From assembly GCA_017549565.1 (NCBI GenBank), contig JAFYUI010000007.1, positions 1 to 64,000 of the forward strand: DNA of 64,000 nucleotides. The letters are read 5' to 3'. Below, piece after piece: positions 1 through 64,000 of this stretch (within the stretch, counting starts at the first letter, position 1; each line of letters starts with the position of its first letter). This stretch comes from Clostridia bacterium. GTDB taxonomy: Bacteria > Bacillota > Clostridia > Oscillospirales > Acutalibacteraceae. The position numbers were made by a program, and so were the translations under genes. The notes below the pieces were generated by a model. That model saw only the letters and a list, made by a program, of their open reading frames with translations. It made no database searches and was not told the DNA's origin.

Positions 1-896
1 AATTACAGCTTTCAACCGGCTTTGTGTCCCGTCAGTTTACCTATCTTACAGGTGAAGTAACACAAGAGCATGTCGATAACAATATGCTTAAATCGTCACC
101 CACAACCCAGCTTGTAAGCCAAATTGTGCTTTCGGGCGGTCGTACCATCTCGTATGAATACGACGAGGAAGAACGCATCACAAAGGTTGACGACAGCGTA
201 GACGGTATCACTACCTACACCTACGATGCTTTAGGTCAGTTGGTTTCGGAAGTTAAGGATAACCAAACAGTTAACCAAATGACCTATGATAATTACGGTA
301 ATATCCTTACCAAGAACGGTGTTGAGTATACCTACGGTGATGAAAACTGGAAAGACCTGCTTACCGGTGTTGGTGATCAGTTTATCTCTTACGATGCACA
401 GGGTAATCCTACAAGTTACTTAGGTCATACGCTAACTTGGGAAAAAGGCAGACAGTTAAAATCCTTTGACAATATTCAGTTTACCTATAACGCGAACGGT
501 ATTAGAACTTCTAAAACTGTCGACGGAATTCGACACGATTATACGCTTGACGGTGCTAAAATATTAAGGGAAACTTGGTGTAATAATATCCTTGTTCCGC
601 TTTATGACAATGAAGACAGCGTTTGCGGTATTGAATATAACGGCACTGCATATTATTTCTTAAAGAACTTACAGGGCGATATTATTGCTATTACCGACAG
701 TTCAGGCGAAGAAGTTGCAAGATATTCCTACGATGCGTGGGGTGTTTGCACCGTAACGCAGGATATTTCTAACCGTGACATTGCAAACATTAACCCATTC
801 CGTTATAGATCTTACTATTTTGATTTAGACACAGGCCTCTATTATTTACAATCTCGCTACTACGACCCACAAGTTGGTAGGTTTGTGAATGGGGAT
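1..896 (+). repeat. Direct repeat copy A (RHS core)
   Basis: This segment aligns with 2189-3096 with only scattered mismatches and two small in-frame length differences. Similarity stops just after the GGGGAT that encodes the end of the RHS core. It is a natural substrate for homologous recombination between the two cassettes. The left end of the repeat lies beyond the window. Confidence 0.95.
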
Positions 897-1481
897 ATGG
901 TGGAAGTTGCAATATTTAAACAAGAAGTCTTAGAGCATAACTTGTTTGGATATTGTTCAAATAACGCTATAATGAACGTGGACTACAATGGATATTGGAA
1001 AGAATACTGGGGAACTTTTAACTCTAAACAAGTTGGAAGTTTCACATTGAAGCTGGATAACAAGCGTAAGGAAATAAAAAAGAAATTCGGATGGGTTGCC
1101 TGGGCTGGAATCGCAATTGCCATAGTAGGTGCTATAGTAGGTGCTATTTTCTTATCTCCAGCTGGCGGAGCTGTTTTAGGAATAGGAATAACGCTTTGTA
1201 CTGCTGGGATACAAATGCTTGTTGATTTGTATCCAAATGAACTTGACAATATCGCTAACTCAATAAGAAATGCATTAAAAAAATCAAAAAAGAAAATTCT
1301 AAAAATATATTTTCTTTGGGGTAGCCATACTAATCAAATAAAAATAACTGATAACGGTACTAATAAAACCTATAAAAAAATTACGATTCGCACAAATGCA
1401 ATACAAGATTTAGTTACTTTTGCAAAAAATTCAAATGTGAAAATATCAAGTAGAGATGTAAAATGGCAGTATTCATATTAA
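3..1481 (+). CDS. RHS-repeat polymorphic toxin, C-terminal part (5' end outside window)
   Basis: The reading frame is open from the first bases; the apparent GTG at 24 is an internal Val, as the parallel copy at 2212 shows. About 490 residues are visible. YD/RHS repeats (YEYDEEERI, YTYDALGQL, MTYDNYGN, YSYDAWG) lead to the RHS core end YYDPQVGRFVNGD near residue 297. After that the sequence becomes a unique tip of about 190 residues with two glycine-rich hydrophobic stretches (AWAGIAIAIVGAIVGAIF and the next segment), then a basic soluble tail. By family knowledge, RHS shells enclose a C-terminal toxin that is cut off after the conserved core. The tip fits no toxin family I know; its hydrophobic hairpin may help entry or form a pore. 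A tiny membrane protein gene follows 17 bp downstream and is the likely immunity gene. Confidence 0.9.
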   Translation, partial: LQLSTGFVSRQFTYLTGEVTQEHVDNNMLKSSPTTQLVSQIVLSGGRTISYEYDEEERITKVDDSVDGITTYTYDALGQLVSEVKDNQTVNQMTYDNYGNILTKNGVEYTYGDENWKDLLTGVGDQFISYDAQGNPTSYLGHTLTWEKGRQLKSFDNIQFTYNANGIRTSKTVDGIRHDYTLDGAKILRETWCNNILVPLYDNEDSVCGIEYNGTAYYFLKNLQGDIIAITDSSGEEVARYSYDAWGVCTVTQDISNRDIANINPFRYRSYYFDLDTGLYYLQSRYYDPQVGRFVNGDMVEVAIFKQEVLEHNLFGYCSNNAIMNVDYNGYWKEYWGTFNSKQVGSFTLKLDNKRKEIKKKFGWVAWAGIAIAIVGAIVGAIFLSPAGGAVLGIGITLCTAGIQMLVDLYPNELDNIANSIRNALKKSKKKILKIYFLWGSHTNQIKITDNGTNKTYKKITIRTNAIQDLVTFAKNSNVKISSRDVKWQYSY

Positions 1482-1498
1482 AGGGAGGATTAATTAAA

Positions 1499-1666
1499 AT
1501 GAATAATTATTTTAAATATGTTATAGTAATTTGTTGTATCCTATCTATATCATATTTTACTTATTTATTTAAAAATCAAAAAATTCTGCTTTCTATATGT
1601 TTTTTAGTTCTTTCAATTGTATTGTTTTTAATCACCATAATATTATTGTTTATGGAATATAAATGA
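1499..1666 (+). CDS. Small membrane protein, putative RHS immunity protein
   Basis: A 55-residue protein that starts at ATG 1499 after GGGAGG (1483-1488), not at the earlier in-frame ATG inside the RHS gene. It is almost wholly hydrophobic, with two predicted membrane helices (VIVICCILSISYFTYLF and ILLSICFLVLSIVLFLITIIL) joined by a short basic turn. It lies 17 bp after the RHS stop, the usual place of an immunity gene. A membrane immunity protein would suit a toxin tip with hydrophobic helices. I do not recognise the family; the role is inferred from position. Confidence 0.7.
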   Translation: MNNYFKYVIVICCILSISYFTYLFKNQKILLSICFLVLSIVLFLITIILLFMEYK

Positions 1667-1690
1667 AGAACATAGCAAGAGGTGACCGCA

Positions 1691-1725
1691 AGACAGGGGA
1701 CAAGACAGGGGATGGTTCTGTGTCT
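1691..1725 (+). repeat. REP-like short repeat GACAGGGGA(C/T)...GGTTCTGTGTC
   Basis: Two nearby copies of AGACAGGGGA run into GGTTCTGTGTC. The same element recurs at 4052-4092, in the same place relative to the next terminator. GGGGACGGTTCTGTGTC-type sequences resemble the short extragenic repeats linked to REP-associated transposases in Firmicutes; no such transposase is in the window. Confidence 0.55.
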
Positions 1726-1770
1726 CGACTAAAAACACAACTTTACGTGCTAATTTTTCTTTCTTAATTT

Positions 1771-1806
1771 ACGGGGGCGGTAGGCGAAAGTCTATCGCCT
1801 TTTCTA
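1771..1806 (+). terminator. Rho-independent terminator after RHS cassette A
   Basis: GGCGGTAG pairs with CTATCGCC (one G-T pair) around a GCGAAAGT loop, followed by TTTTCTATT. The same hairpin closes the second cassette at 4143-4178, so the whole 3' flank was duplicated with the toxin gene. Confidence 0.85.
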
Positions 1807-3696
1807 TTGAAAAAATCTCTCACCGCACACTATAAATACGTCTACGACGGTCAGGGAAATATTGTTCGTTCAATTGACATTTTGGCAAGAAAAGAGTATA
1901 ATTATCTATACGAAGACGGCAAGATTATGCAGTCGACCGAATCGGTAATTGTGCTTGACGAAAACACCAATATGGTTATTTCAAAGGCATTTGTTTGTGC
2001 GGTAAGGTATTATTATGATACCGAAGACGGTCTTACCAAAAAGCACATTAAATTTGCTGACGGTAAGGAATTAACCGAAAATTACGAAAAGACCGAAAAT
2101 GATTCACAAATTTTAAAATTCACCGCAGGCGGCAAAGTCGTAACTGCCCACAGCAAAAATGACTCTTTCGGCAGAAAAGTGTTTGACGAATTACAGCTTT
2201 CAACCGGCTTTGTGTCCCGTCAGTTTACCTATCTTACAGGTGAAGTAACACAAGAGCATGTCGATAACAATATGCTTAAATCGTCACCCACAACCCAACT
2301 TGTAAGCCAAATTGTGCTTTCGGGTGGTCGCACCATCTCGTATGAATACGACGAGGAAGAACGCATCACCAAGGTTGACGACAGTGTAGATGGTATTACC
2401 GAATACACCTATGACGCATTGGGTCAGTTAGTTTCAGAAGTTAAGGACAACCAAACCGTTGTTAACTCTATGACCTATGATAATTACGGTAATATCCTTA
2501 CCAAAAACGGTGTTGTTTATGCTTATGACGAGGTTTGGAAAGATAAGCTCATTAAGGTTGGCGATAAAACCATTACCTATGACGAACAAGGTAATCCCCT
2601 CACCTATCTCGGTCACACTTTAACTTGGGAAAAAGGTCGTCAGCTTAAGTTATTTGATAATATCCAGTACACCTACAACGCAAATGGTATAAGAACTTCT
2701 AAAACCGTCGACAATATTCGACACGATTATGTGCTTGACGGTGCTAAAATATTAAGGGAAACTTGGAAGATTGGCGACGTTGTTAACTCTATCGTTCCCC
2801 TTTACGATAACGAAGACAGCGTTTGCGGTATTGAATTTAACGGCACTGCATACTATTTCTTAAAGAACTTACAGGGCGATATTATTGCTATCACCGACAG
2901 TTCGGGTGAAGAAGTTGCAAGATATTCCTATGATGCGTGGGGTGTTTGCACTGTAACAAAGGATATTTCCAACTGTGATATTGCCAACATTAACCCATTC
3001 AGATATCGTGGCTATTTTTATGATTCAGAGTCAGATCTATATTATCTCCAATCTCGCTACTACGACCCGCAAGTTGGTAGGTTCTTGAATGGGGATGATG
3101 CGACGCTAATAATTAGTGACGAAAGCGTATTTGAATATTGCTATAATTCACCGATTAATTTCTATGATAATTGGGGGTACAAACCTGGTCAATTATTCTC
3201 GAAAAGTTCACTCGCTGCTTTGGATTTTGCTAAATTATATTATAACATATCCTTATATATAAGATTTGAAATAAGTTCTGTAATTTATGCAATATGGAAA
3301 AATGGCAAAATCAAATATTCTTATACGCATTATATTATTGGAAATCCACACAATTGTCGGCCGTTAGATGGAAAAAAATTTATTCCTAAGGGGGCTTGGA
3401 TTGTTGGTGCAATTCATACTCATCCAAACGGCAATAGCTTTTCAGATAGTGACAAAGAGTTTGCAAAATATTATTATATTGCTCTTTATGTTGTAACGCC
3501 GAATAAAAGCGTTAGAGTATTTCATGATACCAGAAAAGGATTCCGAGATGAACTCGTCAAAAACAATGTGGTATTTTCTTCACTTACCCAACCACTTAAA
3601 AATGAATTAATTAAAATTTATAAATTAAGATGGTTAAAACACATTGGAACTAATTGTGATTTTAATTGTTATAAGAAAAGGTGGCCCACATGGTAA
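1807..3696 (+). CDS. Orphan RHS cassette with JAMM-like (DUF4329-type) tip; probably silent
   Basis: The frame is open from about 1768 to 3696, but no ATG or ribosome binding site precedes the RHS sequence, and it runs straight out of the terminator of cassette A. The TTG at 1807 is only a nominal start. Residues 1-130 are RHS repeats whose partner copy would lie left of the window; 130-430 repeat cassette A; the core ends at YYDPQVGRFLNGD. The unique tip (about 200 residues) contains HTHPNGNSFSDSDKEFA, matching the metal-binding HxHP...SxxD signature of JAMM/MPN hydrolases as seen in DUF4329 RHS tips. It fits known displaced RHS/CDI tip cassettes that become active after recombination with an intact upstream gene. 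Low expression is inferred from the missing start. Confidence 0.85.
   Translation: MKKSLTAHYKYVYDGQGNIVRSIDILARKEYNYLYEDGKIMQSTESVIVLDENTNMVISKAFVCAVRYYYDTEDGLTKKHIKFADGKELTENYEKTENDSQILKFTAGGKVVTAHSKNDSFGRKVFDELQLSTGFVSRQFTYLTGEVTQEHVDNNMLKSSPTTQLVSQIVLSGGRTISYEYDEEERITKVDDSVDGITEYTYDALGQLVSEVKDNQTVVNSMTYDNYGNILTKNGVVYAYDEVWKDKLIKVGDKTITYDEQGNPLTYLGHTLTWEKGRQLKLFDNIQYTYNANGIRTSKTVDNIRHDYVLDGAKILRETWKIGDVVNSIVPLYDNEDSVCGIEFNGTAYYFLKNLQGDIIAITDSSGEEVARYSYDAWGVCTVTKDISNCDIANINPFRYRGYFYDSESDLYYLQSRYYDPQVGRFLNGDDATLIISDESVFEYCYNSPINFYDNWGYKPGQLFSKSSLAALDFAKLYYNISLYIRFEISSVIYAIWKNGKIKYSYTHYIIGNPHNCRPLDGKKFIPKGAWIVGAIHTHPNGNSFSDSDKEFAKYYYIALYVVTPNKSVRVFHDTRKGFRDELVKNNVVFSSLTQPLKNELIKIYKLRWLKHIGTNCDFNCYKKRWPTW
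2189..3096 (+). repeat. Direct repeat copy B (RHS core)
   Basis: Counterpart of 1-896. The clearest differences are NQTVVNSM in place of NQTVNQM and a KIGDVVNS stretch in place of CNN. Long near-identical runs on both sides of these differences suggest a recent duplication or ongoing exchange. Confidence 0.95.
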
Positions 3697-4037
3697 AAAA
3701 ATTTTTTTCTTTTGTTGTATTAATCATACTAATGTTGTGTATATGTGCATGTGAAAACAAAATGAAAAAATCAGAAAGTAATGATAACATGAATTTTTCA
3801 AAAGATACTGGCGTTGTTTCAAATGAAGAAATTGCAAGACAAATAGCTGATAATGTATTCATTAATTCTTTGAAAAAAAATCTTGATGAGTATAAAATTA
3901 TTAAAGTAACATTTGAAGAAAGAAATGATGTTTGGAGAATCGTATATATGATTGATGAATTTACTGTTGGTGGCGATATTACTATAAAAATTTCAAGAAA
4001 AAATGGGGAAATAATAGATATTTTTTACGGAGAGTAG
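3690..4037 (+). CDS. Lipoprotein, putative immunity protein (NTF2-like)
   Basis: A 115-residue protein from ATG 3690, overlapping the RHS stop by 7 nt, which suggests translational coupling. The N-terminus MVKKFFSFVVLIILMLCICAC is a lipoprotein signal with a lipobox-like ICAC. The mature part begins ENKMKKSES and continues into VWRIVYMIDEFTVGGDITIKISRKNG. The pattern W-x-V-x-Y ... GG-x-I-x-I-x-I-x-x-x-x-G resembles NTF2-fold immunity proteins that accompany polymorphic toxins. A membrane-anchored outer-face location would guard against an incoming toxin. The NTF2 assignment is by eye only; the immunity role rests on position behind the JAMM-tipped RHS gene. Confidence 0.7.
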   Translation: MVKKFFSFVVLIILMLCICACENKMKKSESNDNMNFSKDTGVVSNEEIARQIADNVFINSLKKNLDEYKIIKVTFEERNDVWRIVYMIDEFTVGGDITIKISRKNGEIIDIFYGE

Positions 4038-4051
4038 GGGGGATACAGAAA

Positions 4052-4092
4052 GACGGGGGACGGTTCAGAAAGACGGGGGACGGTTCTGTGTC
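4052..4092 (+). repeat. REP-like short repeat, second site
   Basis: GACGGGGGACGGTTC occurs twice in tandem (4052-4066 and 4072-4086); the second runs on into TGTGTC. Counterpart of 1691-1725. The 3' flank from here to the terminator is shared with cassette A. Confidence 0.6.
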
Positions 4093-4142
4093 TTGACTAA
4101 AAACACAACTTTACATGCTAATTTTTCTTTCTTAATTTACGG

Positions 4143-4178
4143 GGCGGTAGGCGAAAGTCTACCGCCTTTTTCTATTTT
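4143..4178 (+). terminator. Rho-independent terminator after RHS cassette B
   Basis: GGCGGTAG and CTACCGCC form a perfect 8-bp stem followed by TTTTTCTATTTTG. It is a near copy of the hairpin at 1771-1806. Confidence 0.9.
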
Positions 4179-4466
4179 GTTACTTATTTTATATAAAAAT
4201 AATAAATCAAGTTGTATAACGATCAAATTTTTTCGGCCGTTATTTTTTTGACCTTTAAATTAAAAATTCCATAAATTTTAAAAATATTTTTTTATTTTAC
4301 AATTATTGACAAAAATATTGCGAAAAAGAATGTAATATAAATAATAAGACGGAAAGGGATAAGGTTTAAATTCATTATGTGACAATTTAATTTAAAATAC
4401 CCGTATTTTCAATAAAAATATAGTTTTTAAAATTAATGATATTTTTTCGAAAGGAGGGATAGTTCT
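4179..4466 (+). other. AT-rich intergenic region with possible promoter
   Basis: A very AT-rich stretch between the RHS terminator and the HTH gene. The only promoter-like pair is TTGACA (4306-4311) with TGTAAT (4331-4336), a 19-bp spacer that is longer than ideal. A strong AAGGAGGG (4451-4458) precedes the next gene. No ORF or other structure is evident. Confidence 0.5.
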
Positions 4467-4805
4467 GTGGGAACGGCTGAAAGAAGACTTGAAATAATGA
4501 AGCTACTTTGCAAGCACAGATATGAAACAATGGCAAATTTAGCCCAAGAGTTTGGCGTTTCTATCAGAACTATCAAAAGAGATATTGATGAACTAACATT
4601 TTTAATGCCTTTGTATGTTAAAGGCGGCAGATATGGAGGTGGTATATATGTTAGTGAAGATTATACAATGGACAGGATATATATGAAAGAGGAGGAAATA
4701 AATTTACTTGTTAAAGTAAGAGAATTAGTGTCGGACAAGCTTTCTGAAAATGAAAATAATCTATTTGAATGCATAATAAAATCATATTCAAAAATATTTA
4801 TATAA
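4467..4805 (+). CDS. Short HTH regulator (YafY/DeoR-type N-terminal domain only)
   Basis: A 112-residue protein from GTG 4467, set 8 nt after AAGGAGGG. Residues 1-60 form a winged HTH of the HTH_11/DeoR kind (RRLEIMKLLCKHRYETMANLAQEFGVSIRTIKRDIDEL), then the wing GGRYGGGIYV. Full-length YafY-type regulators carry a WYL effector domain after this; here the chain ends after one more helical segment, so the protein is either truncated or a free-standing DNA-binding subunit. It is followed directly by a terminator and is probably monocistronic. The target is unknown. Confidence 0.75.
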   Translation: MGTAERRLEIMKLLCKHRYETMANLAQEFGVSIRTIKRDIDELTFLMPLYVKGGRYGGGIYVSEDYTMDRIYMKEEEINLLVKVRELVSDKLSENENNLFECIIKSYSKIFI

Positions 4806-4845
4806 ATTTTTTAACCCTGACAAAAACTGTCAGGGTTAATTTTTA
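4806..4845 (+). terminator. AACCCTGACA-type terminator, copy 1
   Basis: AACCCTGACA (4813-4822) and TGTCAGGGTT (4828-4837) form a perfect 10-bp stem with T-runs on both sides. First of three copies of this hairpin between consecutive genes (see 5328-5365 and 6545-6584). Confidence 0.85.
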
Positions 4846-4889
4846 TATTATATATACAGCTGTAATTATAAAAATTGGAGGTGATAAAA

Positions 4890-5282
4890 ATGCGCTCTGA
4901 ATTAGGTGAAATGGGTAAATTTCAAAACGGTTCAACTGCCAATGATGAAGGTAGTAATAACTTGATTTGTGTTAACCCAAAAAACATTTGTCTTAAAAAG
5001 GATGAAATTTTTAACTTAACTGCTACTATATACTCTGAAAATTTTAATGATAAATTAATTATTTGGAGCACATCCAACCCTGATGTTGCGACTGTAATAA
5101 ATGGTGAAGTAACGGCAAAAGCAATCGGAAAAGCTTATATTTATGCAGAGGTGCTTGATGGCAGTGGTGAATGTGATTACTGTTGTGTTGATGTGGAGGA
5201 GCAAAAGCTTAATAAGAAGGTAGGGCAATTTGTGTTTGATTGTAAGATTGGAAAAATTTTCAAAAAACTTTTTAAAAGATGA
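4890..5282 (+). CDS. Protein with bacterial Ig-like (BIG2) domain
   Basis: A 130-residue protein. ATG 4890 is chosen because GGAGGTGAT lies just upstream; the longer frame would begin inside that site. The N-terminus MRSELGEMGK matches the start of the next gene product (MQSVLGEISK). Residues 28-100 are a BIG2-type fold: ICVNPKNICLKKDEIFNLTATI, IIWSTSNPDVATVINGEVTAKAIGKAYIYAEV. There is no signal peptide. The tail is basic (KIGKIFKKLFKR). BIG2 domains occur on surface proteins and phage tail or capsid decorations; the phage lysis genes downstream favour a virion-associated role, but this is not proven. Confidence 0.75.
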   Translation: MRSELGEMGKFQNGSTANDEGSNNLICVNPKNICLKKDEIFNLTATIYSENFNDKLIIWSTSNPDVATVINGEVTAKAIGKAYIYAEVLDGSGECDYCCVDVEEQKLNKKVGQFVFDCKIGKIFKKLFKR

Positions 5283-5365
5283 CGGTTAGTGTGAAAGATT
5301 ATCGCCTTTTTAATTTTTTACAAGAAATTTTTAACCCTGACAAAAATTGTCATGGTTAGGTGTTA
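5282..5365 (+). terminator. Two terminator-like hairpins, including AACCCTGACA-type copy 2
   Basis: GACGGT...ATCGCCTTTTT (5282-5315) looks like a decayed copy of the RHS terminator. Then AACCCTGACA (5333-5342) pairs with TGTCATGGTT (5348-5357), one mismatch, and is weaker than copies 1 and 3. The leader that follows (GCAGCTGTAATTATAAAA ... GGAGGTGATAAAAATG) repeats the leader before 4890. Confidence 0.7.
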
Positions 5366-5411
5366 TATTTTAAACGCAGCTGTAATTATAAAAAAATTGG
5401 AGGTGATAAAA

Positions 5412-6542
5412 ATGCAGTCAGTATTAGGTGAAATAAGCAAGTTGCGTAAGGGTTTGCCTATTGTTATCGATTACAATAACAGCAATAGATACAGAGTTGT
5501 TGCGAAGGAAGATGACGGAAGCAAAACAGCTTATTACTTTAGCACACCGATTTATAATTATAAAAGCCGTGGGTTAATAGACGGTAAATTTCACTCGAAC
5601 GGTGGTGCTGTGTATGCTGTCGGAAGTAACGCTAGTATTACCGTATTTAAAAATATATTTATGGAAAATATAGAAGGCGCATGCACGGTTGAACTGACAC
5701 AGAGGCCAATAATAATGTCAGAAAATGAATTGCTGTGTGGCGACAGCAGAATTTTTCCCACAGCAAACGGTGTGGCGTTAAAATGTGATGCAAGAAACAA
5801 CAAAAAGACAAGCTTTATAATTGAAGTGTCGCAACCGTTTTTAATTGTAAGGTCAAATGACAGGTGCTTTGCTTTGATGAAAGAAAAATTTAGACCTTTT
5901 GTTGTTTTTTCTTGCATAGGGTCTTTGGATTCGGCGGGTAATGTAATAGCTCCTGCCAAAATTGAATATCAAAAACTTACTGATAAAAGATATAGTGTTG
6001 AAATTTCGGCAACAAGTCCGTTAGCTCAAAATGTTCTTTTGGAGGCAAATCTTTATGAGAATAAACTATTTCAAGACACAACGGTAGAAAGCGGCAATCC
6101 ATTTACAAATAATGCTTTTGGCGTTGCAGCATTTATAGGCGATTCTTTAGCGTATGGTTTGCAATGGTTGTATTCAAGGGCTGATTATTCAAAAATTTCT
6201 GAAATTATGGATAAACGCGTTGCAAAAGCTGTGCTACATATACCAAAATTTAATAAAAGCAGTGTTGAAGTAACCGCACACAAGGTTTCGGCGCGGTTTT
6301 GCAGCTTTGGCTCCAACTGGAATAATAGAATTTCAAGCGAAGCGCAGATATGTGATTCCCATTCGAAAAACGGTTATCAAAGTTTAGATGTTACACCGTT
6401 GTTTGTTGACAAGCGGACAAAAACAATTGCGAAATCTGAAGGTCTGATTTTAAAGCCCCAAATTAAAGGTGCAGGATTTTCCGCAATTACAACAGGCGAC
6501 AGCTGTTTTGCACCGCAAATTTTGGAAATAAATTATAGATAA
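5412..6542 (+). CDS. DNRLRE-like domain protein
   Basis: A 376-residue protein from ATG 5412, just after GGAGGTGAT. It begins MQSVLGEISK, echoing the preceding protein. Residues 45-160 include YNYKSRGLIDGKFHSNGGAVYAVG and read as beta-rich. The last 150 residues fit the DNRLRE pattern: AVLHIPKFNKSSVEVTAHKV, then SLDVTPLFVDKRTKT, GLILKPQ and PQILEINYR at the C-terminus. DNRLRE domains are known from Firmicute cell-wall and RHS-type proteins, so it may partner the RHS toxins or decorate a phage particle. No signal peptide is visible. Confidence in the domain is moderate; the function is unknown. Confidence 0.65.
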   Translation: MQSVLGEISKLRKGLPIVIDYNNSNRYRVVAKEDDGSKTAYYFSTPIYNYKSRGLIDGKFHSNGGAVYAVGSNASITVFKNIFMENIEGACTVELTQRPIIMSENELLCGDSRIFPTANGVALKCDARNNKKTSFIIEVSQPFLIVRSNDRCFALMKEKFRPFVVFSCIGSLDSAGNVIAPAKIEYQKLTDKRYSVEISATSPLAQNVLLEANLYENKLFQDTTVESGNPFTNNAFGVAAFIGDSLAYGLQWLYSRADYSKISEIMDKRVAKAVLHIPKFNKSSVEVTAHKVSARFCSFGSNWNNRISSEAQICDSHSKNGYQSLDVTPLFVDKRTKTIAKSEGLILKPQIKGAGFSAITTGDSCFAPQILEINYR

Positions 6543-6544
6543 AA

Positions 6545-6584
6545 ATTTTTTAACCCTGACAGTAGTTGTCAGGGTTAATTTTTA
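6545..6584 (+). terminator. AACCCTGACA-type terminator, copy 3
   Basis: AACCCTGACA (6552-6561) and TGTCAGGGTT (6567-6576) form a perfect stem with a 5-nt loop and T-runs on both sides. It separates the DNRLRE-like gene from the lysis module. Confidence 0.85.
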
Positions 6585-6617
6585 CAATAAAGACACAGCC
6601 GAGAAAGGAGGGTAAAA

Positions 6618-6905
6618 ATGGACATTGAGGTTATCATCGAAGGTCACGAGCAAAGAATTAAAACTTTGGAGCGTGACATGAGTGCCATGAAAGAGGTGCA
6701 GGTGGAAATACGTTCTATGAACGAGACGCTTGTAACTCTTGCTAACGAATTAAAACATACAAACGAGCATCTCGCAAGGCACGAACGAAAGATTGAGGAA
6801 ATTGACGGTGTCCCCAAGCAACGATTACAGCAAATTATTACTGCAATTATTGCGGCTTTGGCGGGTGGTGTTATTTCAACAATCATCGGGATGATACTCG
6901 TTTGA
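6618..6905 (+). CDS. XhlA-like phage hemolysin/holin-associated protein
   Basis: A 95-residue protein from ATG 6618 after AAAGGAGGG. Residues 1-70 are a charged coiled coil (EGHEQRIKTLERDMSAMKEVQVEIRSMNETL); the C-terminus is one membrane helix (IITAIIAALAGGVISTIIGMILV). This is the layout of XhlA (PBSX haemolysin) proteins, which act with a holin in host lysis. It is the first of three tightly spaced genes, XhlA-like, holin and amidase, with gaps of 13 and 2 nt. Confidence 0.8.
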   Translation: MDIEVIIEGHEQRIKTLERDMSAMKEVQVEIRSMNETLVTLANELKHTNEHLARHERKIEEIDGVPKQRLQQIITAIIAALAGGVISTIIGMILV

Positions 6906-6918
6906 GAAAGGAAAAGGT

Positions 6919-7206
6919 ATGAATTATCAAGATTATATCAAAACAGAGCTTTTAATTTTGGTTCCTGTTCTTTATTTTCTTGGAATTGGGCTAAAGAAAA
7001 GCAAAATGCCTGATAAGTGGATTCCTTTAATACTTGGAATATCAGCAGTTGTGTTATCGGCCGTTTGGGTCGTTGCAACAGCAGATATATCAGGGCTGCA
7101 AGAAGCCGCTTCTGCGATATTTACGGCTGTAACGCAAGGCGTTCTTGTGGCGGGTGCAAGTGTATATGTTAATCAGCTTTATATTCAGGCCAAGAAGGAG
7201 GAATAG
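6919..7206 (+). CDS. Phage holin (Hol44-like)
   Basis: A 95-residue protein from ATG 6919 with a GAAAGGAAAAGG ribosome site. Membrane segments are LLILVPVLYFLGIGL, WIPLILGISAVVLSAVWVVA and AIFTAVTQGVLVAGASVYV, with a charged tail (QAKKEE). Size, topology and the KMPDKWIP turn match holins of Firmicute prophages. It would form the membrane lesion that lets the downstream amidase reach the cell wall. Confidence 0.8.
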   Translation: MNYQDYIKTELLILVPVLYFLGIGLKKSKMPDKWIPLILGISAVVLSAVWVVATADISGLQEAASAIFTAVTQGVLVAGASVYVNQLYIQAKKEE

Positions 7207-7208
7207 AA

Positions 7209-8285
7209 ATGCTTAATATTATTAAAGCGCATGCAGTGAAAAATCTTTGTTATATTGCTGCACAAAAAATGGTTCCTCAGGGCATTGTTGTGCATTCAAC
7301 AGGCGCAAACAACCCTAATTTAAAACGGTATGTAGATGCCGCTGATGAGGTGGGTGTCAACCCAAATGCAAACCATTGGAATAAAGCAAAGCCCGGTGGT
7401 AGAAAGGTTTGTGTGCACGCCTTCATCGGATATGACAAAAACAAACAAATTCGAGTGGCAGAAATACTTCCGCTTAATATTTGTTGTTGGGGTGTGGGCA
7501 GCGGTAAAAAAGGCAGCTATAACTTTAAACCCGCATATATTCAATTTGAAATTTGCGAAGACGGTTTAAAGGATAAAGATTATTATACAAAAGCTTTTAA
7601 TGTTGCCGCCCAATATTGCGCCCATTTATGCAAGCAATATAACATTTCAGTTGAAAAAATTGTCGGTCACTGTGAAGCGTACCGTTTGGGATATGGTTGC
7701 AACCATTCCGACCCAGAACATTGGATGAAAAAGTTCGGCGAAACGATGAGTGATTTCAGAAATCGAGTTTCAGAGATTCTAAAAATAGATGAAGTAAAGA
7801 TAGAGAATAAAGACGAAACTGTTATTGAAAACACATCTATTCAAAAAGGCGACCTTGTTTCAATTGTGAAAGGTGCAACCTATTACAACGGAAAGAGCAT
7901 TCCCGATTGGGTGCAAAAACAGCGCTGGTATGTGAAAGCAGAGCCGACAGGCAGTCGAGTAGTAATTGATAAAAGTGAAAACGGCAAGCATTCGATTTGC
8001 AGCCCTGTAGATGAAAAGTATTTAATTAAAGTTCAAAATGGTGAAGATATTTTGCCGCAAGGTAATAAAACGGTATCTAACAAATGCCCTTATCTTGTAA
8101 AAGTTAAGACGGACTGTTTGAACATTTATAACGATGTGGCACCTAACAATATTAAAAAGGGTGCAATTAAAGACAGAGGTGTTTACACCATCATAGAAGA
8201 AAAGACGGACTGTATGGGCGCAAAATGGGGCAAATTAAAATCCGGCGCAGGTTGGATTTCGCTTGATTTTGTAGAAAAAATTTAA
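7209..8285 (+). CDS. Endolysin: N-acetylmuramoyl-L-alanine amidase
   Basis: A 358-residue protein from ATG 7209 after AAGGAGGAA. The Amidase_2 domain (residues 20-180) shows zinc-ligand candidates His29 (GIVVHSTG), His154 (VGHCEA) and Asp168 (CNHSDPEHW), with HAFIGYDK and the region before YIQFEICE forming the fold. It cleaves the lactam-linked amide between MurNAc and L-Ala in peptidoglycan. The C-terminal 150 residues hold two small SH3-like wall-binding repeats (GDLVSIVKGATYYNG and CPYLVKVKTDCLNIY ... WGKLKSGAGWI). There is no signal peptide, consistent with holin-dependent release. It ends at a terminator. Confidence 0.9.
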   Translation: MLNIIKAHAVKNLCYIAAQKMVPQGIVVHSTGANNPNLKRYVDAADEVGVNPNANHWNKAKPGGRKVCVHAFIGYDKNKQIRVAEILPLNICCWGVGSGKKGSYNFKPAYIQFEICEDGLKDKDYYTKAFNVAAQYCAHLCKQYNISVEKIVGHCEAYRLGYGCNHSDPEHWMKKFGETMSDFRNRVSEILKIDEVKIENKDETVIENTSIQKGDLVSIVKGATYYNGKSIPDWVQKQRWYVKAEPTGSRVVIDKSENGKHSICSPVDEKYLIKVQNGEDILPQGNKTVSNKCPYLVKVKTDCLNIYNDVAPNNIKKGAIKDRGVYTIIEEKTDCMGAKWGKLKSGAGWISLDFVEKI

Positions 8286-8305
8286 AAATTTTTCTTTGTG
8301 AAAAT

Positions 8306-8340
8306 GGGCGGTTGGTGTAAACCCCAACCGCTTTTATTTT
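8306..8340 (+). terminator. Terminator after the lysis module
   Basis: GCGGTTGG (8308-8315) pairs with CCAACCGC (8324-8331), followed by TTTTATTTTG. The rest of 8341-8598 is AT-rich leader for the next gene and holds no other clear feature. Confidence 0.85.
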
Positions 8341-8598
8341 GTGTGATTTATAGCAAAATAATTAATTGTTTTATGGCCCTCAAAGGAAATGAAGGTTAAT
8401 TTTATTATAATACTTATATGTTGTTACTTTAGCGATAACTTGAAATGTGATAAATAAAGGGATTGTAAGGTGTTCGCTTGGTTTTTATTAGATTTTTTGC
8501 AACAAAGTTTAATTTATTTGGTTTTCTTATGGAAAAAAATTCGTTTTTTATTTAATTCTTTCATACTTTTATTAAATAAAAAAAGAGGTATAAATCTT

Positions 8599-9336
8599 AT
8601 GAAAAAGGAATTATTAAATTGTGTGGTTATATCTAATGAATTTGCAAGAAATAGTCAAATTAATTTAAATTGCAATGAATGGAAATTGTTGTTGTATTTG
8701 ATTTCGCGAATTAAAAAACATGAGAGAGTGTTTATGAAAGAGAAAATTACAGTCCGTGAAGTGTGTGAACTATGGGATATTTCAACTTTTCAAATCATTC
8801 GCAAATCAGTTGAAATGCTAGAAAAATGTGTTGTAAAAATTGGTGCTGATGAAATTAAAATGTTTGAATTTATTAAAGCTGATAAAAAACATATTATATA
8901 TAAATTTTCTAATGATATGGGTAAGCATTTGTTGGGTTTGGAAAATAATATGACAATATTTGATTTGGGGTATATTTATTCACTAAATTCAAAATATGCG
9001 ATTAGGTTATATCTATTTGCTTTGAGTTTTCGTCATTTGTCATATTATCATATTTCGGTAGAAAATTTCAAAGAACTTTTTGAAAGCGATTGTTACAAAA
9101 GTGAATTTGAACGGCGTGTGATAAATAAATCAATAGAATTAATAAATAAAGTTACGAATATTATTTTGCATTCAAAGTGTGAAAATAATAGATATTATTT
9201 TGCGTTGAGAGAGAAAAGCAAAACTCAAAAGAGAAAATATAACGTAGATTCCTGGAAAGATAAAATTATAACAATACCAAATTGTGAGGAAAGAGCAAAA
9301 AAATTTTTTGATGGTATAAATTTTGATGATTTTTAG
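8599..9336 (+). CDS. Replication initiator protein, Rep_3/RepB family
   Basis: A 245-residue protein. ATG 8599 follows AGAGG; the frame extends further up but that part is an improbable run of Phe and Leu. The N-terminus has the Rep_3 signature (LNCVVISNEFARNSQINLNCNEWKLLLYLISRI), then a winged-helix half (ITVREVCELWDI, IIRKSVEMLEKC) and a second (LGYIYSLNSKYAIRLYLFALSF, VENFKELFESDCYKSEFERRVINKSIELIN). Such proteins bind iterons and start replication of plasmids and some phages or integrated elements. Its presence suggests the element can replicate after excision. No obvious iteron array was found beside it. Confidence 0.8.
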   Translation: MKKELLNCVVISNEFARNSQINLNCNEWKLLLYLISRIKKHERVFMKEKITVREVCELWDISTFQIIRKSVEMLEKCVVKIGADEIKMFEFIKADKKHIIYKFSNDMGKHLLGLENNMTIFDLGYIYSLNSKYAIRLYLFALSFRHLSYYHISVENFKELFESDCYKSEFERRVINKSIELINKVTNIILHSKCENNRYYFALREKSKTQKRKYNVDSWKDKIITIPNCEERAKKFFDGINFDDF

Positions 9337-9337
9337 T

Positions 9338-9364
9338 TTGTGAGTGTTTGTTATCCGTCATACT
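9338..9364 (+). promoter_or_regulatory. Recurrent element promoter-like motif, copy a
   Basis: TTGTGA (9338-9343), 15 bp, CATACT (9359-9364) then TG; flanked by TATCCGT. Upstream of the OB-like gene. Same spacing as copies at 9957, 10124, 13599 and 14562. Confidence 0.5.
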
Positions 9365-9397
9365 TGTTTAAAGTAAATGACGAAGGGAGGGAACCAA

Positions 9398-9949
9398 ATG
9401 GACAAAAAAGTTAGAACGGAGATTTATGGTAGAATTGTTAGTGTTGCATTATGGAATGACGTAGTCAATATGACTCTTGAAACATATAGCGGATTGGCCA
9501 ACCTCAAGATTCCGTATAGATGTTGTAATGTGAAAAAGTGGTATAAGAACGATTTTGTAAAAATAAGCGGAACCGTAAACAAATATGAAATGAAAAATTC
9601 TATTTACGAAATTATATTTACTAATTGTATATTGGAAAAACAATTTGACATTAAAACTGAAAAGTCAAAATTGGATTATAATGCTGATTTTTCGTTTTTG
9701 GGGCATATTGTATCAATTGAATTGGTTGAAGAAAATTTTTATAAAGTATTCTTTAAAACTGCTGAAGATGAAGAAATATATACAATATATTTTGAAAAAT
9801 CAATTTTTGAATCTGCAATGGAAGAATTTGATTTCAGAAGACTTATATATCTTTACGGAAAATTTTCCGCTGTTAGTTATAAGAAATATTCATATAACGA
9901 AGCTGTAAGTGAGATTAGATATTACGGCGTGGGAATGAAATACTTGTAA
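9398..9949 (+). CDS. Hypothetical protein with two OB-like repeats
   Basis: A 183-residue protein from ATG 9398 after GGGAGG (9385-9390). The sequence shows an internal repeat: EIYGRIVSVALWNDVVNMTLET ... FVKISGTVNKYE, and FLGHIVSIELVEENFYKVFFKT ... LIYLYGKFSAVS. Each half has the short-strand pattern and glycine positions of an OB fold, suggesting a single-strand nucleic-acid binding protein. That would suit its place directly after the replication initiator. I do not recognise a named family; the fold is inferred. Confidence 0.5.
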   Translation: MDKKVRTEIYGRIVSVALWNDVVNMTLETYSGLANLKIPYRCCNVKKWYKNDFVKISGTVNKYEMKNSIYEIIFTNCILEKQFDIKTEKSKLDYNADFSFLGHIVSIELVEENFYKVFFKTAEDEEIYTIYFEKSIFESAMEEFDFRRLIYLYGKFSAVSYKKYSYNEAVSEIRYYGVGMKYL

Positions 9950-9956
9950 TTATTAT

Positions 9957-9983
9957 TTGTAACACATATTATTCTGTCATACT
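9957..9983 (+). promoter_or_regulatory. Recurrent element promoter-like motif, copy b
   Basis: TTGTAA (9957-9962), 15 bp, CATACT (9978-9983), with CTGT directly before. Lies just after the OB-like gene and before a 250-bp non-coding leader. Confidence 0.45.
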
Positions 9984-10083
9984 ATAGTTATAACCGGATA
10001 ATACGATTGGAGCTGTCACCAATTGATTTGGTTATATTAACTTCCTTTTTTTATCTTTTTATGTCTTTTTTGTTGATTTAGGG

Positions 10084-10120
10084 AAAAGTGGGCTTGCTTC
10101 GGCAGGTCCATTTTTCTTTT
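10084..10120 (+). terminator. Terminator with TTCG tetraloop
   Basis: TGGGCTTGC (10089-10097), loop TTCG, GCAGGTCCA (10102-10110), then TTTTTCTTTT. It may end a short transcript begun at the motif near 9983, giving an untranslated RNA of about 120 nt. Confidence 0.75.
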
Positions 10121-10123
10121 CGG

Positions 10124-10150
10124 TTGAATGTAGTAGTGGTAATTCATACT
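10124..10150 (+). promoter_or_regulatory. Recurrent element promoter-like motif, copy c
   Basis: TTGAAT (10124-10129), 15 bp, CATACT (10145-10150) then TATATT. It lies directly after a terminator and before the small ORF at 10233, as expected of a promoter. Confidence 0.5.
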
Positions 10151-10232
10151 TATATTGCAGAATATTAAACACGATAAGGAGTGAAATTGCTACAATGTGT
10201 TACTGCAATAATTATATAAAGGAGAATAAAAA

Positions 10233-10379
10233 TTGATTTTAATTGATGGCATAAAAATTGAATCGTTCACACCGAGAATGGCGTACATAAACAATACGTC
10301 GGTGTGTGATGATAAATACAAATATTTAGAAAGATCAATTATGAGAAGCAAGGTGGGTAGAGATGGTCACAATTATTGA
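10233..10379 (+). CDS. Small ORF, 48 aa, hypothetical
   Basis: TTG start at 10233, 8 nt after AAAGGAG. The product begins MILIDGIKIESFTPRM and ends VGRDGHNY. There is no recognisable domain. It ends 18 nt before the next gene. A separate 12-codon frame (MVTIIELARTYL, from ATG 10363) bridges to the TTG start of the next gene, its stop overlapping that start, which could serve translational coupling. Expression is supported only by the ribosome site. Confidence 0.4.
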   Translation: MILIDGIKIESFTPRMAYINNTSVCDDKYKYLERSIMRSKVGRDGHNY

Positions 10380-10397
10380 ATTGGCGAGAACATACCT

Positions 10398-11156
10398 TTG
10401 AAAAACGAGTATATGGAATTTGCACGAAATACCTTGATTGTTGCTAATCAAAATGGTGAGTGGAAATTTATTGCAATTATAAAAGGTAAGGTTTTTGATG
10501 TCACAAGTAATGTGGAAAATGAAACTATTAAGATGTTATTGGCTACACATCAGTTTAGTGTTATTGATGATTATGGTAAAGAGTTGTTAATACATAATTA
10601 TGATGAACTAATTGAGTTTTATAATGCTGTTAACAGCTTTAGAAAGAACTTTAACTTTTGTTTGGATAGGTATCATAGTTATATGGATGAACTACATAAA
10701 TTGCGTAAATACCGTACCGAGACAGCAAATTGTTTTATCAATGATGATTATAACCGTTTGGTTGATTTGCTTGATGAATTGGTTAAGGAAACATCGGAGG
10801 TACTTTATCAATTGTATAATGCCGAAGAAGCAAAAATTTTAGAAAAGTATATTCATAAGCCGAGCGAAGATGAAAAATTATGCGTGCTATTCGGCTTATA
10901 CATTGCGGTTCTTAGAGCATATATATGTAACTATGATTATGAGAACAGTAGTATGACATTGGATGAGAAAATAAGGAATAAGTTTCAAAAAGAGTTTAAT
11001 TATTTTATTGCGGATCGTGATTGCATAATTGAGAAGTATGCAAAATATTTTGCTTTGAAGCAAATTGAGATTGATGAGATAAGGCAGTTGCTTAAAGATG
11101 CCGGAATTGATGGAGGAGAGTGGATTACTGAAGAAGCAGAATTAACATTGTTGTAG
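10398..11156 (+). CDS. Hypothetical helical protein
   Basis: A 252-residue protein; the nominal start is TTG 10398, with ATG 10413 (MEFARN) as an alternative, since neither has a strong ribosome site. The chain opens with a short beta-like segment (TLIVANQNGEWKFIAIIKGKVFDVTS) and is otherwise acidic and alpha-helical (IEFYNAVNSFRKNFNFCLDRYHSYMDELHKL; LVDLLDELVKETSEVLYQLYNAEEAKILEKYI). It ends IDGGEWITEEAELTLL. No transmembrane segment or catalytic motif is seen. Homologues are likely in other mobile elements, but I cannot name a family. Confidence 0.6.
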   Translation: MKNEYMEFARNTLIVANQNGEWKFIAIIKGKVFDVTSNVENETIKMLLATHQFSVIDDYGKELLIHNYDELIEFYNAVNSFRKNFNFCLDRYHSYMDELHKLRKYRTETANCFINDDYNRLVDLLDELVKETSEVLYQLYNAEEAKILEKYIHKPSEDEKLCVLFGLYIAVLRAYICNYDYENSSMTLDEKIRNKFQKEFNYFIADRDCIIEKYAKYFALKQIEIDEIRQLLKDAGIDGGEWITEEAELTLL

Positions 11157-11160
11157 CAAA

Positions 11161-11212
11161 AAATTAACGGTTATTTATGCTCTTGTAAAGTGCATAAATA
11201 ACCAGTTAATTT
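11161..11212. repeat. Long perfect inverted repeat 1
   Basis: GGTTATTTATGC (11169-11180) and GCATAAATAACC (11192-11203) pair perfectly; the outer AAATTAAC and GTTAATTT extend the stem to about 20 bp with one bulged A. No T-run follows, so it is not an ordinary terminator. It may be a replication, transfer or regulatory site. Confidence 0.75.
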
Positions 11213-11257
11213 GGGGAGAAACGGAGTGTCTAACCGTTAGCCCGTCTACGCTTGACG

Positions 11258-11293
11258 TTTACTTATGGGAGAAAATTATCTCCCATAAGTAAA
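11258..11293. repeat. Long perfect inverted repeat 2
   Basis: TTTACTTATGGGAGA (11258-11272) and TCTCCCATAAGTAAA (11279-11293) form a 15-bp perfect stem with a 6-nt loop, again without a T-run. It lies 45 bp downstream of inverted repeat 1 and 31 bp upstream of the antitoxin promoter. Confidence 0.75.
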
Positions 11294-11323
11294 ATACTAA
11301 ATAGAGCCATTGACAGTTTAGCG

Positions 11324-11352
11324 TTGACTTGTTATTTAAAAAGGTATATAAT
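11324..11352 (+). promoter_or_regulatory. Promoter of the Fic toxin-antitoxin operon
   Basis: TTGACT (11324-11329), 17-bp spacer, TATAAT (11347-11352), about 18 bp before the antitoxin ATG. The start point would lie so close to the gene that the leader is very short. Confidence 0.8.
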
Positions 11353-11370
11353 ATATGCGAGGTGAAAATT

Positions 11371-11535
11371 ATGTCAATTGACAAAGCCATTCAAAATGCT
11401 GCTGCTTCTGTTGAAATGGAAGGATATGTTATAGATGAACAGTGCAAAAACTGGTGTCATCAGTTTTTGAATAGTGAAATGTCTATGGAAGAATATATTT
11501 CACTTGTTAAACAACAAGCAGGAGTTATGGCATAA
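11371..11535 (+). CDS. VbhA-like antitoxin of Fic toxin
   Basis: A 54-residue protein from ATG 11371 after GAGGTG. It contains SVEMEG, matching the Fic-inhibitory motif (S/T)xxxE(G/N), whose Glu blocks ATP binding in the partner Fic domain, followed by helical segments (SMEEYISLVKQQAG) as in VbhA-type antitoxins. Its last base is the first base of the toxin gene (overlap TAATG). It is a class I Fic system with a separate inhibitor protein. Confidence 0.85.
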   Translation: MSIDKAIQNAAASVEMEGYVIDEQCKNWCHQFLNSEMSMEEYISLVKQQAGVMA

Positions 11536-12125
11536 TGGGATATAGTATTGATACAATCACTGAAGATTGTTATGAGGGAACGACCTGTTTAATTAATAAA
11601 TTTGATATTAAGGACGAAAAGCAATTAGCTACAATCGAAGCTAAGATAACCTTTGCTAAAATGTCGGCATTAGAAAGAGAACCTATTAAAGGTACTTTTG
11701 ATTTCGAACATTACAAAGACATACATCGCTATCTTTTTGGAGATATTTATGATTGGGCTGGAAGTATAAGAACAATCAATATATCTAAAAAAGGGACAAG
11801 ATTTGCAGAAGTGGATGAAATTGACGATCTAGCCACCGCTTGTTTTGAACGATTAAAAAAACAAAATTACTTTTGTAATCAGGATAAAAACAGTTTTATT
11901 GATGATATTGTTGATTTTTACTGTGTAACAAATATGCTTCATCCATTTCGTGAGGGTAATGGTAGAACGCAACGGGCCTTTTTATCGCAATTGATAAGGA
12001 ATGCAGGATATAATATTGATTTTTCGGATATTGACACAGATTCGTTAATGGCTGCAACAATTCATTCAGCTAATGGTGTGACTGATTATCTTAAAGAAAT
12101 TTTTGAAAACGCAATTTATAAGTAA
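11535..12125 (+). CDS. fic: Fic/DOC-family toxin (adenylyltransferase)
   Basis: A 196-residue protein with the full Fic motif HPFREGNGR near residue 136 (catalytic His, phosphate-binding GNGR) and the upstream segment FDFEHYKDIHRYLFGDIYDWAGSIRTINISKKGTRFA, typical of Fic proteins. Fic enzymes transfer AMP from ATP to hydroxyl groups of target proteins such as DNA gyrase. The immediately preceding antitoxin with its SVEMEG motif indicates a VbhT/VbhA-like module, probably an element-maintenance or defence system. It ends at a strong terminator. Confidence 0.9.
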   Translation: MGYSIDTITEDCYEGTTCLINKFDIKDEKQLATIEAKITFAKMSALEREPIKGTFDFEHYKDIHRYLFGDIYDWAGSIRTINISKKGTRFAEVDEIDDLATACFERLKKQNYFCNQDKNSFIDDIVDFYCVTNMLHPFREGNGRTQRAFLSQLIRNAGYNIDFSDIDTDSLMAATIHSANGVTDYLKEIFENAIYK

Positions 12126-12126
12126 T

Positions 12127-12157
12127 TAACCGCCTTTATAAGGCGGTTTTTATTTTA
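12127..12157 (+). terminator. Terminator after fic
   Basis: AACCGCCTT, short loop, AAGGCGGTT, then TTTATTTTAT. Confidence 0.85.
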
Positions 12158-12199
12158 TATATGAAGCATTTCTATCATACTTGTTTTGGGGTGATTGTA

Positions 12200-13141
12200 A
12201 TGAAAAAGAAAAAATCCAAAACAAGGGTTATTCGTGATGAATGCAACGAGATACTCAACCAAATACCGCATAATTTAACAAAATCTCAGTATAAAAATAT
12301 TGTTAGGCGTTATGTGGAATATTGTCGTCGTGAGTTTGACGTGCAAAATTTTGAAGATTGTAAAGGGTATATACAAACGTACTGTGACTATCTTCAAAAT
12401 CAGGGTTATACGACCAGCACAATACACACATACATTAGCGGAGTATGTAAATGCTGGGATGTGCCATTAAAACTTATTGAGAAGCCGATAAGACACATTA
12501 GTGAGTATACTAAGGGGAGAAGTAAATATCATGATAAATACCGTACTGCAACTGATTTGGCGGCGGAACGGTGGAAAGATTTGGTTCAATTTCAGATGCT
12601 TACGGGAATCCGTAGAGCGGAATTATCGCGTTTGACGGGTAAGGATTTAGTTTTTAAGGATGGAATATGGAATATTTTTGTCCGTAATGGAAAAGGCGGC
12701 AAGGATAGTTATATATATGTAAGCGATATTGATAAAGTTAAACCATATTTTGAAGGTAAAGGACCTAATGAGAAAATTTTTGACGAGGCGCTTTTCAAAA
12801 ATGATTTAAATTTGCATTGGCTGCGCGCAAAAAATGCGCAGCTGGTTTATAAACTGTTTGAGGACAGGATTAAAAAATATCCAACATACCGTGACGAACT
12901 TGAAAAGTTGGTTCGTAAGCGTTGGGCAGAAGGCAATAAAGATAAAAAGACAGGAAAGCCCAAACCATTTCCTGAAGATAGTATAAATGGGAAATATGTC
13001 CTTCGTGGACTTAACAGAAAGTTCGCTATTAAAAACAAATTGCCTTTTGTTTATGATAAGTTGATTTTAAAAGCCGTATCAGTTTTATGTTTGTCGCATT
13101 ATAGGACTGATATTACAATTTTGTACATGCTTTATATTTAG
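12200..13141 (+). CDS. Tyrosine recombinase/integrase
   Basis: A 313-residue protein; ATG 12200 follows GGGGTGAT, so the upstream in-frame ATG at 12161 is not used. The N-terminal SAM-like arm domain (residues 10-100; KSQYKNIVRRYVEYCRREF, YTTSTIHTYISGV) is followed by a catalytic domain with Arg I in TGIRRAELSRLTG (about residue 135), GKGGKDSYIYV, and the C-terminal box LSHYRTDITILYM with the likely nucleophile Tyr. The canonical HxxR box is replaced by LRGLNRKFA, as in a clostridial integrase subgroup. It may resolve or integrate the element; the element ends beside a serine recombinase instead, so this enzyme may belong to an older nested element. Confidence 0.85.
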   Translation: MKKKKSKTRVIRDECNEILNQIPHNLTKSQYKNIVRRYVEYCRREFDVQNFEDCKGYIQTYCDYLQNQGYTTSTIHTYISGVCKCWDVPLKLIEKPIRHISEYTKGRSKYHDKYRTATDLAAERWKDLVQFQMLTGIRRAELSRLTGKDLVFKDGIWNIFVRNGKGGKDSYIYVSDIDKVKPYFEGKGPNEKIFDEALFKNDLNLHWLRAKNAQLVYKLFEDRIKKYPTYRDELEKLVRKRWAEGNKDKKTGKPKPFPEDSINGKYVLRGLNRKFAIKNKLPFVYDKLILKAVSVLCLSHYRTDITILYMLYI

Positions 13142-13226
13142 TGATTATACACAAATTTTGGCTCAAAAAAAGTGTAATAGAAATTTGGTTAATTTTCCGA
13201 ATTTTCAAAAACCTCTTAAAAAACTC

Positions 13227-13255
13227 TTCACAAAAAATTAGTGGTATGTTATAAT
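13227..13255 (+). promoter_or_regulatory. Strong promoter of a candidate small RNA
   Basis: TTCACA (13227-13232), 17 bp, TATAAT (13250-13255) with an extended TGT before the -10. No protein gene follows within 420 bp. Confidence 0.75.
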
Positions 13256-13261
13256 GAAATT

Positions 13262-13412
13262 AGAAGGTTAAGAAAACCTTGAAAAACAAAATAAAATCAT
13301 ATAGAGATTAATTGTGTGGCTTTGAATAACAAAGCAAAGAAATTTTTTAGAGTTTGTGTACAAGGGATAAGTGTGCGCAAACGCTTAAAACACACAATTA
13401 ATCTCTTTTTTT
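13262..13412 (+). ncRNA. Candidate element-encoded small RNA ending in a long hairpin
   Basis: From the predicted start, AAGGTT/AACCTT gives a small first hairpin. Then AGAGATTAATTGTGTG (13303-13318) pairs perfectly with CACACAATTAATCTCT (13391-13406), followed by TTTTTTT, which would act as a terminator. The 72-nt apical region contains GCTTTG-AATAA-CAAAGC (13319-13335) and smaller helices. A promoter, a structured body and a terminator in 190 bp without an ORF support a real transcript of about 150 nt. I cannot assign it to a known RNA family. Confidence 0.55.
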
Positions 13413-13427
13413 ATCCCAAAACTGCAC

Positions 13428-13580
13428 CTTGACAATTGAATCATGCGACGAGAAGGCGATACTTTGTGCGATGAACCACTCGGGAGAGTGTATAGCCAAA
13501 GCAAATACACCTTGGTGAGAGTCCAGGGTAGGAACATACTTAAGGCGCATGCCACTAGCGAATCTTATGAAAGGAGTAAA
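13428..13580 (+). ncRNA. Candidate structured RNA or cis-regulatory leader
   Basis: This GC-richer island in AT-rich DNA can fold with CATGCG (13442-13447) pairing to CGCATG (13546-13551), CTTTG (13462-13466) to CAAAG (13497-13501), and a GNRA-capped hairpin CACTC-GGGA-GAGTG (13477-13490). The only ORF across it (from 13443) has no ribosome site and an odd composition. A purine-rich AAAGGAG follows at 13570. TGCGAC at its start slightly recalls group II intron 5' ends, but no intron protein or domain V is seen. The family is unknown. Confidence 0.4.
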
Positions 13581-13598
13581 AATTACTTATGCAAAAAA

Positions 13599-13625
13599 TT
13601 GTATGATGTACCTATCTGTCATACT
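13599..13625 (+). promoter_or_regulatory. Recurrent element promoter-like motif, copy d
   Basis: TTGTAT (13599-13604), 15 bp, CATACT (13620-13625) then TATTTT, flanked by TATCTGT. Upstream of the first FRGY-family gene. Confidence 0.55.
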
Positions 13626-13677
13626 TATTTTAGAAAAAACCACGATATGAGTAAATTAATTATAAGGAGTTTTAATA

Positions 13678-13980
13678 ATGAAATGTAAAATTAACAAAAC
13701 AAAATATGAGATTCAGGAATTGATGGTATACCAAGATGATTTAATTGAGGAAAAAAGAACGTGTTTTAGCACGTTGAAAGAGGCCGAAAAGTTCTATGAT
13801 ATGTTAGAAGATAATATGCTTAACGAAATTAATTCAACCGGCAGCTTTCGTGGTTATGACCAAAACGATTTTTGCATTGGCGAAGCAAATAATACATTGA
13901 ATTGTATGAAGTTGGTTATAATATGCGACAAAGCCCAAGAAGAGCCAATATATACATTAGGATTAAAAAAAGAAAATTAA
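13678..13980 (+). CDS. Small FRGY-motif protein 1, hypothetical
   Basis: A 100-residue protein from ATG 13678, 7 nt after AAGGAG. The layout is N-terminal strands (YEIQELMVYQDDLIEEKRTCF), a helix (STLKEAEKFYDMLEDNML), then GSFRGYDQNDFCIGEA and a final strand segment (MKLVIICDK). The same order recurs in the proteins at 13997 and 14666, so the three are diverged paralogues. Small, acidic and soluble, with no catalytic motif seen. Comparable small genes in mobile elements often encode anti-defence or regulatory factors, but nothing here proves that. Confidence 0.65.
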   Translation: MKCKINKTKYEIQELMVYQDDLIEEKRTCFSTLKEAEKFYDMLEDNMLNEINSTGSFRGYDQNDFCIGEANNTLNCMKLVIICDKAQEEPIYTLGLKKEN

Positions 13981-13996
13981 TAAAGGAGTTATAAAT

Positions 13997-14314
13997 ATGA
14001 AATTAGAAAAAATTGAAACAGCATGTGTTATTTCTGAAAAAACAGAACCTAAAAACGGAAATACGGAATCAAAAACCACATTCATTCAAAATAAAGATAA
14101 GGCGATTGAGTTTTATAAGAAACGACTTGAAGAAATAAGGGCCGAATTTGATAACGGCGATTATTTTAGAGGCTATCCCAAAAACGAATTGGTTGTTTTA
14201 GATGGCGTAGATGTTATGTTTGCTGTGCTTCACGAAAAAGAGAAAAAGATGGCATACGTAATACGATATGCGGAACAAAATGAAGATGGATATACACCGC
14301 TCAGAATATTTTAA
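13997..14314 (+). CDS. Small FRGY-motif protein 2, hypothetical
   Basis: A 105-residue protein from ATG 13997 after AAGGAG, 16 nt after the previous stop and so in the same operon. It shares the pattern TTFIQNKDKAIEFYKKRLEEI, then DYFRGYPKNELVVLDG, then a closing strand (KKMAYVIRYAEQ). The helix and the FRGY turn align with the protein at 13678 despite low overall identity. Function unknown. Confidence 0.65.
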   Translation: MKLEKIETACVISEKTEPKNGNTESKTTFIQNKDKAIEFYKKRLEEIRAEFDNGDYFRGYPKNELVVLDGVDVMFAVLHEKEKKMAYVIRYAEQNEDGYTPLRIF

Positions 14315-14337
14315 AAACGAAAAGAAAGGAAATGTGA

Positions 14338-14544
14338 ATGAAAACAAACGCTGATGCGCGAAATTATGAAACTACCCAAGAGATTGTAAACGATGCATTA
14401 ATGATTTTGTGGGCGTGGCAACCATGTCCAATAAGTAAAGTAACCAATAATATGAATACATATTTAAGCAGCTGGTACCGAGAGTATCAGTTGAACCAAG
14501 AGGAATTAAAGGAAATTGAAAATGCCGTTAAAGAATGGTTTTAA
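14338..14544 (+). CDS. Small hypothetical protein
   Basis: A 68-residue protein from ATG 14338 after GAAAGGAAATGTG. It is helical, with aromatic residues (MILWAWQPCPISKV, YLSSWYREYQ) and an acidic C-terminal helix (LNQEELKEIENAVKEWF). It sits in the same operon as the two FRGY proteins, 23 nt after the previous stop. No family recognised. Confidence 0.55.
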   Translation: MKTNADARNYETTQEIVNDALMILWAWQPCPISKVTNNMNTYLSSWYREYQLNQEELKEIENAVKEWF

Positions 14545-14561
14545 TATAGATACACTTTAAC

Positions 14562-14588
14562 TTGAAAACAACACTTATCTATCATACT
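14562..14588 (+). promoter_or_regulatory. Recurrent element promoter-like motif, copy e
   Basis: TTGAAA (14562-14567), 15 bp, CATACT (14583-14588) then TATTAT, flanked by TATCTAT. Upstream of the third FRGY-family gene. Confidence 0.55.
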
Positions 14589-14665
14589 TATTATAAACAC
14601 ACACGATAGGAGTTTTTAATATTATTACCTTGCGCCCAGGGCAAACAGGGCAGAAAGACAAAATA

Positions 14666-15004
14666 ATGGAAAATATGAAATTAGTGCCAACTGAACATAA
14701 CTTTAACTATCAAGGATTTGAGTTTATAGTATATAAACTTGTGGAATCCAAAAATGGGGATATGTCAAAAACTACATATACGTTTAATACATTTGGTGAA
14801 GCTAAAAAGAAATTTAACCAATGTGCATCACTTGAAAAACAAGCGCTTGACACAAGAATGGTTTACAAAGGTTATAGCACAGAAAATTTAGCCGCTGTAA
14901 CCGCTGAAAAAAGCGAACAAATTTGCGAATCTTTTGGGATATACGATTATGAAACCGAAAATATGGTCGTTCAAATTTTATTGTTAGAAAACCCAACAAT
15001 GTAA
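14666..15004 (+). CDS. Small FRGY/YKGY-motif protein 3, hypothetical
   Basis: A 112-residue protein if started at ATG 14666 (MENMKLVPTEH); ATG 14675 is also possible. The best ribosome site, AGGAG at 14608-14612, is followed by TTTTTAAT and then ATT at 14621, where the sister gene at 13678 has ATG after the same AGGAGTTTTAAT. The start may therefore have mutated, or ATT 14621 or TTG 14630 may be used. The body repeats the paralogue pattern: FEFIVYKLVES, TTYTFNTFGEAKKKFNQ, MVYKGYSTENLAAVTAEK. Function unknown. Confidence 0.6.
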   Translation: MENMKLVPTEHNFNYQGFEFIVYKLVESKNGDMSKTTYTFNTFGEAKKKFNQCASLEKQALDTRMVYKGYSTENLAAVTAEKSEQICESFGIYDYETENMVVQILLLENPTM

Positions 15005-15191
15005 TGTCGAGAGAAACGAGTAGATTAATGTTTAAATATCGGTTTTTTATATGAGGGCGGAATAAGAAAATACAGTATTTTTGAATATCAGAAAAAGTTT
15101 TTATTTAAATGAGGGGATATTGTTCTATTTTGAGAATTGTTTTAATAAAATTAAATATAAAGAAATTTAAGATACAAGGGGTGTGTGGTGT

Positions 15192-15341
15192 GTGAAACAA
15201 AAATTGAAATATAGTTTTAATAATCCAAACACACCCCAAGCAACCGCAGATTACATATTGAAAATATTTTTAGAATCAAATGTTCAAAAGGCGAATATGG
15301 CCATTAATGAGGCCTTAAAACTAAATAATGAAAATATATAG
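15192..15341 (+). CDS. Small helical protein upstream of the serine recombinase
   Basis: A 49-residue product from GTG 15192 after AAGGGGTGTG. It reads MKQKLKYSFNNPNTPQATAD, then one amphipathic helix (YILKIFLESNVQKANMAINEA). The size and position just before a large serine recombinase are typical of small accessory ORFs in clostridial mobile elements. It is closed by its own terminator. Role unknown; a recombination helper is possible. Confidence 0.5.
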   Translation: MKQKLKYSFNNPNTPQATADYILKIFLESNVQKANMAINEALKLNNENI

Positions 15342-15368
15342 AAGGTGGCATTATCCACCTTCTTTTTT
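15341..15368 (+). terminator. Terminator before the serine recombinase
   Basis: GAAGGTGG (15341-15348), loop CATTAT, CCACCTTC (15355-15362), then TTTTTTG. Confidence 0.9.
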
Positions 15369-15434
15369 GTTAATTTAATTATTCGACGGTAAGCTGTTTT
15401 GTAACCCTTCTTTTGCTTAAAGATATGTTTTTAA

Positions 15435-15463
15435 TTGACGATTGAAATTGTTTATTATATAAT
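15435..15463 (+). promoter_or_regulatory. Promoter of the serine recombinase
   Basis: TTGACG (15435-15440), 17-bp spacer, TATAAT (15458-15463), about 40 bp before the gene. It is a vegetative-type promoter, with no sign here of a mother-cell sigma site. Confidence 0.75.
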
Positions 15464-15504
15464 AGTAGTAACGCTAATTATTGATGTAACAGGGGCGAAT
15501 TTTG

Positions 15505-17040
15505 ATGAATGTAGCAGCATATTGTAGAGTCTCCACTGAAAAAGAAGACCAATTGAATTCTTTGGAAGCTCAAAAGAACTTTTTTTATGAATATACTAAA
15601 CGTACCGGTGACAATCTTGTGCGCTTGTATGCGGATGAGGGATTGTCTGGAACCAAAATTAAAAATAGAAAAGAATTTTTGCGGATGATGGCAGATGCTG
15701 AATTGGGCTATTTTGATATCGTAATAGTAAAAGATATATCGCGCTTTGCTCGAAATACGGTTGACTTACTTGAAAATGTTCGAAAGCTTAAAACCTTAGG
15801 TATTGAAACACAATTTTTGACCGCTAATATGACAAGTATGGGTAATAGCGAATTCGTTCTTACGATTTTTGGTGCATTAGCACAAGAAGAAAGTGCAAAC
15901 ACTTCAAAAAGAGTTAAATTTGGTAAAAAACTAAATGCCGAAAAAGGAAGGGTTCCTAACTTAGTGTTTGGGTATGACAAAACTATAGGAGATTATTTCA
16001 ACTTAACAGTTAATAAAACCGAAGCTGAAGTTGTAAGAAAAATTTTCAGTTGGTATGTTGACGATGGTTATGGTGCTGCCAAAATTTCTAATATACTTAA
16101 CGAACAAAAAATAAAAACCAAACGTAATTGTAAGTGGAGTCAAAATGCAATTTGCAGAATACTTACAAATGAACTTTATGTTGGGAAAATTATCAATGGT
16201 AAAGAAGAAGTTGTAGATTTTCTTACGGGAAGGCGGGCTGAATGCGACGAAAATAAATGGATGGTGGTTGAAAAACCCGAGCTTAAAATAATAGAATCGG
16301 AATTGTTTGAGGCTGCCCGAGAAATAATGCACGCTCGATGCGAAAAATTCAATTCAAATAAAACACGCCACAGTAATAAGCATTTGTTTTCTACACTTAT
16401 AAAATGTAAAGATTGTGGATGGTCTTATCGCCGAAGTGTGCGCACATATAAAAACACTTATGTAAGATGGGTGTGCTCTGGTCATAATGGCAAAGGTGCG
16501 GATAATTGCCCAAATGCTATAACTGTTAATGAAGAAGAGTTAATTCAAGTATTGCAGAATTATTTTGCTGAACTTTTAGCACAAAAAAAGAATGTTGTAA
16601 AATATGTTATAGATGAGTTTCGGAAGGTATATAAAGCTAAGGATGAAAATATCGCTTATGAAAAGGAACTGAAAAATCAGCTTGCAAAAATGCAAAAGTT
16701 CCGACAAAGATATATGGATATGTATGCCGATGATTTAATTTCAAGAGATGAATTAAATGACAAAATAGGTGGTAGCAAAAAAGAGATTGAGAGATTAGAA
16801 AATGAATTGAAAATGGTGTCTTTTCACATAACAAAAAGCGAACAATTAGAACGTATTTTAAATGATACATTTAAGGAAATATCAGATGTTGCTGATGTTG
16901 GACAAATGACCAATGCTCAGCTTAAAAAGATAGTTCAAAAAATTGAAGTTGATAAGGAAGGCAACGTTGAGATATATTTGCGATTATTAGGCGAACTTGG
17001 TTTGAATTCTACCGTTCTAATTAGTGACAACGGTACATAA
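15505..17040 (+). CDS. Large serine recombinase (site-specific integrase/excisionase)
   Basis: A 511-residue protein from ATG 15505 (TTG 15502 is adjacent and in frame) after AGGGGCG. The resolvase domain (1-145) has the nucleophile Ser in YCRVSTEKEDQ near residue 10, LYADEGLSGTKIKNR and IVIVKDISRFARN. The Recombinase domain (about 165-265) is followed by a zinc ribbon with CKDCGWSYR and CSGHNGKGADNC, then a coiled coil (KELKNQLAKMQKFRQRYMDMY). Such enzymes cut attP and attB with 2-bp overlaps and rejoin them. Its stop codon overlaps the junction with spoIIID, as in elements whose integrase lies at one end and defines the attachment site. Confidence 0.95.
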   Translation: MNVAAYCRVSTEKEDQLNSLEAQKNFFYEYTKRTGDNLVRLYADEGLSGTKIKNRKEFLRMMADAELGYFDIVIVKDISRFARNTVDLLENVRKLKTLGIETQFLTANMTSMGNSEFVLTIFGALAQEESANTSKRVKFGKKLNAEKGRVPNLVFGYDKTIGDYFNLTVNKTEAEVVRKIFSWYVDDGYGAAKISNILNEQKIKTKRNCKWSQNAICRILTNELYVGKIINGKEEVVDFLTGRRAECDENKWMVVEKPELKIIESELFEAAREIMHARCEKFNSNKTRHSNKHLFSTLIKCKDCGWSYRRSVRTYKNTYVRWVCSGHNGKGADNCPNAITVNEEELIQVLQNYFAELLAQKKNVVKYVIDEFRKVYKAKDENIAYEKELKNQLAKMQKFRQRYMDMYADDLISRDELNDKIGGSKKEIERLENELKMVSFHITKSEQLERILNDTFKEISDVADVGQMTNAQLKKIVQKIEVDKEGNVEIYLRLLGELGLNSTVLISDNGT

Positions 17041-17046
17041 GGATGT
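17028..17046 (+). other. Element-chromosome junction (attR-like site) within spoIIID
   Basis: The recombinase stop (TAA 17038-17040) overlaps ACGGTACATAAGGATGT, from which the spoIIID frame reads on in another frame (VHKDV). The junction must lie at or just left of GTACAT. No second copy of GTACATAAGG was seen in the window, so the other junction is outside it or lost. Confidence 0.75.
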
Positions 17047-17170
17047 CACACAGCGCCTTCGTTATGATAACCCACAGCTTTATAAAGAGGTAAAAGCTGT
17101 GCTTGAAAAAAATAAAAATGAACGGCATATACGGGGCGGTATGGCAACCAAACGGAAGTATAAGGGATAA
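17033..17170 (+). pseudogene. spoIIID: 3' half of spoIIID, interrupted by the mobile element
   Basis: The frame from 17033 encodes 45 residues: VHKDVTQRLRYDNPQLYKEV, then KAVLEKNKNERHIRGGMATK and RKYKG, stop at 17168-17170. This matches the C-terminal half of SpoIIID, the mother-cell sporulation regulator, whose known sequence continues from the recognition helix SKSTVHKD into a rich HxRGGxATKxKYK end. The N-terminal half with the first helices is absent, and the break falls inside the DNA-recognition helix. Immediately upstream is the end of a serine recombinase gene, so insertion by that enzyme is the simplest explanation. As it stands the fragment has no start. Precise excision would restore the gene if the 5' half survives at the other end. 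Confidence 0.85.
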
Positions 17171-17207
17171 AAAATACTGTTTAGGGGGCACCTAAACAGT
17201 ATTTTTG
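17169..17207. terminator. Bidirectional terminator
   Basis: AAAAATACTGTTTAG and CTAAACAGTATTTTT form a 15-bp stem around GGGGCAC, with A-run and T-run flanks. It serves both spoIIID (plus) and the MATE gene (minus). Confidence 0.9.
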
Positions 17208-18593
17208 CTATTCTATTAAATTTTTAATCCATAACCCTTTTTTTACTAATATAAAGCCGATAACACATTTTACAAAGTCAAGCGATTGGATAATAAGGTA
17301 AAGGGGAACAATGGGGAGATTGGTGTACTTTGAAAGCACAAATGCCAGAGGAACAGCCACCGCCCAGGTGAATGCGCTGTCAAACAAAAATGTGATAAGG
17401 GTTTTACCGCCCGAACGCAGTGTAAAATAGCAGTTGTGGGCAAAAGCAAACATTGGCATTAACGCGGCTACAACAAATAAAAACTGTGTTGCCATTTGGC
17501 GAACTTCGGGCTCGGTTTTATAAATATAAGGTACAAAGGGTGCAAGACATGCCATAATGCCGCCCATAACAACACAGGCCGAAACTGCCAAGGTATAAAG
17601 TTGCCAAACTGCTTCCTTTGCCTTTTCAATTTCGTTAGCGCCAAGGTGTTGACCAACTATTATAGCAACAGCGTTACCCATTGTTATAAATACAACATTG
17701 AAAAGGTTGTTAACTGTGTTTGAAATGTTTACAGCCGATAAAACCGTAATTCCGCGTACCGAATAGCACTGCAAAAGTATTGCCATACCCGCCGACCACA
17801 TAAATTCGTTTATAAGCAGCGGCACACCCTTTGTTGTGATTTTTTTACAAAGATTAAAGGGTATATAAAGACTTTTAAACAGCCCCTCGGCAAAGGAAAA
17901 TTTCTTTCGTTTTACGGTTGTAACAACTATAATAATACCCGTTTCTACAAAACGCGATAAAACGGTAGCGATAGCCGCACCCACAACACCAAGCTTTGGA
18001 AAACCAAATTTACCGAAGATGAGTAAATAGTTAAAGACAAGGTTAACTAAAATTGCAATAATGCTTGAAAGCATCGGAAGCTTGGTTTCGCCCACCTCAC
18101 GAAGCGAGCTGGCATAAACCTGTGTTAAAGCAAAAGGAACAATGCCTATAACCATTATTTCAAGGTAAGAAACCGCAAGATTTAAGGTTTTTTGGTAAGC
18201 GGCAGGAAGAGTATCCTTGGCAATATACATTTCAACAAGCGGAGTTTTGAAAATTAAAAAAACCGCAATGGCAACTGCCGAAAGGATAAGACCGATAACC
18301 GCTTTCATTCTTACGCAGTAGCGAACACCTTTATTATCACCGGCCCCTGCAAATTGGGTGAGGAAGATGCCGGCACCTGCCATACCACCGAAAATACAAA
18401 GATAAAAAACAAACATAAGCTGGTTAACAATGGTAACGGCAGACATTTCAAGCGTGCCCACACGCCCAACCATCACATTGTCAAGTAAGCTTACAACATT
18501 TGTAATTGTGTTTTGAATAATCATTGGCACAACAATGGCGATAACCCGCATATAAAATGCCTTTGTGCCTATAAGTTTAGATTTTAATTGCAT
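17208..18593 (-). CDS. MATE-family multidrug/Na+ efflux transporter
   Basis: A 461-residue protein. The frame is open further upstream, but ATG 18593 (MQLKSKLIGTKAF) follows AAAGGA and fits the family start. The N-terminal half holds VPMIIQNTITNVVSLLDNVMVGRVGTLEMSAVTIVNQ, the hallmark of MatE domains, repeated more weakly in the second half (GVPLLINEFMWSAGMAILLQ). About 12 membrane helices are expected. MATE pumps export cationic drugs in exchange for Na+ or H+. The gene runs convergently to spoIIID and divergently from the T-box operon. Confidence 0.9.
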   Translation of the reverse strand: MQLKSKLIGTKAFYMRVIAIVVPMIIQNTITNVVSLLDNVMVGRVGTLEMSAVTIVNQLMFVFYLCIFGGMAGAGIFLTQFAGAGDNKGVRYCVRMKAVIGLILSAVAIAVFLIFKTPLVEMYIAKDTLPAAYQKTLNLAVSYLEIMVIGIVPFALTQVYASSLREVGETKLPMLSSIIAILVNLVFNYLLIFGKFGFPKLGVVGAAIATVLSRFVETGIIIVVTTVKRKKFSFAEGLFKSLYIPFNLCKKITTKGVPLLINEFMWSAGMAILLQCYSVRGITVLSAVNISNTVNNLFNVVFITMGNAVAIIVGQHLGANEIEKAKEAVWQLYTLAVSACVVMGGIMACLAPFVPYIYKTEPEVRQMATQFLFVVAALMPMFAFAHNCYFTLRSGGKTLITFLFDSAFTWAVAVPLAFVLSKYTNLPIVPLYLIIQSLDFVKCVIGFILVKKGLWIKNLIE

Positions 18594-18672
18594 AATTTCA
18601 TTTCCTTTGTAATTATCGCTTAATAATATATCATAATATAATTTAAAAGTAAACAAGTATTTAGAAAAACTA

Positions 18673-18701
18673 TTGACAATTTTTTTAATGAGTGGTATAA
18701 T
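18673..18701 (+). promoter_or_regulatory. Promoter of the Ile T-box operon
   Basis: TTGACA (18673-18678), 17-bp spacer, TATAAT (18696-18701) with a TGG extension. Confidence 0.85.
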
Positions 18702-18705
18702 TAGC

Positions 18706-18985
18706 AAAAATGTATAATAGCTTTGACGAAGACGGTTTTGAATGTCTGCTTTTAGAGAGTTGGCGGTTGGTGCAAGCTGACAGTAAGTGTTCAAAAATAC
18801 CTATCACTTCCGAGCTGAAGGGCTGAAACTTTTTGCGTGTAGGTCTTTCCGTGATTGCTGCGTAAAGGCATAGGAATTGTTAGATTCCAAGAGTGGCAGT
18901 TTTAAAACTGCAATTTGAGTGGTACCGCGAATGTTTTACAACATCCGTCTCAAAGATTGAGATGGGTGTTTTTATTTTTTAAAGA
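18706..18985 (+). promoter_or_regulatory. T-box riboswitch, specifier read as Ile (ATC)
   Basis: Stem I contains the distal-loop segment GGTTGGTGCAAGCTGACAG, and the specifier position ATC (18803-18805) precedes ACTTCCGAGC. The conserved T-box TGGTACCGCG lies at 18920-18929. The terminator is a 12-bp stem, ACATCCGTCTCA (18941-18952) with TGAGATGGGTGT (18958-18969), and a T-run. TGGT pairs with the ACCA end of an A73 tRNA, as tRNA-Ile has. Uncharged tRNA-Ile would favour the antiterminator and turn on the downstream acyl-CoA synthetase. The ATC call rests on alignment to the GAGC box; TAT (Tyr), one base to the left, is the alternative. Confidence 0.9.
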
Positions 18986-18995
18986 GGTGTTAAAA

Positions 18996-21266
18996 ATGAC
19001 AACCAATACTGCAAAAGAACAACTTATGGAGATTGCTTCCAGAATTCGTGAAATGCGCGAAATTATGGGCTGGTCTGTTGCTGAAATGGCAGAAAAAACC
19101 GAAGTAAGTGAAGAACAGTATATTTCTTACGAATCGGCCGAGGCGGATATTCCGTTTAGCTTTATTCATAAGTGCGCTTTACAGTTTGGCGTTGAAATGA
19201 CCGAATTTTTAGAGGGTCGCAACAGCGCACGATTAAAGTCTTATACTGTTACCCGCAAGGGTCAAGGTCTTCAAACCGCAAAGGAAGACGGTATTGACAT
19301 TAAAAATTTGGCGCCTAAATTCCGTGATAAAATAGCCGAGCCATATTGGGTAAGGTATGAATATTCCGCTGCACAGCAAAACAAACCAATTCATCTTGCT
19401 ACCCACTCGGGTCAGGAATTCGACCTTGTTATGAGCGGTAGCTTAAAGGTGCAAATTGGCGACCATATTGAAATTTTGCACGAAGGCGACAGCATTTATT
19501 ACAACTCCTCAACCCCTCACGGTATGATAGCGGTTGATGGTAAGGACTGCGTATTCTGTGCGGTTGTTTTACCCGGTGAAGACACCAAGGAGGAGGTTGT
19601 AAGAAAAAGCATTGCCTCCACCAAAAAGACCGAAAAATTGGTTTGCGAAAAGTTTGTAAAGACAGTTGAAGATGAAAACGGTGCTTTGCAGAAAATTGAC
19701 TTTAAAAATACTGACACCTTTAATTTTGGCTTTGATATTGTTGACGGCATTGCTAATAAATATCCTGAAAAGCTTGCAATGCTTCACCTTGATAAAAACA
19801 AGGTTGAACGCCGTTTCACCTTTAATGACATTAAACGCGCATCAAATCAGGTTGCAAACTATTTTACTTCCCTTGGCATCAAAAAAGGCGACAAGGTTAT
19901 GCTTGTTTTAAAACGCCATTATCAGTTCTGGTTTTGTATGGTTGCGCTTCATAAACTTGGTGCGGTTGCAATTCCTGCAACAAATCAGCTTAAAGAGCAC
20001 GACTTTGAATACCGCTTTAATGCCGCAGGTGTAAAGGCACTTGTTTGCACTGCCGACGGCGACACCGCCGAAATTGCCGAAGCAGCTGCTAAAAAATGCG
20101 ACAGCGTTGAAAAGCTTATAATGGTTGGTGGCAACCGTGATGGTTGGCAGGATTTTGATAAGGAATTCCCACTTTTTAGTGCACATTATTATAGGGAAGA
20201 AAATTCATCCTGCGGTGAAGATAATGCGCTTATGTTCTTTACCTCGGGCACAACGGGTAATCCGAAAATGGCGGCACACAAGCATACCTATGCGTTGGGC
20301 CATTTTGTAACTGCTAAATATTGGCACTGCTGCGAGCGTGACGGTTTGCATTTAACCATTTCCGACACCGGTTGGGGCAAATCACTTTGGGGTAAATTAT
20401 ACGGTCAATGGCTTTGCGAGGGCGCAGTTTTTGTTTATGACTTCGACCGCTTTGATGCCGATGATATTTTACCAATGTTCGAAAAATATCAAATCACCAC
20501 TTTCTGTGCGCCCCCAACAATGCTTCGTATGCTCATTAAGGGCGACCTTTCAAAGTATGATTTATCTTCAATTCACCATATGACCACCGCGGGCGAGGCA
20601 TTAAACCCCGAGGTTTATAAGCAATTTGAAATGGCAACAGGCCTTCAAATTATGGAGGGCTTTGGCCAAACCGAAACCACCCTTACCATTGCAAATCTTT
20701 GCGGCACTGTGCCTAAGGTTGGCGCTATGGGTAAGGCATCACCTCAGTATGATGTTGACATTGTTGACCCCGACGGCAATTCTGTCCCCACAGGTGAGGT
20801 TGGTGAAATTGTTATTCACACCGACAAGGCAGTTCCTTGTGGCCTTTTCAAGGAATATTACCTTGATGATGAAAAAACAAACGACGCTTGGTACGACGGT
20901 ATGTATCACACAGGTGATACCGCTTGGCGTGATGAGGACGGATATTTCTGGTATGTAAGCCGTATCGATGATGTTATTAAATCATCGGGCTACCGCATTG
21001 GACCGTTCGAAATTGAAAGCGTTATTATGGAACTTCCCTATGTTTTGGAATGTGGTGTTTCTGCCGCCCCCGATGAAATTCGCGGTCAGGTTGTAAAGGC
21101 AAGCATTGTGCTTACCAAGGGCACCGAGCCAACCGAGGAGCTTAAAAAAGAAATTCAAAATTATGTTAAAACCCACACCGCACCTTATAAATATCCTCGT
21201 GTGGTTGTCTTCCGCGATGAATTACCCAAAACAATAAGCGGTAAAATTCAGCGTAATAAACTTTAA
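18996..21266 (+). CDS. XRE-HTH/cupin/acyl-CoA synthetase fusion (Ile T-box unit)
   Basis: A 756-residue protein from ATG 18996 after AGAGGTG; the longer frame would translate the T-box. Residues 1-65 are an XRE HTH (IREMREIMGWSVAEMAEKTEVSEEQYISYE). About 95-175 are a cupin (HSGQEFDLVMSGSLKVQIGDHIEILHEGDSIYYN, STPHGMIAV). From about 225 on is a complete ANL adenylating enzyme: TSGTTGNPKM, GFGQTE, YHTGDTAWRDEDGYFWYVSRIDD, and the catalytic Lys in PKTISGKIQ. It would activate a carboxylic acid to acyl-CoA. The Ile T-box suggests 2-methylbutyrate as substrate, feeding the downstream oxidoreductase. The HTH-cupin part resembles PuuR-like regulators, so the enzyme may bind DNA or use the domain as a sensor. 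The substrate is inference. Confidence 0.85.
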   Translation: MTTNTAKEQLMEIASRIREMREIMGWSVAEMAEKTEVSEEQYISYESAEADIPFSFIHKCALQFGVEMTEFLEGRNSARLKSYTVTRKGQGLQTAKEDGIDIKNLAPKFRDKIAEPYWVRYEYSAAQQNKPIHLATHSGQEFDLVMSGSLKVQIGDHIEILHEGDSIYYNSSTPHGMIAVDGKDCVFCAVVLPGEDTKEEVVRKSIASTKKTEKLVCEKFVKTVEDENGALQKIDFKNTDTFNFGFDIVDGIANKYPEKLAMLHLDKNKVERRFTFNDIKRASNQVANYFTSLGIKKGDKVMLVLKRHYQFWFCMVALHKLGAVAIPATNQLKEHDFEYRFNAAGVKALVCTADGDTAEIAEAAAKKCDSVEKLIMVGGNRDGWQDFDKEFPLFSAHYYREENSSCGEDNALMFFTSGTTGNPKMAAHKHTYALGHFVTAKYWHCCERDGLHLTISDTGWGKSLWGKLYGQWLCEGAVFVYDFDRFDADDILPMFEKYQITTFCAPPTMLRMLIKGDLSKYDLSSIHHMTTAGEALNPEVYKQFEMATGLQIMEGFGQTETTLTIANLCGTVPKVGAMGKASPQYDVDIVDPDGNSVPTGEVGEIVIHTDKAVPCGLFKEYYLDDEKTNDAWYDGMYHTGDTAWRDEDGYFWYVSRIDDVIKSSGYRIGPFEIESVIMELPYVLECGVSAAPDEIRGQVVKASIVLTKGTEPTEELKKEIQNYVKTHTAPYKYPRVVVFRDELPKTISGKIQRNKL

Positions 21267-21281
21267 TACGGGGACTTTTAA

Positions 21282-21920
21282 ATGAAAAACATAGGTAATG
21301 TTTTTATTTTAGGTGATAGTTATTCAACCTTTCAGGGTTATATACCTGGCGGTTATTTTACTTGGTATTTTAGGCCTACACAAACCGATACCGATGTTTT
21401 AGAGGTAACACAAACCTGGTGGCATCAGCTTTTGGAAAAAACAAAATCAAATTTGGTGCTAAATTGCAGTTTTTCGGGCTCTACTATTTGTTATACAGAG
21501 CGTGAAGAAGACGGCTATAAGGGGACATCATTTTGTCATCGACTTTCAAAGCTTATAAGCGATGGTTTTTTCAAAGAAAATAAAATTGATACATTCTTTA
21601 TTTTCGGTGGCACAAACGACAGTTGGCTGGGCGTGCCGCTTGGCGAAATTATGTACGGTGAAAAAACTGAGCAAGATTTATATTCGCTTTTTCCCGCTTT
21701 TTGCCATTTAATTGAAAAGATTAAAGAAAATTGCAAAAATGCCCGAATTATAACGATTGTTAATACCGACCTAAAACCCGAAATCAGCGAAATGATGAAC
21801 GAGGTTTCAAATCATTATAATACCGAGGTTATAAACCTTTCGGGCATCGTAAAACAAAGCGGTCACCCTAATGTTAAAGGTATGAACCAAATTTATAACC
21901 AAATAATTGAAAAACTTTAA
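21282..21920 (+). CDS. SGNH/GDSL-type hydrolase
   Basis: A 212-residue protein from ATG 21282, 15 nt after the synthetase stop with a weak GGGGA site, so co-transcribed under the Ile T-box. Block I is ILGDSYSTF (nucleophile Ser), block III GGTND, and HPNVKG supplies the catalytic His with its preceding hydrophobic strand. SGNH enzymes hydrolyse esters or thioesters. There is no signal peptide, so it is cytoplasmic. An acyl-ester or acyl-CoA hydrolase that frees or recycles short branched acids would fit, but the substrate is unknown. Confidence 0.8.
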   Translation: MKNIGNVFILGDSYSTFQGYIPGGYFTWYFRPTQTDTDVLEVTQTWWHQLLEKTKSNLVLNCSFSGSTICYTEREEDGYKGTSFCHRLSKLISDGFFKENKIDTFFIFGGTNDSWLGVPLGEIMYGEKTEQDLYSLFPAFCHLIEKIKENCKNARIITIVNTDLKPEISEMMNEVSNHYNTEVINLSGIVKQSGHPNVKGMNQIYNQIIEKL

Positions 21921-21926
21921 TATTTA

Positions 21927-21955
21927 TTGACATTTTTTTAAAGTTGTGATATAAT
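21927..21955 (+). promoter_or_regulatory. Promoter of the Val T-box operon
   Basis: TTGACA (21927-21932), 17-bp spacer, TATAAT (21950-21955). Confidence 0.85.
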
Positions 21956-21959
21956 CACC

Positions 21960-22240
21960 ATATATTTTTAGAGGCGTTGACGAAGAGGACGCAAAATAAT
22001 ACATATCAGAGAAGTGACGGTTTGGTGCAAGTCATTTGTGTGTGTTTTGTGTTTGTAGCTTTTGAGCCAAAGGGAAGAAAGTTTTAAACGATTAGACCCC
22101 TTTCGTGATTGCTGCGTAAAGGCATAGGAATTGTTAGATTCCAAGAGTGGCAGTTTTATACTGCAATTTGAGTGGTACCGCGGGTATGAAATTTTTTACT
22201 CGTCTCAAAGTCATAACTTTGGGGCGGGTATTTTTACTTT
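21960..22240 (+). promoter_or_regulatory. T-box riboswitch, specifier read as Val (GTA)
   Basis: The specifier position GTA (22055-22057) precedes GCTTTTGAGC, the same offset as ATC in the first T-box. T-box TGGTACCGCG is at 22173-22182. The terminator stem is TACTCGTCTCAAAG (22197-22210) with CTTTGGGGCGGGTA (22217-22230) and TTTTTA. The region from CGTGATTGCTGCGTAAAGG to the T-box is almost identical to the first riboswitch while stem I has diverged, consistent with duplication and a change of amino-acid specificity. TGGT fits tRNA-Val with A73. Confidence 0.9.
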
Positions 22241-22268
22241 TCGCCCAAAACGGAGGAATAATAGAAAA

Positions 22269-24560
22269 ATGCAAGGTCTTGATTCTAAAATTAAAGAAAT
22301 AGCGGGTCGTATTAAAGAACTGCGCGAAATTATGGGTATTTCTATTGCCGAAATGGCAAAGAAAACCGCTGTTAGCGAAGAGGAATATCTCCTTTGCGAA
22401 AACGGTGAAAGTGATTTGCACTTTGCCTTTATTTACCGTTGCGCAAATGCTTTTAATGTTGACGTTACTGATATTATCGAAGGTTATAGCCCACGCCTTA
22501 AATCTTATACCGTAACCCGACGCGGCGAAGGTCAACGCATTGAAAAGGCACACGGTATGACCTATTATAACTTGGCGCCTGCTTTTAAAAACCGTATTGC
22601 CGAACCACTTTATGTTAAAAGCGTTTACAGTGAAGAAGCGCAAAATAAACCTATTGAAGTTACCACCCACTCAGGTCAGGAATGTGACCTTATTATTAGC
22701 GGTCACTTAAAGGTTCAGGTTGGCGAACATGCCGAAATTTTGGGCCCGGGCGACAGTATTTATTTTGACAGTAACACCCCGCACGGTATGATAGCGGTTG
22801 GCGGTGAAGATTGTATATTCTATGCAATCGTTTTAAACCCTACGGGTGAGCCTATCCCCGAATTAACCGAAGATATTAAACCAATTGTAAATGTTCCCAC
22901 CACCAAGCGCACACGCAAGGATAAAAGTGAGCGCATTTACAGTAATTACATAGATATTGTTGAAAATGAAAACGGCACACCAACAAGCATAACATTTAAA
23001 AACACCGAAAAGTTCAATTTTGGTTTTGACTTGGTGGATGAACTTGCAAAACGCGAACCCGAAAAACTTGCTTTAATGCACATTTCAAGGGATGGCACTG
23101 AACGTGCATTGACATTTACCGACATTAAAAAAGAATCAAACCGCAGCGCAAACTATTTTAAATCGCTTGGCATTAAAAAGGGCGACAAGGTAATGCTTGT
23201 ACTTAAACGCCATTATCAGTTCTGGTTTGCAATGATTGGTCTAAATAAACTTGGCGCAATTGCTATTCCTGCAACTAATCAGTTGTTGGAAAAAGACTTT
23301 GAATATCGCTTTAAATCGGCAGGTGTTAATACAATTATCTGTACAGCTGACGGCGATACTGCTCATCAGGTTGAATTGGCAGCCGAAAAGTGCGACTGCC
23401 TTAAAAACAAGCTTATTGTTAACGGCACACGCGACGGTTGGCGCAATTTTGATGAAGAATATAAACTCTTCTCAACCCACTTTGAACGCACCGATGACAC
23501 CGCTTGCGGCGATGATTTAATGCTTATGTACTTCACATCGGGCACAAGCGGTTATCCCAAAATTGCAGCGCATAATTATAAATACCCATTGGGTCATTTC
23601 CACACCGCAAAATATTGGCACGATGTTGACCCCGAAGGTCTTCACTTTACCATTTCCGACACAGGTTGGGCAAAGGCGATGTGGGGTAAGCTTTACGGCC
23701 AATGGCTTGCTGAAGCCGCAATTTTTGTTTACGACTTTGACCGTTTTGATGCGGCTGATATTTTGCCAATGTTTGCAAAATACAAAATCACTACCTTCTG
23801 TGCACCACCCACAATGCTTAGAATGCTTGTTAAGCAAGATATTTCACAATATGATTTATCATCGGTTAAACATATGACAACCGCGGGTGAAGCACTGAAT
23901 CCCGAAGTTTACCGCCAATTTGAAAAGGTAACAGGTCTTCAAATTCTTGAGGGCTTTGGTCAAACCGAAAGCACAATGATTATCGGCAACCTTATCGGTG
24001 CGCCGCATAAAATTGGCTCTATGGGTAAACCCGCACCAATTTATAATGTTTCTATCGTTGACCCTGACGGCAACCCTGTTGACGACGGTGAAACAGGTGA
24101 AATTGTTATTGATATTTCGGGTGGTCGTCCCTGCGGCCTTGCGGTTGGCTATTATGGCGACGAAGAAAAGACCAAGGAAGTTTGGGGCGAAAAATATTAC
24201 CACACAGGCGACACCGCTTGGCGTGACGAAGACGGCTTCTATTGGTATGTCGGCCGTATTGATGACGTTATTAAGTCATCGGGCTATCGTATTGGACCAT
24301 TTGAAATTGAAAGCGTTATTATGGAACTTCCATACGTTTTAGAATGTGGTGTTTCGGCCGCGCCCGACGAGGTTAGAGGTCAGGTTGTTAAGGCAAGCAT
24401 CGTGCTTGTAAACGGTACCGAGCCGACTGAAGAGCTTAAAAAAGAAATTCAAAACTATGTTAAGGAAAGAACCGCACCTTATAAATACCCGCGTATTGTG
24501 GTGTTTAAGGATAGTTTGCCAAAAACTACAAGCGGTAAAATTCAAAGAAATAAATTATGA
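22269..24560 (+). CDS. XRE-HTH/cupin/acyl-CoA synthetase fusion (Val T-box unit)
   Basis: A 763-residue paralogue of the protein at 18996, starting at ATG 22269 after GGAGG. Domains in order: XRE HTH (IKELREIMGISIAEMAKKTAVSEEEYLLCE), cupin (HSGQECDLIISGHLKVQVGEHAEILGPGDSIYF), ANL synthetase with TSGTSGYPKI, GFGQTE, YHTGDTAWRDEDGFYWYVGRIDD and PKTTSGKIQ. The Val T-box suggests isobutyrate as substrate, giving isobutyryl-CoA for conversion to 2-oxoisovalerate. Its ATGA stop-start overlap with the next gene shows tight coupling to the oxidoreductase operon. Substrate choice is inferred from the riboswitch, not from active-site residues. Confidence 0.85.
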   Translation: MQGLDSKIKEIAGRIKELREIMGISIAEMAKKTAVSEEEYLLCENGESDLHFAFIYRCANAFNVDVTDIIEGYSPRLKSYTVTRRGEGQRIEKAHGMTYYNLAPAFKNRIAEPLYVKSVYSEEAQNKPIEVTTHSGQECDLIISGHLKVQVGEHAEILGPGDSIYFDSNTPHGMIAVGGEDCIFYAIVLNPTGEPIPELTEDIKPIVNVPTTKRTRKDKSERIYSNYIDIVENENGTPTSITFKNTEKFNFGFDLVDELAKREPEKLALMHISRDGTERALTFTDIKKESNRSANYFKSLGIKKGDKVMLVLKRHYQFWFAMIGLNKLGAIAIPATNQLLEKDFEYRFKSAGVNTIICTADGDTAHQVELAAEKCDCLKNKLIVNGTRDGWRNFDEEYKLFSTHFERTDDTACGDDLMLMYFTSGTSGYPKIAAHNYKYPLGHFHTAKYWHDVDPEGLHFTISDTGWAKAMWGKLYGQWLAEAAIFVYDFDRFDAADILPMFAKYKITTFCAPPTMLRMLVKQDISQYDLSSVKHMTTAGEALNPEVYRQFEKVTGLQILEGFGQTESTMIIGNLIGAPHKIGSMGKPAPIYNVSIVDPDGNPVDDGETGEIVIDISGGRPCGLAVGYYGDEEKTKEVWGEKYYHTGDTAWRDEDGFYWYVGRIDDVIKSSGYRIGPFEIESVIMELPYVLECGVSAAPDEVRGQVVKASIVLVNGTEPTEELKKEIQNYVKERTAPYKYPRIVVFKDSLPKTTSGKIQRNKL

Positions 24561-25219
24561 TTTATAAAAGAATAACTTTACTTTGCGGTCATTACGGCAG
24601 CGGTAAAACCAATGTTGCGGTTAATATGGCTTATGACCTTAAAAATCAGTTTGAAAAGGTTGCCATTGCCGATTTGGACATTGTAAACCCGTATTTTCGC
24701 ACCAAAGACAGCGCAAATGAATTTATGGAAAAGGGAATAGAGCTTATTTGCTCTGACTATGCGGGCAGTAATGTTGATATTCCCGCACTTCCACAGCAAA
24801 TTTATTCAATTTGCGACCAAAAGGATAAGCGAGTTATAATAGATGTTGGCGGCGATGACCGTGGCGCCTTGGCGCTTGGCAGAATTGCCCCAAGCATTTT
24901 AGAGGAAAACGATTACGAAATGATTTTTGTAATAAATTGCTTCCGCCCGTTAACCCGCGATGCCGATTCCACCATTGAAATAATGAAGGAAATTGAAAAT
25001 GCGGCAAATATGAAATTTACCGCCATTGTTAACAATTCAAATTTAGGGGAAGAAACAAAAGCCGAAGATGTTTTAAAATCTTTAGCTTATGCCGATGAAA
25101 TTTCTAAAAAAACAGGTCTTCCAATTAAGTGCACTTCGGTGTATAATGTTCTTTATGAAGGTTTGAAGGATAGCGTTTCAAATATCTTCCCATTAAATTT
25201 GCAGAAAAAGATAAATTAA
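24557..25219 (+). CDS. ParA/MinD-like P-loop ATPase
   Basis: A 220-residue protein overlapping the previous stop by 4 nt (ATGA). Walker A is GHYGSGKTNVAVNMA; DLDIVNPYFRTKD follows as the switch-like segment, and RVIIDVGGDDRGALALGR is Walker B-like. The fold matches small MinD/CobQ-type SIMIBI ATPases found inside 2-oxoacid oxidoreductase operons of clostridia. By analogy it may help load Fe-S clusters or assemble the complex, but that is inference. Soluble, without a membrane-targeting helix. Confidence 0.75.
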   Translation: MIYKRITLLCGHYGSGKTNVAVNMAYDLKNQFEKVAIADLDIVNPYFRTKDSANEFMEKGIELICSDYAGSNVDIPALPQQIYSICDQKDKRVIIDVGGDDRGALALGRIAPSILEENDYEMIFVINCFRPLTRDADSTIEIMKEIENAANMKFTAIVNNSNLGEETKAEDVLKSLAYADEISKKTGLPIKCTSVYNVLYEGLKDSVSNIFPLNLQKKIN

Positions 25220-25234
25220 GAAGGAGTGCTTTAA

Positions 25235-25441
25235 ATGGCAAAACTTACTTTTAAAACCGACAAGTGTAAGGGCTGTGGGTTGTGCGTTGATGTATGCCCC
25301 AAAAAAGTTTTAACTCTTGCCGCAGATAAAATTAACGCAAAGGGACATCATCCCGTTGAGGCAGTTAATATGGACGATTGCATTGCTTGTGCTTTTTGTG
25401 CAACAATGTGTCCTGACTGCATCATCACAGTAGAAAGGTAG
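25235..25441 (+). CDS. vorD: 2-oxoacid:ferredoxin oxidoreductase, delta (ferredoxin) subunit
   Basis: A 68-residue protein from ATG 25235 after AAGGAG. Two 4Fe-4S motifs are visible: CKGCGLCVDVCP and CIACAFCATMCP. It transfers electrons between the TPP-bound intermediate and external ferredoxin. It is the first of four consecutive subunit genes. Size and lone ferredoxin-domain content match the delta chain of four-subunit VOR/KOR enzymes. Confidence 0.9.
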   Translation: MAKLTFKTDKCKGCGLCVDVCPKKVLTLAADKINAKGHHPVEAVNMDDCIACAFCATMCPDCIITVER

Positions 25442-25448
25442 TGTAAAA

Positions 25449-26510
25449 ATGGCTGATAAGGTTTTAATGAAAGGTAACGAAGCCATTGCCGAAGCCGCAA
25501 TAATTGCCGGCTGTCGCCATTACTTCGGTTATCCTATTACCCCACAAACTGAAATTGCTGCTTATATGGCAAAAAGAATGCCTAAAATTGGCGGTTGCTT
25601 CTTACAAGCAGAAAGTGAAATCGCTGCAATCAATATGGTTTACGGTGTTGCTTCAACAGGTCTTCGTGTTATGACATCCTCTTCAAGCCCCGGAATTTCA
25701 CTTAAAGGCGAAGGCCTTTCTTACCTTGCCGGTGCTGATTTGCCATCACTTATAGTTAATGTTCAGCGTGGTGGCCCAGGTCTTGGTGGTATTCAACCCT
25801 CACAGTCTGACTATTTCCAAGCAACAAAAGCAGGCGGTCACGGTGACTTTAGAATGTTAGTTTTAGCACCTGCATCTGTTCAAGAAATGGCCGATTTGAC
25901 CGTTAAGGGCTTTGAACTTGCCGACAAATACCGTATGACTTCTATGATTTTGGCTGACGGTACAATGGGTCAAATGATGGAGCCCGTTGCTCTTGATTAT
26001 GATGTTAAGCCAATGCCCGAAAAGCCATGGGCAACAACAGGCACTAAAATGGAAAGAGAACATAACATCGTAAATTCACTTTTCTTACAGCCCGACGCTT
26101 TGGAAAAGTCAAACTTAGAAAGATATGACCGTTACAGCTATATCGAAGAAAACGAAGTTATGTACGAAGAATATATGATGGATGATGCCGAAATTTGCAT
26201 TGCTGCTTTCGGTATCGCATCACGTGTGGCTAAAAACGCTATTGTAGAAGCAAGAAAGCAAGGCATAAAGGTTGGTATGATTAGACCAATTACCTTGTGG
26301 CCATTCCCCACAAAAGTGTTTGAAAAAGCTGCTGAAAAAGCACACACATTCATCAGTGTTGAACTTTCAATGGGTCAAATGCTTGAAGATGTTAAACTTG
26401 CAACAAAATGCAAGGGTGAATACGTTCTTTGCAACCGTGTTGGCGGTATGATTCCATCCCCTGAAGAAGTTTTAGCTGCTATAGAAAAAGCAAACGGAGG
26501 TGCAAAATAA
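25449..26510 (+). CDS. vorB: 2-oxoacid:ferredoxin oxidoreductase, alpha subunit (VorB type)
   Basis: A 353-residue protein with KGNEAIAEAAIIAGCRHYFGYPITPQTE at the N-terminus, AESEIAAINMVYGVASTGLRVMTSSSSPGISL in the pyrimidine-binding domain, and a transketolase C-like domain (AAFGIASRVAKNAIVEAR, GMIRPITLWPFP). The set resembles 3-methyl-2-oxobutanoate:ferredoxin oxidoreductase VorB. Together with the beta chain it binds thiamine diphosphate. It overlaps the beta gene by 1 nt. The enzyme interconverts branched 2-oxoacids with acyl-CoA and CO2. Confidence 0.9.
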   Translation: MADKVLMKGNEAIAEAAIIAGCRHYFGYPITPQTEIAAYMAKRMPKIGGCFLQAESEIAAINMVYGVASTGLRVMTSSSSPGISLKGEGLSYLAGADLPSLIVNVQRGGPGLGGIQPSQSDYFQATKAGGHGDFRMLVLAPASVQEMADLTVKGFELADKYRMTSMILADGTMGQMMEPVALDYDVKPMPEKPWATTGTKMEREHNIVNSLFLQPDALEKSNLERYDRYSYIEENEVMYEEYMMDDAEICIAAFGIASRVAKNAIVEARKQGIKVGMIRPITLWPFPTKVFEKAAEKAHTFISVELSMGQMLEDVKLATKCKGEYVLCNRVGGMIPSPEEVLAAIEKANGGAK

Positions 26511-27262
26511 TGGTAGTATTTGAAAAACCACATGCTTTAGCTGATGTTCCGCTTCACTATTGCCCCGGTTGCACCCACGGTATAGTTCACCGCTTGGTTG
26601 CTGAGGTTATTGATGAGCTCGGTATTGAAGGCAAAACCATAGGTATTGCACCTGTTGGTTGTTCGGTTATGGCTTATAACTATTTTAACTGCGATATGAT
26701 TGAAGCGGCTCACGGTCGTGCACCCGCAGTTGCAACAGGCGTTAAGCGTGCTAACCCTGAAAATATTGTATTTACATATCAAGGCGACGGTGACTTGGCA
26801 TCCATAGGTATGGCTGAAACCGTTCACTCTGCCGCAAGAAATGAAAATATCACAATTATTTTCATAAACAACGCAATTTATGGTATGACAGGCGGTCAGA
26901 TGGCTCCTACATCTTTGCCTGGTCAAATCACCCAAACTTCACCCTATGGCCGTGACACCGACCATTGCGGTTTCCCAATTAAAGTTTGCGAAATGCTTTC
27001 ACAGGTTGACGGCGCACAATATCTTGAACGCGTTGCTGTTAACAATGTTAAAAATGTTAAAAATGCTAAGAAAGCCATCAAAAAGGCATTCCAAAATCAA
27101 GTAGAAGGCAAGGGCTTCTCGCTTATTGAAGTTATTTCTACCTGTCCTACCAACTGGGGTCTTACACCTAAAAAGGCGCTCGAATGGGTAGATGAAAAAA
27201 TGATTCCTTATTATCCGCTTGGCGTTTATAAGGACAACACCGCTAAAAAGGAGGCAGAATAA
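26510..27262 (+). CDS. vorA: 2-oxoacid:ferredoxin oxidoreductase, beta (TPP) subunit
   Basis: A 250-residue protein with the TPP-binding pattern GDGDLASIGMAETVHSAARNENITIIFINN and CPGCTHGIVHRLVAEV near the start. In this family GDG...NN holds Mg2+ and the diphosphate. It is fused to no other domain and lies between alpha and gamma, the common order in clostridial VOR operons. Confidence in the complex is high; the branched-chain preference rests on VorB similarity and the aminotransferase that follows. Confidence 0.9.
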   Translation: MVVFEKPHALADVPLHYCPGCTHGIVHRLVAEVIDELGIEGKTIGIAPVGCSVMAYNYFNCDMIEAAHGRAPAVATGVKRANPENIVFTYQGDGDLASIGMAETVHSAARNENITIIFINNAIYGMTGGQMAPTSLPGQITQTSPYGRDTDHCGFPIKVCEMLSQVDGAQYLERVAVNNVKNVKNAKKAIKKAFQNQVEGKGFSLIEVISTCPTNWGLTPKKALEWVDEKMIPYYPLGVYKDNTAKKEAE

Positions 27263-27264
27263 TT

Positions 27265-27798
27265 ATGGCAACAACCCAGTATTTATTTGCCGGATTTGGC
27301 GGTCAAGGTATTTTGTTTTCGGGTAAATTTTTGGCTTACAAGGGCCTTACTGAAGATAAGCAGGTAAGCTGGCTTCCGTCTTACGGCCCTGAAATGCGTG
27401 GCGGTACTGCAAGCTGTAGCGTTATTGTAAGCGATACACCTGTTGGCTCTCCCATTGTTTCTAAGCCCGATGTTTTGGTTGCAATGAATTTGCCTTCACT
27501 TGATAAATATGAAGACAGCGTTAAGGCAGGCGGCGTAATTTTTGTTGACTCATCTCTTATTGAACGCAAGGTTAACCGTACAGATGTTACTGTTCATTAC
27601 ATCCCCGCAACCAAGCTTGCAAGTGATAACCAAATGCCCACCTTGGCTAATATGATTATTGTTGGCAAAATTTTAAAAGAGCTTGGCGGTTACAGTGAAG
27701 AAAGCGTAAACGCCGCACTTAAAAAGGTTATTTCTGCAAAGCGTGCCGATATGTTAGAAATTAACCTTAAAGCAATGCAAATTGGCGCAAACAATTAA
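27265..27798 (+). CDS. vorC: 2-oxoacid:ferredoxin oxidoreductase, gamma subunit
   Basis: A 177-residue protein beginning [21 protein letters not shown], the GxGGQG signature of gamma chains, with [23 protein letters not shown] next. It begins 3 nt after the beta stop. It completes a delta-alpha-beta-gamma complex. Gene naming in this family is not uniform, so the letter is tentative. Confidence 0.9.
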
Positions 27799-27902
27799 GT
27801 TTGAGTAAAATCGCCCACAGCACCGCTTTTTGTTCGGGGCAGTACAAAGGCGTACGGCACCGCTCACTGCAAAACGCCACTGTGAACGATTTTCTTTCAA
27901 AC
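27799..27902. repeat. Intergenic hairpin element with 15-bp inverted ends
   Basis: GTTTGAGTAAAATCG (27799-27813) and CGATTTTCTTTCAAAC (27887-27902) pair with one small bulge, enclosing about 70 nt that is more GC-rich than its flanks. No ORF or T-run. It lies in the 136-bp gap between vorC and ilvE. Confidence 0.6.
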
Positions 27903-27934
27903 TTTTGGATTTTGTATGAAAGGTTCTGTATTTA

Positions 27935-28996
27935 ATGGAAATTAAAATCACTAAAGCTGCCGTTTTAAAGGAAAAACCCGACAGCAGTACATTGGGCTTT
28001 GGTAAAATTTTTACCGACCATATGTTTATGATGGACTGGAACGACCAAAAGGGTTGGTATAATGCAAGAATTGTACCTTTTGAAAACATTTCACTTCACC
28101 CCGCATCAACTGTATTGCATTACGGCAGTGAAATTTTTGAAGGTCTTAAAGCATATCGCCGTAAGGACGGCAAGGTGCAAATGTTCCGCCCAATTGAGAA
28201 CATTCGCCGTATGAACCGTTCTGCTGAACGCCTTTGTCTCCCCGAAATTCCTGAAGATTTGGCAATGCAGGTGCTTACCACCTTTGTTGAGCTTGAGCAG
28301 GACTGGACACCGTCGGCTGAGGGTACATCACTTTATCTTCGCCCCTTTATGTTTGGCAATGATGAATCCTTGGGCGTTCACGCAGTTCATAACGCAACCT
28401 ATGTTATAATTGCATCACCTGTTGGCAGTTACTATGCCGAGGGTATTAACCCCGTTAAAATTATGATTGAAGACGAGGATGTTCGTGCTGTTCGCGGCGG
28501 TACAGGTTATGCAAAATGCGGCGGTAACTATGCTGCATCAAACCGTGCAGGCGAACGCGCTGCAAAACAAGGTTACAGCCAAGTTTTGTGGCTTGACGGC
28601 GTTGAAAGAAAGTATATTGAAGAAGTTGGCGCTATGAATGTTATGTTCAAAATTAGCGGCAAAATCGTTACCCCTATGCTTTCGGGTTCAATTCTCCCAG
28701 GTATCACCCGTATGTCTTGCATTGAAGTGCTTAAATCAAAGGGCTTTGAAGTTGAAGAACGTCTTTTAAGCATTGACGAGCTTGCAGCCGCAATGGAAAA
28801 CGGTACCCTTGAAGAAGCTTGGGGCTGTGGCACCGCCGCAGTTGTGTCACCTATTGGTGAGCTTTGCTATAAGGGTGTTAAATATCCTGTAAACAACGGT
28901 GAAATCGGCGAGGTTACCCAGTCACTTTACGATACCTTAACAGGTATTCAATGGGGCAAGCTTGACGATATATTCGGTTGGATTAAAGAAATTTAA
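27935..28996 (+). CDS. ilvE: Branched-chain amino acid aminotransferase
   Basis: A 353-residue class IV PLP enzyme. Family motifs are YGSEIFEGLKAYRRKDGKVQMFRP near residue 65, YIEEVGAMNVMFKI (about 230), GSILPGITRMS and EEAWGCGTAAVVSPIG. The likely PLP Lys is in GTGYAKCGGNYA near residue 195. It transfers amino groups between glutamate and the 2-oxoacids of Val, Ile and Leu. Placed 136 bp behind the oxidoreductase, it is the final step of the proposed reductive route from branched acyl-CoA to amino acid. It ends at a strong terminator. Confidence 0.95.
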   Translation: MEIKITKAAVLKEKPDSSTLGFGKIFTDHMFMMDWNDQKGWYNARIVPFENISLHPASTVLHYGSEIFEGLKAYRRKDGKVQMFRPIENIRRMNRSAERLCLPEIPEDLAMQVLTTFVELEQDWTPSAEGTSLYLRPFMFGNDESLGVHAVHNATYVIIASPVGSYYAEGINPVKIMIEDEDVRAVRGGTGYAKCGGNYAASNRAGERAAKQGYSQVLWLDGVERKYIEEVGAMNVMFKISGKIVTPMLSGSILPGITRMSCIEVLKSKGFEVEERLLSIDELAAAMENGTLEEAWGCGTAAVVSPIGELCYKGVKYPVNNGEIGEVTQSLYDTLTGIQWGKLDDIFGWIKEI

Positions 28997-29016
28997 TAAT
29001 TTAATACCAAATTTAA

Positions 29017-29046
29017 AACCACCCAAGAAATTGGGTGGTTTTTTAC
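29017..29046 (+). terminator. Terminator of the BCAA operon
   Basis: AACCACCCAA, loop GAAA, TTGGGTGGTT, then TTTT. Confidence 0.9.
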
Positions 29047-29063
29047 AGTTTTATAATGCAAAA

Positions 29064-29606
29064 TTACAATCTTTTCATTTGCTTTATTGTGAGATTTTTT
29101 TCTTCACGGATTTCAATATTTTTAGATTCTGCCATCTTTACAATATGCCAAGCGTTTTCCATATCAGTCGATACATCTAAAACACAAATTTTATTATAAT
29201 TATAAAGGGCAATAGTTATACTGCCAATGTCTTCATTTTCTATTGTGCGAACACAAAGGATAGTATTCCAAGATATTTCTTTTTTGAAAAAGAATAGAGT
29301 TGTTTTTAATATTTTTGCGGTGGTTACAGTGCATTTAATACTGAAAATAAACAAATATAAAAAGAAAATGATAAAAAACAGGGATGAGAAAATATAAAAC
29401 AAAATATTTGTATCGTGTGGCATAAAAAATGATAGTGCAAGAAATGATGTACCCGCCAAAAACAACAAGGTCAGTATAATCAAAGTGGAAACTTTGTTAT
29501 AACTTACTATAAATTCCTCTTTTAATTCGACATTAGGACGCTTTTTAGGTTTGTGTTTTATAAAACTAAATATCAATTCTAAAGCGCCTTCAATAAAATG
29601 TTCCAT
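29064..29606 (-). CDS. Membrane protein, hypothetical (PH-like cytoplasmic part)
   Basis: A 180-residue protein. Two membrane helices (LIILTLLFLAGTSFLALSFFM and ILFYIFSSLFFIIFFLYLFIFSI) are followed by about 85 residues with alternating strands (CTVTTAKILKTTLFFFKKEISWNTILCVRTI, IGSITIALYNYNKICVLDVS). The layout recalls small bPH2/YcxB-like membrane proteins. It is a single minus-strand gene convergent to ilvE. Function unknown. Confidence 0.65.
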   Translation of the reverse strand: MEHFIEGALELIFSFIKHKPKKRPNVELKEEFIVSYNKVSTLIILTLLFLAGTSFLALSFFMPHDTNILFYIFSSLFFIIFFLYLFIFSIKCTVTTAKILKTTLFFFKKEISWNTILCVRTIENEDIGSITIALYNYNKICVLDVSTDMENAWHIVKMAESKNIEIREEKNLTIKQMKRL

Positions 29607-29687
29607 ATCTTCACCACCATTATTTAATTATAACATAATTCGTTTTTCAAATCAACGCTTCGGAAGGGAAGTTACAGCTTATTTTAT

Positions 29688-29806
29688 GTGCTGAAAGGGA
29701 TTTTGTCTCGGCGCTCCCGCGCCTATCGCCTCGCTACGCTCGTTGCCGCGCCTAAAAAACAGTCCACCGGACTGTTTTTTTTACGGCTTGTTCGAATCCC
29801 TTTCTC
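29688..29806. repeat. tRNA-arm-flanked palindromic unit 1
   Basis: The unit begins GCTGAAAGGGATT and ends GTTCGAATCCCTTTC, pieces of a tRNA acceptor/T-arm in inverted orientation. Between them are CG-rich small palindromes (CGCTACGCTCG) and the hairpin AACAGTCC-ACC-GGACTGTT. See unit 2 and the intact tRNA-Arg. Confidence 0.6.
29754..29780. terminator. Terminator-like hairpin inside unit 1
   Basis: AAAAAACAGTCC, loop ACC, GGACTGTTTTTT. Symmetric A- and T-flanks let it act in either direction. Confidence 0.65.
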
Positions 29807-29818
29807 CATATAAAAATC

Positions 29819-29851
29819 AAGAGGAACCAATCCTACGGACTGATTCCTCTT
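29819..29851 (-). terminator. Hairpin between unit 2 and unit 1
   Basis: AAGAGGAA (29819-29826) pairs with TTCCTCTT (29844-29851). It stands to unit 2 as the hairpin at 30026 stands to the real tRNA. Confidence 0.6.
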
Positions 29852-30012
29852 AATTGGCACGCTGAAAGGGATAAATCCGCTTCGCGTATTTCCTGCTCGA
29901 CGACCGCTCCGCAATGCTCGCAGTACCCGTCTTCGCACCACTCAGCTACAAAACAGTTATTTAAACTGTTTTGCTTAACGCTTCGTGCCCCCTCGGGCTT
30001 CGAATCCCTATT
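29852..30012. repeat. tRNA-arm-flanked palindromic unit 2 (degenerate tRNA-like)
   Basis: Begins with AATTGGCACGCTGAAAGGGA, identical to the 3' end (minus strand) of the intact tRNA-Arg, and ends with TTCGAATCCCT. The interior contains CACTCAGCTAC (a D-arm-like GTAGCTGAGTG on the minus strand) and the hairpin AAACAGTTATTTAAACTGTTT. It cannot fold as a normal tRNA. Confidence 0.6.
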
Positions 30013-30025
30013 TAATGTAAAAATT

Positions 30026-30060
30026 AAAAGAGAGCAACATCTTCGACGTTACTCTCTTTT
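30026..30060 (-). terminator. Terminator of tRNA-Arg
   Basis: AAAAGAGAG (30026-30034) pairs with CTCTCTTTT (30052-30060). On the minus strand it follows the CCA end of the tRNA by a few bases and ends in a T-run. Confidence 0.75.
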
Positions 30061-30063
30061 AAT

Positions 30064-30140
30064 TGGCACGCTGAAAGGGATTCGAACCCCCGACCCTCTG
30101 CTTAGAAGGCAGATGCTCTATCCTACTGAGCTATCAGCGC
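30064..30140 (-). tRNA. tRNA-Arg (anticodon UCU)
   Basis: The minus strand reads GCGCTGATAGCTCAGTAGG from 30140 and ends TCAGCGTGCCA, CCA being encoded. The acceptor GCGCTGA/TCAGCGT pairs (one G-T), the anticodon arm is CTGCCTTCTAAGCAG with loop CTTCTAA, giving UCU for AGA/AGG codons, and the T-arm is GGGGTTCGAATCCC. All cloverleaf parts are present. Confidence 0.95.
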
Positions 30141-30219
30141 GAATTGGCTGTTTATCACAGCGAAAGTTATTATAACATAACAGCTTAAAATAATCAAGCA
30201 CAAATTTTAAATAAATGCT

Positions 30220-30888
30220 TTAAATCAAATAAATACCCGTTTTTAAAAGGGCAAAGCGGTAAATACCAACCTCAAGGTATTGTATAACCTCTTCCTCAAA
30301 TGCTTCAATTTCTGAAACTGAATAGCTTTCTAAATTAACACTTATCAAATTTTTTGCATTTTGGTTACTGATAATTGCAGTATCATCCTTAATAAAAAGA
30401 CTTTTCGGCTTATTAAAGGGCGAGTTATTACCGCCGATACGAAGCTCTTCACGCATTGTTGAAAGGTTATAACGAAGCAAAACATTACAGTCGCTAAAGG
30501 CGGTCCAAAGTGAGCTTTTATAAACCGCAACATCACTTGCCTTGCAGCCGCGATAGGTAAGCTCGCCCTGCCAAATCGGTGTGGCGTCGGCATCGATAAG
30601 CATTGCTTCACCATCGGGCTTTAAAATAAACACCTTTCCGTTTGGCAAAACAATAGATTTTGTTAAAATATAATTTTTACAATAATTTATAACCGCCTTA
30701 TAATTACCGCCAAACTTTGTTAAAAGGTAAATGTTTTTTGCAACATCGCTGAAACTTCCCGTATCGAAGGAAAGCATTTTATAGCCGATAACGATTTTAT
30801 CCTCTAATGTATCTTTATGGTATGAAAACAAAATGCCGTTTTGAGTTGGTAAAATATCAAAAACAGTGCCTTCAAAAATTTGTTTCAT
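30220..30888 (-). CDS. Hypothetical protein, beta-propeller-like repeats
   Basis: A 222-residue soluble protein, last gene of the minus-strand operon that begins at murD, starting 6 nt after the previous stop. Repeated short strands (IVLPNGKVFILKPDGEAMLIDADATPIWQGEL; SLWTAFSDCNVLLRYNLSTMREELRIGG; KSLFIKDDTAIISNQNAKNLISVNLES) suggest a partial propeller. There is no signal peptide or catalytic motif, and no family is recognised. Confidence 0.65.
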   Translation of the reverse strand: MKQIFEGTVFDILPTQNGILFSYHKDTLEDKIVIGYKMLSFDTGSFSDVAKNIYLLTKFGGNYKAVINYCKNYILTKSIVLPNGKVFILKPDGEAMLIDADATPIWQGELTYRGCKASDVAVYKSSLWTAFSDCNVLLRYNLSTMREELRIGGNNSPFNKPKSLFIKDDTAIISNQNAKNLISVNLESYSVSEIEAFEEEVIQYLEVGIYRFALLKTGIYLI

Positions 30889-30893
30889 TAAAA

Positions 30894-32159
30894 TTATCTT
30901 CCATTTCTAATTTTTTGTGCCGCCAAAAGCACGCCTGCCTTGGCGCTGTGGAAATTAAGACCGCCTTGCATCCAAGCGGCATAGGGCTCACGAAGGGGAC
31001 CGTCGGCAGAAAGCTCGATAGAAGCGCCAAGAGTAAATGCACCCGCCGCCATAATTACGGGGTCGGTATATCCCGGCATATCCCACGGCTCAGGCACAAC
31101 AAAGGCATCGACAGGCGCACCGCTTTGCATGCCTTGGCAAAATGCCACAAGCCCTTCGGCTGAGCCAAGTGTTACGCATTGTACAATGTCACCGCGCTTT
31201 TCAAACGGTTTTGGTGAAACCTCATAACCCATTTCACCAAATAAAGCGGAGGTGTAAACAGCGGTTTTAACTGCTTCGCCCACAACATGAGGTGCTTGGA
31301 AAAGACCTAAATATAATTCGCGGCTCATACCAAGAGTTGCGCCAACTTCCTTGCCAACACCGGGGCAGGTGAGACGGTCGGCACATTTTTCAACTAAATC
31401 ACGCCTACCCGCAATATAACCGCCGGTTCTTGCAATACCGCCGCCGGGGTTTTTAATAAGCGAGCCGGCACAAAGGTCAGCACCAACATCACACGGCTCA
31501 AGCTTTTCAACAAATTCGCCATAGCAGTTATCAACCATTATAATTGTGCTTGGTGACACCTCTTTAACGGCATCGCAAAGCTTTTTAATGTCTTCAATAA
31601 CCAAGGTGGGCCTTGTTGAATAACCGCGTGAACGCTGAATATAAGCCATTTTATAGTTATCTTTTGAAAGGCGGCTTTTAATTTCTTCAATATCGGGTGT
31701 GCCGTCGGGCAATAATGCAACTTCGTTATATTCTACACCGAAATCACTTAAAGAGCCGTCGTTTTTACTGTCAATACCAAACACACCCGTAATGGTATCA
31801 TAAGGTCTGCCTGTAAGCACCAAAACCTTGTCGTTTGGGCGCAAGATACCGAATAAGGCAACGGTTAAGGTGTGTGTACCCGAAACAAAATTGTGGCGCA
31901 TAATCGAATCTTCAGCACCCATACAGTCGGCCATAACACGCTCTAAAATTTCGCGGCCCCTATCATCATAGCCATAACCTGTCGAACCCGACATATTTGC
32001 CTCGCTAACGCCGTTTTTAATGAAAGCGTTAAGCACTTTAAGCTGGTTATATTCGGTTATGTCTTCAATTTCCAAAAAGCGTTGCTTTAACGACTCTAAT
32101 ATTTCTTTATCAAGCGCTAAAAGCTCATCATCAATATTAAAAAAGTTTTTTATATTCAC
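30894..32159 (-). CDS. Methionine gamma-lyase-family PLP enzyme (YnbB-like)
   Basis: A 421-residue protein of the 'aluminium resistance'/Met_gamma_lyase family. Visible are GSTGYGYDDRGREILERVMADCMGAEDSIMRHNFVSGTHT, IIMVDNCYGEF (Asp for the PLP pyridine) and the probable PLP Lys in GSLIKNPGGGIARTGGYIAGR. The family is PLP-dependent, with an uncertain physiological substrate. It overlaps the acetyltransferase gene by 4 nt in the murD operon. Confidence 0.85.
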   Translation of the reverse strand: MNIKNFFNIDDELLALDKEILESLKQRFLEIEDITEYNQLKVLNAFIKNGVSEANMSGSTGYGYDDRGREILERVMADCMGAEDSIMRHNFVSGTHTLTVALFGILRPNDKVLVLTGRPYDTITGVFGIDSKNDGSLSDFGVEYNEVALLPDGTPDIEEIKSRLSKDNYKMAYIQRSRGYSTRPTLVIEDIKKLCDAVKEVSPSTIIMVDNCYGEFVEKLEPCDVGADLCAGSLIKNPGGGIARTGGYIAGRRDLVEKCADRLTCPGVGKEVGATLGMSRELYLGLFQAPHVVGEAVKTAVYTSALFGEMGYEVSPKPFEKRGDIVQCVTLGSAEGLVAFCQGMQSGAPVDAFVVPEPWDMPGYTDPVIMAAGAFTLGASIELSADGPLREPYAAWMQGGLNFHSAKAGVLLAAQKIRNGR

Positions 32160-32839
32160 TTATTTTTCACCCAATATCCTGCATTATATAATTTTTCAAA
32201 TCCGTTTTTTAAATAAAAGGGTAACACACTGTCACGGCAACAGGCCAAAAAATCTCGCCCAAAGTTTTTTTGCAAAATGCCGTTTAGCGCAACTGTGCCA
32301 AAGCCTTTTTGGTGACTTGCAAGTCCGTTAATAATTGCCTTGTCACCCGAATTAAAGGTTATTACAGCACATTTGTCACGAAGTGCAAAATAATCCGCAA
32401 AGCCGTGATTAAGCCGTCTGCAATAATCCACCGCAAAGTGTGGATAATCGGGAAGTGACAGACCGTCCACATCTAAAAGCTTATAAAGCTCATCACTTGA
32501 AAGGGTGTCGCCTTGGGCTTGTACCTTAATATCGGCTTTTTTATAAACAACATTTATGTTTTCGTCGGGCAGACGGTTTAATTTTTCAAGTGTTTCAATA
32601 TCACTAAAAACACAGGCGGGGGATAAAACATTCACAAACTCCAAAAGCTCCGCAAAGTCGGCATTATTGTTGTGAATAATCATATTCCCGTCGGTCATAG
32701 CGATAACACACTTGTCATCGTCTTGCACCCAAAACATAACGCTGTCATCATCTTTATAACTGTCAAAAAGGCAGTTGATTTTCACCATTTCGGCCGAAAG
32801 CACCGAAAACTGTGGTAAATTGTCGGTCAAACTAATCAT
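32156..32839 (-). CDS. GNAT-like N-acetyltransferase
   Basis: A 227-residue protein. The C-terminal half carries the GNAT pattern: FALRDKCAVITFNSGDKAIINGLASHQKGFGTVALNGILQKN, where the turn QKGFGTVAL is the acetyl-CoA loop, and CCRDSVLPFYLKNGFEKLY. The N-terminal half is a diverged GNAT-like or adaptor domain. Substrate unknown. It overlaps both neighbours in the operon (8 nt and 4 nt). Confidence 0.65.
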   Translation of the reverse strand: MISLTDNLPQFSVLSAEMVKINCLFDSYKDDDSVMFWVQDDDKCVIAMTDGNMIIHNNNADFAELLEFVNVLSPACVFSDIETLEKLNRLPDENINVVYKKADIKVQAQGDTLSSDELYKLLDVDGLSLPDYPHFAVDYCRRLNHGFADYFALRDKCAVITFNSGDKAIINGLASHQKGFGTVALNGILQKNFGRDFLACCRDSVLPFYLKNGFEKLYNAGYWVKNK

Positions 32840-33833
32840 CTTTTAAAATACTGCCCATCATATATTTTGTAAGGTTTAGCATATTTTCTATATCGCCCAA
32901 ATTTGCCACACTTGAATCGGTGTGGATATATCGGCACGGTAGAGAAATGGCAAGTGTTTTCACACCCTCGCGGCTTAAATGAATGGCGCCCGAATTATTG
33001 CCCCCCGCAACTGCACGCTTCGGTTGGCAAACAATACCGCTGTTTATGGCGGTGTTATAAAGCTCTTTATCATAAAGTGTGGCGCGGTCCATAAACGAAA
33101 CGGCGGGGCCACAACCTAAATTGCAAACCGATTTTTCACCCGAAACGCCCGAAATATCGGCGGCGGTGGTGGCTTCAAGCACCAAGGCATAGTCAGGGTT
33201 TACGGCAAAGGTCGCAACCCTTGCACCGCGTGTGCCAATTTCTTCTTGAGTTGAAAAAACTGCATAAAAGTCATATTCTGCCTTTTCTTTTAAAAGGGCT
33301 ATAAGCACCGCACAGCCAACACGGTCATCAAGCGCTTTTGCCTTTACACAGTCGCCCATAACAGTAAAATCACTTAACACAACGCCTGTGTCACCAAGAT
33401 TTATAAACGAAAGGGCGTTTTCCTTATCGGTGGCGCCAATGTCGATATAAAGTGAATCTGTTTTTGGTGTTTTTTTACCTTCTTCCTTTGATAAAAGGTG
33501 AATTGGCTTTGCCGATATAACACCGACTGTATCGCCGATTTTAACCTTTTTAAACATAAGGGTAGCGGCATCAATACCACCGACAGTTTCAAATTTTAAA
33601 AATCCGTCTGCTGTGACAGATGTTATAATAATGCCGACCTCATCCATGTGTGCGTCAAGCATAAGGCAGTTTTTGGGTGTTTTTTCACCCTTTTTAAAGC
33701 AAATAAGGTTGCCTAAATTATCAATTTCATAATCGCAAAAGCCCTTAATTTCGCTAATAATGAAATCACGAACGCTTTTTTCATCGCCCGAGGTGCCATT
33801 TAAAAGGCAAAGGTTTTGAAGTAAATTAACCAT
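32832..33833 (-). CDS. M42-family metallopeptidase, copy 1
   Basis: A 333-residue protein. Metal ligands are in MLDAHMDEVGIIIT, KALDDRVGC, STQEEIGTRGA and LVLEATTAAD, with a final His in CRYIHTDSS. M42 enzymes (PepA/FrvX-like aminopeptidases) form dodecameric shells that trim short peptides. It overlaps its paralogue by 8 nt. The two are clearly diverged, which suggests different N-terminal residue preferences. Confidence 0.9.
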   Translation of the reverse strand: MVNLLQNLCLLNGTSGDEKSVRDFIISEIKGFCDYEIDNLGNLICFKKGEKTPKNCLMLDAHMDEVGIIITSVTADGFLKFETVGGIDAATLMFKKVKIGDTVGVISAKPIHLLSKEEGKKTPKTDSLYIDIGATDKENALSFINLGDTGVVLSDFTVMGDCVKAKALDDRVGCAVLIALLKEKAEYDFYAVFSTQEEIGTRGARVATFAVNPDYALVLEATTAADISGVSGEKSVCNLGCGPAVSFMDRATLYDKELYNTAINSGIVCQPKRAVAGGNNSGAIHLSREGVKTLAISLPCRYIHTDSSVANLGDIENMLNLTKYMMGSILKDD

Positions 33834-34839
33834 TAAAGCAACCCCCTGCCATTATATATTCATAAAGCAAATCGCAAACGCTTTCTAAATCAGAAAGTGA
33901 TAGAATTTCGCTGTCACTGTGCATATTGCGAAGCGGAATTGAAAGGGTACAGGTTTTTACACCCTCGCGATTAACGGCAATCATATCGGCATTTGTGCCG
34001 GTTTTAGCGCCCATAACTTCAAGCTGATAGGGTATATCATTTTCTTTGGCGATAAATTTAAGTTTATTTGAAATTTCTTTTGAAAGGGCGGGGGAAATGC
34101 CAATCATTCCGCCTTTCCCGAGCTTTCCGCATTCATTTTCCGAAATACCGATGCCGTCGCCAAAGCTAACATCAATGGCAATGGCTTCTTGGGGGTTTAC
34201 CCTAAAAGCCGCGGGGCGAATACCACGAAGGCCTAATTCCTCCCCATCAGACAAAACAAAGGCAACATTTATTGGCAACTTTTTGCCGCTAAGTTTTTGC
34301 GCCAACATTAAAAGGCAGGCAACACCTGCGCGGTCATCAAACGATTTACCGCAAACAAGGTTGTTTTGTAAATCATAAGGGTTGCCCGAAAGGGTTACAA
34401 TATCGCCAACCGAAATAAGTTCTTTTGCTTTACTGCCAAGTGCGGTGTCAAGCTTAATATCGGCAATGTCGCTATAATCGGCATCCCCTTTTGCAAGGTG
34501 GGGTGGGGTAGAACAAAACACGGCCGAAACCTCGCTTTTACCGTGAACAATAACCTCTCTTGCGGGAAGAGTGCGAATATCAATACCACCTGCGTTGGAC
34601 ACAGTTAAAAAGCCGTTGTCGTCAATGTCGGTTACCACCATTGCAATTTGGTCAATGTGACTGTCAAGCAACAGGGTATAGTCATTTTTACCATCCAAAA
34701 AGCCGATTACCGTCAGTCCCTGTGCTTTTTCGGCGGTGGTGTATTTTGACAAAATGCCATATGCAAAGTCAGACGCCGAGGTAACATTGCCCACAGCATC
34801 AAGCTTTGAAAGTTTAAAAAGTAAATCTTTAATATTCAT
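33826..34839 (-). CDS. M42-family metallopeptidase, copy 2
   Basis: A 337-residue paralogue of the neighbouring gene. Ligand motifs: LLLDSHIDQIAMVVTDID, SFDDRAGVACLL, LSDGEELGLRGIRPA, AIDVSFGDG and RNMHSDSE. The start ATG overlaps the murD stop (TAATG on the minus strand), so the two are translationally coupled. It is likely cytoplasmic. Confidence 0.9.
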   Translation of the reverse strand: MNIKDLLFKLSKLDAVGNVTSASDFAYGILSKYTTAEKAQGLTVIGFLDGKNDYTLLLDSHIDQIAMVVTDIDDNGFLTVSNAGGIDIRTLPAREVIVHGKSEVSAVFCSTPPHLAKGDADYSDIADIKLDTALGSKAKELISVGDIVTLSGNPYDLQNNLVCGKSFDDRAGVACLLMLAQKLSGKKLPINVAFVLSDGEELGLRGIRPAAFRVNPQEAIAIDVSFGDGIGISENECGKLGKGGMIGISPALSKEISNKLKFIAKENDIPYQLEVMGAKTGTNADMIAVNREGVKTCTLSIPLRNMHSDSEILSLSDLESVCDLLYEYIMAGGCFNG

Positions 34840-36218
34840 TACAGTTTGTTTACCAATTCTTTAAAATGATTGCCTCTTGCTACAAAATTTGGGTAAGCAT
34901 CAAAGCTGGCACTTGCGGGGCTTAAGGTTACAATATCGCCCGCTTTTGCAATTTCGTGTGCCTTTTTAACGGCGGCTTCAACATTTTCAACCCTTATAAT
35001 TTCGGGCACACCGTTATAGCTTTTATCGTTTCTAACGGCTTTTTCAATTTTGTCGGCAGTAGCACCGCAAAGATAAAGCTTTTCAACCTTTTCTAAAATA
35101 TAGGGCACAAGCGGTTCATAAGGAATGTGCTTATCATATCCGCCAGCAATTAGGTGAACTTTTTTGGGGAATGCTTTAAGCCCCGCAATAGTTCTTGTCG
35201 GGCTCGAAGCGATAGAATCGTTATAGTATTTAACGCCGTTTACCTCGCGTACAAATTCAATGCGGTGTTCAACACCCATAAATTCCTTTGCAACCTTTTT
35301 GATAGAATCCATACCCGCAAAGCCCCAAACGGCAGTAATTGCGGCAAGATAATTTTCAACATTATGGTCGCCCAAAATGGCAATATCATCACGGTGCATA
35401 ATGGGTGCATCAATGCCGCGGTATGACATATGGATGGTGCCATCATCTTCGAGCCAAGCACCGTTTTTAAGTGGTTTTTCCATACTGAAAGAAAGCGACT
35501 GACCGCGAACATATTTTTTAAAGTCGACTGTTATATCATTATCTTGATTTAAAACAGTGCGTGAAAAAGCGTTTTGGTGAAGAATAATGTTCTTTTTAGC
35601 GTCAATATATTCTTCCATATCTTTGTGAACGTCCAAATGGTTGGGAGCAAGGTTTGTAACAACTGCAACATCGGGACTTTTTCTCATAGAAATAAGTTGG
35701 AAGGATGAAAGCTCAACCACTACAAAATCGTCAGCAGTTATGTTTTCAATTTCGGGAAGTAAGGGCTTACCAATATTACCGCCAACAAAAACACGCTTAC
35801 CTTCTGCTTCAAGCATTTTGGCAATAAGGGTGGTGGTTGTGGTCTTTCCGTCCGAACCGGTAATTGCAAAAAGTGTTGCGGGGCAAAGGTCAAAGAAAAC
35901 CTCCATCTCGCTGGTTACGGCAATACCGCGTTTACGGGCGGCTTCAAGCTCGGGTAAGTTAAAGCTCATACCCGGGGTGCGGAAAATAATATCAACCTCT
36001 AAATCATCAAGGTATCCGTCACCAAGGCAAAGCTCGGCTCCTGCCGCTTCAAGTGTGTCGGCCATTTCACCAATCATTTCACGGGTACGGCGGTCACAGG
36101 CGTAAACCTTTGCACCCTTACTTAAAAAGTTAAGTATAAGTGGGGTGTTGCTAACACCAATACCGCACATAGCAATTTTTTTACCTTTTATTTGCTCGAA
36201 AAACTGTTTGCAATCCAT
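34839..36218 (-). CDS. murD: UDP-N-acetylmuramoyl-L-alanine:D-glutamate ligase
   Basis: A 459-residue protein from ATG 36218 after GGAGGTT; the upstream in-frame start lacks a ribosome site. N-terminal Rossmann part (KKIAMCGIGVSNTPLILNFLSKGAKVYACD), ATP loop GSDGKTTTTTLIAKML (about residue 110), VVELSSFQL, NLAPNHLDVHKDMEEYIDAK, HRIEFV and NDSIASSPTRTIAGLKAFP (C-terminal domain). It adds D-Glu to UDP-MurNAc-L-Ala in peptidoglycan synthesis. Unusually for murD it is outside a dcw cluster and leads a peptidase operon. Confidence 0.95.
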   Translation of the reverse strand: MDCKQFFEQIKGKKIAMCGIGVSNTPLILNFLSKGAKVYACDRRTREMIGEMADTLEAAGAELCLGDGYLDDLEVDIIFRTPGMSFNLPELEAARKRGIAVTSEMEVFFDLCPATLFAITGSDGKTTTTTLIAKMLEAEGKRVFVGGNIGKPLLPEIENITADDFVVVELSSFQLISMRKSPDVAVVTNLAPNHLDVHKDMEEYIDAKKNIILHQNAFSRTVLNQDNDITVDFKKYVRGQSLSFSMEKPLKNGAWLEDDGTIHMSYRGIDAPIMHRDDIAILGDHNVENYLAAITAVWGFAGMDSIKKVAKEFMGVEHRIEFVREVNGVKYYNDSIASSPTRTIAGLKAFPKKVHLIAGGYDKHIPYEPLVPYILEKVEKLYLCGATADKIEKAVRNDKSYNGVPEIIRVENVEAAVKKAHEIAKAGDIVTLSPASASFDAYPNFVARGNHFKELVNKL

Positions 36219-36327
36219 AGAATAACCTCCACTTGCGCGCATATATAACTATTATACTTAAATATATATAAAATATCAATATTAAAGGTGTAATTTTCCA
36301 AAATTAGATTTTTAAAGGGGATATTTT

Positions 36328-37152
36328 ATGAATTATATAAATTGCCAAAATAAGCTGCCGCCTGAGATTTTGAGAAAAACCATTGTTTTTTGGTGTGAAA
36401 ATTCCTTTCAGCATGTAAATTCGCTACTTATGGCTTTTAAGGGAAGCGGGGCGGTTTTATCAAGCGAATTTAATGAAGAGCTTAAAGAAATTGAAAAAAT
36501 TTTCAAAAGCATTTTTTTAGAATATTCTTCAAGTAAGACATCTCTTCCGTCGCACCCTGCAATTTTGTTTAAAACCAACACCCGTTTTATTAAGCTGCTT
36601 GAAAGATTAAAGTTTGAAGGAGCATCGGGCTATCCGCTTTTGGCACAGTCGATTTACCACTATATTTTTGAGCAAAGCTATATAAACGCAATTTTTGGTG
36701 TAAGTGTGCCCCAAAATCAACCGCTTATAACCTTTAAATTTGCGCCGTTTTATACTAATAATTGCGTATATAACCAAATGTATTTTTGGTCTATTATCGG
36801 CTCGATGCACCCGTCGTTACTTCTTAATAATAATGATTTTGCCTTAGCCCTTAACGGCTATTCGCGTGACTTTTTAAAGGAAACGGTAAACGGCTTTAAT
36901 GCTGTTTGCTATCGGCTTTCAACTTTGCAAAAAGGCAAAAAAGAGCTGGCAAAAAATTTTGAAAATTTTTGCCAGCTAAACAATGATTTTTTATCCTTTT
37001 TAATTTCGGCCGAAAGCGGAAGTGCAAGGGTGTTTTCCTCAACAGTAAAGCCACACCTTTCAGACAGCTTTTACCGCGCCGCCCGCCATATGATAGGGGA
37101 GCACACGCTTGTAAGCGAGCTTTGCGACGGCATGGCCGAAATGCTGAAATAA
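36328..37152 (+). CDS. Hypothetical helical protein (weakly DUF2935-like)
   Basis: A 274-residue protein from ATG 36328 after AAAGGGG. It is all helical with repeated His/Glu segments (FWCENSFQHVNSLLMAF; MYFWSIIGSMHPSLLLNNNDFALALN; HMIGEHTLVSELCDGM), a layout that recalls the DUF2935 ferritin-like family of clostridia. The metal-binding set is not complete enough to be sure. Divergent from murD and convergent to the ABC operon. Confidence 0.55.
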   Translation: MNYINCQNKLPPEILRKTIVFWCENSFQHVNSLLMAFKGSGAVLSSEFNEELKEIEKIFKSIFLEYSSSKTSLPSHPAILFKTNTRFIKLLERLKFEGASGYPLLAQSIYHYIFEQSYINAIFGVSVPQNQPLITFKFAPFYTNNCVYNQMYFWSIIGSMHPSLLLNNNDFALALNGYSRDFLKETVNGFNAVCYRLSTLQKGKKELAKNFENFCQLNNDFLSFLISAESGSARVFSSTVKPHLSDSFYRAARHMIGEHTLVSELCDGMAEMLK

Positions 37153-37153
37153 T

Positions 37154-37939
37154 TTATGCAATATCCTTTTTGGTATATTTCATAAAAGCCAAAACAATGC
37201 CGATAACAGCAAAAACGCCACCAACAACAAGATATTTTGCGGTTATTTTGTTGTTTGAAATAATATCGGCGCCGTCGGTATAAGAAAACGGGGTTAAATA
37301 TTTTAAAAACTTTAAATCTTCGGTTATGTTTGAAAGAATATTTATCATATAAAACATAAAGCCAACACCAATACCAAGACCAATGGCATTTGATTTTACA
37401 AATGCCGAAATGCCAAAGCAAATAAAGGCGGTTTGCAGCTGTAAAATAAAGTATGCCAAAAACAGCAAAAGCATTGTTTTATAGGGTGGATTTTCAATTA
37501 TAACGGCAGTTAATAAAAGCACTACTGCGGTAATAACAGCGTTTAAAATAACAATTTGTGCAATTACCGACAAAAGCTTTAAGCCAATAATTTTCTTGCG
37601 TGAAATTGGGTGAGAAAGCAAAAATTCAGCGGTTTTGTGGCTTTCCTCGCTTGAAAGTGCCGCAATGCCAACAACTGCCGCAAACAGCACACCGCCTAAA
37701 CCAAGTGTGTTGCCACACTCAATGCCAAAATATCCCTTAAATTCGCCAAAGTTTATGCGGTCCATACCAAAGGCCTCGGTAAAGGCACCCATTTCGGCAA
37801 ACATATTTTCCATTTCGCTCATTTGACCTGCCATTTCGGGATAAATCACAACGCAAACCCCCAACATAAAGGCAAGGGCGAAGGTCCAAATCAAAAGTGA
37901 AAGTCGGTTTTTTCTAAGCTCGTGTAAAATTAAAGTCAT
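37154..37939 (-). CDS. ABC-2-type transporter permease
   Basis: A 261-residue protein with about six membrane helices (LLIWTFALAFMLGVCVVIY at the start; GLGGVLFAAVVGIAALSSEESHKTAEFLLSHPISRKKII, a typical ABC-2 elbow; AIGLGIGVGFMFYMINIL; LVVGGVFAVIGIVLAFM). Its stop region abuts the gene at 36328, and its start is adjoined to the ATPase gene by 1 nt. Together they form an exporter, perhaps for a toxic peptide, given the sdpRI pair in front. Confidence 0.85.
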   Translation of the reverse strand: MTLILHELRKNRLSLLIWTFALAFMLGVCVVIYPEMAGQMSEMENMFAEMGAFTEAFGMDRINFGEFKGYFGIECGNTLGLGGVLFAAVVGIAALSSEESHKTAEFLLSHPISRKKIIGLKLLSVIAQIVILNAVITAVVLLLTAVIIENPPYKTMLLLFLAYFILQLQTAFICFGISAFVKSNAIGLGIGVGFMFYMINILSNITEDLKFLKYLTPFSYTDGADIISNNKITAKYLVVGGVFAVIGIVLAFMKYTKKDIA

Positions 37940-38817
37940 TATTCTTCATCCCCCTTTTTATAGTAATGCATAAACACTTCATCTAAATCGGGGTCGGTTA
38001 TGGTAATGTCGTTAAAGCTTATTTTTGAAAGCTCTTTAATTAAAGTGTCTGCCTTTCCACCATATAAAAAGCTTGTTATACCGTTTTCGGTTTTAAGGTT
38101 GCGGATATTGTCGCTTTCAAAAATTTCGGTCGCGCCTTTAAGAGTGACACGCTTTATATCGCTTTGTGAAAGGTTAGAAACGCTGTCACAAGCCAGCAGC
38201 TTACCATCGCGTATGATAGCGGCATTTTTGCAATAACGAGAAACCTCTGAAAGAATGTGGCTTGATAAAAATATTGTTGCACCTTCAAGGTTTCTTTCCT
38301 GCAAAATAGCATAAAATTCGTGCTGAATAAGTGGGTCAAGTCCGCTTGTCGGCTCGTCTAAAATATAAAGCTCGGGCCTGTGTTGTAGGGCACATACAAT
38401 GCCCACCTTTTTGCGGTTGCCAAGGGATAGCTGTTCAATTTTTTTATTAACATCAAGGTCAAGCCGTTTGCAAAGCTTTTCGGCCTCTTCCTTGCAGTTT
38501 ATACCCCTTAAATCGGCAGAGAGTTTTAAAATTTCTTTAACCTTCATGCCGCGGTAAAATGTGGTATCACCTGATAAATAGCCAACCTTTTTTAAAATTT
38601 CGGTTTGCTTTGTTTTTATATCCATGCCAAGCACATTTGCGTCACCGCTTGTAGCATTTATAAGACCAAGCAAAAGGCGAATAGTGGTTGATTTGCCTGC
38701 ACCGTTTGGGCCGATAAATCCGAAAAAGTCACCTTTTTCAACACTTAAAGAAAGGTCAATAATACCACGGCTTTTACCGTAATATTTGGTTAGGTTTTTT
38801 ATTTCAATAGCGTTCAT
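37939..38817 (-). CDS. ABC transporter ATP-binding protein
   Basis: A 292-residue protein: Walker A GPNGAGKSTT, signature LSLGNRKKVGI (variant of LSGGQ), Walker B LYILDEPTSGLD, switch His in LSSHILSEV. The C-terminal 70 residues form the small regulatory domain often seen in multidrug or bacitracin-type exporters. Partner of the permease that follows; overlaps it by 1 nt. Confidence 0.9.
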   Translation of the reverse strand: MNAIEIKNLTKYYGKSRGIIDLSLSVEKGDFFGFIGPNGAGKSTTIRLLLGLINATSGDANVLGMDIKTKQTEILKKVGYLSGDTTFYRGMKVKEILKLSADLRGINCKEEAEKLCKRLDLDVNKKIEQLSLGNRKKVGIVCALQHRPELYILDEPTSGLDPLIQHEFYAILQERNLEGATIFLSSHILSEVSRYCKNAAIIRDGKLLACDSVSNLSQSDIKRVTLKGATEIFESDNIRNLKTENGITSFLYGGKADTLIKELSKISFNDITITDPDLDEVFMHYYKKGDEE

Positions 38818-38819
38818 AA

Positions 38820-39917
38820 TCAGTTACCGTTTTCAAGTGATACTTCATCTAAAATTTTAAGGTAAACTTCGCGGGTAGCGTCATCGTCCTTTTGGTTTAT
38901 AATAAGGGTTTTGCCATCACTTTCAACTGCAACAATTGTTTTACAGCTGTTATAGGTATAGCGTGTGTGAACACCGAAATGCTTGTTTTTAAATCTTCCA
39001 AGCGAAAGCTTTGCACTATTAAAGCCATATTCTTTTGTGCCTATTTTTGCATTTTCAAAAATTTCAACATTATCAATGCTATCATAGTCAACTGTTAAAG
39101 CATCGCAATATTCGCTGTCAACCGTAAAGCCGTTATCTGTATAGGCAATAGTTACATTACCGGTAAACATTATAATCGAAATGCCAATTAAAATAATAGG
39201 CAAAACAGTAAAGGTGATAATTTTACTTATCTTACTATATTTGGGGCAGATATGTTCAAAATCGGTTTTACCGTTTTTAACCTCTTTTTTATAATAATTG
39301 TAAGAATAAATTACGCAAATAAGAACTGAGCATAAAAGAATTATCATAGAGGTAAGAAGCATAGCAACAGAGGGTAAAAATACGGTTAGAATTACTAAAA
39401 GCCCCGCAACTGCCATAACCTTACCGCCAAATCGGTGGGTGGCATTCCAGTTTTCTTCGCTTTTAAGTGTCCATTTGAATTTAAAGCCAAGTGTGCTGTT
39501 TTGTCTAACCTTTGGCATAAGGTTGCCCATTGCGATAAACAATAGCCCCAATAAAACAGGTATAATTGCTATAAAATTCCAAGCAATTTCAAAGGCGGCC
39601 AAATACATCATAGCGCCTGTGAAAATAGAAATCCCGGGCACAATATAATAAGCTATATTTTGCACCTTTGTGCCTTTGTTCTTTTTATCAAAAAAAGAAG
39701 TTGTAATACATATAATATTAAGCGCTAATAAGATAAGTGGCAAACCGAACACCGCGAAGGTGCGGGAGGAAAAGCCGTCGGCATCACCGCTTGTGCCCCA
39801 ATGGGTTGCCATTGTTTCGGGTAATTTATCCCACATAATAAGTCCAAAAGCAATGGGGGACAGGGTTAATAAGCAGGAAATAAGTATTTTAAACCAATTC
39901 TTTTTAAGCATTTTCAT
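38820..39917 (-). CDS. sdpI: SdpI/DUF1648-family membrane protein
   Basis: A 365-residue protein. DUF1648 segment LPETMATHWGTSGDADGFSSRTFAVFGLPLILLALNI, further membrane helices, and an SdpI-like part (LGFKFKWTLKSEENWNATHRFGGKVMAVAG). A C-terminal PH-like segment (IAYTDNGFTVDSEYCDALTVDYDSIDNVEIFENA) extends it beyond B. subtilis SdpI. SdpI confers immunity to the SDP killing peptide and sequesters SdpR at the membrane. The sdpR gene lies directly upstream, overlapping by 14 nt. Confidence 0.85.
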   Translation of the reverse strand: MKMLKKNWFKILISCLLTLSPIAFGLIMWDKLPETMATHWGTSGDADGFSSRTFAVFGLPLILLALNIICITTSFFDKKNKGTKVQNIAYYIVPGISIFTGAMMYLAAFEIAWNFIAIIPVLLGLLFIAMGNLMPKVRQNSTLGFKFKWTLKSEENWNATHRFGGKVMAVAGLLVILTVFLPSVAMLLTSMIILLCSVLICVIYSYNYYKKEVKNGKTDFEHICPKYSKISKIITFTVLPIILIGISIIMFTGNVTIAYTDNGFTVDSEYCDALTVDYDSIDNVEIFENAKIGTKEYGFNSAKLSLGRFKNKHFGVHTRYTYNSCKTIVAVESDGKTLIINQKDDDATREVYLKILDEVSLENGN

Positions 39918-40179
39918 TTTCTCCTTTTAAGTCGGTAATCCATAATAAAGCTTCTTCCAAAACCGATACATTTATTTCATAATAAATAAATTTGCCTTTA
40001 CGGTTGTCGCGTATAAGGTCGGCATCTTTCAGCACCGAAAGATGACGTGAAATTGAAGCATCTGTAACTGAAAATTTTGCAGCGATTTCACCCGCTGACA
40101 ATGCCCCCGGTTTTAGCGTATTAAGTATATCACGCCGTATAGGGTCGGCAAGGGCTTTTAAAGTTTTTTGCAAAGCCAT
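39904..40179 (-). CDS. sdpR: ArsR-family repressor, SdpR-like
   Basis: A 91-residue protein from ATG 40179 after GAGGTG (the upstream in-frame GTG overlaps that site). Winged HTH: MALQKTLKALADPIRRDILN, AGEIAAKFSVTDASISRHLSVLKDADLIRD, KGKFIYYEINVSVLEEALLW. No metal-binding cysteines, as in SdpR. It likely represses its own operon at the palindrome just upstream. First gene of sdpR-sdpI-ATPase-permease. Confidence 0.9.
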   Translation of the reverse strand: MALQKTLKALADPIRRDILNTLKPGALSAGEIAAKFSVTDASISRHLSVLKDADLIRDNRKGKFIYYEINVSVLEEALLWITDLKGENENA

Positions 40180-40195
40180 AAACACACCTCATTTA

Positions 40196-40248
40196 ACATT
40201 TAACTTAATTGTTAAATGTATTATAGCATATGCTTTATACGGTGTCAA
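40196..40248 (-). promoter_or_regulatory. Promoter and operator of the sdpR operon
   Basis: On the minus strand, TTGACA (40248-40243), 17 bp, TATAAT (40225-40220). Directly downstream is a perfect palindrome ACATTTAAC-TTAATT-GTTAAATGT (40196-40219), with another half-site ATTTAAC at 40191-40197. Binding there would block transcription just after the start, fitting autorepression by SdpR. Confidence 0.85.
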
Positions 40249-40257
40249 TATGAAATA

Positions 40258-40288
40258 AAAAAACTCGGTAGAATTTCTACCGAGTTTT
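40258..40288 (-). terminator. Terminator after secF
   Basis: ACTCGGTAGAA and TTCTACCGAGT form a perfect 11-bp stem with A-run and T-run flanks, usable on either strand. Confidence 0.9.
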
Positions 40289-40303
40289 TGATTTTTATTA
40301 AGC

Positions 40304-41233
40304 TTATTTCTTGCCCTTTGCCAAGCGATAGCGTTTCCAAATAACCCAAACAGGACCTGAAACAAAGATAGAAGAAATACTACCTGAAAGAAGACCGAAG
40401 AGCATTGGAATAGCGAAGGTGCGAAGTGTTGTAAGACCAAATATTTCAGAAACTGCAACGATAGTTGTAACAGCCAAAATGGTTGTAACTGTGGTAACAA
40501 TATTACGAATTAAAACCTTATTAACACTAATATTTACAAGCTCGCCAATTTCCATTTGTGGATTGAACTTTTCGTTTTCACGAATACGGTCATAAATAAC
40601 GATGGTATCGTTAAGTGAATAACCAAGCATTGTAAGAACAACTGCGATATAGTTAGAATCAATTTGAAGTCTGAAGAACACACAAGCAAAGAAGGTGATA
40701 AGTACATCAAATATAAGTGCTAAAAATGCAGTTAATGCAGCGGATACACCACCAATTTTTCTAAAGCGGAAGCCAACATAAATTACAACCAAAAGGGCGG
40801 TAATTAAAACAGCAACCATACTTTTTGCAAAGAATGAACCGGCGATTGTAGGACTTACCGAGTTAGAGTTATAAACTTCAATTTTGTTGTTTTTAAACTT
40901 TTCGGTCAAGGCCTTTGTTAATGCCTCTTGGTCCTTTGCGGAAAGTGCGTTTTTACCCGAAAGTGCAATTTCAAAGCTTTGGGTGTCACCTGCAAGTGAT
41001 GTGGATTTAGTTAAGGAATATTCCTTATTAAGCTGTTTGTCAACAACGGCTGAAATATCAGCATCGGAAATTTCGCCTGTGTAGGAGTAAGAAACCTTTG
41101 CACCGCCCGAGAAGTTGATATCAAGCTTAACGCCAAAAATAGCGGCGAAGATAGTACCAATAGCAAAAATTGCGATGTAAGTAATTAAGACGGGTTTTAA
41201 GGTTTTGTTAAAATCAATATTAAAATTACGCAT
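40304..41233 (-). CDS. secF: Protein translocase subunit SecF
   Basis: A 309-residue protein. N-terminal helix then LDINFSGGAKVSYSY (the FSGG element), six helices in total, and the family motif GYSLNDTIVIYDRIREN in the fourth helix region. With SecD it uses the proton-motive force to complete Sec-dependent export. It overlaps secD by 8 nt. Confidence 0.95.
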   Translation of the reverse strand: MRNFNIDFNKTLKPVLITYIAIFAIGTIFAAIFGVKLDINFSGGAKVSYSYTGEISDADISAVVDKQLNKEYSLTKSTSLAGDTQSFEIALSGKNALSAKDQEALTKALTEKFKNNKIEVYNSNSVSPTIAGSFFAKSMVAVLITALLVVIYVGFRFRKIGGVSAALTAFLALIFDVLITFFACVFFRLQIDSNYIAVVLTMLGYSLNDTIVIYDRIRENEKFNPQMEIGELVNISVNKVLIRNIVTTVTTILAVTTIVAVSEIFGLTTLRTFAIPMLFGLLSGSISSIFVSGPVWVIWKRYRLAKGKK

Positions 41234-42614
41234 TTTTCTTACCTCCGTACAAAGCGGGATTTCTCAAAAACTTTGCTTTTGAGATGCTCTTAATCATAAT
41301 TCTGGAGGCAACAACGCCCATTATAAGATTGAAGATAGTACCAACGAGTAGGGTGTAGCCGAATGAGTAAATAGAGCCGGTGATAGATGTGCCGAAGAGT
41401 GACATTAAGGGTGAGAAGATTTGTGCAAGCAAGCTGTCGGGAGTACCGAAAGCACCCATAAGCACGATTGACACGATTACGATGGTAACGTTACCGTCGA
41501 TAATAGCGCTGAGTGAGTTTTTATAACCCGAATCAATAGCGCCGTCAATGGTTTTGCCCTTTTCAAATTCGTCGCGGATGCGTTCAGCTGCAATAACATT
41601 ACAGTCAACACCCACACCGATTGAAAGAATAATACCTGCAATACCGGGGATGGTTAAGGTAAAGCTTTCAACACCTGCAAAATAACCTGAAATGCAGGCA
41701 ATAGAGCCGGCAAGCTGACCTAAAAGTGCAAATGCAGCAACAACACCGTTAATGCGGTAGCGTGCAATCATTAAAAGACAAACAAGCGCAAATGCGATAG
41801 AACCCGCAATAACCATTACATTAAGTGCATCGTTACCAAGGGTTGGTGAAATAACCTGAAGCTTGCTGTCGTCAACAGTTAAAGCAAAGGGAAGTGAGCC
41901 CGCGTTGATTTTGTCGGCAAGTGCTTCAGCTTCTTCAGCGGCAGCGCCGCCCATAGTGATAACTGCCTCACCGTTGGTGATTTGCTCATTAACAGTTGGG
42001 GCGGATATCATAGTGTCATCCATCCAAATAGAGATGGTTTTTTGGAGCTGTTCCTTTGTGCCCTGTGAAAACTTTTCTTTACCGCTTTCTTTTAGCTCAA
42101 GCTGAACAAGGTAAGTAAACTCACCGTTTTCAAGTTGCTGATAAGCGGGGGTTGCTTTTTTAACATCAGCACCTGTTAAAATAACCTTTGATGAATCCTG
42201 GTCTTTACAGAATTTTAAAAGTGCGGTTGCGCCAAGCTCTTGCACAGCGGCTGCGGCGTCAAAATCACTTTCTTCTGCTGCCCAAGGGAAACGAACAATA
42301 ATTTGCTTATTATCCTTGTCGGCATAGATTTCATAGTCGGTTATGTTTTGGTTTACAAGACGGGTTTCAAGAATTGTTTTTGCGGCATCAATATCATCAT
42401 CAGTGATTTTAATGCCTTCCTTATCGGGTGAGAAAACTGCCTCAACACCGCCACGGATGTCAATGCCCCAACGAATGTCGTTAGCACCCTTAAAATAAAC
42501 GATTTTTGTGTCGCCGTAATAGTTTTTAATCCCGAAGAAAGCGGTGTAGGTAAGCGCTAAAATCAAGACTATAACCATTATAAACGGCAAAATGCCTTTT
42601 CTTTTGGACTTCAT
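41226..42614 (-). CDS. secD: Protein translocase subunit SecD
   Basis: A 462-residue protein. First helix, then DIRWGIDIRGGVEAVFSPD, the P1 domain (DDIDAAKTILETRLVNQNITDYEI), and six-helix membrane part with IPGIAGIILSIGVGVDCNVIAAERIRDEFEKGKT (the conserved D-x-N-V). Shorter than the E. coli form but normal for clostridia. Start from ATG 42614 after GGAGGAT. Confidence 0.95.
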   Translation of the reverse strand: MKSKRKGILPFIMVIVLILALTYTAFFGIKNYYGDTKIVYFKGANDIRWGIDIRGGVEAVFSPDKEGIKITDDDIDAAKTILETRLVNQNITDYEIYADKDNKQIIVRFPWAAEESDFDAAAAVQELGATALLKFCKDQDSSKVILTGADVKKATPAYQQLENGEFTYLVQLELKESGKEKFSQGTKEQLQKTISIWMDDTMISAPTVNEQITNGEAVITMGGAAAEEAEALADKINAGSLPFALTVDDSKLQVISPTLGNDALNVMVIAGSIAFALVCLLMIARYRINGVVAAFALLGQLAGSIACISGYFAGVESFTLTIPGIAGIILSIGVGVDCNVIAAERIRDEFEKGKTIDGAIDSGYKNSLSAIIDGNVTIVIVSIVLMGAFGTPDSLLAQIFSPLMSLFGTSITGSIYSFGYTLLVGTIFNLIMGVVASRIMIKSISKAKFLRNPALYGGKKNA

Positions 42615-42669
42615 AGTAATCCTCCACTATAATGTGATTTATTTATTATACTAAAATAATTGCGCAAAG

Positions 42670-43941
42670 TCAATTCTTTAAAAGCTTTTCAAGTGCCGCA
42701 TATTTAACAGCGGTGCACAAAACAAGCGAAGCTTTTTCAATTTCAGCAACCGATGGATAAGAGGGCGCAATTCTTAAATTGCTGTTTTTGGGGTCTTTAC
42801 CATAGGGATAGGTAGCGCCTGCGGGGGTTAAAATCATACCTGCGTTGGCACAAAGCTGTTCAACACGCTTTGCGCAACCTTCCATTACATCAAGCGATAT
42901 AAAATAGCCGCCATTTGGTTTGGTCCAGGTTGCAATTTCTTTGCCTTCAAGTGTGTTAAGAGCATTTAAAACTGCTTCAAATTTTGGCCTTAAAATTTCG
43001 GCGTGTTTTTTCATATGGTCCTTAACGGCTTGTGCATTTTCAAAAACACGGGCGTGGCGAAGCTGATTTAACTTGTCAGGGCCAATGGTTTGAAATTTCA
43101 TTCTGCTCTTCAAAAGTTCAACATTATTGGGGCTTGCCGCTTCAACAGCAACACCGGCACCGGGGAAGGTCACCTTTGAAGAAGAGGTGAAAATAATTGG
43201 TAAATCAGGGTTGCCTGCTTTTACACATTCGGTATAAATGTTTAAAAGCTCGTCGGTTTCATCATATAAATCGTGAATGACATAGGCGTTATCCCAAAAA
43301 ATCTTAAAGTCGGGTGCGGCGGGCTTTAAGCGTGCCATACGCTTTACAACCTCGTCAGAATAGGTGTTGCCAACAGGGTTTGAATATTTTGGTACGCACC
43401 AAATACCCTTAACGCTGGGGTCTTTAACCCACTCTTCAACCTCGTCCATATTTGGTCCGTTTTTATCACTGGAAATTGTGATAAGCTCGAAACCGAAATA
43501 CTCGGTAATAGCAAAGTGTCTGTCATATCCCGGGGAGGGGCAGAGGAATTTGCGGTTTTTGCATTCATACCAAGGTTCAGCCCCCAAGCCGTGTGTCATT
43601 GCTTGGGCTACGGTGTCAAACATCATATTAAGCGACGAGTTGCCGCCAACAATAATTTGGTGGGGGTCAAGCTCTAAAATATCGGCAAAAATTCTTTTAA
43701 GCTCAACAAGGCCGTCAAGACCACCATAATTTCGGCAGTCAATACCATCAATGTTTTTAAAGCCGGTATCGTTGCCAACAAGGTCAAACATCTTTTGGCT
43801 TATATCCATATTGTCAAAACCGGGCTTGCCGCGTGACATATCAAGCGATAAATGCATTGCGCGCAGTTTTTCATATTCTGATTTAACAGCCGAAAACTCT
43901 GCTTCAAGCTCCGATTTGCTCATTTGTAAATAGCTTTGCAT
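42670..43941 (-). CDS. Class I/II aminotransferase (Aminotran_MocR-type, Asp aminotransferase-like)
   Basis: A 423-residue PLP enzyme. DMSRGKPGFDN at the N-terminus, IIVGGNSSLNMMFDTVAQAM, YSNPVGNTYSD, FWDNAYVIHDLY (Asp and Tyr for PLP) and TSSSKVTFPGAGVA (Schiff-base Lys) are visible; NLRIAPSYP supplies the substrate-carboxylate Arg. The family is aspartate or alanine aminotransferase-like without the HTH of true MocR regulators. Single gene, divergent from pyk. Confidence 0.85.
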   Translation of the reverse strand: MQSYLQMSKSELEAEFSAVKSEYEKLRAMHLSLDMSRGKPGFDNMDISQKMFDLVGNDTGFKNIDGIDCRNYGGLDGLVELKRIFADILELDPHQIIVGGNSSLNMMFDTVAQAMTHGLGAEPWYECKNRKFLCPSPGYDRHFAITEYFGFELITISSDKNGPNMDEVEEWVKDPSVKGIWCVPKYSNPVGNTYSDEVVKRMARLKPAAPDFKIFWDNAYVIHDLYDETDELLNIYTECVKAGNPDLPIIFTSSSKVTFPGAGVAVEAASPNNVELLKSRMKFQTIGPDKLNQLRHARVFENAQAVKDHMKKHAEILRPKFEAVLNALNTLEGKEIATWTKPNGGYFISLDVMEGCAKRVEQLCANAGMILTPAGATYPYGKDPKNSNLRIAPSYPSVAEIEKASLVLCTAVKYAALEKLLKN

Positions 43942-44062
43942 AATGAAAATCTCCTTTTGTTAATAACTAATTTATAATACTATATATTAAGCAATTTTGC
44001 AAGTCTTTTTAATTTATTTATAGAGTCCAAAATAAAATACATAAAAATGCACGTTTTTTCTA

Positions 44063-44090
44063 TTGTTATATTTTCAAAATGTGGTACAAT
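44063..44090 (+). promoter_or_regulatory. Promoter of pyk
   Basis: TTGTTA (44063-44068), 16 bp, TGGTACAAT with the -10 TACAAT at 44085-44090 (extended -10). Confidence 0.65.
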
Positions 44091-44107
44091 AAAAAATGGT
44101 GATAAAA

Positions 44108-45523
44108 ATGTTTAGAAAAACAAAAATTGTTTGCACACTCGGTCCCGCTTGCCGAACAGAAGAAACAGTTACCGAAATGGTAAAGGCAGGTATGAATGTT
44201 GCGCGACTAAATTTTTCGCACAACACCCACGAGGACCATCTTAAAAGCATAGAGCTTGTTAAAAAGGTGCGTGAAAAATTGGGCGCCCCTATTGCAATTT
44301 TGCTTGATACCAAGGGCCCTGAATACCGCATCAAAACCTTTAAAAACGAAAAAATCTTTTTAAATGATGGTGATAAATTTACCTTTACCGCCCTTGATAT
44401 TGAAGGGGATGAAAGCCGTGTTTCAGTAAATTATAAAAATTTACCCAACGAGCTTTCAAAAGGGGATAAAATTCTTTTAAATAACGGGCTTTTAACCTTC
44501 GAGGTTGACAGCACAACCGATACCGACGTTAACTGCACCGTGCTTATCGGCGGTGAGCTTTCAAACCGCAAGAGTATGAGCTTTCCCAATAAGCACCTTA
44601 AACAAGTTTATTTAAGCGAACAGGACAAGCTTGACCTTTTATTTGGTATTGAAAATGATATTGATTTTATTGCTTGCTCTTTTGTTTCTTGCCGTCAGGA
44701 TTTATTGGATGTTAAGGAATTTTTAAAGGAAAACAATGCCGAGAATATCGGTATAATAGCCAAAATTGAAAACCGTTCAGGTGTTGATAATATCGACGAA
44801 ATTTGCGAAGAATGTGACGGTATTATGATAGCCCGCGGTGATATGGGTGTTGAAATTCCGTTTGAAGAGCTACCCGCAATTCAGAAAAAGCTTATTACCA
44901 AATGCCGACTGCTCGGCAAGCGTGTTATAACCGCAACCGAAATGCTTGAATCTATGATTCAAAATCCACGCCCAACCCGTGCCGAAATTTCCGACGTTGC
45001 AAATGCTGTTTATGACGGCACAAGCGCCATTATGCTTTCGGGTGAAACTGCAGCGGGTAAATATCCTGTTTTAGCGGTTAAAACAATGGCGCAAATTGCT
45101 AAAAGCACCGAAGAAAACATTCATTATGAAAAGCGCTTTTTAACCCGCGAATTTAAGATTAAAAATACGGTGGATGCTATTTCTCACGCCACCTGCGGTA
45201 TGGCAATTGACATTGGCGCAAAGGCCATTGCGGTGTGTTCGTTATCGGGTTCTACTGCGCGTATGGTTTCGCGTTTTCGCCCTGCTGTGCCTATTGTTGG
45301 CATAACCACCGATGAAAAGGCATGGCGCAGACTTTCACTTTCGTGGGGCATAGTTCCTGTTATGAGCGAAAGCTATAATTCAACCGATGTGCTGTTTTAC
45401 AACGCTGCCAAGCTTACAAAGGATATTTTACGCCTTTCAAAGGGCGATAAAATCGTTATGACAGGCGGTGTAACCAACGGCCAAACAGGCAACACAAATC
45501 TTATTAAAGTTGATGTTATATAG
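44108..45523 (+). CDS. pyk: Pyruvate kinase
   Basis: A 471-residue protein from ATG 44108 behind GGTGAT; the earlier in-frame ATG overlaps that site. TKIVCTLGPACRTEE and MNVARLNFSHNTHEDH open the barrel, LLDTKGPEYR and the B domain follow, then IAKIENRSGVDN (catalytic Lys), MIARGDMGVEIP, ATEMLESMIQNPRPTRAEISDVANAVYDGT, and a C-terminal allosteric domain. There is no extra phosphotransfer domain. It makes ATP and pyruvate from phosphoenolpyruvate. Confidence 0.95.
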   Translation: MFRKTKIVCTLGPACRTEETVTEMVKAGMNVARLNFSHNTHEDHLKSIELVKKVREKLGAPIAILLDTKGPEYRIKTFKNEKIFLNDGDKFTFTALDIEGDESRVSVNYKNLPNELSKGDKILLNNGLLTFEVDSTTDTDVNCTVLIGGELSNRKSMSFPNKHLKQVYLSEQDKLDLLFGIENDIDFIACSFVSCRQDLLDVKEFLKENNAENIGIIAKIENRSGVDNIDEICEECDGIMIARGDMGVEIPFEELPAIQKKLITKCRLLGKRVITATEMLESMIQNPRPTRAEISDVANAVYDGTSAIMLSGETAAGKYPVLAVKTMAQIAKSTEENIHYEKRFLTREFKIKNTVDAISHATCGMAIDIGAKAIAVCSLSGSTARMVSRFRPAVPIVGITTDEKAWRRLSLSWGIVPVMSESYNSTDVLFYNAAKLTKDILRLSKGDKIVMTGGVTNGQTGNTNLIKVDVI

Positions 45524-45530
45524 AAACAAA

Positions 45531-45570
45531 AACGGCTTCGCCCAAAAAGGCAAAGCCGTTATTTTTTATT
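45531..45570 (+). terminator. Terminator between pyk and serS
   Basis: AACGGCTT (45531-45538) pairs with AAGCCGTT (45553-45560), with inner GCC/GGC, then ATTTTTTATTT. Convergent genes share it. Confidence 0.8.
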
Positions 45571-46861
45571 TGCTTACAATTTCAGTTTTAAAGCCCATAT
45601 AGGGTTGTAACGCTTTTGGAATTTTAATAGTGTATTTTTCACCATCAAATGAAAGGTTGTTTTCAAGGAAAGCAATTAACATTCTGGGTGGTGCCACAAC
45701 GGTGTTGTTAAGTGTGTGTGCAAGATATTTTTTACCGTCGGCAGTCTTAACACGAATACCAAGTCGTCTTGCTTGGGCATCACCAAGGTTAGAGCAAGAG
45801 CAAACCTCAAAATATTTTTGTTGTTTGGGTGACCATGCTTCAATATCGTAAGACTTAACCTTTAAGTCGGCAAGGTCGCCTGTGCAGCATTCAAGTGTGC
45901 GAACAGGGATGTCCATACTTCTGAAAAGCTCAACAGAATAGTTCCACATTTTGTTAAACCATTCCATACTTTCTTCGGGTTTGCAAATAACAATCATTTC
46001 CTGCTTTTCAAATTGGTGAATACGGTAAATACCGCGTTCCTCAATGCCGTGTGCGCCCTTTTCTTTTCTGAAACAGGGGGAATAGCTTGTTAAGGTTAAG
46101 GGAAGCTTTTCTTCTAAAGTAATAGTGTCAATAAACTTACCAATCATAGAATGTTCGCTTGTGCCGATAAGATAAAGGTCTTCGCCCTCAATCTTATACA
46201 TCATAGCATCCATTTCTTCAAAGCTCATAACACCGGTTACAACATTGCTTCTAATCATATAAGGGGGAATACAGTAGGTAAAGCCCTTATCAATCATAAA
46301 ATCACGCGCATAAGCCAAAACTGCTGAATGAAGTCTTGCAATGTCGCCCATAAGGTAATAAAAGCCCTCGCCTGCAACCTTGCCGGCAGCTTCCTTATCA
46401 ATGCCGTTAAAGGCGGCCATGATGTCGGTGTGGTAGGGAATTTCAAAGTTAGGCACAGTCTTTTCACCGTACTGCATAACCTCAACATTTTCGCTGTCGT
46501 CTTTACCTACGGGCACGCTGCTGTCAACGATGTTAGGAATCTTCATTTGAATTTCCAAAACCTTTTTGGCAAGCTCGTCCTCTTTAATTTCAAGCGCCTT
46601 TAATTCTTCGGCTTGTTCGGTAACAAGGCGCTTTGTGGCTTCGGCCTCTTCACGCTTGCCCTGTGCCATAAGCATACCGATTTGTTTGCTTATTTTGTTG
46701 CGGTTTGCACGAAGCTCATTAGCGCGGTTGTTGGCATCACATTTTTCGTTATAAAGTGCAATAATCTCATCAACCAAGGAAAGCTTAGAATCTCTAAACT
46801 TTTTCTTAATGTTCTCCTTTACTAAATTAGGATTATCACAAATAAATCTAATATCCAGCAT
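45566..46861 (-). CDS. serS: Seryl-tRNA synthetase, divergent type
   Basis: A 431-residue protein from ATG 46861 after GGAGGAG; the open frame reaches further up without a ribosome site. The N-terminal coiled coil (residues 25-100) is typical, followed by a class II core. Motif 2 reads CFRKEKGAHGIEERGIYRIHQF instead of the common FRxEAGSAGRDTRG, and motif 3 NNTVVAPPRMLIAFLENN instead of NGSGLAVGRTLVAILEN. YFEVCSCSNLGDAQARRLGIR supports serine activation. It may be the only SerRS or a second, possibly antibiotic-tolerant, form. Confidence 0.9.
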   Translation of the reverse strand: MLDIRFICDNPNLVKENIKKKFRDSKLSLVDEIIALYNEKCDANNRANELRANRNKISKQIGMLMAQGKREEAEATKRLVTEQAEELKALEIKEDELAKKVLEIQMKIPNIVDSSVPVGKDDSENVEVMQYGEKTVPNFEIPYHTDIMAAFNGIDKEAAGKVAGEGFYYLMGDIARLHSAVLAYARDFMIDKGFTYCIPPYMIRSNVVTGVMSFEEMDAMMYKIEGEDLYLIGTSEHSMIGKFIDTITLEEKLPLTLTSYSPCFRKEKGAHGIEERGIYRIHQFEKQEMIVICKPEESMEWFNKMWNYSVELFRSMDIPVRTLECCTGDLADLKVKSYDIEAWSPKQQKYFEVCSCSNLGDAQARRLGIRVKTADGKKYLAHTLNNTVVAPPRMLIAFLENNLSFDGEKYTIKIPKALQPYMGFKTEIVSK

Positions 46862-46941
46862 TTTTTCTCCTCCAAAGGATATAATATACCTTGAAATTAT
46901 ATCACAATGAAAAAAATATGTCAATTAAAGGTGAATAAAAA

Positions 46942-47184
46942 ATGGAAAAATCTAAAAAACCAAATCTTAATACCGAAATGTCGCTTGAAAATCAGCATCG
47001 CCCACCCGAAACCGCCGAAGAAATGGTAAATTGCTTTGGCACTTATGAAATTCAGCCAACGGCGGATAATGATTTTCAATACCCCGCAATAGCGCAGGGA
47101 TTTAACAAAAAAATTATAAAAACTGACCGTGAAAATGAAGAAAGAATGGATAATGAGGGACAAAACCTTAAAAAGCCATACTAA
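46942..47184 (+). CDS. Small hypothetical protein
   Basis: An 80-residue protein from ATG 46942, 8 nt after AAAGGTGA. Hydrophilic and probably disordered: [61 protein letters not shown]. The central [19 protein letters not shown] may be a conserved short motif. No transmembrane part. It is not obviously related to efp downstream, which has its own promoter. Confidence 0.55.
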
Positions 47185-47187
47185 TTC

Positions 47188-47216
47188 TTGACAAAAGCGG
47201 TGCTAACTATTATAAT
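47188..47216 (+). promoter_or_regulatory. Promoter of efp
   Basis: TTGACA (47188-47193), 17-bp spacer, TATAAT (47211-47216). Confidence 0.9.
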
Positions 47217-47255
47217 ATACAGGTAAAAATTTGTTTTTCTGGAGGAAAAATTATT

Positions 47256-47813
47256 ATGATTAGTGCCGGCGATTTTAGAAATGGCGTAACTTTTGAAGAA
47301 GATGGCAACGTATTACAGGTTGTTGAATTCCAACATGTAAAACCCGGTAAGGGCGCTGCTTTCGTAAGAACAAAAACCAAAAATGTAATTACCGGTTCGG
47401 TTATTGAAAAAAGCTATAACCCCACCGCTAAATTCCCAACCGCTTTCGTTGAAAGAAAGGATATGGAATATTCCTATGCTGACGGCGATATTTACTATTT
47501 TATGGACCAAGAAACCTATGAATTAGTTCCTATTAACGCAAGCGATTTGGGCGACAACTTTAAGTTTGTAAAAGAAAATATGGTTTGCAAAATTTTGTCA
47601 TACAAGGGCAAGGTTTTCGGTGTAGAACCTCCAACATTTGTTGAACTTCAAATCACCCAAACCGACCCCGGCTTTGCAGGCAATACTGCAACCAACGCAA
47701 CCAAACCCGCAACTGTTGAAACAGGTGCTGAAATCCGCGTACCGCTCTTCATTAACGAAGGCGATATGGTTCGTATTGACACCCGCACAGGCGAATATAT
47801 GGAACGCGCATAA
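47256..47813 (+). CDS. efp: Elongation factor P
   Basis: A 185-residue protein from ATG 47256 after GGAGGAA. KOW-like N-domain [40 protein letters not shown] with the tip Lys in PGKGA, middle OB domain, and the C-terminal signature [20 protein letters not shown]. It relieves ribosome stalling at polyproline. There is no epmA or earP in the window, and the Lys tip suggests either an unmodified or a 5-aminopentanol-type factor. Co-transcribed with the next gene (14-nt gap). Confidence 0.95.
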
Positions 47814-47827
47814 GGAGGATATTTACA

Positions 47828-48271
47828 ATGGATATTTGTGAAAAGATTGCTTATATTAAAGGTTTAGCCGAAGGTCTTGGCTTGGACGAAGCTACAAAAG
47901 AAGGCAAGGTTTTAACCGCTATTATCGATTTACTCGAAGATATCACAGAAGAAATTTGTGACATTGAAGACGGCTGTGACGAGCTTATGGAACAAATCGA
48001 CGCTGTTGATGAGGACCTTTCCGCTTTGGAAGACATTATCTATGAAGATGATGATTGCGACTGTGATTGCGACTGTGATTGTGACTGTGACTGTGATTGC
48101 GATGACGAGGTTTACGAAATCGAATGTCCCGCTTGCAATGACATTATCTATTTAGATGGCGAAATGTTAGAAGAAGAGGGTATGGTTTGCCCCAACTGCG
48201 GCACCGAACTTGAATTTGACTTTGACGGTTGCGACTGCTGTGACTGTGAAGAAGACGAAACCGAAGAATAA
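47828..48271 (+). CDS. CD1247-type acidic zinc-ribbon protein
   Basis: A 147-residue protein from ATG 47828. The N-terminal 70 residues are the CD1247 N-terminal domain (CEKIAYIKGLAEGLGLDEATKEGKVLTAIIDLLEDI). Then comes a run of alternating Asp-Cys (about eight DC units, residues 76-92), then a zinc ribbon CPACNDIIYL ... CPNCGTELEF, and a final CDCCDCEED. The DC run and ribbon imply metal binding. The family is widespread in clostridia, with unknown function, often next to efp. Confidence 0.8.
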   Translation: MDICEKIAYIKGLAEGLGLDEATKEGKVLTAIIDLLEDITEEICDIEDGCDELMEQIDAVDEDLSALEDIIYEDDDCDCDCDCDCDCDCDCDDEVYEIECPACNDIIYLDGEMLEEEGMVCPNCGTELEFDFDGCDCCDCEEDETEE

Positions 48272-48283
48272 TTCATTAAATTA

Positions 48284-48313
48284 AAAGCCGCGCCCTAAAG
48301 CGCGGCCTTTTTT
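48284..48313 (+). terminator. Terminator after the efp operon
   Basis: GCCGCGC, loop CCTAAA, GCGCGGC, then CTTTTTTTA. Confidence 0.9.
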
Positions 48314-48327
48314 ATGAGGTATATGTT

Positions 48328-48942
48328 ATGAAAAAAAGTAAAATAATTGCAGTTTCAGTTTTGGCGGTTATCTTTGCCGTGGTTGTTGCTTTAACCTTTA
48401 CCGGCACTATTGAAGGAATTGAGCCCGAAATACATAAGCTTTTAAACCCCAACGCTGAAATGAGCGAATTTATGCACAGCTTTACCGTTTTTGGTGACAC
48501 TATTTTGGATGTGTTCCTTATTGCTGTCTTGGTGTTTTTACCTTTTACAACCAAAAAGGTTGGTATTCCCGTTGCGGCAACCGCCATTATTTCTACCGTT
48601 TTAAATAAGGTTATTAAAAATATTGTGGCACGCCCTCGTCCTGACGAGGCACTTCGCCTTTTGGAAATTGACGGTTATAGCTTCCCAAGCGGTCACGCAA
48701 TGAACAATACCGCAATTTACATTGCAATTATGCTTTGTCTTTTGCCCCTTTGCAAAACCAAAACCCAAAAGGGCATTGTAATTGCAATTTTCACTATTAT
48801 TCCGCTTATCATTGGTGTTTCACGCGTTTACTTTAATGTACATTTCACAAGCGATGTTATTTGCGGTTGGTGTCTTGGTGCTATTGTGGCACTTTTAATG
48901 AGCGAAATCCCATTTAACAAAAAGGGTGCTTTAAATGAATAA
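48328..48942 (+). CDS. PAP2-family lipid phosphatase
   Basis: A 204-residue membrane protein. The phosphatase motifs are KNIVARPRPDEA (KxxxxxxRP), YSFPSGHAMNNTA (PSGH) and SRVYFNVHFTSDVICG (SRxxxxxHxxxD). Five to six helices. By family it dephosphorylates undecaprenyl diphosphate or phosphatidate. It overlaps ispD by 8 nt, suggesting a link with isoprenoid and undecaprenyl-phosphate supply. Confidence 0.85.
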   Translation: MKKSKIIAVSVLAVIFAVVVALTFTGTIEGIEPEIHKLLNPNAEMSEFMHSFTVFGDTILDVFLIAVLVFLPFTTKKVGIPVAATAIISTVLNKVIKNIVARPRPDEALRLLEIDGYSFPSGHAMNNTAIYIAIMLCLLPLCKTKTQKGIVIAIFTIIPLIIGVSRVYFNVHFTSDVICGWCLGAIVALLMSEIPFNKKGALNE

Positions 48943-49666
48943 AACCGAATTAAAGCTTCAATTTGAGGTTTTAAAAACCGAAAATAAGGGTATTCCCGTT
49001 ATCGTTGTGGCGGGTGGCTCATCAACACGAATGGGGCAAAACAAACAACTTATAAATGTTTGTGGGTTGCCCGTTTTGGTGCGCACCTTAAAGGCGTTTC
49101 AGCAGTGTGACGGCGTTTCTAACATAATTCTTGTTGCATCAAGCGAAACCCTTTTAGAATATCAAAACCTTTGTGAAAAGTATATGCTTTCAAAGGTTAG
49201 CGATGTTGTGGAGGGTGGCAAAAACCGACAGGAATCGGTGTTGTGCGGTATGAGGTGCCTTAAAGAAAGCGATGAGCTTGTGCTTATACATGATGGCGCT
49301 CGCCCGCTTGTGACAGATGATATTATAAACCGCGTTATCGATGGGCTAAAAACCCATTTAGCTGTTACCCCTGTTGTTAAGGTTAAGGACACAATTAAGC
49401 AAATAGATGAAAACGGCGAGGTTATAAAAACCGTTTGCCGTGACGATTTGGTGCAGGTACAAACCCCGCAGGGCGTTAATGTTAAAAAATATCTCGATGC
49501 ACTTAAAGATAAAGATTTAAGCCAATTTACCGATGATGTTTCAATTTTTGAAGACGCAGGGGAAAGGGTGCTTACTGTCTTGGGCGATTATAAAAACATT
49601 AAAATAACCACGCCCGATGATGTTATCACAGCAGAAGCATTTTTAAAGGGGGACTTTGCCGAATGA
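48935..49666 (+). CDS. ispD: 2-C-methyl-D-erythritol 4-phosphate cytidylyltransferase
   Basis: A 243-residue protein. [31 protein letters not shown] is the nucleotide-binding start with a short 15-residue extension before it; [20 protein letters not shown] and VQTPQGV are family motifs. It makes CDP-methylerythritol in the MEP pathway. The stop overlaps the ispF start by 4 nt. Confidence 0.95.
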
Positions 49667-50136
49667 GAATAGGTCACGGTTATGATGTACACAAGTTTTG
49701 CGATGACAGAAAGCTTATTATAGGTGGGGTAGAAATACCCTTTGAAAAGGGGCTTTTGGGTCACAGCGATGCCGATGTTTTGCTTCACGCAATAAGCGAT
49801 GCACTTTTGGGCGCGGCAGCTTTGGGTGATATTGGCAAGCATTTTCCCGACAGCAGTGCTGAATTTTTAAATATCGACAGCCGAATTTTGCTTCGCAAGG
49901 TTATAGCACTTTTAAAGGAAAAGGGCTATACCGTTTCTAATATCGATGCAACTGTTATTGCACAAAAGCCGAAAATGGCAGCACATATTGAAAAAATGCG
50001 CCAAAACATTGCCGATGACTGCGGTGTTTCGGTTGACAAAATCAATGTAAAAGCCACCACAGAAGAGGGACTTGGCTTTACGGGTGAACTGCTTGGCATT
50101 TCAGCCCACGCGGTTTGCCTAATTACACAAGAATAA
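49663..50136 (+). CDS. ispF: 2-C-methyl-D-erythritol 2,4-cyclodiphosphate synthase
   Basis: A 157-residue protein. [12 protein letters not shown] provides zinc ligands Asp and His, [33 protein letters not shown] is the family signature, and [12 protein letters not shown] lies near the end. Catalyses the next-but-one step after IspD. ispE is not in the window. Confidence 0.95.
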
Positions 50137-50178
50137 AAAAATAAAGCTTGTCATATCCTTTTATTAAGAGGGGATTTG

Positions 50179-50607
50179 ATGAAGCTTTATTTTATCTTTA
50201 CTAAAAAGGGATTAGCAGTAATTTTTATTTTGGTTGTAATGTTTTTAATAATAATCGGCCAATTTTCAACCGTTAATTTAAATTATATTGATGGCTCGAC
50301 AAACCAAAAGCGTATGGAATATTTTTCATCCCTTGGTCTTGATGTAAACGAAACTGCCGTTTTAGAAAAGCAAACCATAATACCGCAAAAGCTTTCGGGC
50401 GTGTTTTTAGATTATAGCAATATTTTAAAACAGTCGGGCTTTAATATTTCTGACCATTTAGGAAAAAGTGCAACATATTACTGTTATTCTTTAAAAACCG
50501 AGCCACAAAAAAGCATTAACATTTTGGTGGTTGAGGATAAAATTATAGCAGGGGATATCACCGACAATTTAAGCGGTGAAATTACTTCTTTAACAAGGAT
50601 TAAATGA
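50179..50607 (+). CDS. DUF4830-like membrane-anchored protein
   Basis: A 142-residue protein from ATG 50179 after GAGGGG. One N-terminal membrane helix (GLAVIFILVVMFLIIIGQF), then a small extracytoplasmic domain: NQKRMEYFSSLGLDVNETAVLEKQTIIPQKL, FLDYSNILKQSGFNISDHLGKSATYYCYSL. This matches DUF4830. Its stop is immediately followed by the next start. Function unknown; clostridial genomes often hold it as a single copy. Confidence 0.75.
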   Translation: MKLYFIFTKKGLAVIFILVVMFLIIIGQFSTVNLNYIDGSTNQKRMEYFSSLGLDVNETAVLEKQTIIPQKLSGVFLDYSNILKQSGFNISDHLGKSATYYCYSLKTEPQKSINILVVEDKIIAGDITDNLSGEITSLTRIK

Positions 50608-51318
50608 ATGAAACAGGAACGATTAGACAAAATAATAGCAACACAGTTTAATGTGTCACGAAGAGATGCACGAATTGCCATTCGCCGCGGAAAAGTAAAG
50701 GTTGGCGGTAAAACCGTGCGTGATTTCGGTCTGCTTACAAATATTGACAGCGAAATTTCTTTTGACGGACAGGCACTAAATTATAAAGAGCACATTTATA
50801 TACTTATGAATAAGCCCAAGGGTGTTTTGTCGGCAAGCAGTGACAAAAATAAAAAAACGGTTGTTGATTTAGTGCCCGAAAATCTTCGCCGACAGGGGCT
50901 TTTTCCTGTGGGTCGGCTTGATAAGGATACAACCGGCTTTTTAATTATTACCGATGACGGCGATTTTGCCCACAAGGCAATTTCCCCTAAATATGAGGTT
51001 TATAAAACCTATATTGTGCAGTTAGATGGCACTTTGACCGAGGATATGATAACCGCCTTTGCTGACGGCATTATTTTGGCTGACGGTACAAAATGCCGAA
51101 AAGCAACCCTTGAAATTTTAACCGAAAATACCGCAAGGGTTAAAATTTGTGAGGGTAAATACCACCAAATAAAAAGAATGTTTGGTGTTGTGGGGCTTGG
51201 CGTAAATGAATTAAAGCGTGAAGCAGTCGGTGCACTTTCTCTGCCGAAAGATTTGGCAGAAGGGGACTGTGTGGAGCTTTCAACCGCCGAAATTGAACAA
51301 ATTTTCACAGATTGTTAA
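50608..51318 (+). CDS. rsuA: 16S rRNA pseudouridine synthase, RsuA/RluB family
   Basis: A 236-residue protein. S4 domain at the N-terminus (RLDKIIATQFNVSRRDARIAIRRGKVKVGGK), catalytic Asp in FPVGRLDKDTTGFLIITDDG, KTYIVQLDG, and the C-terminal CEGKYHQIKRMFGVVGLGVNELKREAVG. It isomerises a uridine in rRNA; 16S U516 in the case of RsuA. The target cannot be fixed from sequence alone. Confidence 0.9.
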   Translation: MKQERLDKIIATQFNVSRRDARIAIRRGKVKVGGKTVRDFGLLTNIDSEISFDGQALNYKEHIYILMNKPKGVLSASSDKNKKTVVDLVPENLRRQGLFPVGRLDKDTTGFLIITDDGDFAHKAISPKYEVYKTYIVQLDGTLTEDMITAFADGIILADGTKCRKATLEILTENTARVKICEGKYHQIKRMFGVVGLGVNELKREAVGALSLPKDLAEGDCVELSTAEIEQIFTDC

Positions 51319-51392
51319 TAATAGGTGGCGAAATAACCAAAAAACAAAACATAACATTGGCTACATTTTGCATAGAAATAGCCGCCAAGTTT

Positions 51393-51401
51393 TGCTATAA
51401 T
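51393..51401 (+). promoter_or_regulatory. Extended -10 promoter of the ABC ATPase gene
   Basis: TGCTATAAT, a perfect -10 with the TGn extension; no good -35 at the right spacing. It lies 60 bp before the gene. Confidence 0.55.
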
Positions 51402-51463
51402 ATCATTGTACTATCGGGGAAATGTGACTCCCCTTAAATTTTAATCACAGGAGAAATTGTACT

Positions 51464-52606
51464 ATGGCAAGTTTATCACTTCGTAATGTTTACAAAAGAT
51501 ACCCCGGCGGTGTTGTAGCTGTTACCGACTTTAACCTTGAAATTAAGGATAAAGAATTTATCGTATTCGTAGGTCCTTCGGGTTGCGGTAAATCTACCAC
51601 TCTCCGTATGGTTGCAGGTCTTGAAGAAATTTCTGAAGGTGAAGTTTACATCGGCGACCGTCTTGTTAACGATGTTGCACCTAAAGACCGCGATATCGCA
51701 ATGGTGTTCCAAAACTATGCTCTTTATCCTCATATGAGCGTGTTTGACAACATGGCTTTCGGTCTTAAGCTTCGCAAAACCCCAAGAGATGAAATCAGAC
51801 GTCGTGTAGAAGAAGCTGCTCGCATTCTTGATATCGAACACCTTCTCGAACGCAAACCTAAGGCATTGTCCGGTGGTCAGCGTCAGCGTGTTGCTTTGGG
51901 TCGTGCTATCGTTCGTGAACCTAAGGTATTCTTACTTGACGAACCTCTCTCAAACTTGGACGCTAAGCTTCGTGCACAAATGCGTACCGAAATTTCTAAG
52001 CTCCATCAACGTTTGGGTACAACCTTTATTTACGTAACCCACGACCAAACCGAAGCTATGACCATGGCTTCTCGTATCGTTGTTATGAAGAGCGGTGTTA
52101 TCCAACAGGTTGATACTCCTCAAAACCTTTATCTCTATCCTTGCAACCTCTTCGTTGCTGGCTTTATCGGTTCACCTCAAATGAACTTTATCGAAGCAAA
52201 GCTTCTTAAAGAAGGCGAAGATTTCTTCGTTGAATACGGCACAGAAGATACCAAAACTCGTGCAGGCGTTAAGTTTAAGATTAAGCTTCCCGCTGAAAAG
52301 AACAAGGATAACTGCCTTGAAGAATATGTTGGCAAGGAAGTTATTATGGGTATCCGTCCTGAAAATGTTCACAACGAACCCGAACTTATCGAAGCAAACA
52401 AAGACGGTATTGTTGAAGCTAATGTTGAAGTTACCGAACTTATGGGTGCTGAAACCTATCTTTATATGGATAGTGAAGAACAAAAAATCACCGCTCGTGT
52501 TGCTCCTACCAACACAGCTAAGCCCGGTGACAAGATTCAAATTGCTTTCGAAACCAAGAAGATTCACCTCTTCGACAAGGATACCGAAATCACAATTTGC
52601 AACTAA
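51464..52606 (+). CDS. ugpC: Sugar ABC transporter ATP-binding protein, MsmK/UgpC type
   Basis: A 380-residue protein. Walker [15 protein letters not shown]-loop [23 protein letters not shown], signature [14 protein letters not shown], Walker [17 protein letters not shown], switch [10 protein letters not shown], and a C-terminal TOBE/OB regulatory part ([14 protein letters not shown]). It stands alone with its own terminator, as expected of a shared ATPase that energises several carbohydrate importers encoded elsewhere. Codon choice is more biased (CGT, CTC, GGT, ATC) than in neighbours, implying high expression. Confidence 0.9.
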
Positions 52607-52622
52607 TATCTATAAAATTAAA

Positions 52623-52655
52623 GCCGAGTGTCCAAACGGACACTCGGCATTTTTT
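52623..52655 (+). terminator. Terminator after ugpC
   Basis: GCCGAGTGTCC, loop AAAC, GGACACTCGGC, then ATTTTTTG. Shared by the convergent HAD gene. Confidence 0.9.
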
Positions 52656-52663
52656 GTTGTTTG

Positions 52664-53341
52664 TTATAAAATTTCTTTAAGCTGTTCTAAGTTTTCAATT
52701 TCATAGGTTGGGGTGTACTTGCCTTTAACTTTTTGCGGGTTATACCAGCAGGTGTCAATACCGCTGTTTATACCGCCCAAAATGTCAGATGACTGGCTGT
52801 CACCCACAACAAGCATTTTTGATTTATCTTTTTCGGGTATTTTGTCAATAACATAATCGAAATATTCGGTGTCGGGCTTTTGACTGCCCGCATCCTCTGA
52901 CACGAAAACACCGTCGAAATATGGCTCCAACCCCGAGCCCTTAATTCTGCTGTATTGTGTGGTGCAAAGCCCGTTTGTAGTGGCGCAAAAATAATATCCG
53001 CGTGCTTTAAGGTAGTCAAGCACTTCAAAAACACCGTCTATGGTATAATTACTTTCACCTAAATAGGTTGTGTATTTTACCGCCATTGTTTTGGTGTCGG
53101 CGGTGAGGCCGTAATGCTCGCAAAAGCTTATAAAACGGCCCTCATAAATCATTTCCTTGGGTATCTCGCCGTTTTCAAAGCGTTCCCACCAGCCGCGGTT
53201 TATTTTTGAATAAACCTCAACCGCAGCATCGTCAAAGGGTAAGCCGTGTTCTGATAAAACACGCCTGATTGATACGGCTTCGGCTTTTGAAAAGTCTAAA
53301 AGTGTGTTATCTAAATCTAAAAATAGGGTAGTATATTTCAT
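52664..53341 (-). CDS. HAD-superfamily hydrolase, YjjG type
   Basis: A 225-residue protein. Motif I FLDLDNTLLDF, the alpha-helical cap (residues 18-95), motif II ATTNGLCTTQ, motif III Lys in SEDAGSQKPDTEYFDYV, motif IV VVGDSQSSDILGG. YjjG proteins dephosphorylate nucleoside monophosphates, including damaged ones. First-in-line of nothing: it is the last gene of a three-gene minus-strand run. Confidence 0.85.
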   Translation of the reverse strand: MKYTTLFLDLDNTLLDFSKAEAVSIRRVLSEHGLPFDDAAVEVYSKINRGWWERFENGEIPKEMIYEGRFISFCEHYGLTADTKTMAVKYTTYLGESNYTIDGVFEVLDYLKARGYYFCATTNGLCTTQYSRIKGSGLEPYFDGVFVSEDAGSQKPDTEYFDYVIDKIPEKDKSKMLVVGDSQSSDILGGINSGIDTCWYNPQKVKGKYTPTYEIENLEQLKEIL

Positions 53342-53344
53342 TTT

Positions 53345-54223
53345 TTATCCCCAAAACAATGTAAAAATAATTGATGGCAAATAATTTGTTGCTAAAAGAC
53401 CAATTAAAAACAGTAAAATATTAACGCCGCCCTGTTTTCTAAAATCTTCCGCAATATCATCGCTATTAGCTTTAATATCCTTAATTTTAGAAATTGCGTG
53501 CTGTTTATACCACCAGTCACCGAAAATTGCTACAAGAAGGCGAAGAAGCACATCCAATGATGAACTTAAAAAGGCAGAAATCAAAAGGGTAAAGTGTATT
53601 TGTGAAAGGTTTGCTGTCAAAAACTGCATCATTTCAGCAGTGGTTTTAATGTCTCCAAAGCCAAGATTAAACAGTGTTATTTGAAGCGGAAAGGTTAAAA
53701 GATTAAAAATAATGGTTAAAACAGCACAAATAATACCCGCTTTATACATTTTTCTTGATAAAAGCCACTGGGACGGGAAGAAAAATGCCATAAGATTCCA
53801 AGATTTTTTTTGCTCGTTAGAGAGACGCTTAAATTTTGGAATATAGCGTGCAGTGTTGGAAATAACAAAGTTACGGGCTTCTTTTGCAGTTACGCCGTCT
53901 TCAATTATTTCGTCGGGTGCAACACCACCCAAAAAGTCCATTGGCGGAAGATTGCGAAAAATCTCATCCCCTGGGGTGTAATTATCATCTTTTATGGTGC
54001 TTTGTGTATATTGCACCTTACTGTTATCAGCTTTTTCGGCCGCTTTCAGCTTGTCATATTGCATGTCGGTGCCGTGAGTTTCTTCAAGCGCACAATGCCC
54101 GATAGAGTTATAACATTCCCTATGGTGCGGTGCACCGCAAACAGGGCAGTAAACCACATCATCTTCTTCAAAAAGATATGCGTGGCACAGAGCACAGCTG
54201 TCGTTTTGTTTTTTTAGAGTCAT
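53345..54223 (-). CDS. Membrane protein with prokaryotic RING-type zinc finger
   Basis: A 292-residue protein. The N-terminal finger reads CALCHAYLFEEDDVVYCPVCGAPHHRECYNSIGHC, a Prok-RING_1-like C-x2-C ... C-x2-C-x3-H-H-x2-C set. After an acidic linker (residues 45-130) comes a DUF2628-like membrane part with three or four helices (WNLMAFFFPSQWLLSRKMYKAGIICAVLTIIFNLLTF and a later pair). Overlaps the NUDIX gene by 4 nt. Function unknown; the finger may bind lipid or protein partners. Confidence 0.75.
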   Translation of the reverse strand: MTLKKQNDSCALCHAYLFEEDDVVYCPVCGAPHHRECYNSIGHCALEETHGTDMQYDKLKAAEKADNSKVQYTQSTIKDDNYTPGDEIFRNLPPMDFLGGVAPDEIIEDGVTAKEARNFVISNTARYIPKFKRLSNEQKKSWNLMAFFFPSQWLLSRKMYKAGIICAVLTIIFNLLTFPLQITLFNLGFGDIKTTAEMMQFLTANLSQIHFTLLISAFLSSSLDVLLRLLVAIFGDWWYKQHAISKIKDIKANSDDIAEDFRKQGGVNILLFLIGLLATNYLPSIIFTLFWG

Positions 54224-54744
54224 AAAACTGCTCCTTCTAAAATGTCGGTGCTTTCAAAAAGCTTTTGGAAATATTCTTTGCCATAATTATGAAAGCGACC
54301 AAGCTTAATCATTTTTTTAAGCTCGTCAGCATCAACCCATTTTGCTTCGGCAACTTCGCTTTCTTGAAGCTTTAAGCTGTTAATTTCGGGGTTTGCCACA
54401 ATAAGCCAAGCATCTAAAAATGAATTTCTTCTTTTAAGGTGAAAGATTTGTTTAAGTGTGTCTTCGTTTGAATTGATGCCAAGCTCTTCAAAAAGCTCGC
54501 GCCTTGCGGCAGTAAACGAGCTTTCGCCCGAAATAGCGGCACCGCCTGTTGCAGCCCACTCACCCGGCATAAGCTTTTTTCTTTCGCTTCGGCGTTGAAT
54601 TAAAAATTTACCGTCGGGCGACACTACCCAAATATGCACAACAAGGTGGTATTCCCCCGGCTTTAAAAAACTGCGACCTCTTACAGCGGTTTTGCCTGTC
54701 AGCACGCCGTTTTCGTTAAATATATCCCAAATTTCTTTACTCAT
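54220..54744 (-). CDS. NUDIX hydrolase (IDI-like)
   Basis: A 174-residue protein from ATG 54744 (MSKEIWDIFNENGVLTGKTAVRG), where family similarity begins; upstream codons are hydrophobic and AT-rich. The Nudix box is GGAAISGESSFTAARRELFEELGI, matching Gx5Ex7REUxEExGU. FLIQRRSERKKLMPGEWAATGG resembles isopentenyl-diphosphate isomerase-like NUDIX proteins. Substrate unknown. Confidence 0.85.
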   Translation of the reverse strand: MSKEIWDIFNENGVLTGKTAVRGRSFLKPGEYHLVVHIWVVSPDGKFLIQRRSERKKLMPGEWAATGGAAISGESSFTAARRELFEELGINSNEDTLKQIFHLKRRNSFLDAWLIVANPEINSLKLQESEVAEAKWVDADELKKMIKLGRFHNYGKEYFQKLFESTDILEGAVL

Positions 54745-54864
54745 TATGTGATAAAATTCTCCCAATATTTCTCTGTCAAACAATACTGATAGCAGTATAC
54801 TATATAAAATCAAATATATTATAACAAAATTGTGAATTTTTTTCAACAATTTATATCTTTGCTA

Positions 54865-54893
54865 TTGTAAAAAGTTTAATTTTATGTTAAAAT
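54865..54893 (+). promoter_or_regulatory. Promoter of the SRP RNA
   Basis: TTGTAA (54865-54870), 17-bp spacer, TAAAAT (54888-54893). Confidence 0.55.
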
Positions 54894-54912
54894 TACTTGT
54901 GTTAAATTGCAC

Positions 54913-55060
54913 ATTGCGTGTCGGAATGTGCGAATGGGCGGGTCCTGTGCGACGGGATGCTACGAACCATGTCAGGCGGGGAACCGAGCAGCATTAAGTA
55001 GATTTTTCTGTGCGCCGCAGTCAATCGGTTCATTCGTACATTCGGATGCGCAAGTTTTTT
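54913..55060 (+). ncRNA. ffs: Signal recognition particle RNA (bacterial large or medium type)
   Basis: The apical domain GGTCCTGTGCGACGGGATGC, then ATGTCAGGCGGGGAACCGAGCAGCA, TTAAGTAGA carries the conserved SRP helix 8 loops (GTCAGG...GGAA...AGCAGCA). A long helix pairs GTGTCGGAATGTGCGAATG (54918-54936) with CATTCGTACATTCGGATGC (about 55031-55049), followed by a T-rich end. Position before dnaX is the usual one in Firmicutes. Exact ends are estimated. Confidence 0.9.
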
Positions 55061-55085
55061 ATTATTTTTAAACCGAGGTGTAAAA

Positions 55086-56678
55086 ATGGCTTATCAGGCA
55101 TTATACCGCAAATATCGTCCCCAAACATTTTCGGATGTTATTGGGCAGGAGCATATCACAAGCGTTTTAAAAAATGAATTGCGTGACGGCACAACTGTTC
55201 ACGCCTATTTGTTTACAGGCACACGCGGTACGGGTAAAACTACCTGTGCAAAAATTTTGGCAAACGCTGTAAACTGCCTTAATAATAATGAGGGTGACCC
55301 TTGCTTAGAATGTGACAGCTGTAAGCTGTTTTTAAACGGCGAAAATACTGACATTGTTGAAATTGACGCCGCTTCAAATAACGGTGTTGACAATATTCGC
55401 GAACTTAGGGAAATTATAAGCTTTACACCTGTGCAGTCAAAATACCGCGTTTATATTATTGACGAGGTGCATATGCTTTCAATCGGTGCTTTTAATGCAC
55501 TTTTAAAGACCCTTGAAGAACCACCCGAACACGCCATTTTTATTTTGGCAACCACCGAGGTTCATAAGCTGCCCGCAACAATTTTGTCACGCTGTCAACG
55601 GTTTGATTTCAGAAGAATTGACAGTCAAAAAATTTGCGAGCGACTTCAATATATCGCAAAACTTGAAGGTTTAACCCTTACCGATGATGCCGCAACCTTA
55701 ATTGCTTCTGCGGCTGATGGTGGTATGCGTGACGCACTTTCAATTTTAGATTTATGTGCTTCAAGCAGCAAAAATATCGATGAAACCATTGTTGAAAATG
55801 TTTGTGCAATGGCGGGTAATGACTATCTTTTAGAGCTTTGCGATGCTATAAAGGAAATGAACACCGACAAGGCACTTTTAATGATAGATAAGCTTCACAA
55901 TTCATCGGTTGATATGTCACGCCTTTTGGGTGAAATGATTTCACACTATCGTGATTTAATGGTTATAAAAACCGTTCGTTCGGGTAAAAGGCCAATTGTT
56001 TGCTCGGCAACACGAATGGCCGCCCTTGAAAAACAGGCCGAAAGGTTTGATATTAAAGAAATAATTTACACCTTAAATGTTTTGCAGTCGGCCACCGCTT
56101 TAATGAAAACGGGGGACAGGCGCTGTGAAATGGAAATGACGGTCGTAAAGCTTTGTAATCCCGAGCTTTCAACCGATATTGCATCCCTTGAACGCCGAAT
56201 TTCGCTTTTAGAAAGCGGTGCAGTAAAGGCAAAGGCGGTGCCCGCCGCTAAAAGGGCAGAGCCCGAGCCGGCAGAAGAAACCACACCTGTGGTAGAGGAT
56301 ATGGTTGAGGATGAAATCCCACCAATGCCAACCGATGCTGACAACCCCGAAGCCGCACCCGTTTTTGAGGGTGAGGTTAAAAGGTGGAACGAAATTCTTG
56401 CATTACTTACAAGAAATTGCCCCTTAATTGCGGCAGTTTTAAATGATTCAAAGGCATATATAAAGGGCGATTATTTGCTTATCGATGCACCCAATTCGCA
56501 GTTTAAAAGTCTTATCAGGCAAGAGGGCGGCAGATATAAGCAAAGCATTCGCGAGGCGGCCGAGCAGGTGCTTGGTGTGACCTATAAATTAGGGCCGTAC
56601 ACTAAACCCCAAGAACCACAAGAAAGCGACCCTTTAACTGCTTTGGCAAATAAGCTTAAAAACCTTGAAATTAACTAA
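55086..56678 (+). CDS. dnaX: DNA polymerase III subunit gamma/tau
   Basis: A 530-residue protein from ATG 55086 after CGAGGTG. YRPQTFSDVIGQEHI, Walker A GTRGTGKTTCAKI, zinc module CLECDSCKLF, DEVHMLS (Walker B), sensor ILATTEVHKLPATILSRCQRFDF, and an acidic Pro-rich linker (about 385-430) before the C-terminal delta-binding part. Clamp loader ATPase. No clear slippery A-run for a frameshifted gamma form was noticed. Confidence 0.95.
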   Translation: MAYQALYRKYRPQTFSDVIGQEHITSVLKNELRDGTTVHAYLFTGTRGTGKTTCAKILANAVNCLNNNEGDPCLECDSCKLFLNGENTDIVEIDAASNNGVDNIRELREIISFTPVQSKYRVYIIDEVHMLSIGAFNALLKTLEEPPEHAIFILATTEVHKLPATILSRCQRFDFRRIDSQKICERLQYIAKLEGLTLTDDAATLIASAADGGMRDALSILDLCASSSKNIDETIVENVCAMAGNDYLLELCDAIKEMNTDKALLMIDKLHNSSVDMSRLLGEMISHYRDLMVIKTVRSGKRPIVCSATRMAALEKQAERFDIKEIIYTLNVLQSATALMKTGDRRCEMEMTVVKLCNPELSTDIASLERRISLLESGAVKAKAVPAAKRAEPEPAEETTPVVEDMVEDEIPPMPTDADNPEAAPVFEGEVKRWNEILALLTRNCPLIAAVLNDSKAYIKGDYLLIDAPNSQFKSLIRQEGGRYKQSIREAAEQVLGVTYKLGPYTKPQEPQESDPLTALANKLKNLEIN

Positions 56679-56696
56679 TTTAGGAGATTATAAATT

Positions 56697-57035
56697 ATGA
56701 AAGTAAGACTTCCCAATAACGGCGGCGGTAATATGAATCAAATGCTTGCAAAGGCACAAAAAATGCAGGCAGATATGCAAAGCTTACAGGCCGATTTAGA
56801 ACAAAGAGAATATACAGCCGTTTCAGGTGGCGGTATGGTGGAAATTACCGTTGACGGTAAACACCTTGTAAAGTCGGTTAAAATTAACCCCGAAGCAGTT
56901 GATACCGATGATATCGAAATGCTTGAAGATTTTATCACCATTGCATTTAACGAGGCAGTAGGTAAAGCAATGGAAGAATCCGAACAGGAAATGGGCGCTA
57001 TCACAAGCGGTCTTAATCTTCCGGGGATGTTTTAA
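56697..57035 (+). CDS. Nucleoid-associated protein, YbaB/EbfC family
   Basis: A 112-residue protein from ATG 56697 after AGGAG. GGNMNQMLAKAQKMQADMQSLQADLEQREYTAVSGGGMVEITVDGKHLVKSVKINPEAVDTDDIEMLEDFITIAFNEA-type pattern, with the helix-strand-helix fold of EbfC. Binds DNA as a dimer. Third part of the conserved ffs-dnaX-ybaB-recR cluster. Confidence 0.95.
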   Translation: MKVRLPNNGGGNMNQMLAKAQKMQADMQSLQADLEQREYTAVSGGGMVEITVDGKHLVKSVKINPEAVDTDDIEMLEDFITIAFNEAVGKAMEESEQEMGAITSGLNLPGMF

Positions 57036-57037
57036 TT

Positions 57038-57640
57038 ATGGCATCTTTTAATATTATACCCTTAAACGAGCTTATTTTACAGTTTGAAAAGCTGCCCGGT
57101 ATCGGCAAAAAAACCGCACAGCGTTTAGCACTTAATATTTTAGAGCAACCGCCCGAACGCGCCGAAAAATTTGCCGAAGCACTTATAAACGCAAGGCGAA
57201 AGGTTTGTTTTTGCAGTGTTTGTCAAGGGCTGACTGACCAAGAAATTTGCTCGGTTTGCAGTGATTCAAATCGTGATAAATCGGTGATTTGTGTCGTGGC
57301 CGAGCCAAAGGATGTTATCGCCTTTGAAAAAATAAGGGAATTTAACGGCACCTACCATGTGCTTCATGGTGTAATTTCACCGATGGATAATATTTCGCCT
57401 AACGATTTAAGAATTAAAGAGCTCATGACAAGATTGTCAGACGGTTCGGTTAAGGAAATTATTATGGCTACCAACCCCACAGTTGAGGGTGAGGCAACAG
57501 CCAGCTATATTTCACGCCTTGTAAAGCCAATGGGCATAAAGGTAACACGCTTGGCTTATGGTGTGCCTGTTGGAAGCGATTTAGAATATGCCGACGAATT
57601 TACATTAGCCCGCGCGCTTCAGGGCAGAAACGAGATTTAA
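57038..57640 (+). CDS. recR: Recombination protein RecR
   Basis: A 200-residue protein. HhH LEKLPGIGKKTAQRLALNIL-type start (KLPGIGKKTAQRLAL), zinc finger CSVCQGLTDQEICSVCSD, Toprim domain (ICVVAEPKDVIAFE, IMATNPTVEGEATASYISR) and the Walker B-like C-terminus. Acts with RecF and RecO in gap repair. Begins 2 nt after ybaB. Confidence 0.95.
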   Translation: MASFNIIPLNELILQFEKLPGIGKKTAQRLALNILEQPPERAEKFAEALINARRKVCFCSVCQGLTDQEICSVCSDSNRDKSVICVVAEPKDVIAFEKIREFNGTYHVLHGVISPMDNISPNDLRIKELMTRLSDGSVKEIIMATNPTVEGEATASYISRLVKPMGIKVTRLAYGVPVGSDLEYADEFTLARALQGRNEI

Positions 57641-57641
57641 A

Positions 57642-57860
57642 ATGACACAAGAAAAAATTGACCGCATAAACGAGCTTGCTAAAAAGCAAAAAACCGTTGG
57701 TCTTACCGAAGAAGAAAAGCAAGAGCAATATCTTTTAAGAAGGGAATATATTGATTCTTTTAAGCAAAGTCTTGTATCCCAGCTTGAAAACACTTATATC
57801 GTTCAACCCGACGGCACAAAAAAGAAGGTAACTGCAAAAGATGAAAATACTTGTAACTGA
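57642..57860 (+). CDS. DUF896-family protein (YnzC-like)
   Basis: A 72-residue protein from ATG 57642. EKIDRINELAKKQKTVGLTEEEKQEQYLLRREYIDSFKQSL is the two-helix DUF896 hairpin. B. subtilis YnzC is of this family; function uncertain, with SOS links for a relative. Overlaps the dehydrogenase gene by 20 nt. Confidence 0.9.
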   Translation: MTQEKIDRINELAKKQKTVGLTEEEKQEQYLLRREYIDSFKQSLVSQLENTYIVQPDGTKKKVTAKDENTCN

Positions 57861-58788
57861 CAGCGCAAGCTTAAAGTCACATAACGATTTATCACTTGAA
57901 ATTTTGGGGAAATTCGGCAAGGTTTTTGAATTTTCGGGCATTTCAAGGGATGAGCTTTTAAAAGAGGTTAAGGATACTGATATCATCCTTACAAATAAGG
58001 TTATAATCGACCGCGAGGTAATGGAAAATGCCCCGCGGCTTCGTTATATCGGGTTGTTTGCAACAGGATATAACAATATTGATATCTTAGCCGCAAAGGA
58101 AAAGGGAATAGTGGTTGCAAATGCAGGCAGTTATTCTACAAATGCGGTGGCACAGCAGGTAATGGCTTATATTTTAATGCACTTTACCGAAATTGCAAAA
58201 TATGACGACTTTGTAAAACAGGGTGGATGGCTTAAATCAAAATGCTTTGCACCACTTGTTTTTGCAACTGATGAGGTTTATGACAAAACCCTTGGTATTG
58301 TCGGCTATGGTGCAATAGGTCAAGCGGTTGAAAGGGCGGCGACCGCCCTTGGCATGCGGGTTATAGTTTACACCCGTACCCCAAAATCAGACCCAAAATT
58401 TGTCGACTTTGACACCCTTTTGAAGACAAGTGATATTATTTCAATGCATTGCCCACTTAATGAACAAAGTGCGGATATGATGAATGCCAAGGCATTTGCA
58501 AAATGTAAAAACGGAGCATTTTTCATAAATACTGCCCGTGGCGGTGTTGTGGATGAATGGGCTCTTTTTGATGCACTTCAAAGCGGTAAATTATCGGGTG
58601 CGGCAGTTGATGTTTTAAAACAAGAGCCAATGAGTGACGACTGCCCGCTTTTAAAGGCAAAAAATATTATAATCACCCCGCATACAGCGTGGGCACCCCT
58701 TAAAACACGCCAACGCCTTTTACAAATTGTTTGCGATAATATTCAGGCGTTTTTAGATGGCAACCCCACAAATAACGTAGCAAAGTAG
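57841..58788 (+). CDS. D-2-hydroxyacid dehydrogenase
   Basis: A 315-residue protein. The NAD-binding motif is LGIVGYGAIGQAVERAA, the catalytic Arg is in NTARGGVVDEWAL, Glu in DVLKQEPM and His in ITPHTAWAP. GYNNIDILAAKEKGIVVANAGSYST is the family's N-terminal signature. Resembles glycerate/hydroxypyruvate or lactate-type dehydrogenases; substrate not fixed. Confidence 0.9.
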   Translation: MKILVTDSASLKSHNDLSLEILGKFGKVFEFSGISRDELLKEVKDTDIILTNKVIIDREVMENAPRLRYIGLFATGYNNIDILAAKEKGIVVANAGSYSTNAVAQQVMAYILMHFTEIAKYDDFVKQGGWLKSKCFAPLVFATDEVYDKTLGIVGYGAIGQAVERAATALGMRVIVYTRTPKSDPKFVDFDTLLKTSDIISMHCPLNEQSADMMNAKAFAKCKNGAFFINTARGGVVDEWALFDALQSGKLSGAAVDVLKQEPMSDDCPLLKAKNIIITPHTAWAPLKTRQRLLQIVCDNIQAFLDGNPTNNVAK

Positions 58789-58798
58789 GTGAAACGGT

Positions 58799-60325
58799 TT
58801 GTTTTCAAGAATTAACAGCGTCGGTCTTTTTGGAATTGATTCTTATATGATAGAGGTTGAAGCCGACATTTCAAACGGACTTCCCGCATTTGATATTGTT
58901 GGTCTTCCCGATGCAGCGGTTAAGGAATCACGCGACCGTGTGCGTGCCGCAATTAAAAACTGCGGTTTTAAATTTCCCGTTTCACGAATTACTGTAAACC
59001 TTGCCCCTGCCGACCGCAAGAAAGAGGGCTCGATTTATGACCTGCCCGTGCTTTTGTCAATTTTAAAGGCAAGCGGTCAAATAAGTGTTTCGCTTGATAA
59101 CACCGTTGTTATAGGTGAGGTTGCCTTGGATGGTATGCTTCGTGCGGTAAACGGTGTTTTGGCTATCGCCATTACTGCAAAGGAAAACGGTATTGAAAAC
59201 CTTTTTGTACCAAAAGAAAACGCAGTCGAGGCGGCTGTTGTAGATGGGCTTAATGTTTATGGTGTTGAAAGTGTTAAAGAGCTTATTTTACACCTTAAAG
59301 GCGAAAAACCAATAGAAAAGCAACCCCTTACCGTAATTAAAAGTGAAAATAATTTGCCCGTGCCCGATTTTTCGGATGTTAAAGGTCAATTAGCCGCCAA
59401 AAAGGCGATGGAAATTGCGGCGGCGGGCGGACATAATATCATACTTGTTGGCCCTCCCGGTTCGGGTAAAAGCATGCTTGCAAAACGACTTCCCGGTATT
59501 ATGCCCGATATGACCTTTGACGAAGCAATTGAAACCACAAAAATTCATTCGGTAGCGGGTATTTTAGATAAAAAGGAGCCATTTGTTTCAAACCGCCCCT
59601 TCCGTTCACCCCACCATACTGTTTCCCCTGCGGCTATTGCGGGTGGCGGCACAATGCCAAGACCGGGTGAAATTTCCTTGGCGCATAACGGCGTTTTGTT
59701 TTTAGATGAATTTCCCGAGTTTCGCCGCGATGTTATGGAAGCGCTTCGCCAACCTATTGAAGACGGCAAGGTGACCATATCTCGTGTTGCGGGTACACTT
59801 ACATACCCAAGTTCGATAATGCTTGTGGCGGCTATGAACCCTTGCCCCTGCGGCTTTTTCGGTCACCCCACAAGAGAGTGTAAATGCTCACCCCAAGCGG
59901 TGCATAAATATCTTTCGAAAATTTCGGGTCCAATGCTTGACCGCATTGACTTGCATGTTGAAGTACCGCCTGTTGATTACAGCGATTTAAGAAGCAACGG
60001 CAACGAAGAAACAAGCGCTGAAATCAAGGTGCGTGTTAATAAGGCCCGTGCTTTACAAGCCGAAAGATATAAGGGCACAGGTATTTCCTGCAATGCCCGA
60101 CTAACCCCATCGCTTATAAGAAAATACTGCATTTTGGATGATGAGGCAAGTCAGTATTTGGCCCTTTCGTTTGAAAGATTGGGGCTTTCCGCCCGTGCGT
60201 ATGACCGCATTTTAAAGGTTGCCCGCACCATTGCCGATTTGGATGGTTGCGAAATTATCGAAAAACGCCATATCTTTTCAGCAATTTCTTTTAGAAGTCT
60301 TGACAGAAAATATTGGGGTGCATAA
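58799..60325 (+). CDS. comM: YifB/ComM-family Mg-chelatase-like ATPase
   Basis: A 508-residue protein from TTG 58799 with GGTGAAA upstream. N-terminal Lon-like domain (ISNGLPAFDIVGLPDAAVKESRDRVRAAIKN), Walker A GPPGSGKSMLAKRLPGI, Walker B LFLDEFPEFRRDVMEALRQP, CPCGFFGHPTRECKCSP zinc-like segment, and C-terminal MgChl domain. ComM helicases aid branch migration in natural transformation. Ends at a strong terminator. Confidence 0.95.
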   Translation: MFSRINSVGLFGIDSYMIEVEADISNGLPAFDIVGLPDAAVKESRDRVRAAIKNCGFKFPVSRITVNLAPADRKKEGSIYDLPVLLSILKASGQISVSLDNTVVIGEVALDGMLRAVNGVLAIAITAKENGIENLFVPKENAVEAAVVDGLNVYGVESVKELILHLKGEKPIEKQPLTVIKSENNLPVPDFSDVKGQLAAKKAMEIAAAGGHNIILVGPPGSGKSMLAKRLPGIMPDMTFDEAIETTKIHSVAGILDKKEPFVSNRPFRSPHHTVSPAAIAGGGTMPRPGEISLAHNGVLFLDEFPEFRRDVMEALRQPIEDGKVTISRVAGTLTYPSSIMLVAAMNPCPCGFFGHPTRECKCSPQAVHKYLSKISGPMLDRIDLHVEVPPVDYSDLRSNGNEETSAEIKVRVNKARALQAERYKGTGISCNARLTPSLIRKYCILDDEASQYLALSFERLGLSARAYDRILKVARTIADLDGCEIIEKRHIFSAISFRSLDRKYWGA

Positions 60326-60348
60326 ACCTTATATTAAACCAAAATCAA

Positions 60349-60385
60349 AGCCCTTTCGGATTTTTTATCCGAAAGGGCTTTTTTT
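60349..60385 (+). terminator. Terminator after comM
   Basis: AGCCCTTTCGGAT, loop TTTTT, ATCCGAAAGGGCT, then TTTTTTT. Confidence 0.9.
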
Positions 60386-60449
60386 GTTGCGTTTTTCTAT
60401 ATTATGATATATAATATATACTGTATAATTATGTAAAAAGAGGTGTGTT

Positions 60450-60638
60450 ATGGATATATCGGTTGGTGACAAGCTTTTAATGAAAAAAAAGCACCCTTGT
60501 GGCTGTGATATTTTTACTGTAACACGCATAGGGATGGACTTTAAGCTTAAATGCGACGGTTGTGGGCACGAGGTTATGGTACCGCGTGTCAAAGCCGAAA
60601 AAAGTCTTAAAAAAATAATTAAAACAGAGGTTATTTAA
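60450..60638 (+). CDS. DUF951 protein
   Basis: A 62-residue protein from ATG 60450 after AGAGGTG. VGDKLLMKKKHPCGCDIFTVTRIGMDFKLKCDGCGHEVMVPR has paired Cys (CGC and CDGCGH) for a metal and matches DUF951. Next to prfA by 0 nt. Confidence 0.85.
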   Translation: MDISVGDKLLMKKKHPCGCDIFTVTRIGMDFKLKCDGCGHEVMVPRVKAEKSLKKIIKTEVI

Positions 60639-61715
60639 GTGTTTGATAAATTAGAATCGGTTGTAAACCGCCACGAACAAATTGGTATTGAGCTTACTCG
60701 CCCTGATGTTGCATCGGATAACGAGCTTTTCAGAAAGCTTATGAAGGAGTATAGTGAATTAACCCCACTTGTAGAAAAATATAAAGAATATGTTGCGGCT
60801 AAAAATGCCGAAAAGGAAGCGCTTGAAATTTTAGCCGAGCCCAATTTGGATAAAGATTTCAAAGAGCTTGCCGAAGAAGAGCTTAAAGAGGCAAAGGAAA
60901 ACATTATCACCTTTGCTGACGAGCTTAAAATTTTACTTTTACCCAAAGACCCCAACGATGAAAAAAGTGTTATTATTGAAATTCGTGGTGGCGCAGGCGG
61001 TGAAGAGGCGGCACTTTTTGCGGCTTCACTTTACCGAATGTATTCAATGTATGCCGAATCAAAGCGTTGGCAAATTGAAATCAGCAATGCCAACGAAACC
61101 GAGCTTGGCGGTTATAAGGAAATCAGCTTTATGATAGAAGGTGGCGGTGCATACTCACGCTTTAAGTACGAAAGTGGTGTTCACCGTGTTCAGCGTGTTC
61201 CCGATACCGAAACACAGGGCCGTATTCACACTTCAACCGTTACCGTTGCGGTGCTTCCCGAGGCAGATGAGGTTGAGCTTGAAATCAACCCTGCTGACCT
61301 TAAAATTGATACCTTCCGGTCAAGTGGTGCGGGTGGTCAGCACATTAACAAAACATCTTCGGCAATTCGTGTAACACATATCCCAACAGGCACTGTTGTT
61401 GAATGTCAGGATGAGAGAAGCCAGTTTAAAAACAAGGACAAGGCACTTAAAATTTTGCGCGCCCGCCTTTTTGACGAAGAGCAACGAAAACACGACGAAG
61501 CTATCGCTTCTGACCGTAAAAGCCAGGTTGGCACAGGCGACAGAAGTGAGCGTATTCGTACCTATAACTACCCCCAAGGTCGTGTGACTGACCACAGAAT
61601 AGGTCTTACACTTTATAAATTAGACCAAATTTTAAACGGTGATATTGATGAGGTTGTAGATGCACTTATAACCCATTACCGCACCGAAGCTTTAAAGGCA
61701 GATGAAGAAAACTAA
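60639..61715 (+). CDS. prfA: Peptide chain release factor 1
   Basis: A 358-residue protein from GTG 60639. The GGQ loop is SSGAGGQHINKTSSAIRVTHIPTG; the stop-codon reading segment is near residue 185 (RVPDTETQGRIHTSTVTV). RF1 reads UAA and UAG. prmC is not next to it here; Sua5 follows directly. Confidence 0.95.
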   Translation: MFDKLESVVNRHEQIGIELTRPDVASDNELFRKLMKEYSELTPLVEKYKEYVAAKNAEKEALEILAEPNLDKDFKELAEEELKEAKENIITFADELKILLLPKDPNDEKSVIIEIRGGAGGEEAALFAASLYRMYSMYAESKRWQIEISNANETELGGYKEISFMIEGGGAYSRFKYESGVHRVQRVPDTETQGRIHTSTVTVAVLPEADEVELEINPADLKIDTFRSSGAGGQHINKTSSAIRVTHIPTGTVVECQDERSQFKNKDKALKILRARLFDEEQRKHDEAIASDRKSQVGTGDRSERIRTYNYPQGRVTDHRIGLTLYKLDQILNGDIDEVVDALITHYRTEALKADEEN

Positions 61716-62731
61716 TGAAAACACTTCGCTTAAATGTTGCGAAAAGTGAATATGATAAAAGCATTAACACCGCAGCCGAAATTTTAAAAAACGGCGGTGT
61801 GGTTGGTATGCCTACCGAAACGGTTTATGGTCTTGCTGCCAGCGCTTATGATGATAACGCCATAAAAAAGGTGTTTGTGGCAAAGGGCAGACCGCAGGAC
61901 AACCCCCTTATTGTGCATATTTGTGATTTAGGAATGCTAAACGAGGTTGCAGATGATATACCAGAAATTGCCTATACCTTGGCAGAAAAATTTTGGCCCG
62001 GTGCACTGACAATGGTGCTAAACCGCAGTGAAAAAATTGCCGACAGTGTGTCGGCAGGGCTTACAACAGTTGCGGTTAGAATGCCGTCAAACCCCGTTGC
62101 GCTTGATGTAATTAAGGTCAGCGGTTTACCCCTTGCCGCACCGTCGGCAAATCTTTCGGGCAAACCAAGCCCCACCACCGCAAACCATGTTTTAAACGAT
62201 TTAGAGGGCAAAATCGATGCTGTTTTAATGGGGGATGACTGCGATTTTGGTGTTGAATCTACCGTTATCACCCTTGTGGGACAAACCCCAATGCTGCTTC
62301 GCCCCGGTGCTGTCACCTACGAACAGCTTTTAAAGGTTTTGCCAAATCTTGAAATTTCCGATGCAGTTTTGAACGAGCTTAAAGTAGGGGACAAGGCGGA
62401 ATCGCCCGGTATGAAATATAAGCATTATGCCCCAAAAACCACCGCCTTTTTGGTGGAGGGTGAAAACTTTACCGATTTTGTTAATACAAAACAAAATGCG
62501 GTAGCGGTTTGCTTTGAGGAAGAAGCAAGCGATATTAAAATACCAAAGCTTATTTACGGCAGTAAAAATGACACTTTAACCCTTGCACATTCCTGCTTTT
62601 CGGTTTTGCGCGAGGTTGATAAATTCGGCGCCGAAAATGTTTTTATCCACGCGCCCGAAAAACAGGGTGTGGGTCTTGCGGTTTATAACCGACTTATCCG
62701 CGCCGCCGCATTTAAGGTGATTAAATTATGA
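61715..62731 (+). CDS. tsaC: Threonylcarbamoyl-AMP synthase (Sua5 type)
   Basis: A 338-residue protein. YrdC domain with GGVVGMPTETVYGLAASAYDDNAIKKVFVAKGRPQDNPL, then SANLSGKPSPTTANHVLNDL and LRPGAVTYEQL, and a C-terminal Sua5 domain (SPGMKYKHYAPKTTAFLVEG). Makes the tRNA t6A precursor. Overlaps prfA by 1 nt and coaE by 4 nt. Confidence 0.95.
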   Translation: MKTLRLNVAKSEYDKSINTAAEILKNGGVVGMPTETVYGLAASAYDDNAIKKVFVAKGRPQDNPLIVHICDLGMLNEVADDIPEIAYTLAEKFWPGALTMVLNRSEKIADSVSAGLTTVAVRMPSNPVALDVIKVSGLPLAAPSANLSGKPSPTTANHVLNDLEGKIDAVLMGDDCDFGVESTVITLVGQTPMLLRPGAVTYEQLLKVLPNLEISDAVLNELKVGDKAESPGMKYKHYAPKTTAFLVEGENFTDFVNTKQNAVAVCFEEEASDIKIPKLIYGSKNDTLTLAHSCFSVLREVDKFGAENVFIHAPEKQGVGLAVYNRLIRAAAFKVIKL

Positions 62732-63306
62732 CAAAGGTTATTGGACTTACAGGCCCAACGGGTGCAGGAAAAAGCAGTGCCGCCGCAGTTTGTAAAAAAC
62801 TTTCTATAAAGCATATCGACTGTGACATTTTGGCACGAAAAGCCGTTGAAAAGGGTACAAACGGGCTAAACGCGGTTGTAAACGCTTTTGGAAATGACAT
62901 TTTAAACTCTGACGGCAGTTTAAACCGTAAGGTGTTGGCTCAAAAAGCGTTTTGTGACAGGATGAGCACACAGCTTTTAAATGAAACCCTTTTGCCTTTT
63001 ATAAAAGAACTTGTTTTAAAGGAAATTGAGGGGGATGTCGTTCTTTTAGACGCCCCAACCCTTTTTGAAAGCGGTATAAATAAAATTTGCTTTAAAACAG
63101 TTGCGGTTTTAAGCGATATGGAAATACGACTTAACCGCATTATGAAAAGGGATAATATAACAAAGGATGCCGCATTACTTCGAATAAATGCAGGCAAAAC
63201 CGATGATTTTTATATAAAAAATTGCGATTTTGTAATATATAACAATAAAGATGAACAAACTTTTAATAACGAGTTTTCAAATCTTTTAAGGGAGATTTTG
63301 CTATGA
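62728..63306 (+). CDS. coaE: Dephospho-CoA kinase
   Basis: A 192-residue protein. Walker A GLTGPTGAGKSSAAAV, HIDCDILARKAVEKG, VLLDAPTLFESGINKICF and RIMKRDNITKDAALLRI are family motifs. It completes CoA synthesis. Stop overlaps the next start (ATGA). Confidence 0.95.
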   Translation: MTKVIGLTGPTGAGKSSAAAVCKKLSIKHIDCDILARKAVEKGTNGLNAVVNAFGNDILNSDGSLNRKVLAQKAFCDRMSTQLLNETLLPFIKELVLKEIEGDVVLLDAPTLFESGINKICFKTVAVLSDMEIRLNRIMKRDNITKDAALLRINAGKTDDFYIKNCDFVIYNNKDEQTFNNEFSNLLREILL

Positions 63307-64000
63307 GTGACATTAAAGCTTTAAAAAATAAACTTTTTTTGGAGAGAAAAAACGGTCGCCTTATTGTAAAGGATGAGGTTTTGCAAAAGGCAGATGAATA
63401 TTGCGAAGGTTATAAAGCATTTTTAGATGCCGCTAAGACCGAGCGTGAAGCCGTTAAAGAAGCCGTAAAAATGGCCGAAAGCAAGGGCTTTGTGCCGTTT
63501 GAAATGGGCAAAAAATATGAAAAGGGCGCAAAGATTTATTTTAATAACCGCGGCAAAACTATCGCTTTGGCGGTTATCGGTGAAGAAAAGGTTGAAAACG
63601 GCGTTAATATTACCGCCGCACATATCGACTCACCCCGCCTTGATTTAAAGCCCAACCCACTTTATGAAGATAGCGATTTGGCGCTTTTTAAAACCCATTA
63701 TTATGGTGGTATAAAAAAATATCAATGGACAGTTACCCCATTGGCACTTCACGGTGTTTTCGCTTTAAGAAACGGCGAGGTTATTGAAGTTTCAATTGGC
63801 GAAAAGGAAGACGAGCCCAAATTTGTTATTGGCGATTTGCTGCCCCATTTAGCCGCCGAACAAAGCAAGCGCACCTTGAACGAGGGCATAAAGGGTGAAG
63901 AGCTTAATGTTTTGGTTGGCAGTCATCCCTTTAAAAGTGATGAGGGTAGCGAGCTCGTTAAACTTAATATCTTAAAGCTTTTAAATGAAAAATACGGCAT
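63303..64000 (+). CDS. M18-family aminopeptidase, N-terminal part (runs off the window)
   Basis: The frame is open from ATG 63303 to the window end, about 232 residues. YCEGYKAFLDAAKTEREAV, then FVPFEMGKKYEKGAKIYFNNRGKTIALAV and AHIDSPRLDLKPNPLYED (metal-ligand His and Asp) and YYGGIKKYQWTVTPLALHG match M18 aspartyl aminopeptidase-type enzymes of clostridia. The C-terminal half with the remaining ligands is beyond the window. Coupled to coaE by an ATGA overlap. Confidence 0.9.
   Translation, partial: MSDIKALKNKLFLERKNGRLIVKDEVLQKADEYCEGYKAFLDAAKTEREAVKEAVKMAESKGFVPFEMGKKYEKGAKIYFNNRGKTIALAVIGEEKVENGVNITAAHIDSPRLDLKPNPLYEDSDLALFKTHYYGGIKKYQWTVTPLALHGVFALRNGEVIEVSIGEKEDEPKFVIGDLLPHLAAEQSKRTLNEGIKGEELNVLVGSHPFKSDEGSELVKLNILKLLNEKYG

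Follow-up and report, generated by a model that had tools for sequence, protein, structure and literature searches.

The window analysed here, 64,000 nucleotides long, covers the start of contig C2 (its first 64 kb) in a draft genome of 1.49 Mb (37 contigs, 96% complete). On its forward strand, an open reading frame at 15502-17040 with its first ATG at 15505 encodes a large serine recombinase of 511 amino acids (15505..17040), which matched the Resolvase, Recombinase and Zn-ribbon families (PF00239, PF07508 and PF13408) above cut-off. The 3' part of spoIIID follows on the same strand (17036..17170), reading HKDVTQRL...KRKYKG up to a stop codon and matching positions 34-80 of the PF12116 model with an E value of 3.5e-20; the translation of 17027-17170 is TTVHKDVTQRLRYDNPQLYKEVKAVLEKNKNERHIRGGMATKRKYKG, followed by the stop. 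The last codon and the stop codon of the recombinase gene (ACA TAA, 17035-17040) overlap the SpoIIID codons CAT AAG (17036-17041). The preliminary description of this DNA had read the 17033-17170 frame as the C-terminal half of SpoIIID and placed its beginning within the end of the recombinase gene, and the profile match and the overlapping codons confirmed both its frame and its coordinates.

A profile search of the whole genome with PF12116 gave exactly two matches, each above the curated cut-off: the 3' part on C2 and a 5' half on the minus strand of contig C17 (C17:15386-15496, model positions 6-42, E value 5.5e-12). The C17 half reads ...VFKISKSTVH and loses family similarity directly afterwards, so that it is split at the same point as the window fragment. 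A 5' half had been predicted at the other end of the element, and a 5' half was indeed present in this genome; its end had been expected near TCAACGGTACAT and reads AGCACGGTGCAT. No intact spoIIID, a possibility that the preliminary description had left to be checked, was found by the PF12116 search in this 96%-complete draft. The gene is split within SKSTVHKD, which we take to be part of the DNA-recognition helix of SpoIIID. These residues are identical in SpoIIID of B. subtilis (PDB 2L0K).

Gene order in one relative made it most likely, on balance, that both halves derive from a single interrupted locus. The intact spoIIID of this relative, G038, is flanked on one side by a homologue of a C17 gene (84% identity, C17 ~25.7-27.0 kb) and on the other by homologues of the window genes starting at 18915 and 22131 (83%). 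These two window genes (18915..24560, forward strand) form the host flank and follow the intact spoIIID in both G038 and G013, with tblastn identities of 83-86% for the first and 80-83% for the second; G013 shares the downstream neighbours of the window (86% identity for the first gene). Their product name, acyl-CoA-synthetase-like, comes from reading the sequence without a family search, and the tandem proteins (18915-21266 and 22131-24560) each read as having an N-terminal Cro/C1-type DNA-binding part and a cupin-like part. Ten relatives were fetched for this comparison and six were tested for both sides, among which only G038 bridges the two contigs. In G055 the downstream-side genes match C17 at ~33.8-39 kb instead, which means that gene order around spoIIID varies; we counted this, the bridging by a single relative and the separation of the two contigs against the reading favoured below. 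A physical join of C17 and C2 was tried and rejected: the ends of both contigs lie in shared repeat DNA beside RHS-type genes, with scattered shared 25-mers and no unique overlap, and the contigs are separate in the assembly.

The right-hand part of the spoIIID-intervening element occupies 1..17037 of the window on the forward strand, C2 starting at window position 1, and the left-hand part would be C17:1 to ~15384 of the same genome, C17 bearing the 5' half and the attL arm. Its cargo in the window, all on the forward strand, comprises an RHS/YD-repeat protein with a DUF4329 tail (1807..3696; a similar ORF lies at 24-1481), a phage-type holin and an N-acetylmuramoyl-L-alanine amidase (6919..8285, PF16079 and PF01510), a Rep3-type replication initiator (8470..9336, PF01051 and PF21205), a Fic/DOC family protein (11535..12125, PF02661) and a tyrosine-recombinase-like protein (12161..13141) whose match to PF00589 is weak, its 27.5 bits barely exceeding the cut-off of 27.1. 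At C17 6701-8320 (L003) the element encodes another serine recombinase, only distantly related (23% identity), and it may be composite because it carries this gene together with the tyrosine-recombinase-like one. Pairs of a Cro/C1-type regulator and an IrrE-like peptidase are found among the regulators of mobile elements, and one such pair was observed near the left end on C17 (L003:14246-15299). Among the 20 of the element's proteins that were scanned, holin and amidase were found and no capsid, tail or packaging family was listed. Holin, amidase and Rep3 initiator, being phage- or plasmid-type genes, speak for an alternative that we consider unlikely, namely that ordinary prophages or islands dock in the conserved spoIIID, leaving the gene inactivated and their carriers sporulating poorly or not at all, with excision serving only transfer or lysis. 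The large size of some elements points the same way.

The split gene recurs widely among relatives. PF12116 matched in 247 of the 296 relatives searched, and re-searching 30 of these with low scores or double matches revealed both halves and no intact copy in 15, the others having a single half, a fragment or a full-length match that was weaker. A further 39 genomes stand behind named recombinase loci; 30 of them have both halves and no detected intact gene, four have the 3' half alone, one has part of the 5' half alone, two have just an intact gene, one has an intact gene with the 3' half and one has an intact gene with both halves. With the window's own genome, 46 genomes (1 + 15 + 30) hold both halves without a detected intact copy, which are not 46 independent insertions, as some are close kin and most are drafts. 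Wherever the halves share a contig (24/24 genomes, G589 included) they lie on one strand and in the order expected of an interrupted gene, 2.5-125 kb apart, the extremes being G581 (2.5 kb) and G590, Marasmitruncus massiliensis (125 kb). Two single-contig genomes hold both halves co-linearly, at 3.0 kb (G076) and 6.7 kb (G187). In a 37-contig draft with the halves on different contigs, one might suspect that assembly had fused a recombinase gene to a spoIIID fragment, but the same split site and recombinase clade in dozens of genomes, including G076 and G187, make such an artefact barely credible. Comparison among these genomes shows a family of site-specific elements that interrupts spoIIID at a single point. 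The intact copies in the carriers G589 and G568 were counted against our reading. The one in G568 was considered as an excised form and rejected, since its sequence differs from the 3' half of that genome and points to another gene copy or contamination. On contig C49 of G589, the intact spoIIID lies ~1 kb upstream of a second, split copy (9215-9454, 10420-10542 and 28928-29068).

Of the 19 genomes in which a 3' half was initially listed, 17, the window's own included, contained a homologue of the window recombinase (40-82% identity) in the stretch fetched, and the remaining two, G140 and G042, have contigs that start at the junction or ~100 bases ahead of it. The homologue adjoins the 3' half in 16 of the 17 and lies near the 5' half in G246. 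Among the best 80 of 587 loci from named genomes, the 3' half of spoIIID was found downstream of the recombinase in 36 of the 42 with at least 46% identity to it, against 1 of the 38 below that value; 33 of these 36 halves lie within 140 bases of the recombinase and three (L106, L124 and L127) at 1-2.4 kb. As for the six misses, the recombinases of L093 and L109 are inserted elsewhere in genomes with an intact spoIIID, which we counted against our reading; that of L128 lies inside the 125 kb element, that of L129 adjoins another gene, L135 is cut by a contig end and the match of L138 covers the first 274 residues only. The 66% identical recombinase of L109 (~5485-5900) was seen beside a frame of collagen-like GPxGPx repeats. 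On the recombinase tree, the target labels changed five times, compared with 12.1 in shuffles, with bootstrap support unsettled. By comparison, a clade of recombinases accompanies the spoIIID target. The tree also groups G061, of the window's own genus, with G193, of another family, at 100/99, and such grouping across host families indicates horizontal movement, an exchange that would also suit prophages docking in spoIIID.

To locate the crossover, the junctions were anchored away from the site, which succeeded for 45 of the 47 pairs tried (G565 and G586 stayed unanchored). The dinucleotide CA was the sole stretch identical between attL and attR in 45/45 pairs; neighbouring positions agreed in 3 to 44. 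It sits in the histidine codon where STVH meets KD. In the window, attR (17000..17041, forward strand) consists of the arm ACCGTTCTAATTAGTGACAACGGTA, the predicted crossover CA at 17036-17037 and then TAAGGAT of spoIIID. When the reading frame was ignored, the longest word common to both junctions had the same SpoIIID codon offset in 34/45 pairs, and the other 11 words were of 5-7 bases. Taken by themselves, the 5' halves of G035 and G054 end in STVQ; rejoining supplies the base of the 3' half that turns this into STVH, a switch that fits crossover at CA. Twenty-three joined proteins were open and of full length, the joins being anchored on the His/Gln codon so that the frame follows from the method, and they scored 112-157 bits compared with 133-167 for the 19 intact proteins that built the SpoIIID model. 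By this comparison, the element ends can restore spoIIID. The element arms form an imperfect inverted repeat with the majority sequence AAACCGTTCTAATTCGTGACAACCGTA-CA-TACGGATGTAACAAAATGGAACGGTTT. Palindromy of the arms was 17.7/30 in own pairs, barely above the 16.3/30 of mixed pairs, so the inverted repeat is a feature of the family and not a proof of each pairing.

The recombinase also has a close relative in phage DNA. The viral contig L246 (62 kb, of which 21.5 kb were read) encodes a 71% identical recombinase with an uninserted site of attP form at the end of its gene and a small gene before it; there is no spoIIID half, and the neighbours read like phage tail and replication genes. L246 was the only viral locus with at least 46% identity among the best 80 of 586. 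The uninserted site counts towards our own reading, and a recombinase so closely related on a phage contig is one more point on the side of prophage docking. Reading across the joined element ends, we found a stop codon exactly 14 codons past the junction codon in 22 of 36 usable elements, whereas shuffling the outer bases gave such a stop in 1.8 elements on average and 8 at most; since the tail DNA is partly the attachment site itself, constraint on site and tail is only partly separable, and the related elements are not independent. Eight of the 44 pairs, in which the recombinase did not run into the junction, had been left out by an open-frame test or by hand. The tail that the recombinase would have in the free circle is most often of 15 residues and of the type TYxSNKxERFVWxxx, and the recombinase gene on the phage contig also has such a tail. 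In the integrated state the stop usually comes from spoIIID (CA followed by TAA), so integration removes the tail, and the DNA encoding it comes to lie at the opposite end of the element. Its retention there suggests that the free form is in use now or was so recently.

Just upstream of the window recombinase, on the same strand, lies a small ORF with a GTG start at 15183 or 15192 (15183..15341), a candidate recombination directionality factor of the family KxKLNYRFHNPNTxExTAxxILKIFIExNxxKVExAI. Of 61 regions scanned, sister recombinases included, 42 encode a member of this small-protein family (~50-65 aa) upstream of the recombinase; three of the 42 were seeds, the window copy among them. The small genes lie mostly on the recombinase strand and within a few hundred bases of the recombinase gene. 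The gene was not found in the other 19 of the 61 regions, two of which are shorter than 300 bp, and this we counted against our reading. The window ORF had no match in Pfam, NCBIfam or PHROG, and the small proteins of two relatives matched PHROG only at an E value of 0.12. Among the nine elements below 9 kb (G581, G076, G555, G570, G187, G588, G560, G246 and G562), the small gene is clear in six, weak in G246 and absent from G588 and G560.

The motif CATA is the -10 element of sigma-E and sigma-K promoters. Of 33 spoIIID-type same-strand cases, 29 had it in the stretch of 70 bases that precedes the small gene, compared with a mean of 8.7 and a maximum of 17 in dinucleotide shuffles. In 28 cases CATA lies 34-58 bases upstream of the start and is preceded at fixed spacing by an upstream block, with G at -22 (23/28), T at -18 (24/28), A at -17 (22/28) and A or T at -16 (28/28), for example GATATTTT or GTACTAT. 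A strict two-box sigma-E pattern was tried and found in only 7 of 33 cases (0.6 expected), and the CATA box with the aligned upstream block was used instead. Comparison with relatives places the candidate promoter of the window ORF at 15123..15149 (forward strand), where the block TTCTATTTT is followed by AATAAA in the place of CATA. The window's own box thus reads AATA, without the C of CATA, and was counted against our reading; this promoter may be weak or non-functional. The imperfect box speaks for a rival view in which excision is stochastic or stress-induced and free of developmental control, so that the population is mixed and sporulation is open only to cells that have lost the element, and the yin element of yabG was excised at all time points according to the available part of its description (PMC10747680). 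The CATA box in 29/33 cases argues against this, and the sole candidate for a mixed integrated and excised assembly, G591, was rejected, since the 55-base overlap of its contigs C12 and C13 only continues the split form; we regard uncontrolled excision as quite improbable.

Carriers keep other spore genes. SpoIVA was found in 20/21 genomes with a split spoIIID, 6/7 with one half, 13/13 with an intact gene and 6/12 without a spoIIID match, and SpoVAD in 19/21 (three of them partial matches), 7/7, 13/13 and 7/12, respectively. Spore genes can outlast damage to spoIIID, because 6 of the 12 genomes without a spoIIID match still have SpoIVA, a point that we counted against our reading. The 3' half had a pN/pS of 0.12 in seven split genomes of the window's genus, compared with 0.155 in 23 intact ones, both measured to the nearest intact relative, a ratio that gives no date for the insertions. 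Spore-gene retention and pN/pS fit a spoIIID that is still in use. The apparent constraint on the 3' halves and the spore genes kept by the hosts are hard to square with prophages that merely inactivate their docking site, and so are several elements of just 2.5-8 kb whose recombinase is still open and the mother-cell-like promoter box before the small gene in most relatives.

The preliminary description had proposed a spoIIID-intervening element, possibly with developmentally controlled excision, and the 5' half, the synteny, the recurrence in 46 genomes, the CA shared in 45/45 pairs and the candidate directionality-factor gene with a mother-cell-like box in relatives all support it. We consider it likely that a family of skin-type intervening elements splits spoIIID and is excised in the mother cell during sporulation. 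A mobile-element family, at least partly shared with temperate phages, enters spoIIID through its own large serine recombinase, the insertion and the split being shown by comparison, and the split gene would leave the growing cell without functional SpoIIID. After activation of sigma-E in the mother cell, the small element protein made just upstream would switch the recombinase to excision, and the output of SpoIIID, with it late mother-cell gene expression, would be gated by DNA rearrangement. That the element leaves in the mother cell, that the small protein drives this and that SpoIIID timing depends on it are our inferences. No excised junction or element circle was seen, which we counted against our reading.

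The skin elements in sigK (of B. subtilis, and of C. difficile with CD1231 and CD1234) likewise split a mother-cell regulatory gene with a large serine recombinase of their own. In the available part of the C. difficile report, the skin directionality factor CD1234 is a protein of 72 aa described as lacking similarity to known proteins and is under mother-cell control by sigma-E and SpoIIID (PMC5025042); the present small protein of ~50-65 aa is only a candidate, set beside CD1234 by description. The target of skin is sigK, whereas here it is spoIIID, whose action in C. difficile precedes the excision of skin. As an element within spoIIID cannot wait for SpoIIID, sigma-E alone is predicted to control the small gene. 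The gin element in gerE of B. cereus ATCC10987 splits the gene of a very small DNA-binding regulator, as here, and needs GirC and the factor GirX, as far as the accessible part of the source tells (PMC5595907). At 28.6 kb and with three serine recombinases, gin differs from the spoIIID element in target gene and host group. Excision of SP-beta uses a serine recombinase and a small factor. This phage rejoins the sporulation gene spsM by its excision (PMC4191935, part of the text); SP-beta is an active prophage there, and spsM is a gene of polysaccharide synthesis and not of a regulator like SpoIIID. The yin element in yabG of C. botulinum resembles the present one in its serine recombinase, its att sites with inverted repeats and its putative small directionality factor; its target gene is another, and the part available describes it from one strain (PMC10747680), whereas spoIIID halves occur here in 46 genomes. 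That 2023 paper names sigK, spsM, spoVFB and gerE as interrupted sporulation genes, in the part available, and adds yabG (PMC10747680). No report of a spoIIID-intervening element was found among the open-access papers searched, a set that leaves out most subscription papers. If our reading is confirmed, spoIIID, an early mother-cell regulator, would join the sporulation genes rejoined by DNA excision, and control by excision would appear widespread and repeatedly acquired in anaerobic Firmicutes, not peculiar to a few strains of Bacillus and Clostridium. Surveys of spore-forming potential by gene presence could miscount a split spoIIID. The family also yields a large set of serine recombinases with predicted attachment sites and a candidate family of directionality factors.

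Other genes also appear to be divided in these genomes. The sigK model gave two partial matches split near position 113 in G257 (C34), G246 (C1), G560 (C23) and G061 (C180/C196), where spoIIID is split too; other sigma factors also match this model and were left unsorted. With both genes apparently split, two regulators may need rejoining in one cell. We tentatively suggest, with rather less than even confidence, that sporulation in some of the gut Clostridia runs through programmed excision from spoIIID, that in these four genomes two excisions would be ordered with spoIIID first, and that the recombinase tail lost on integration could restrict the reaction to one direction until the small protein intervenes. 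In the window's own genome, spoVAD was observed in two parts, both on the minus strand (C22:1350-1967 and C3:37777-38160, model positions 1-206 and 201-328), and it is split in G016 and G254 as well. As spoVAD is a forespore gene, it would be an odd target for a skin-type element; we noticed no recombinase among the ORFs listed for the regions retrieved around it, which reach 1.3 kb on the inner side of one part. At L129, L131, L132, L136 and L137, sister recombinases (41-46% identity) abut an apparently 5'-truncated conserved gene (..LGQFSIIRLERDAQ..DYSIPTKEC..EDPCEMF..), one fragment of which had no match in Pfam or NCBIfam, and this gene is perhaps a second one interrupted by such elements.
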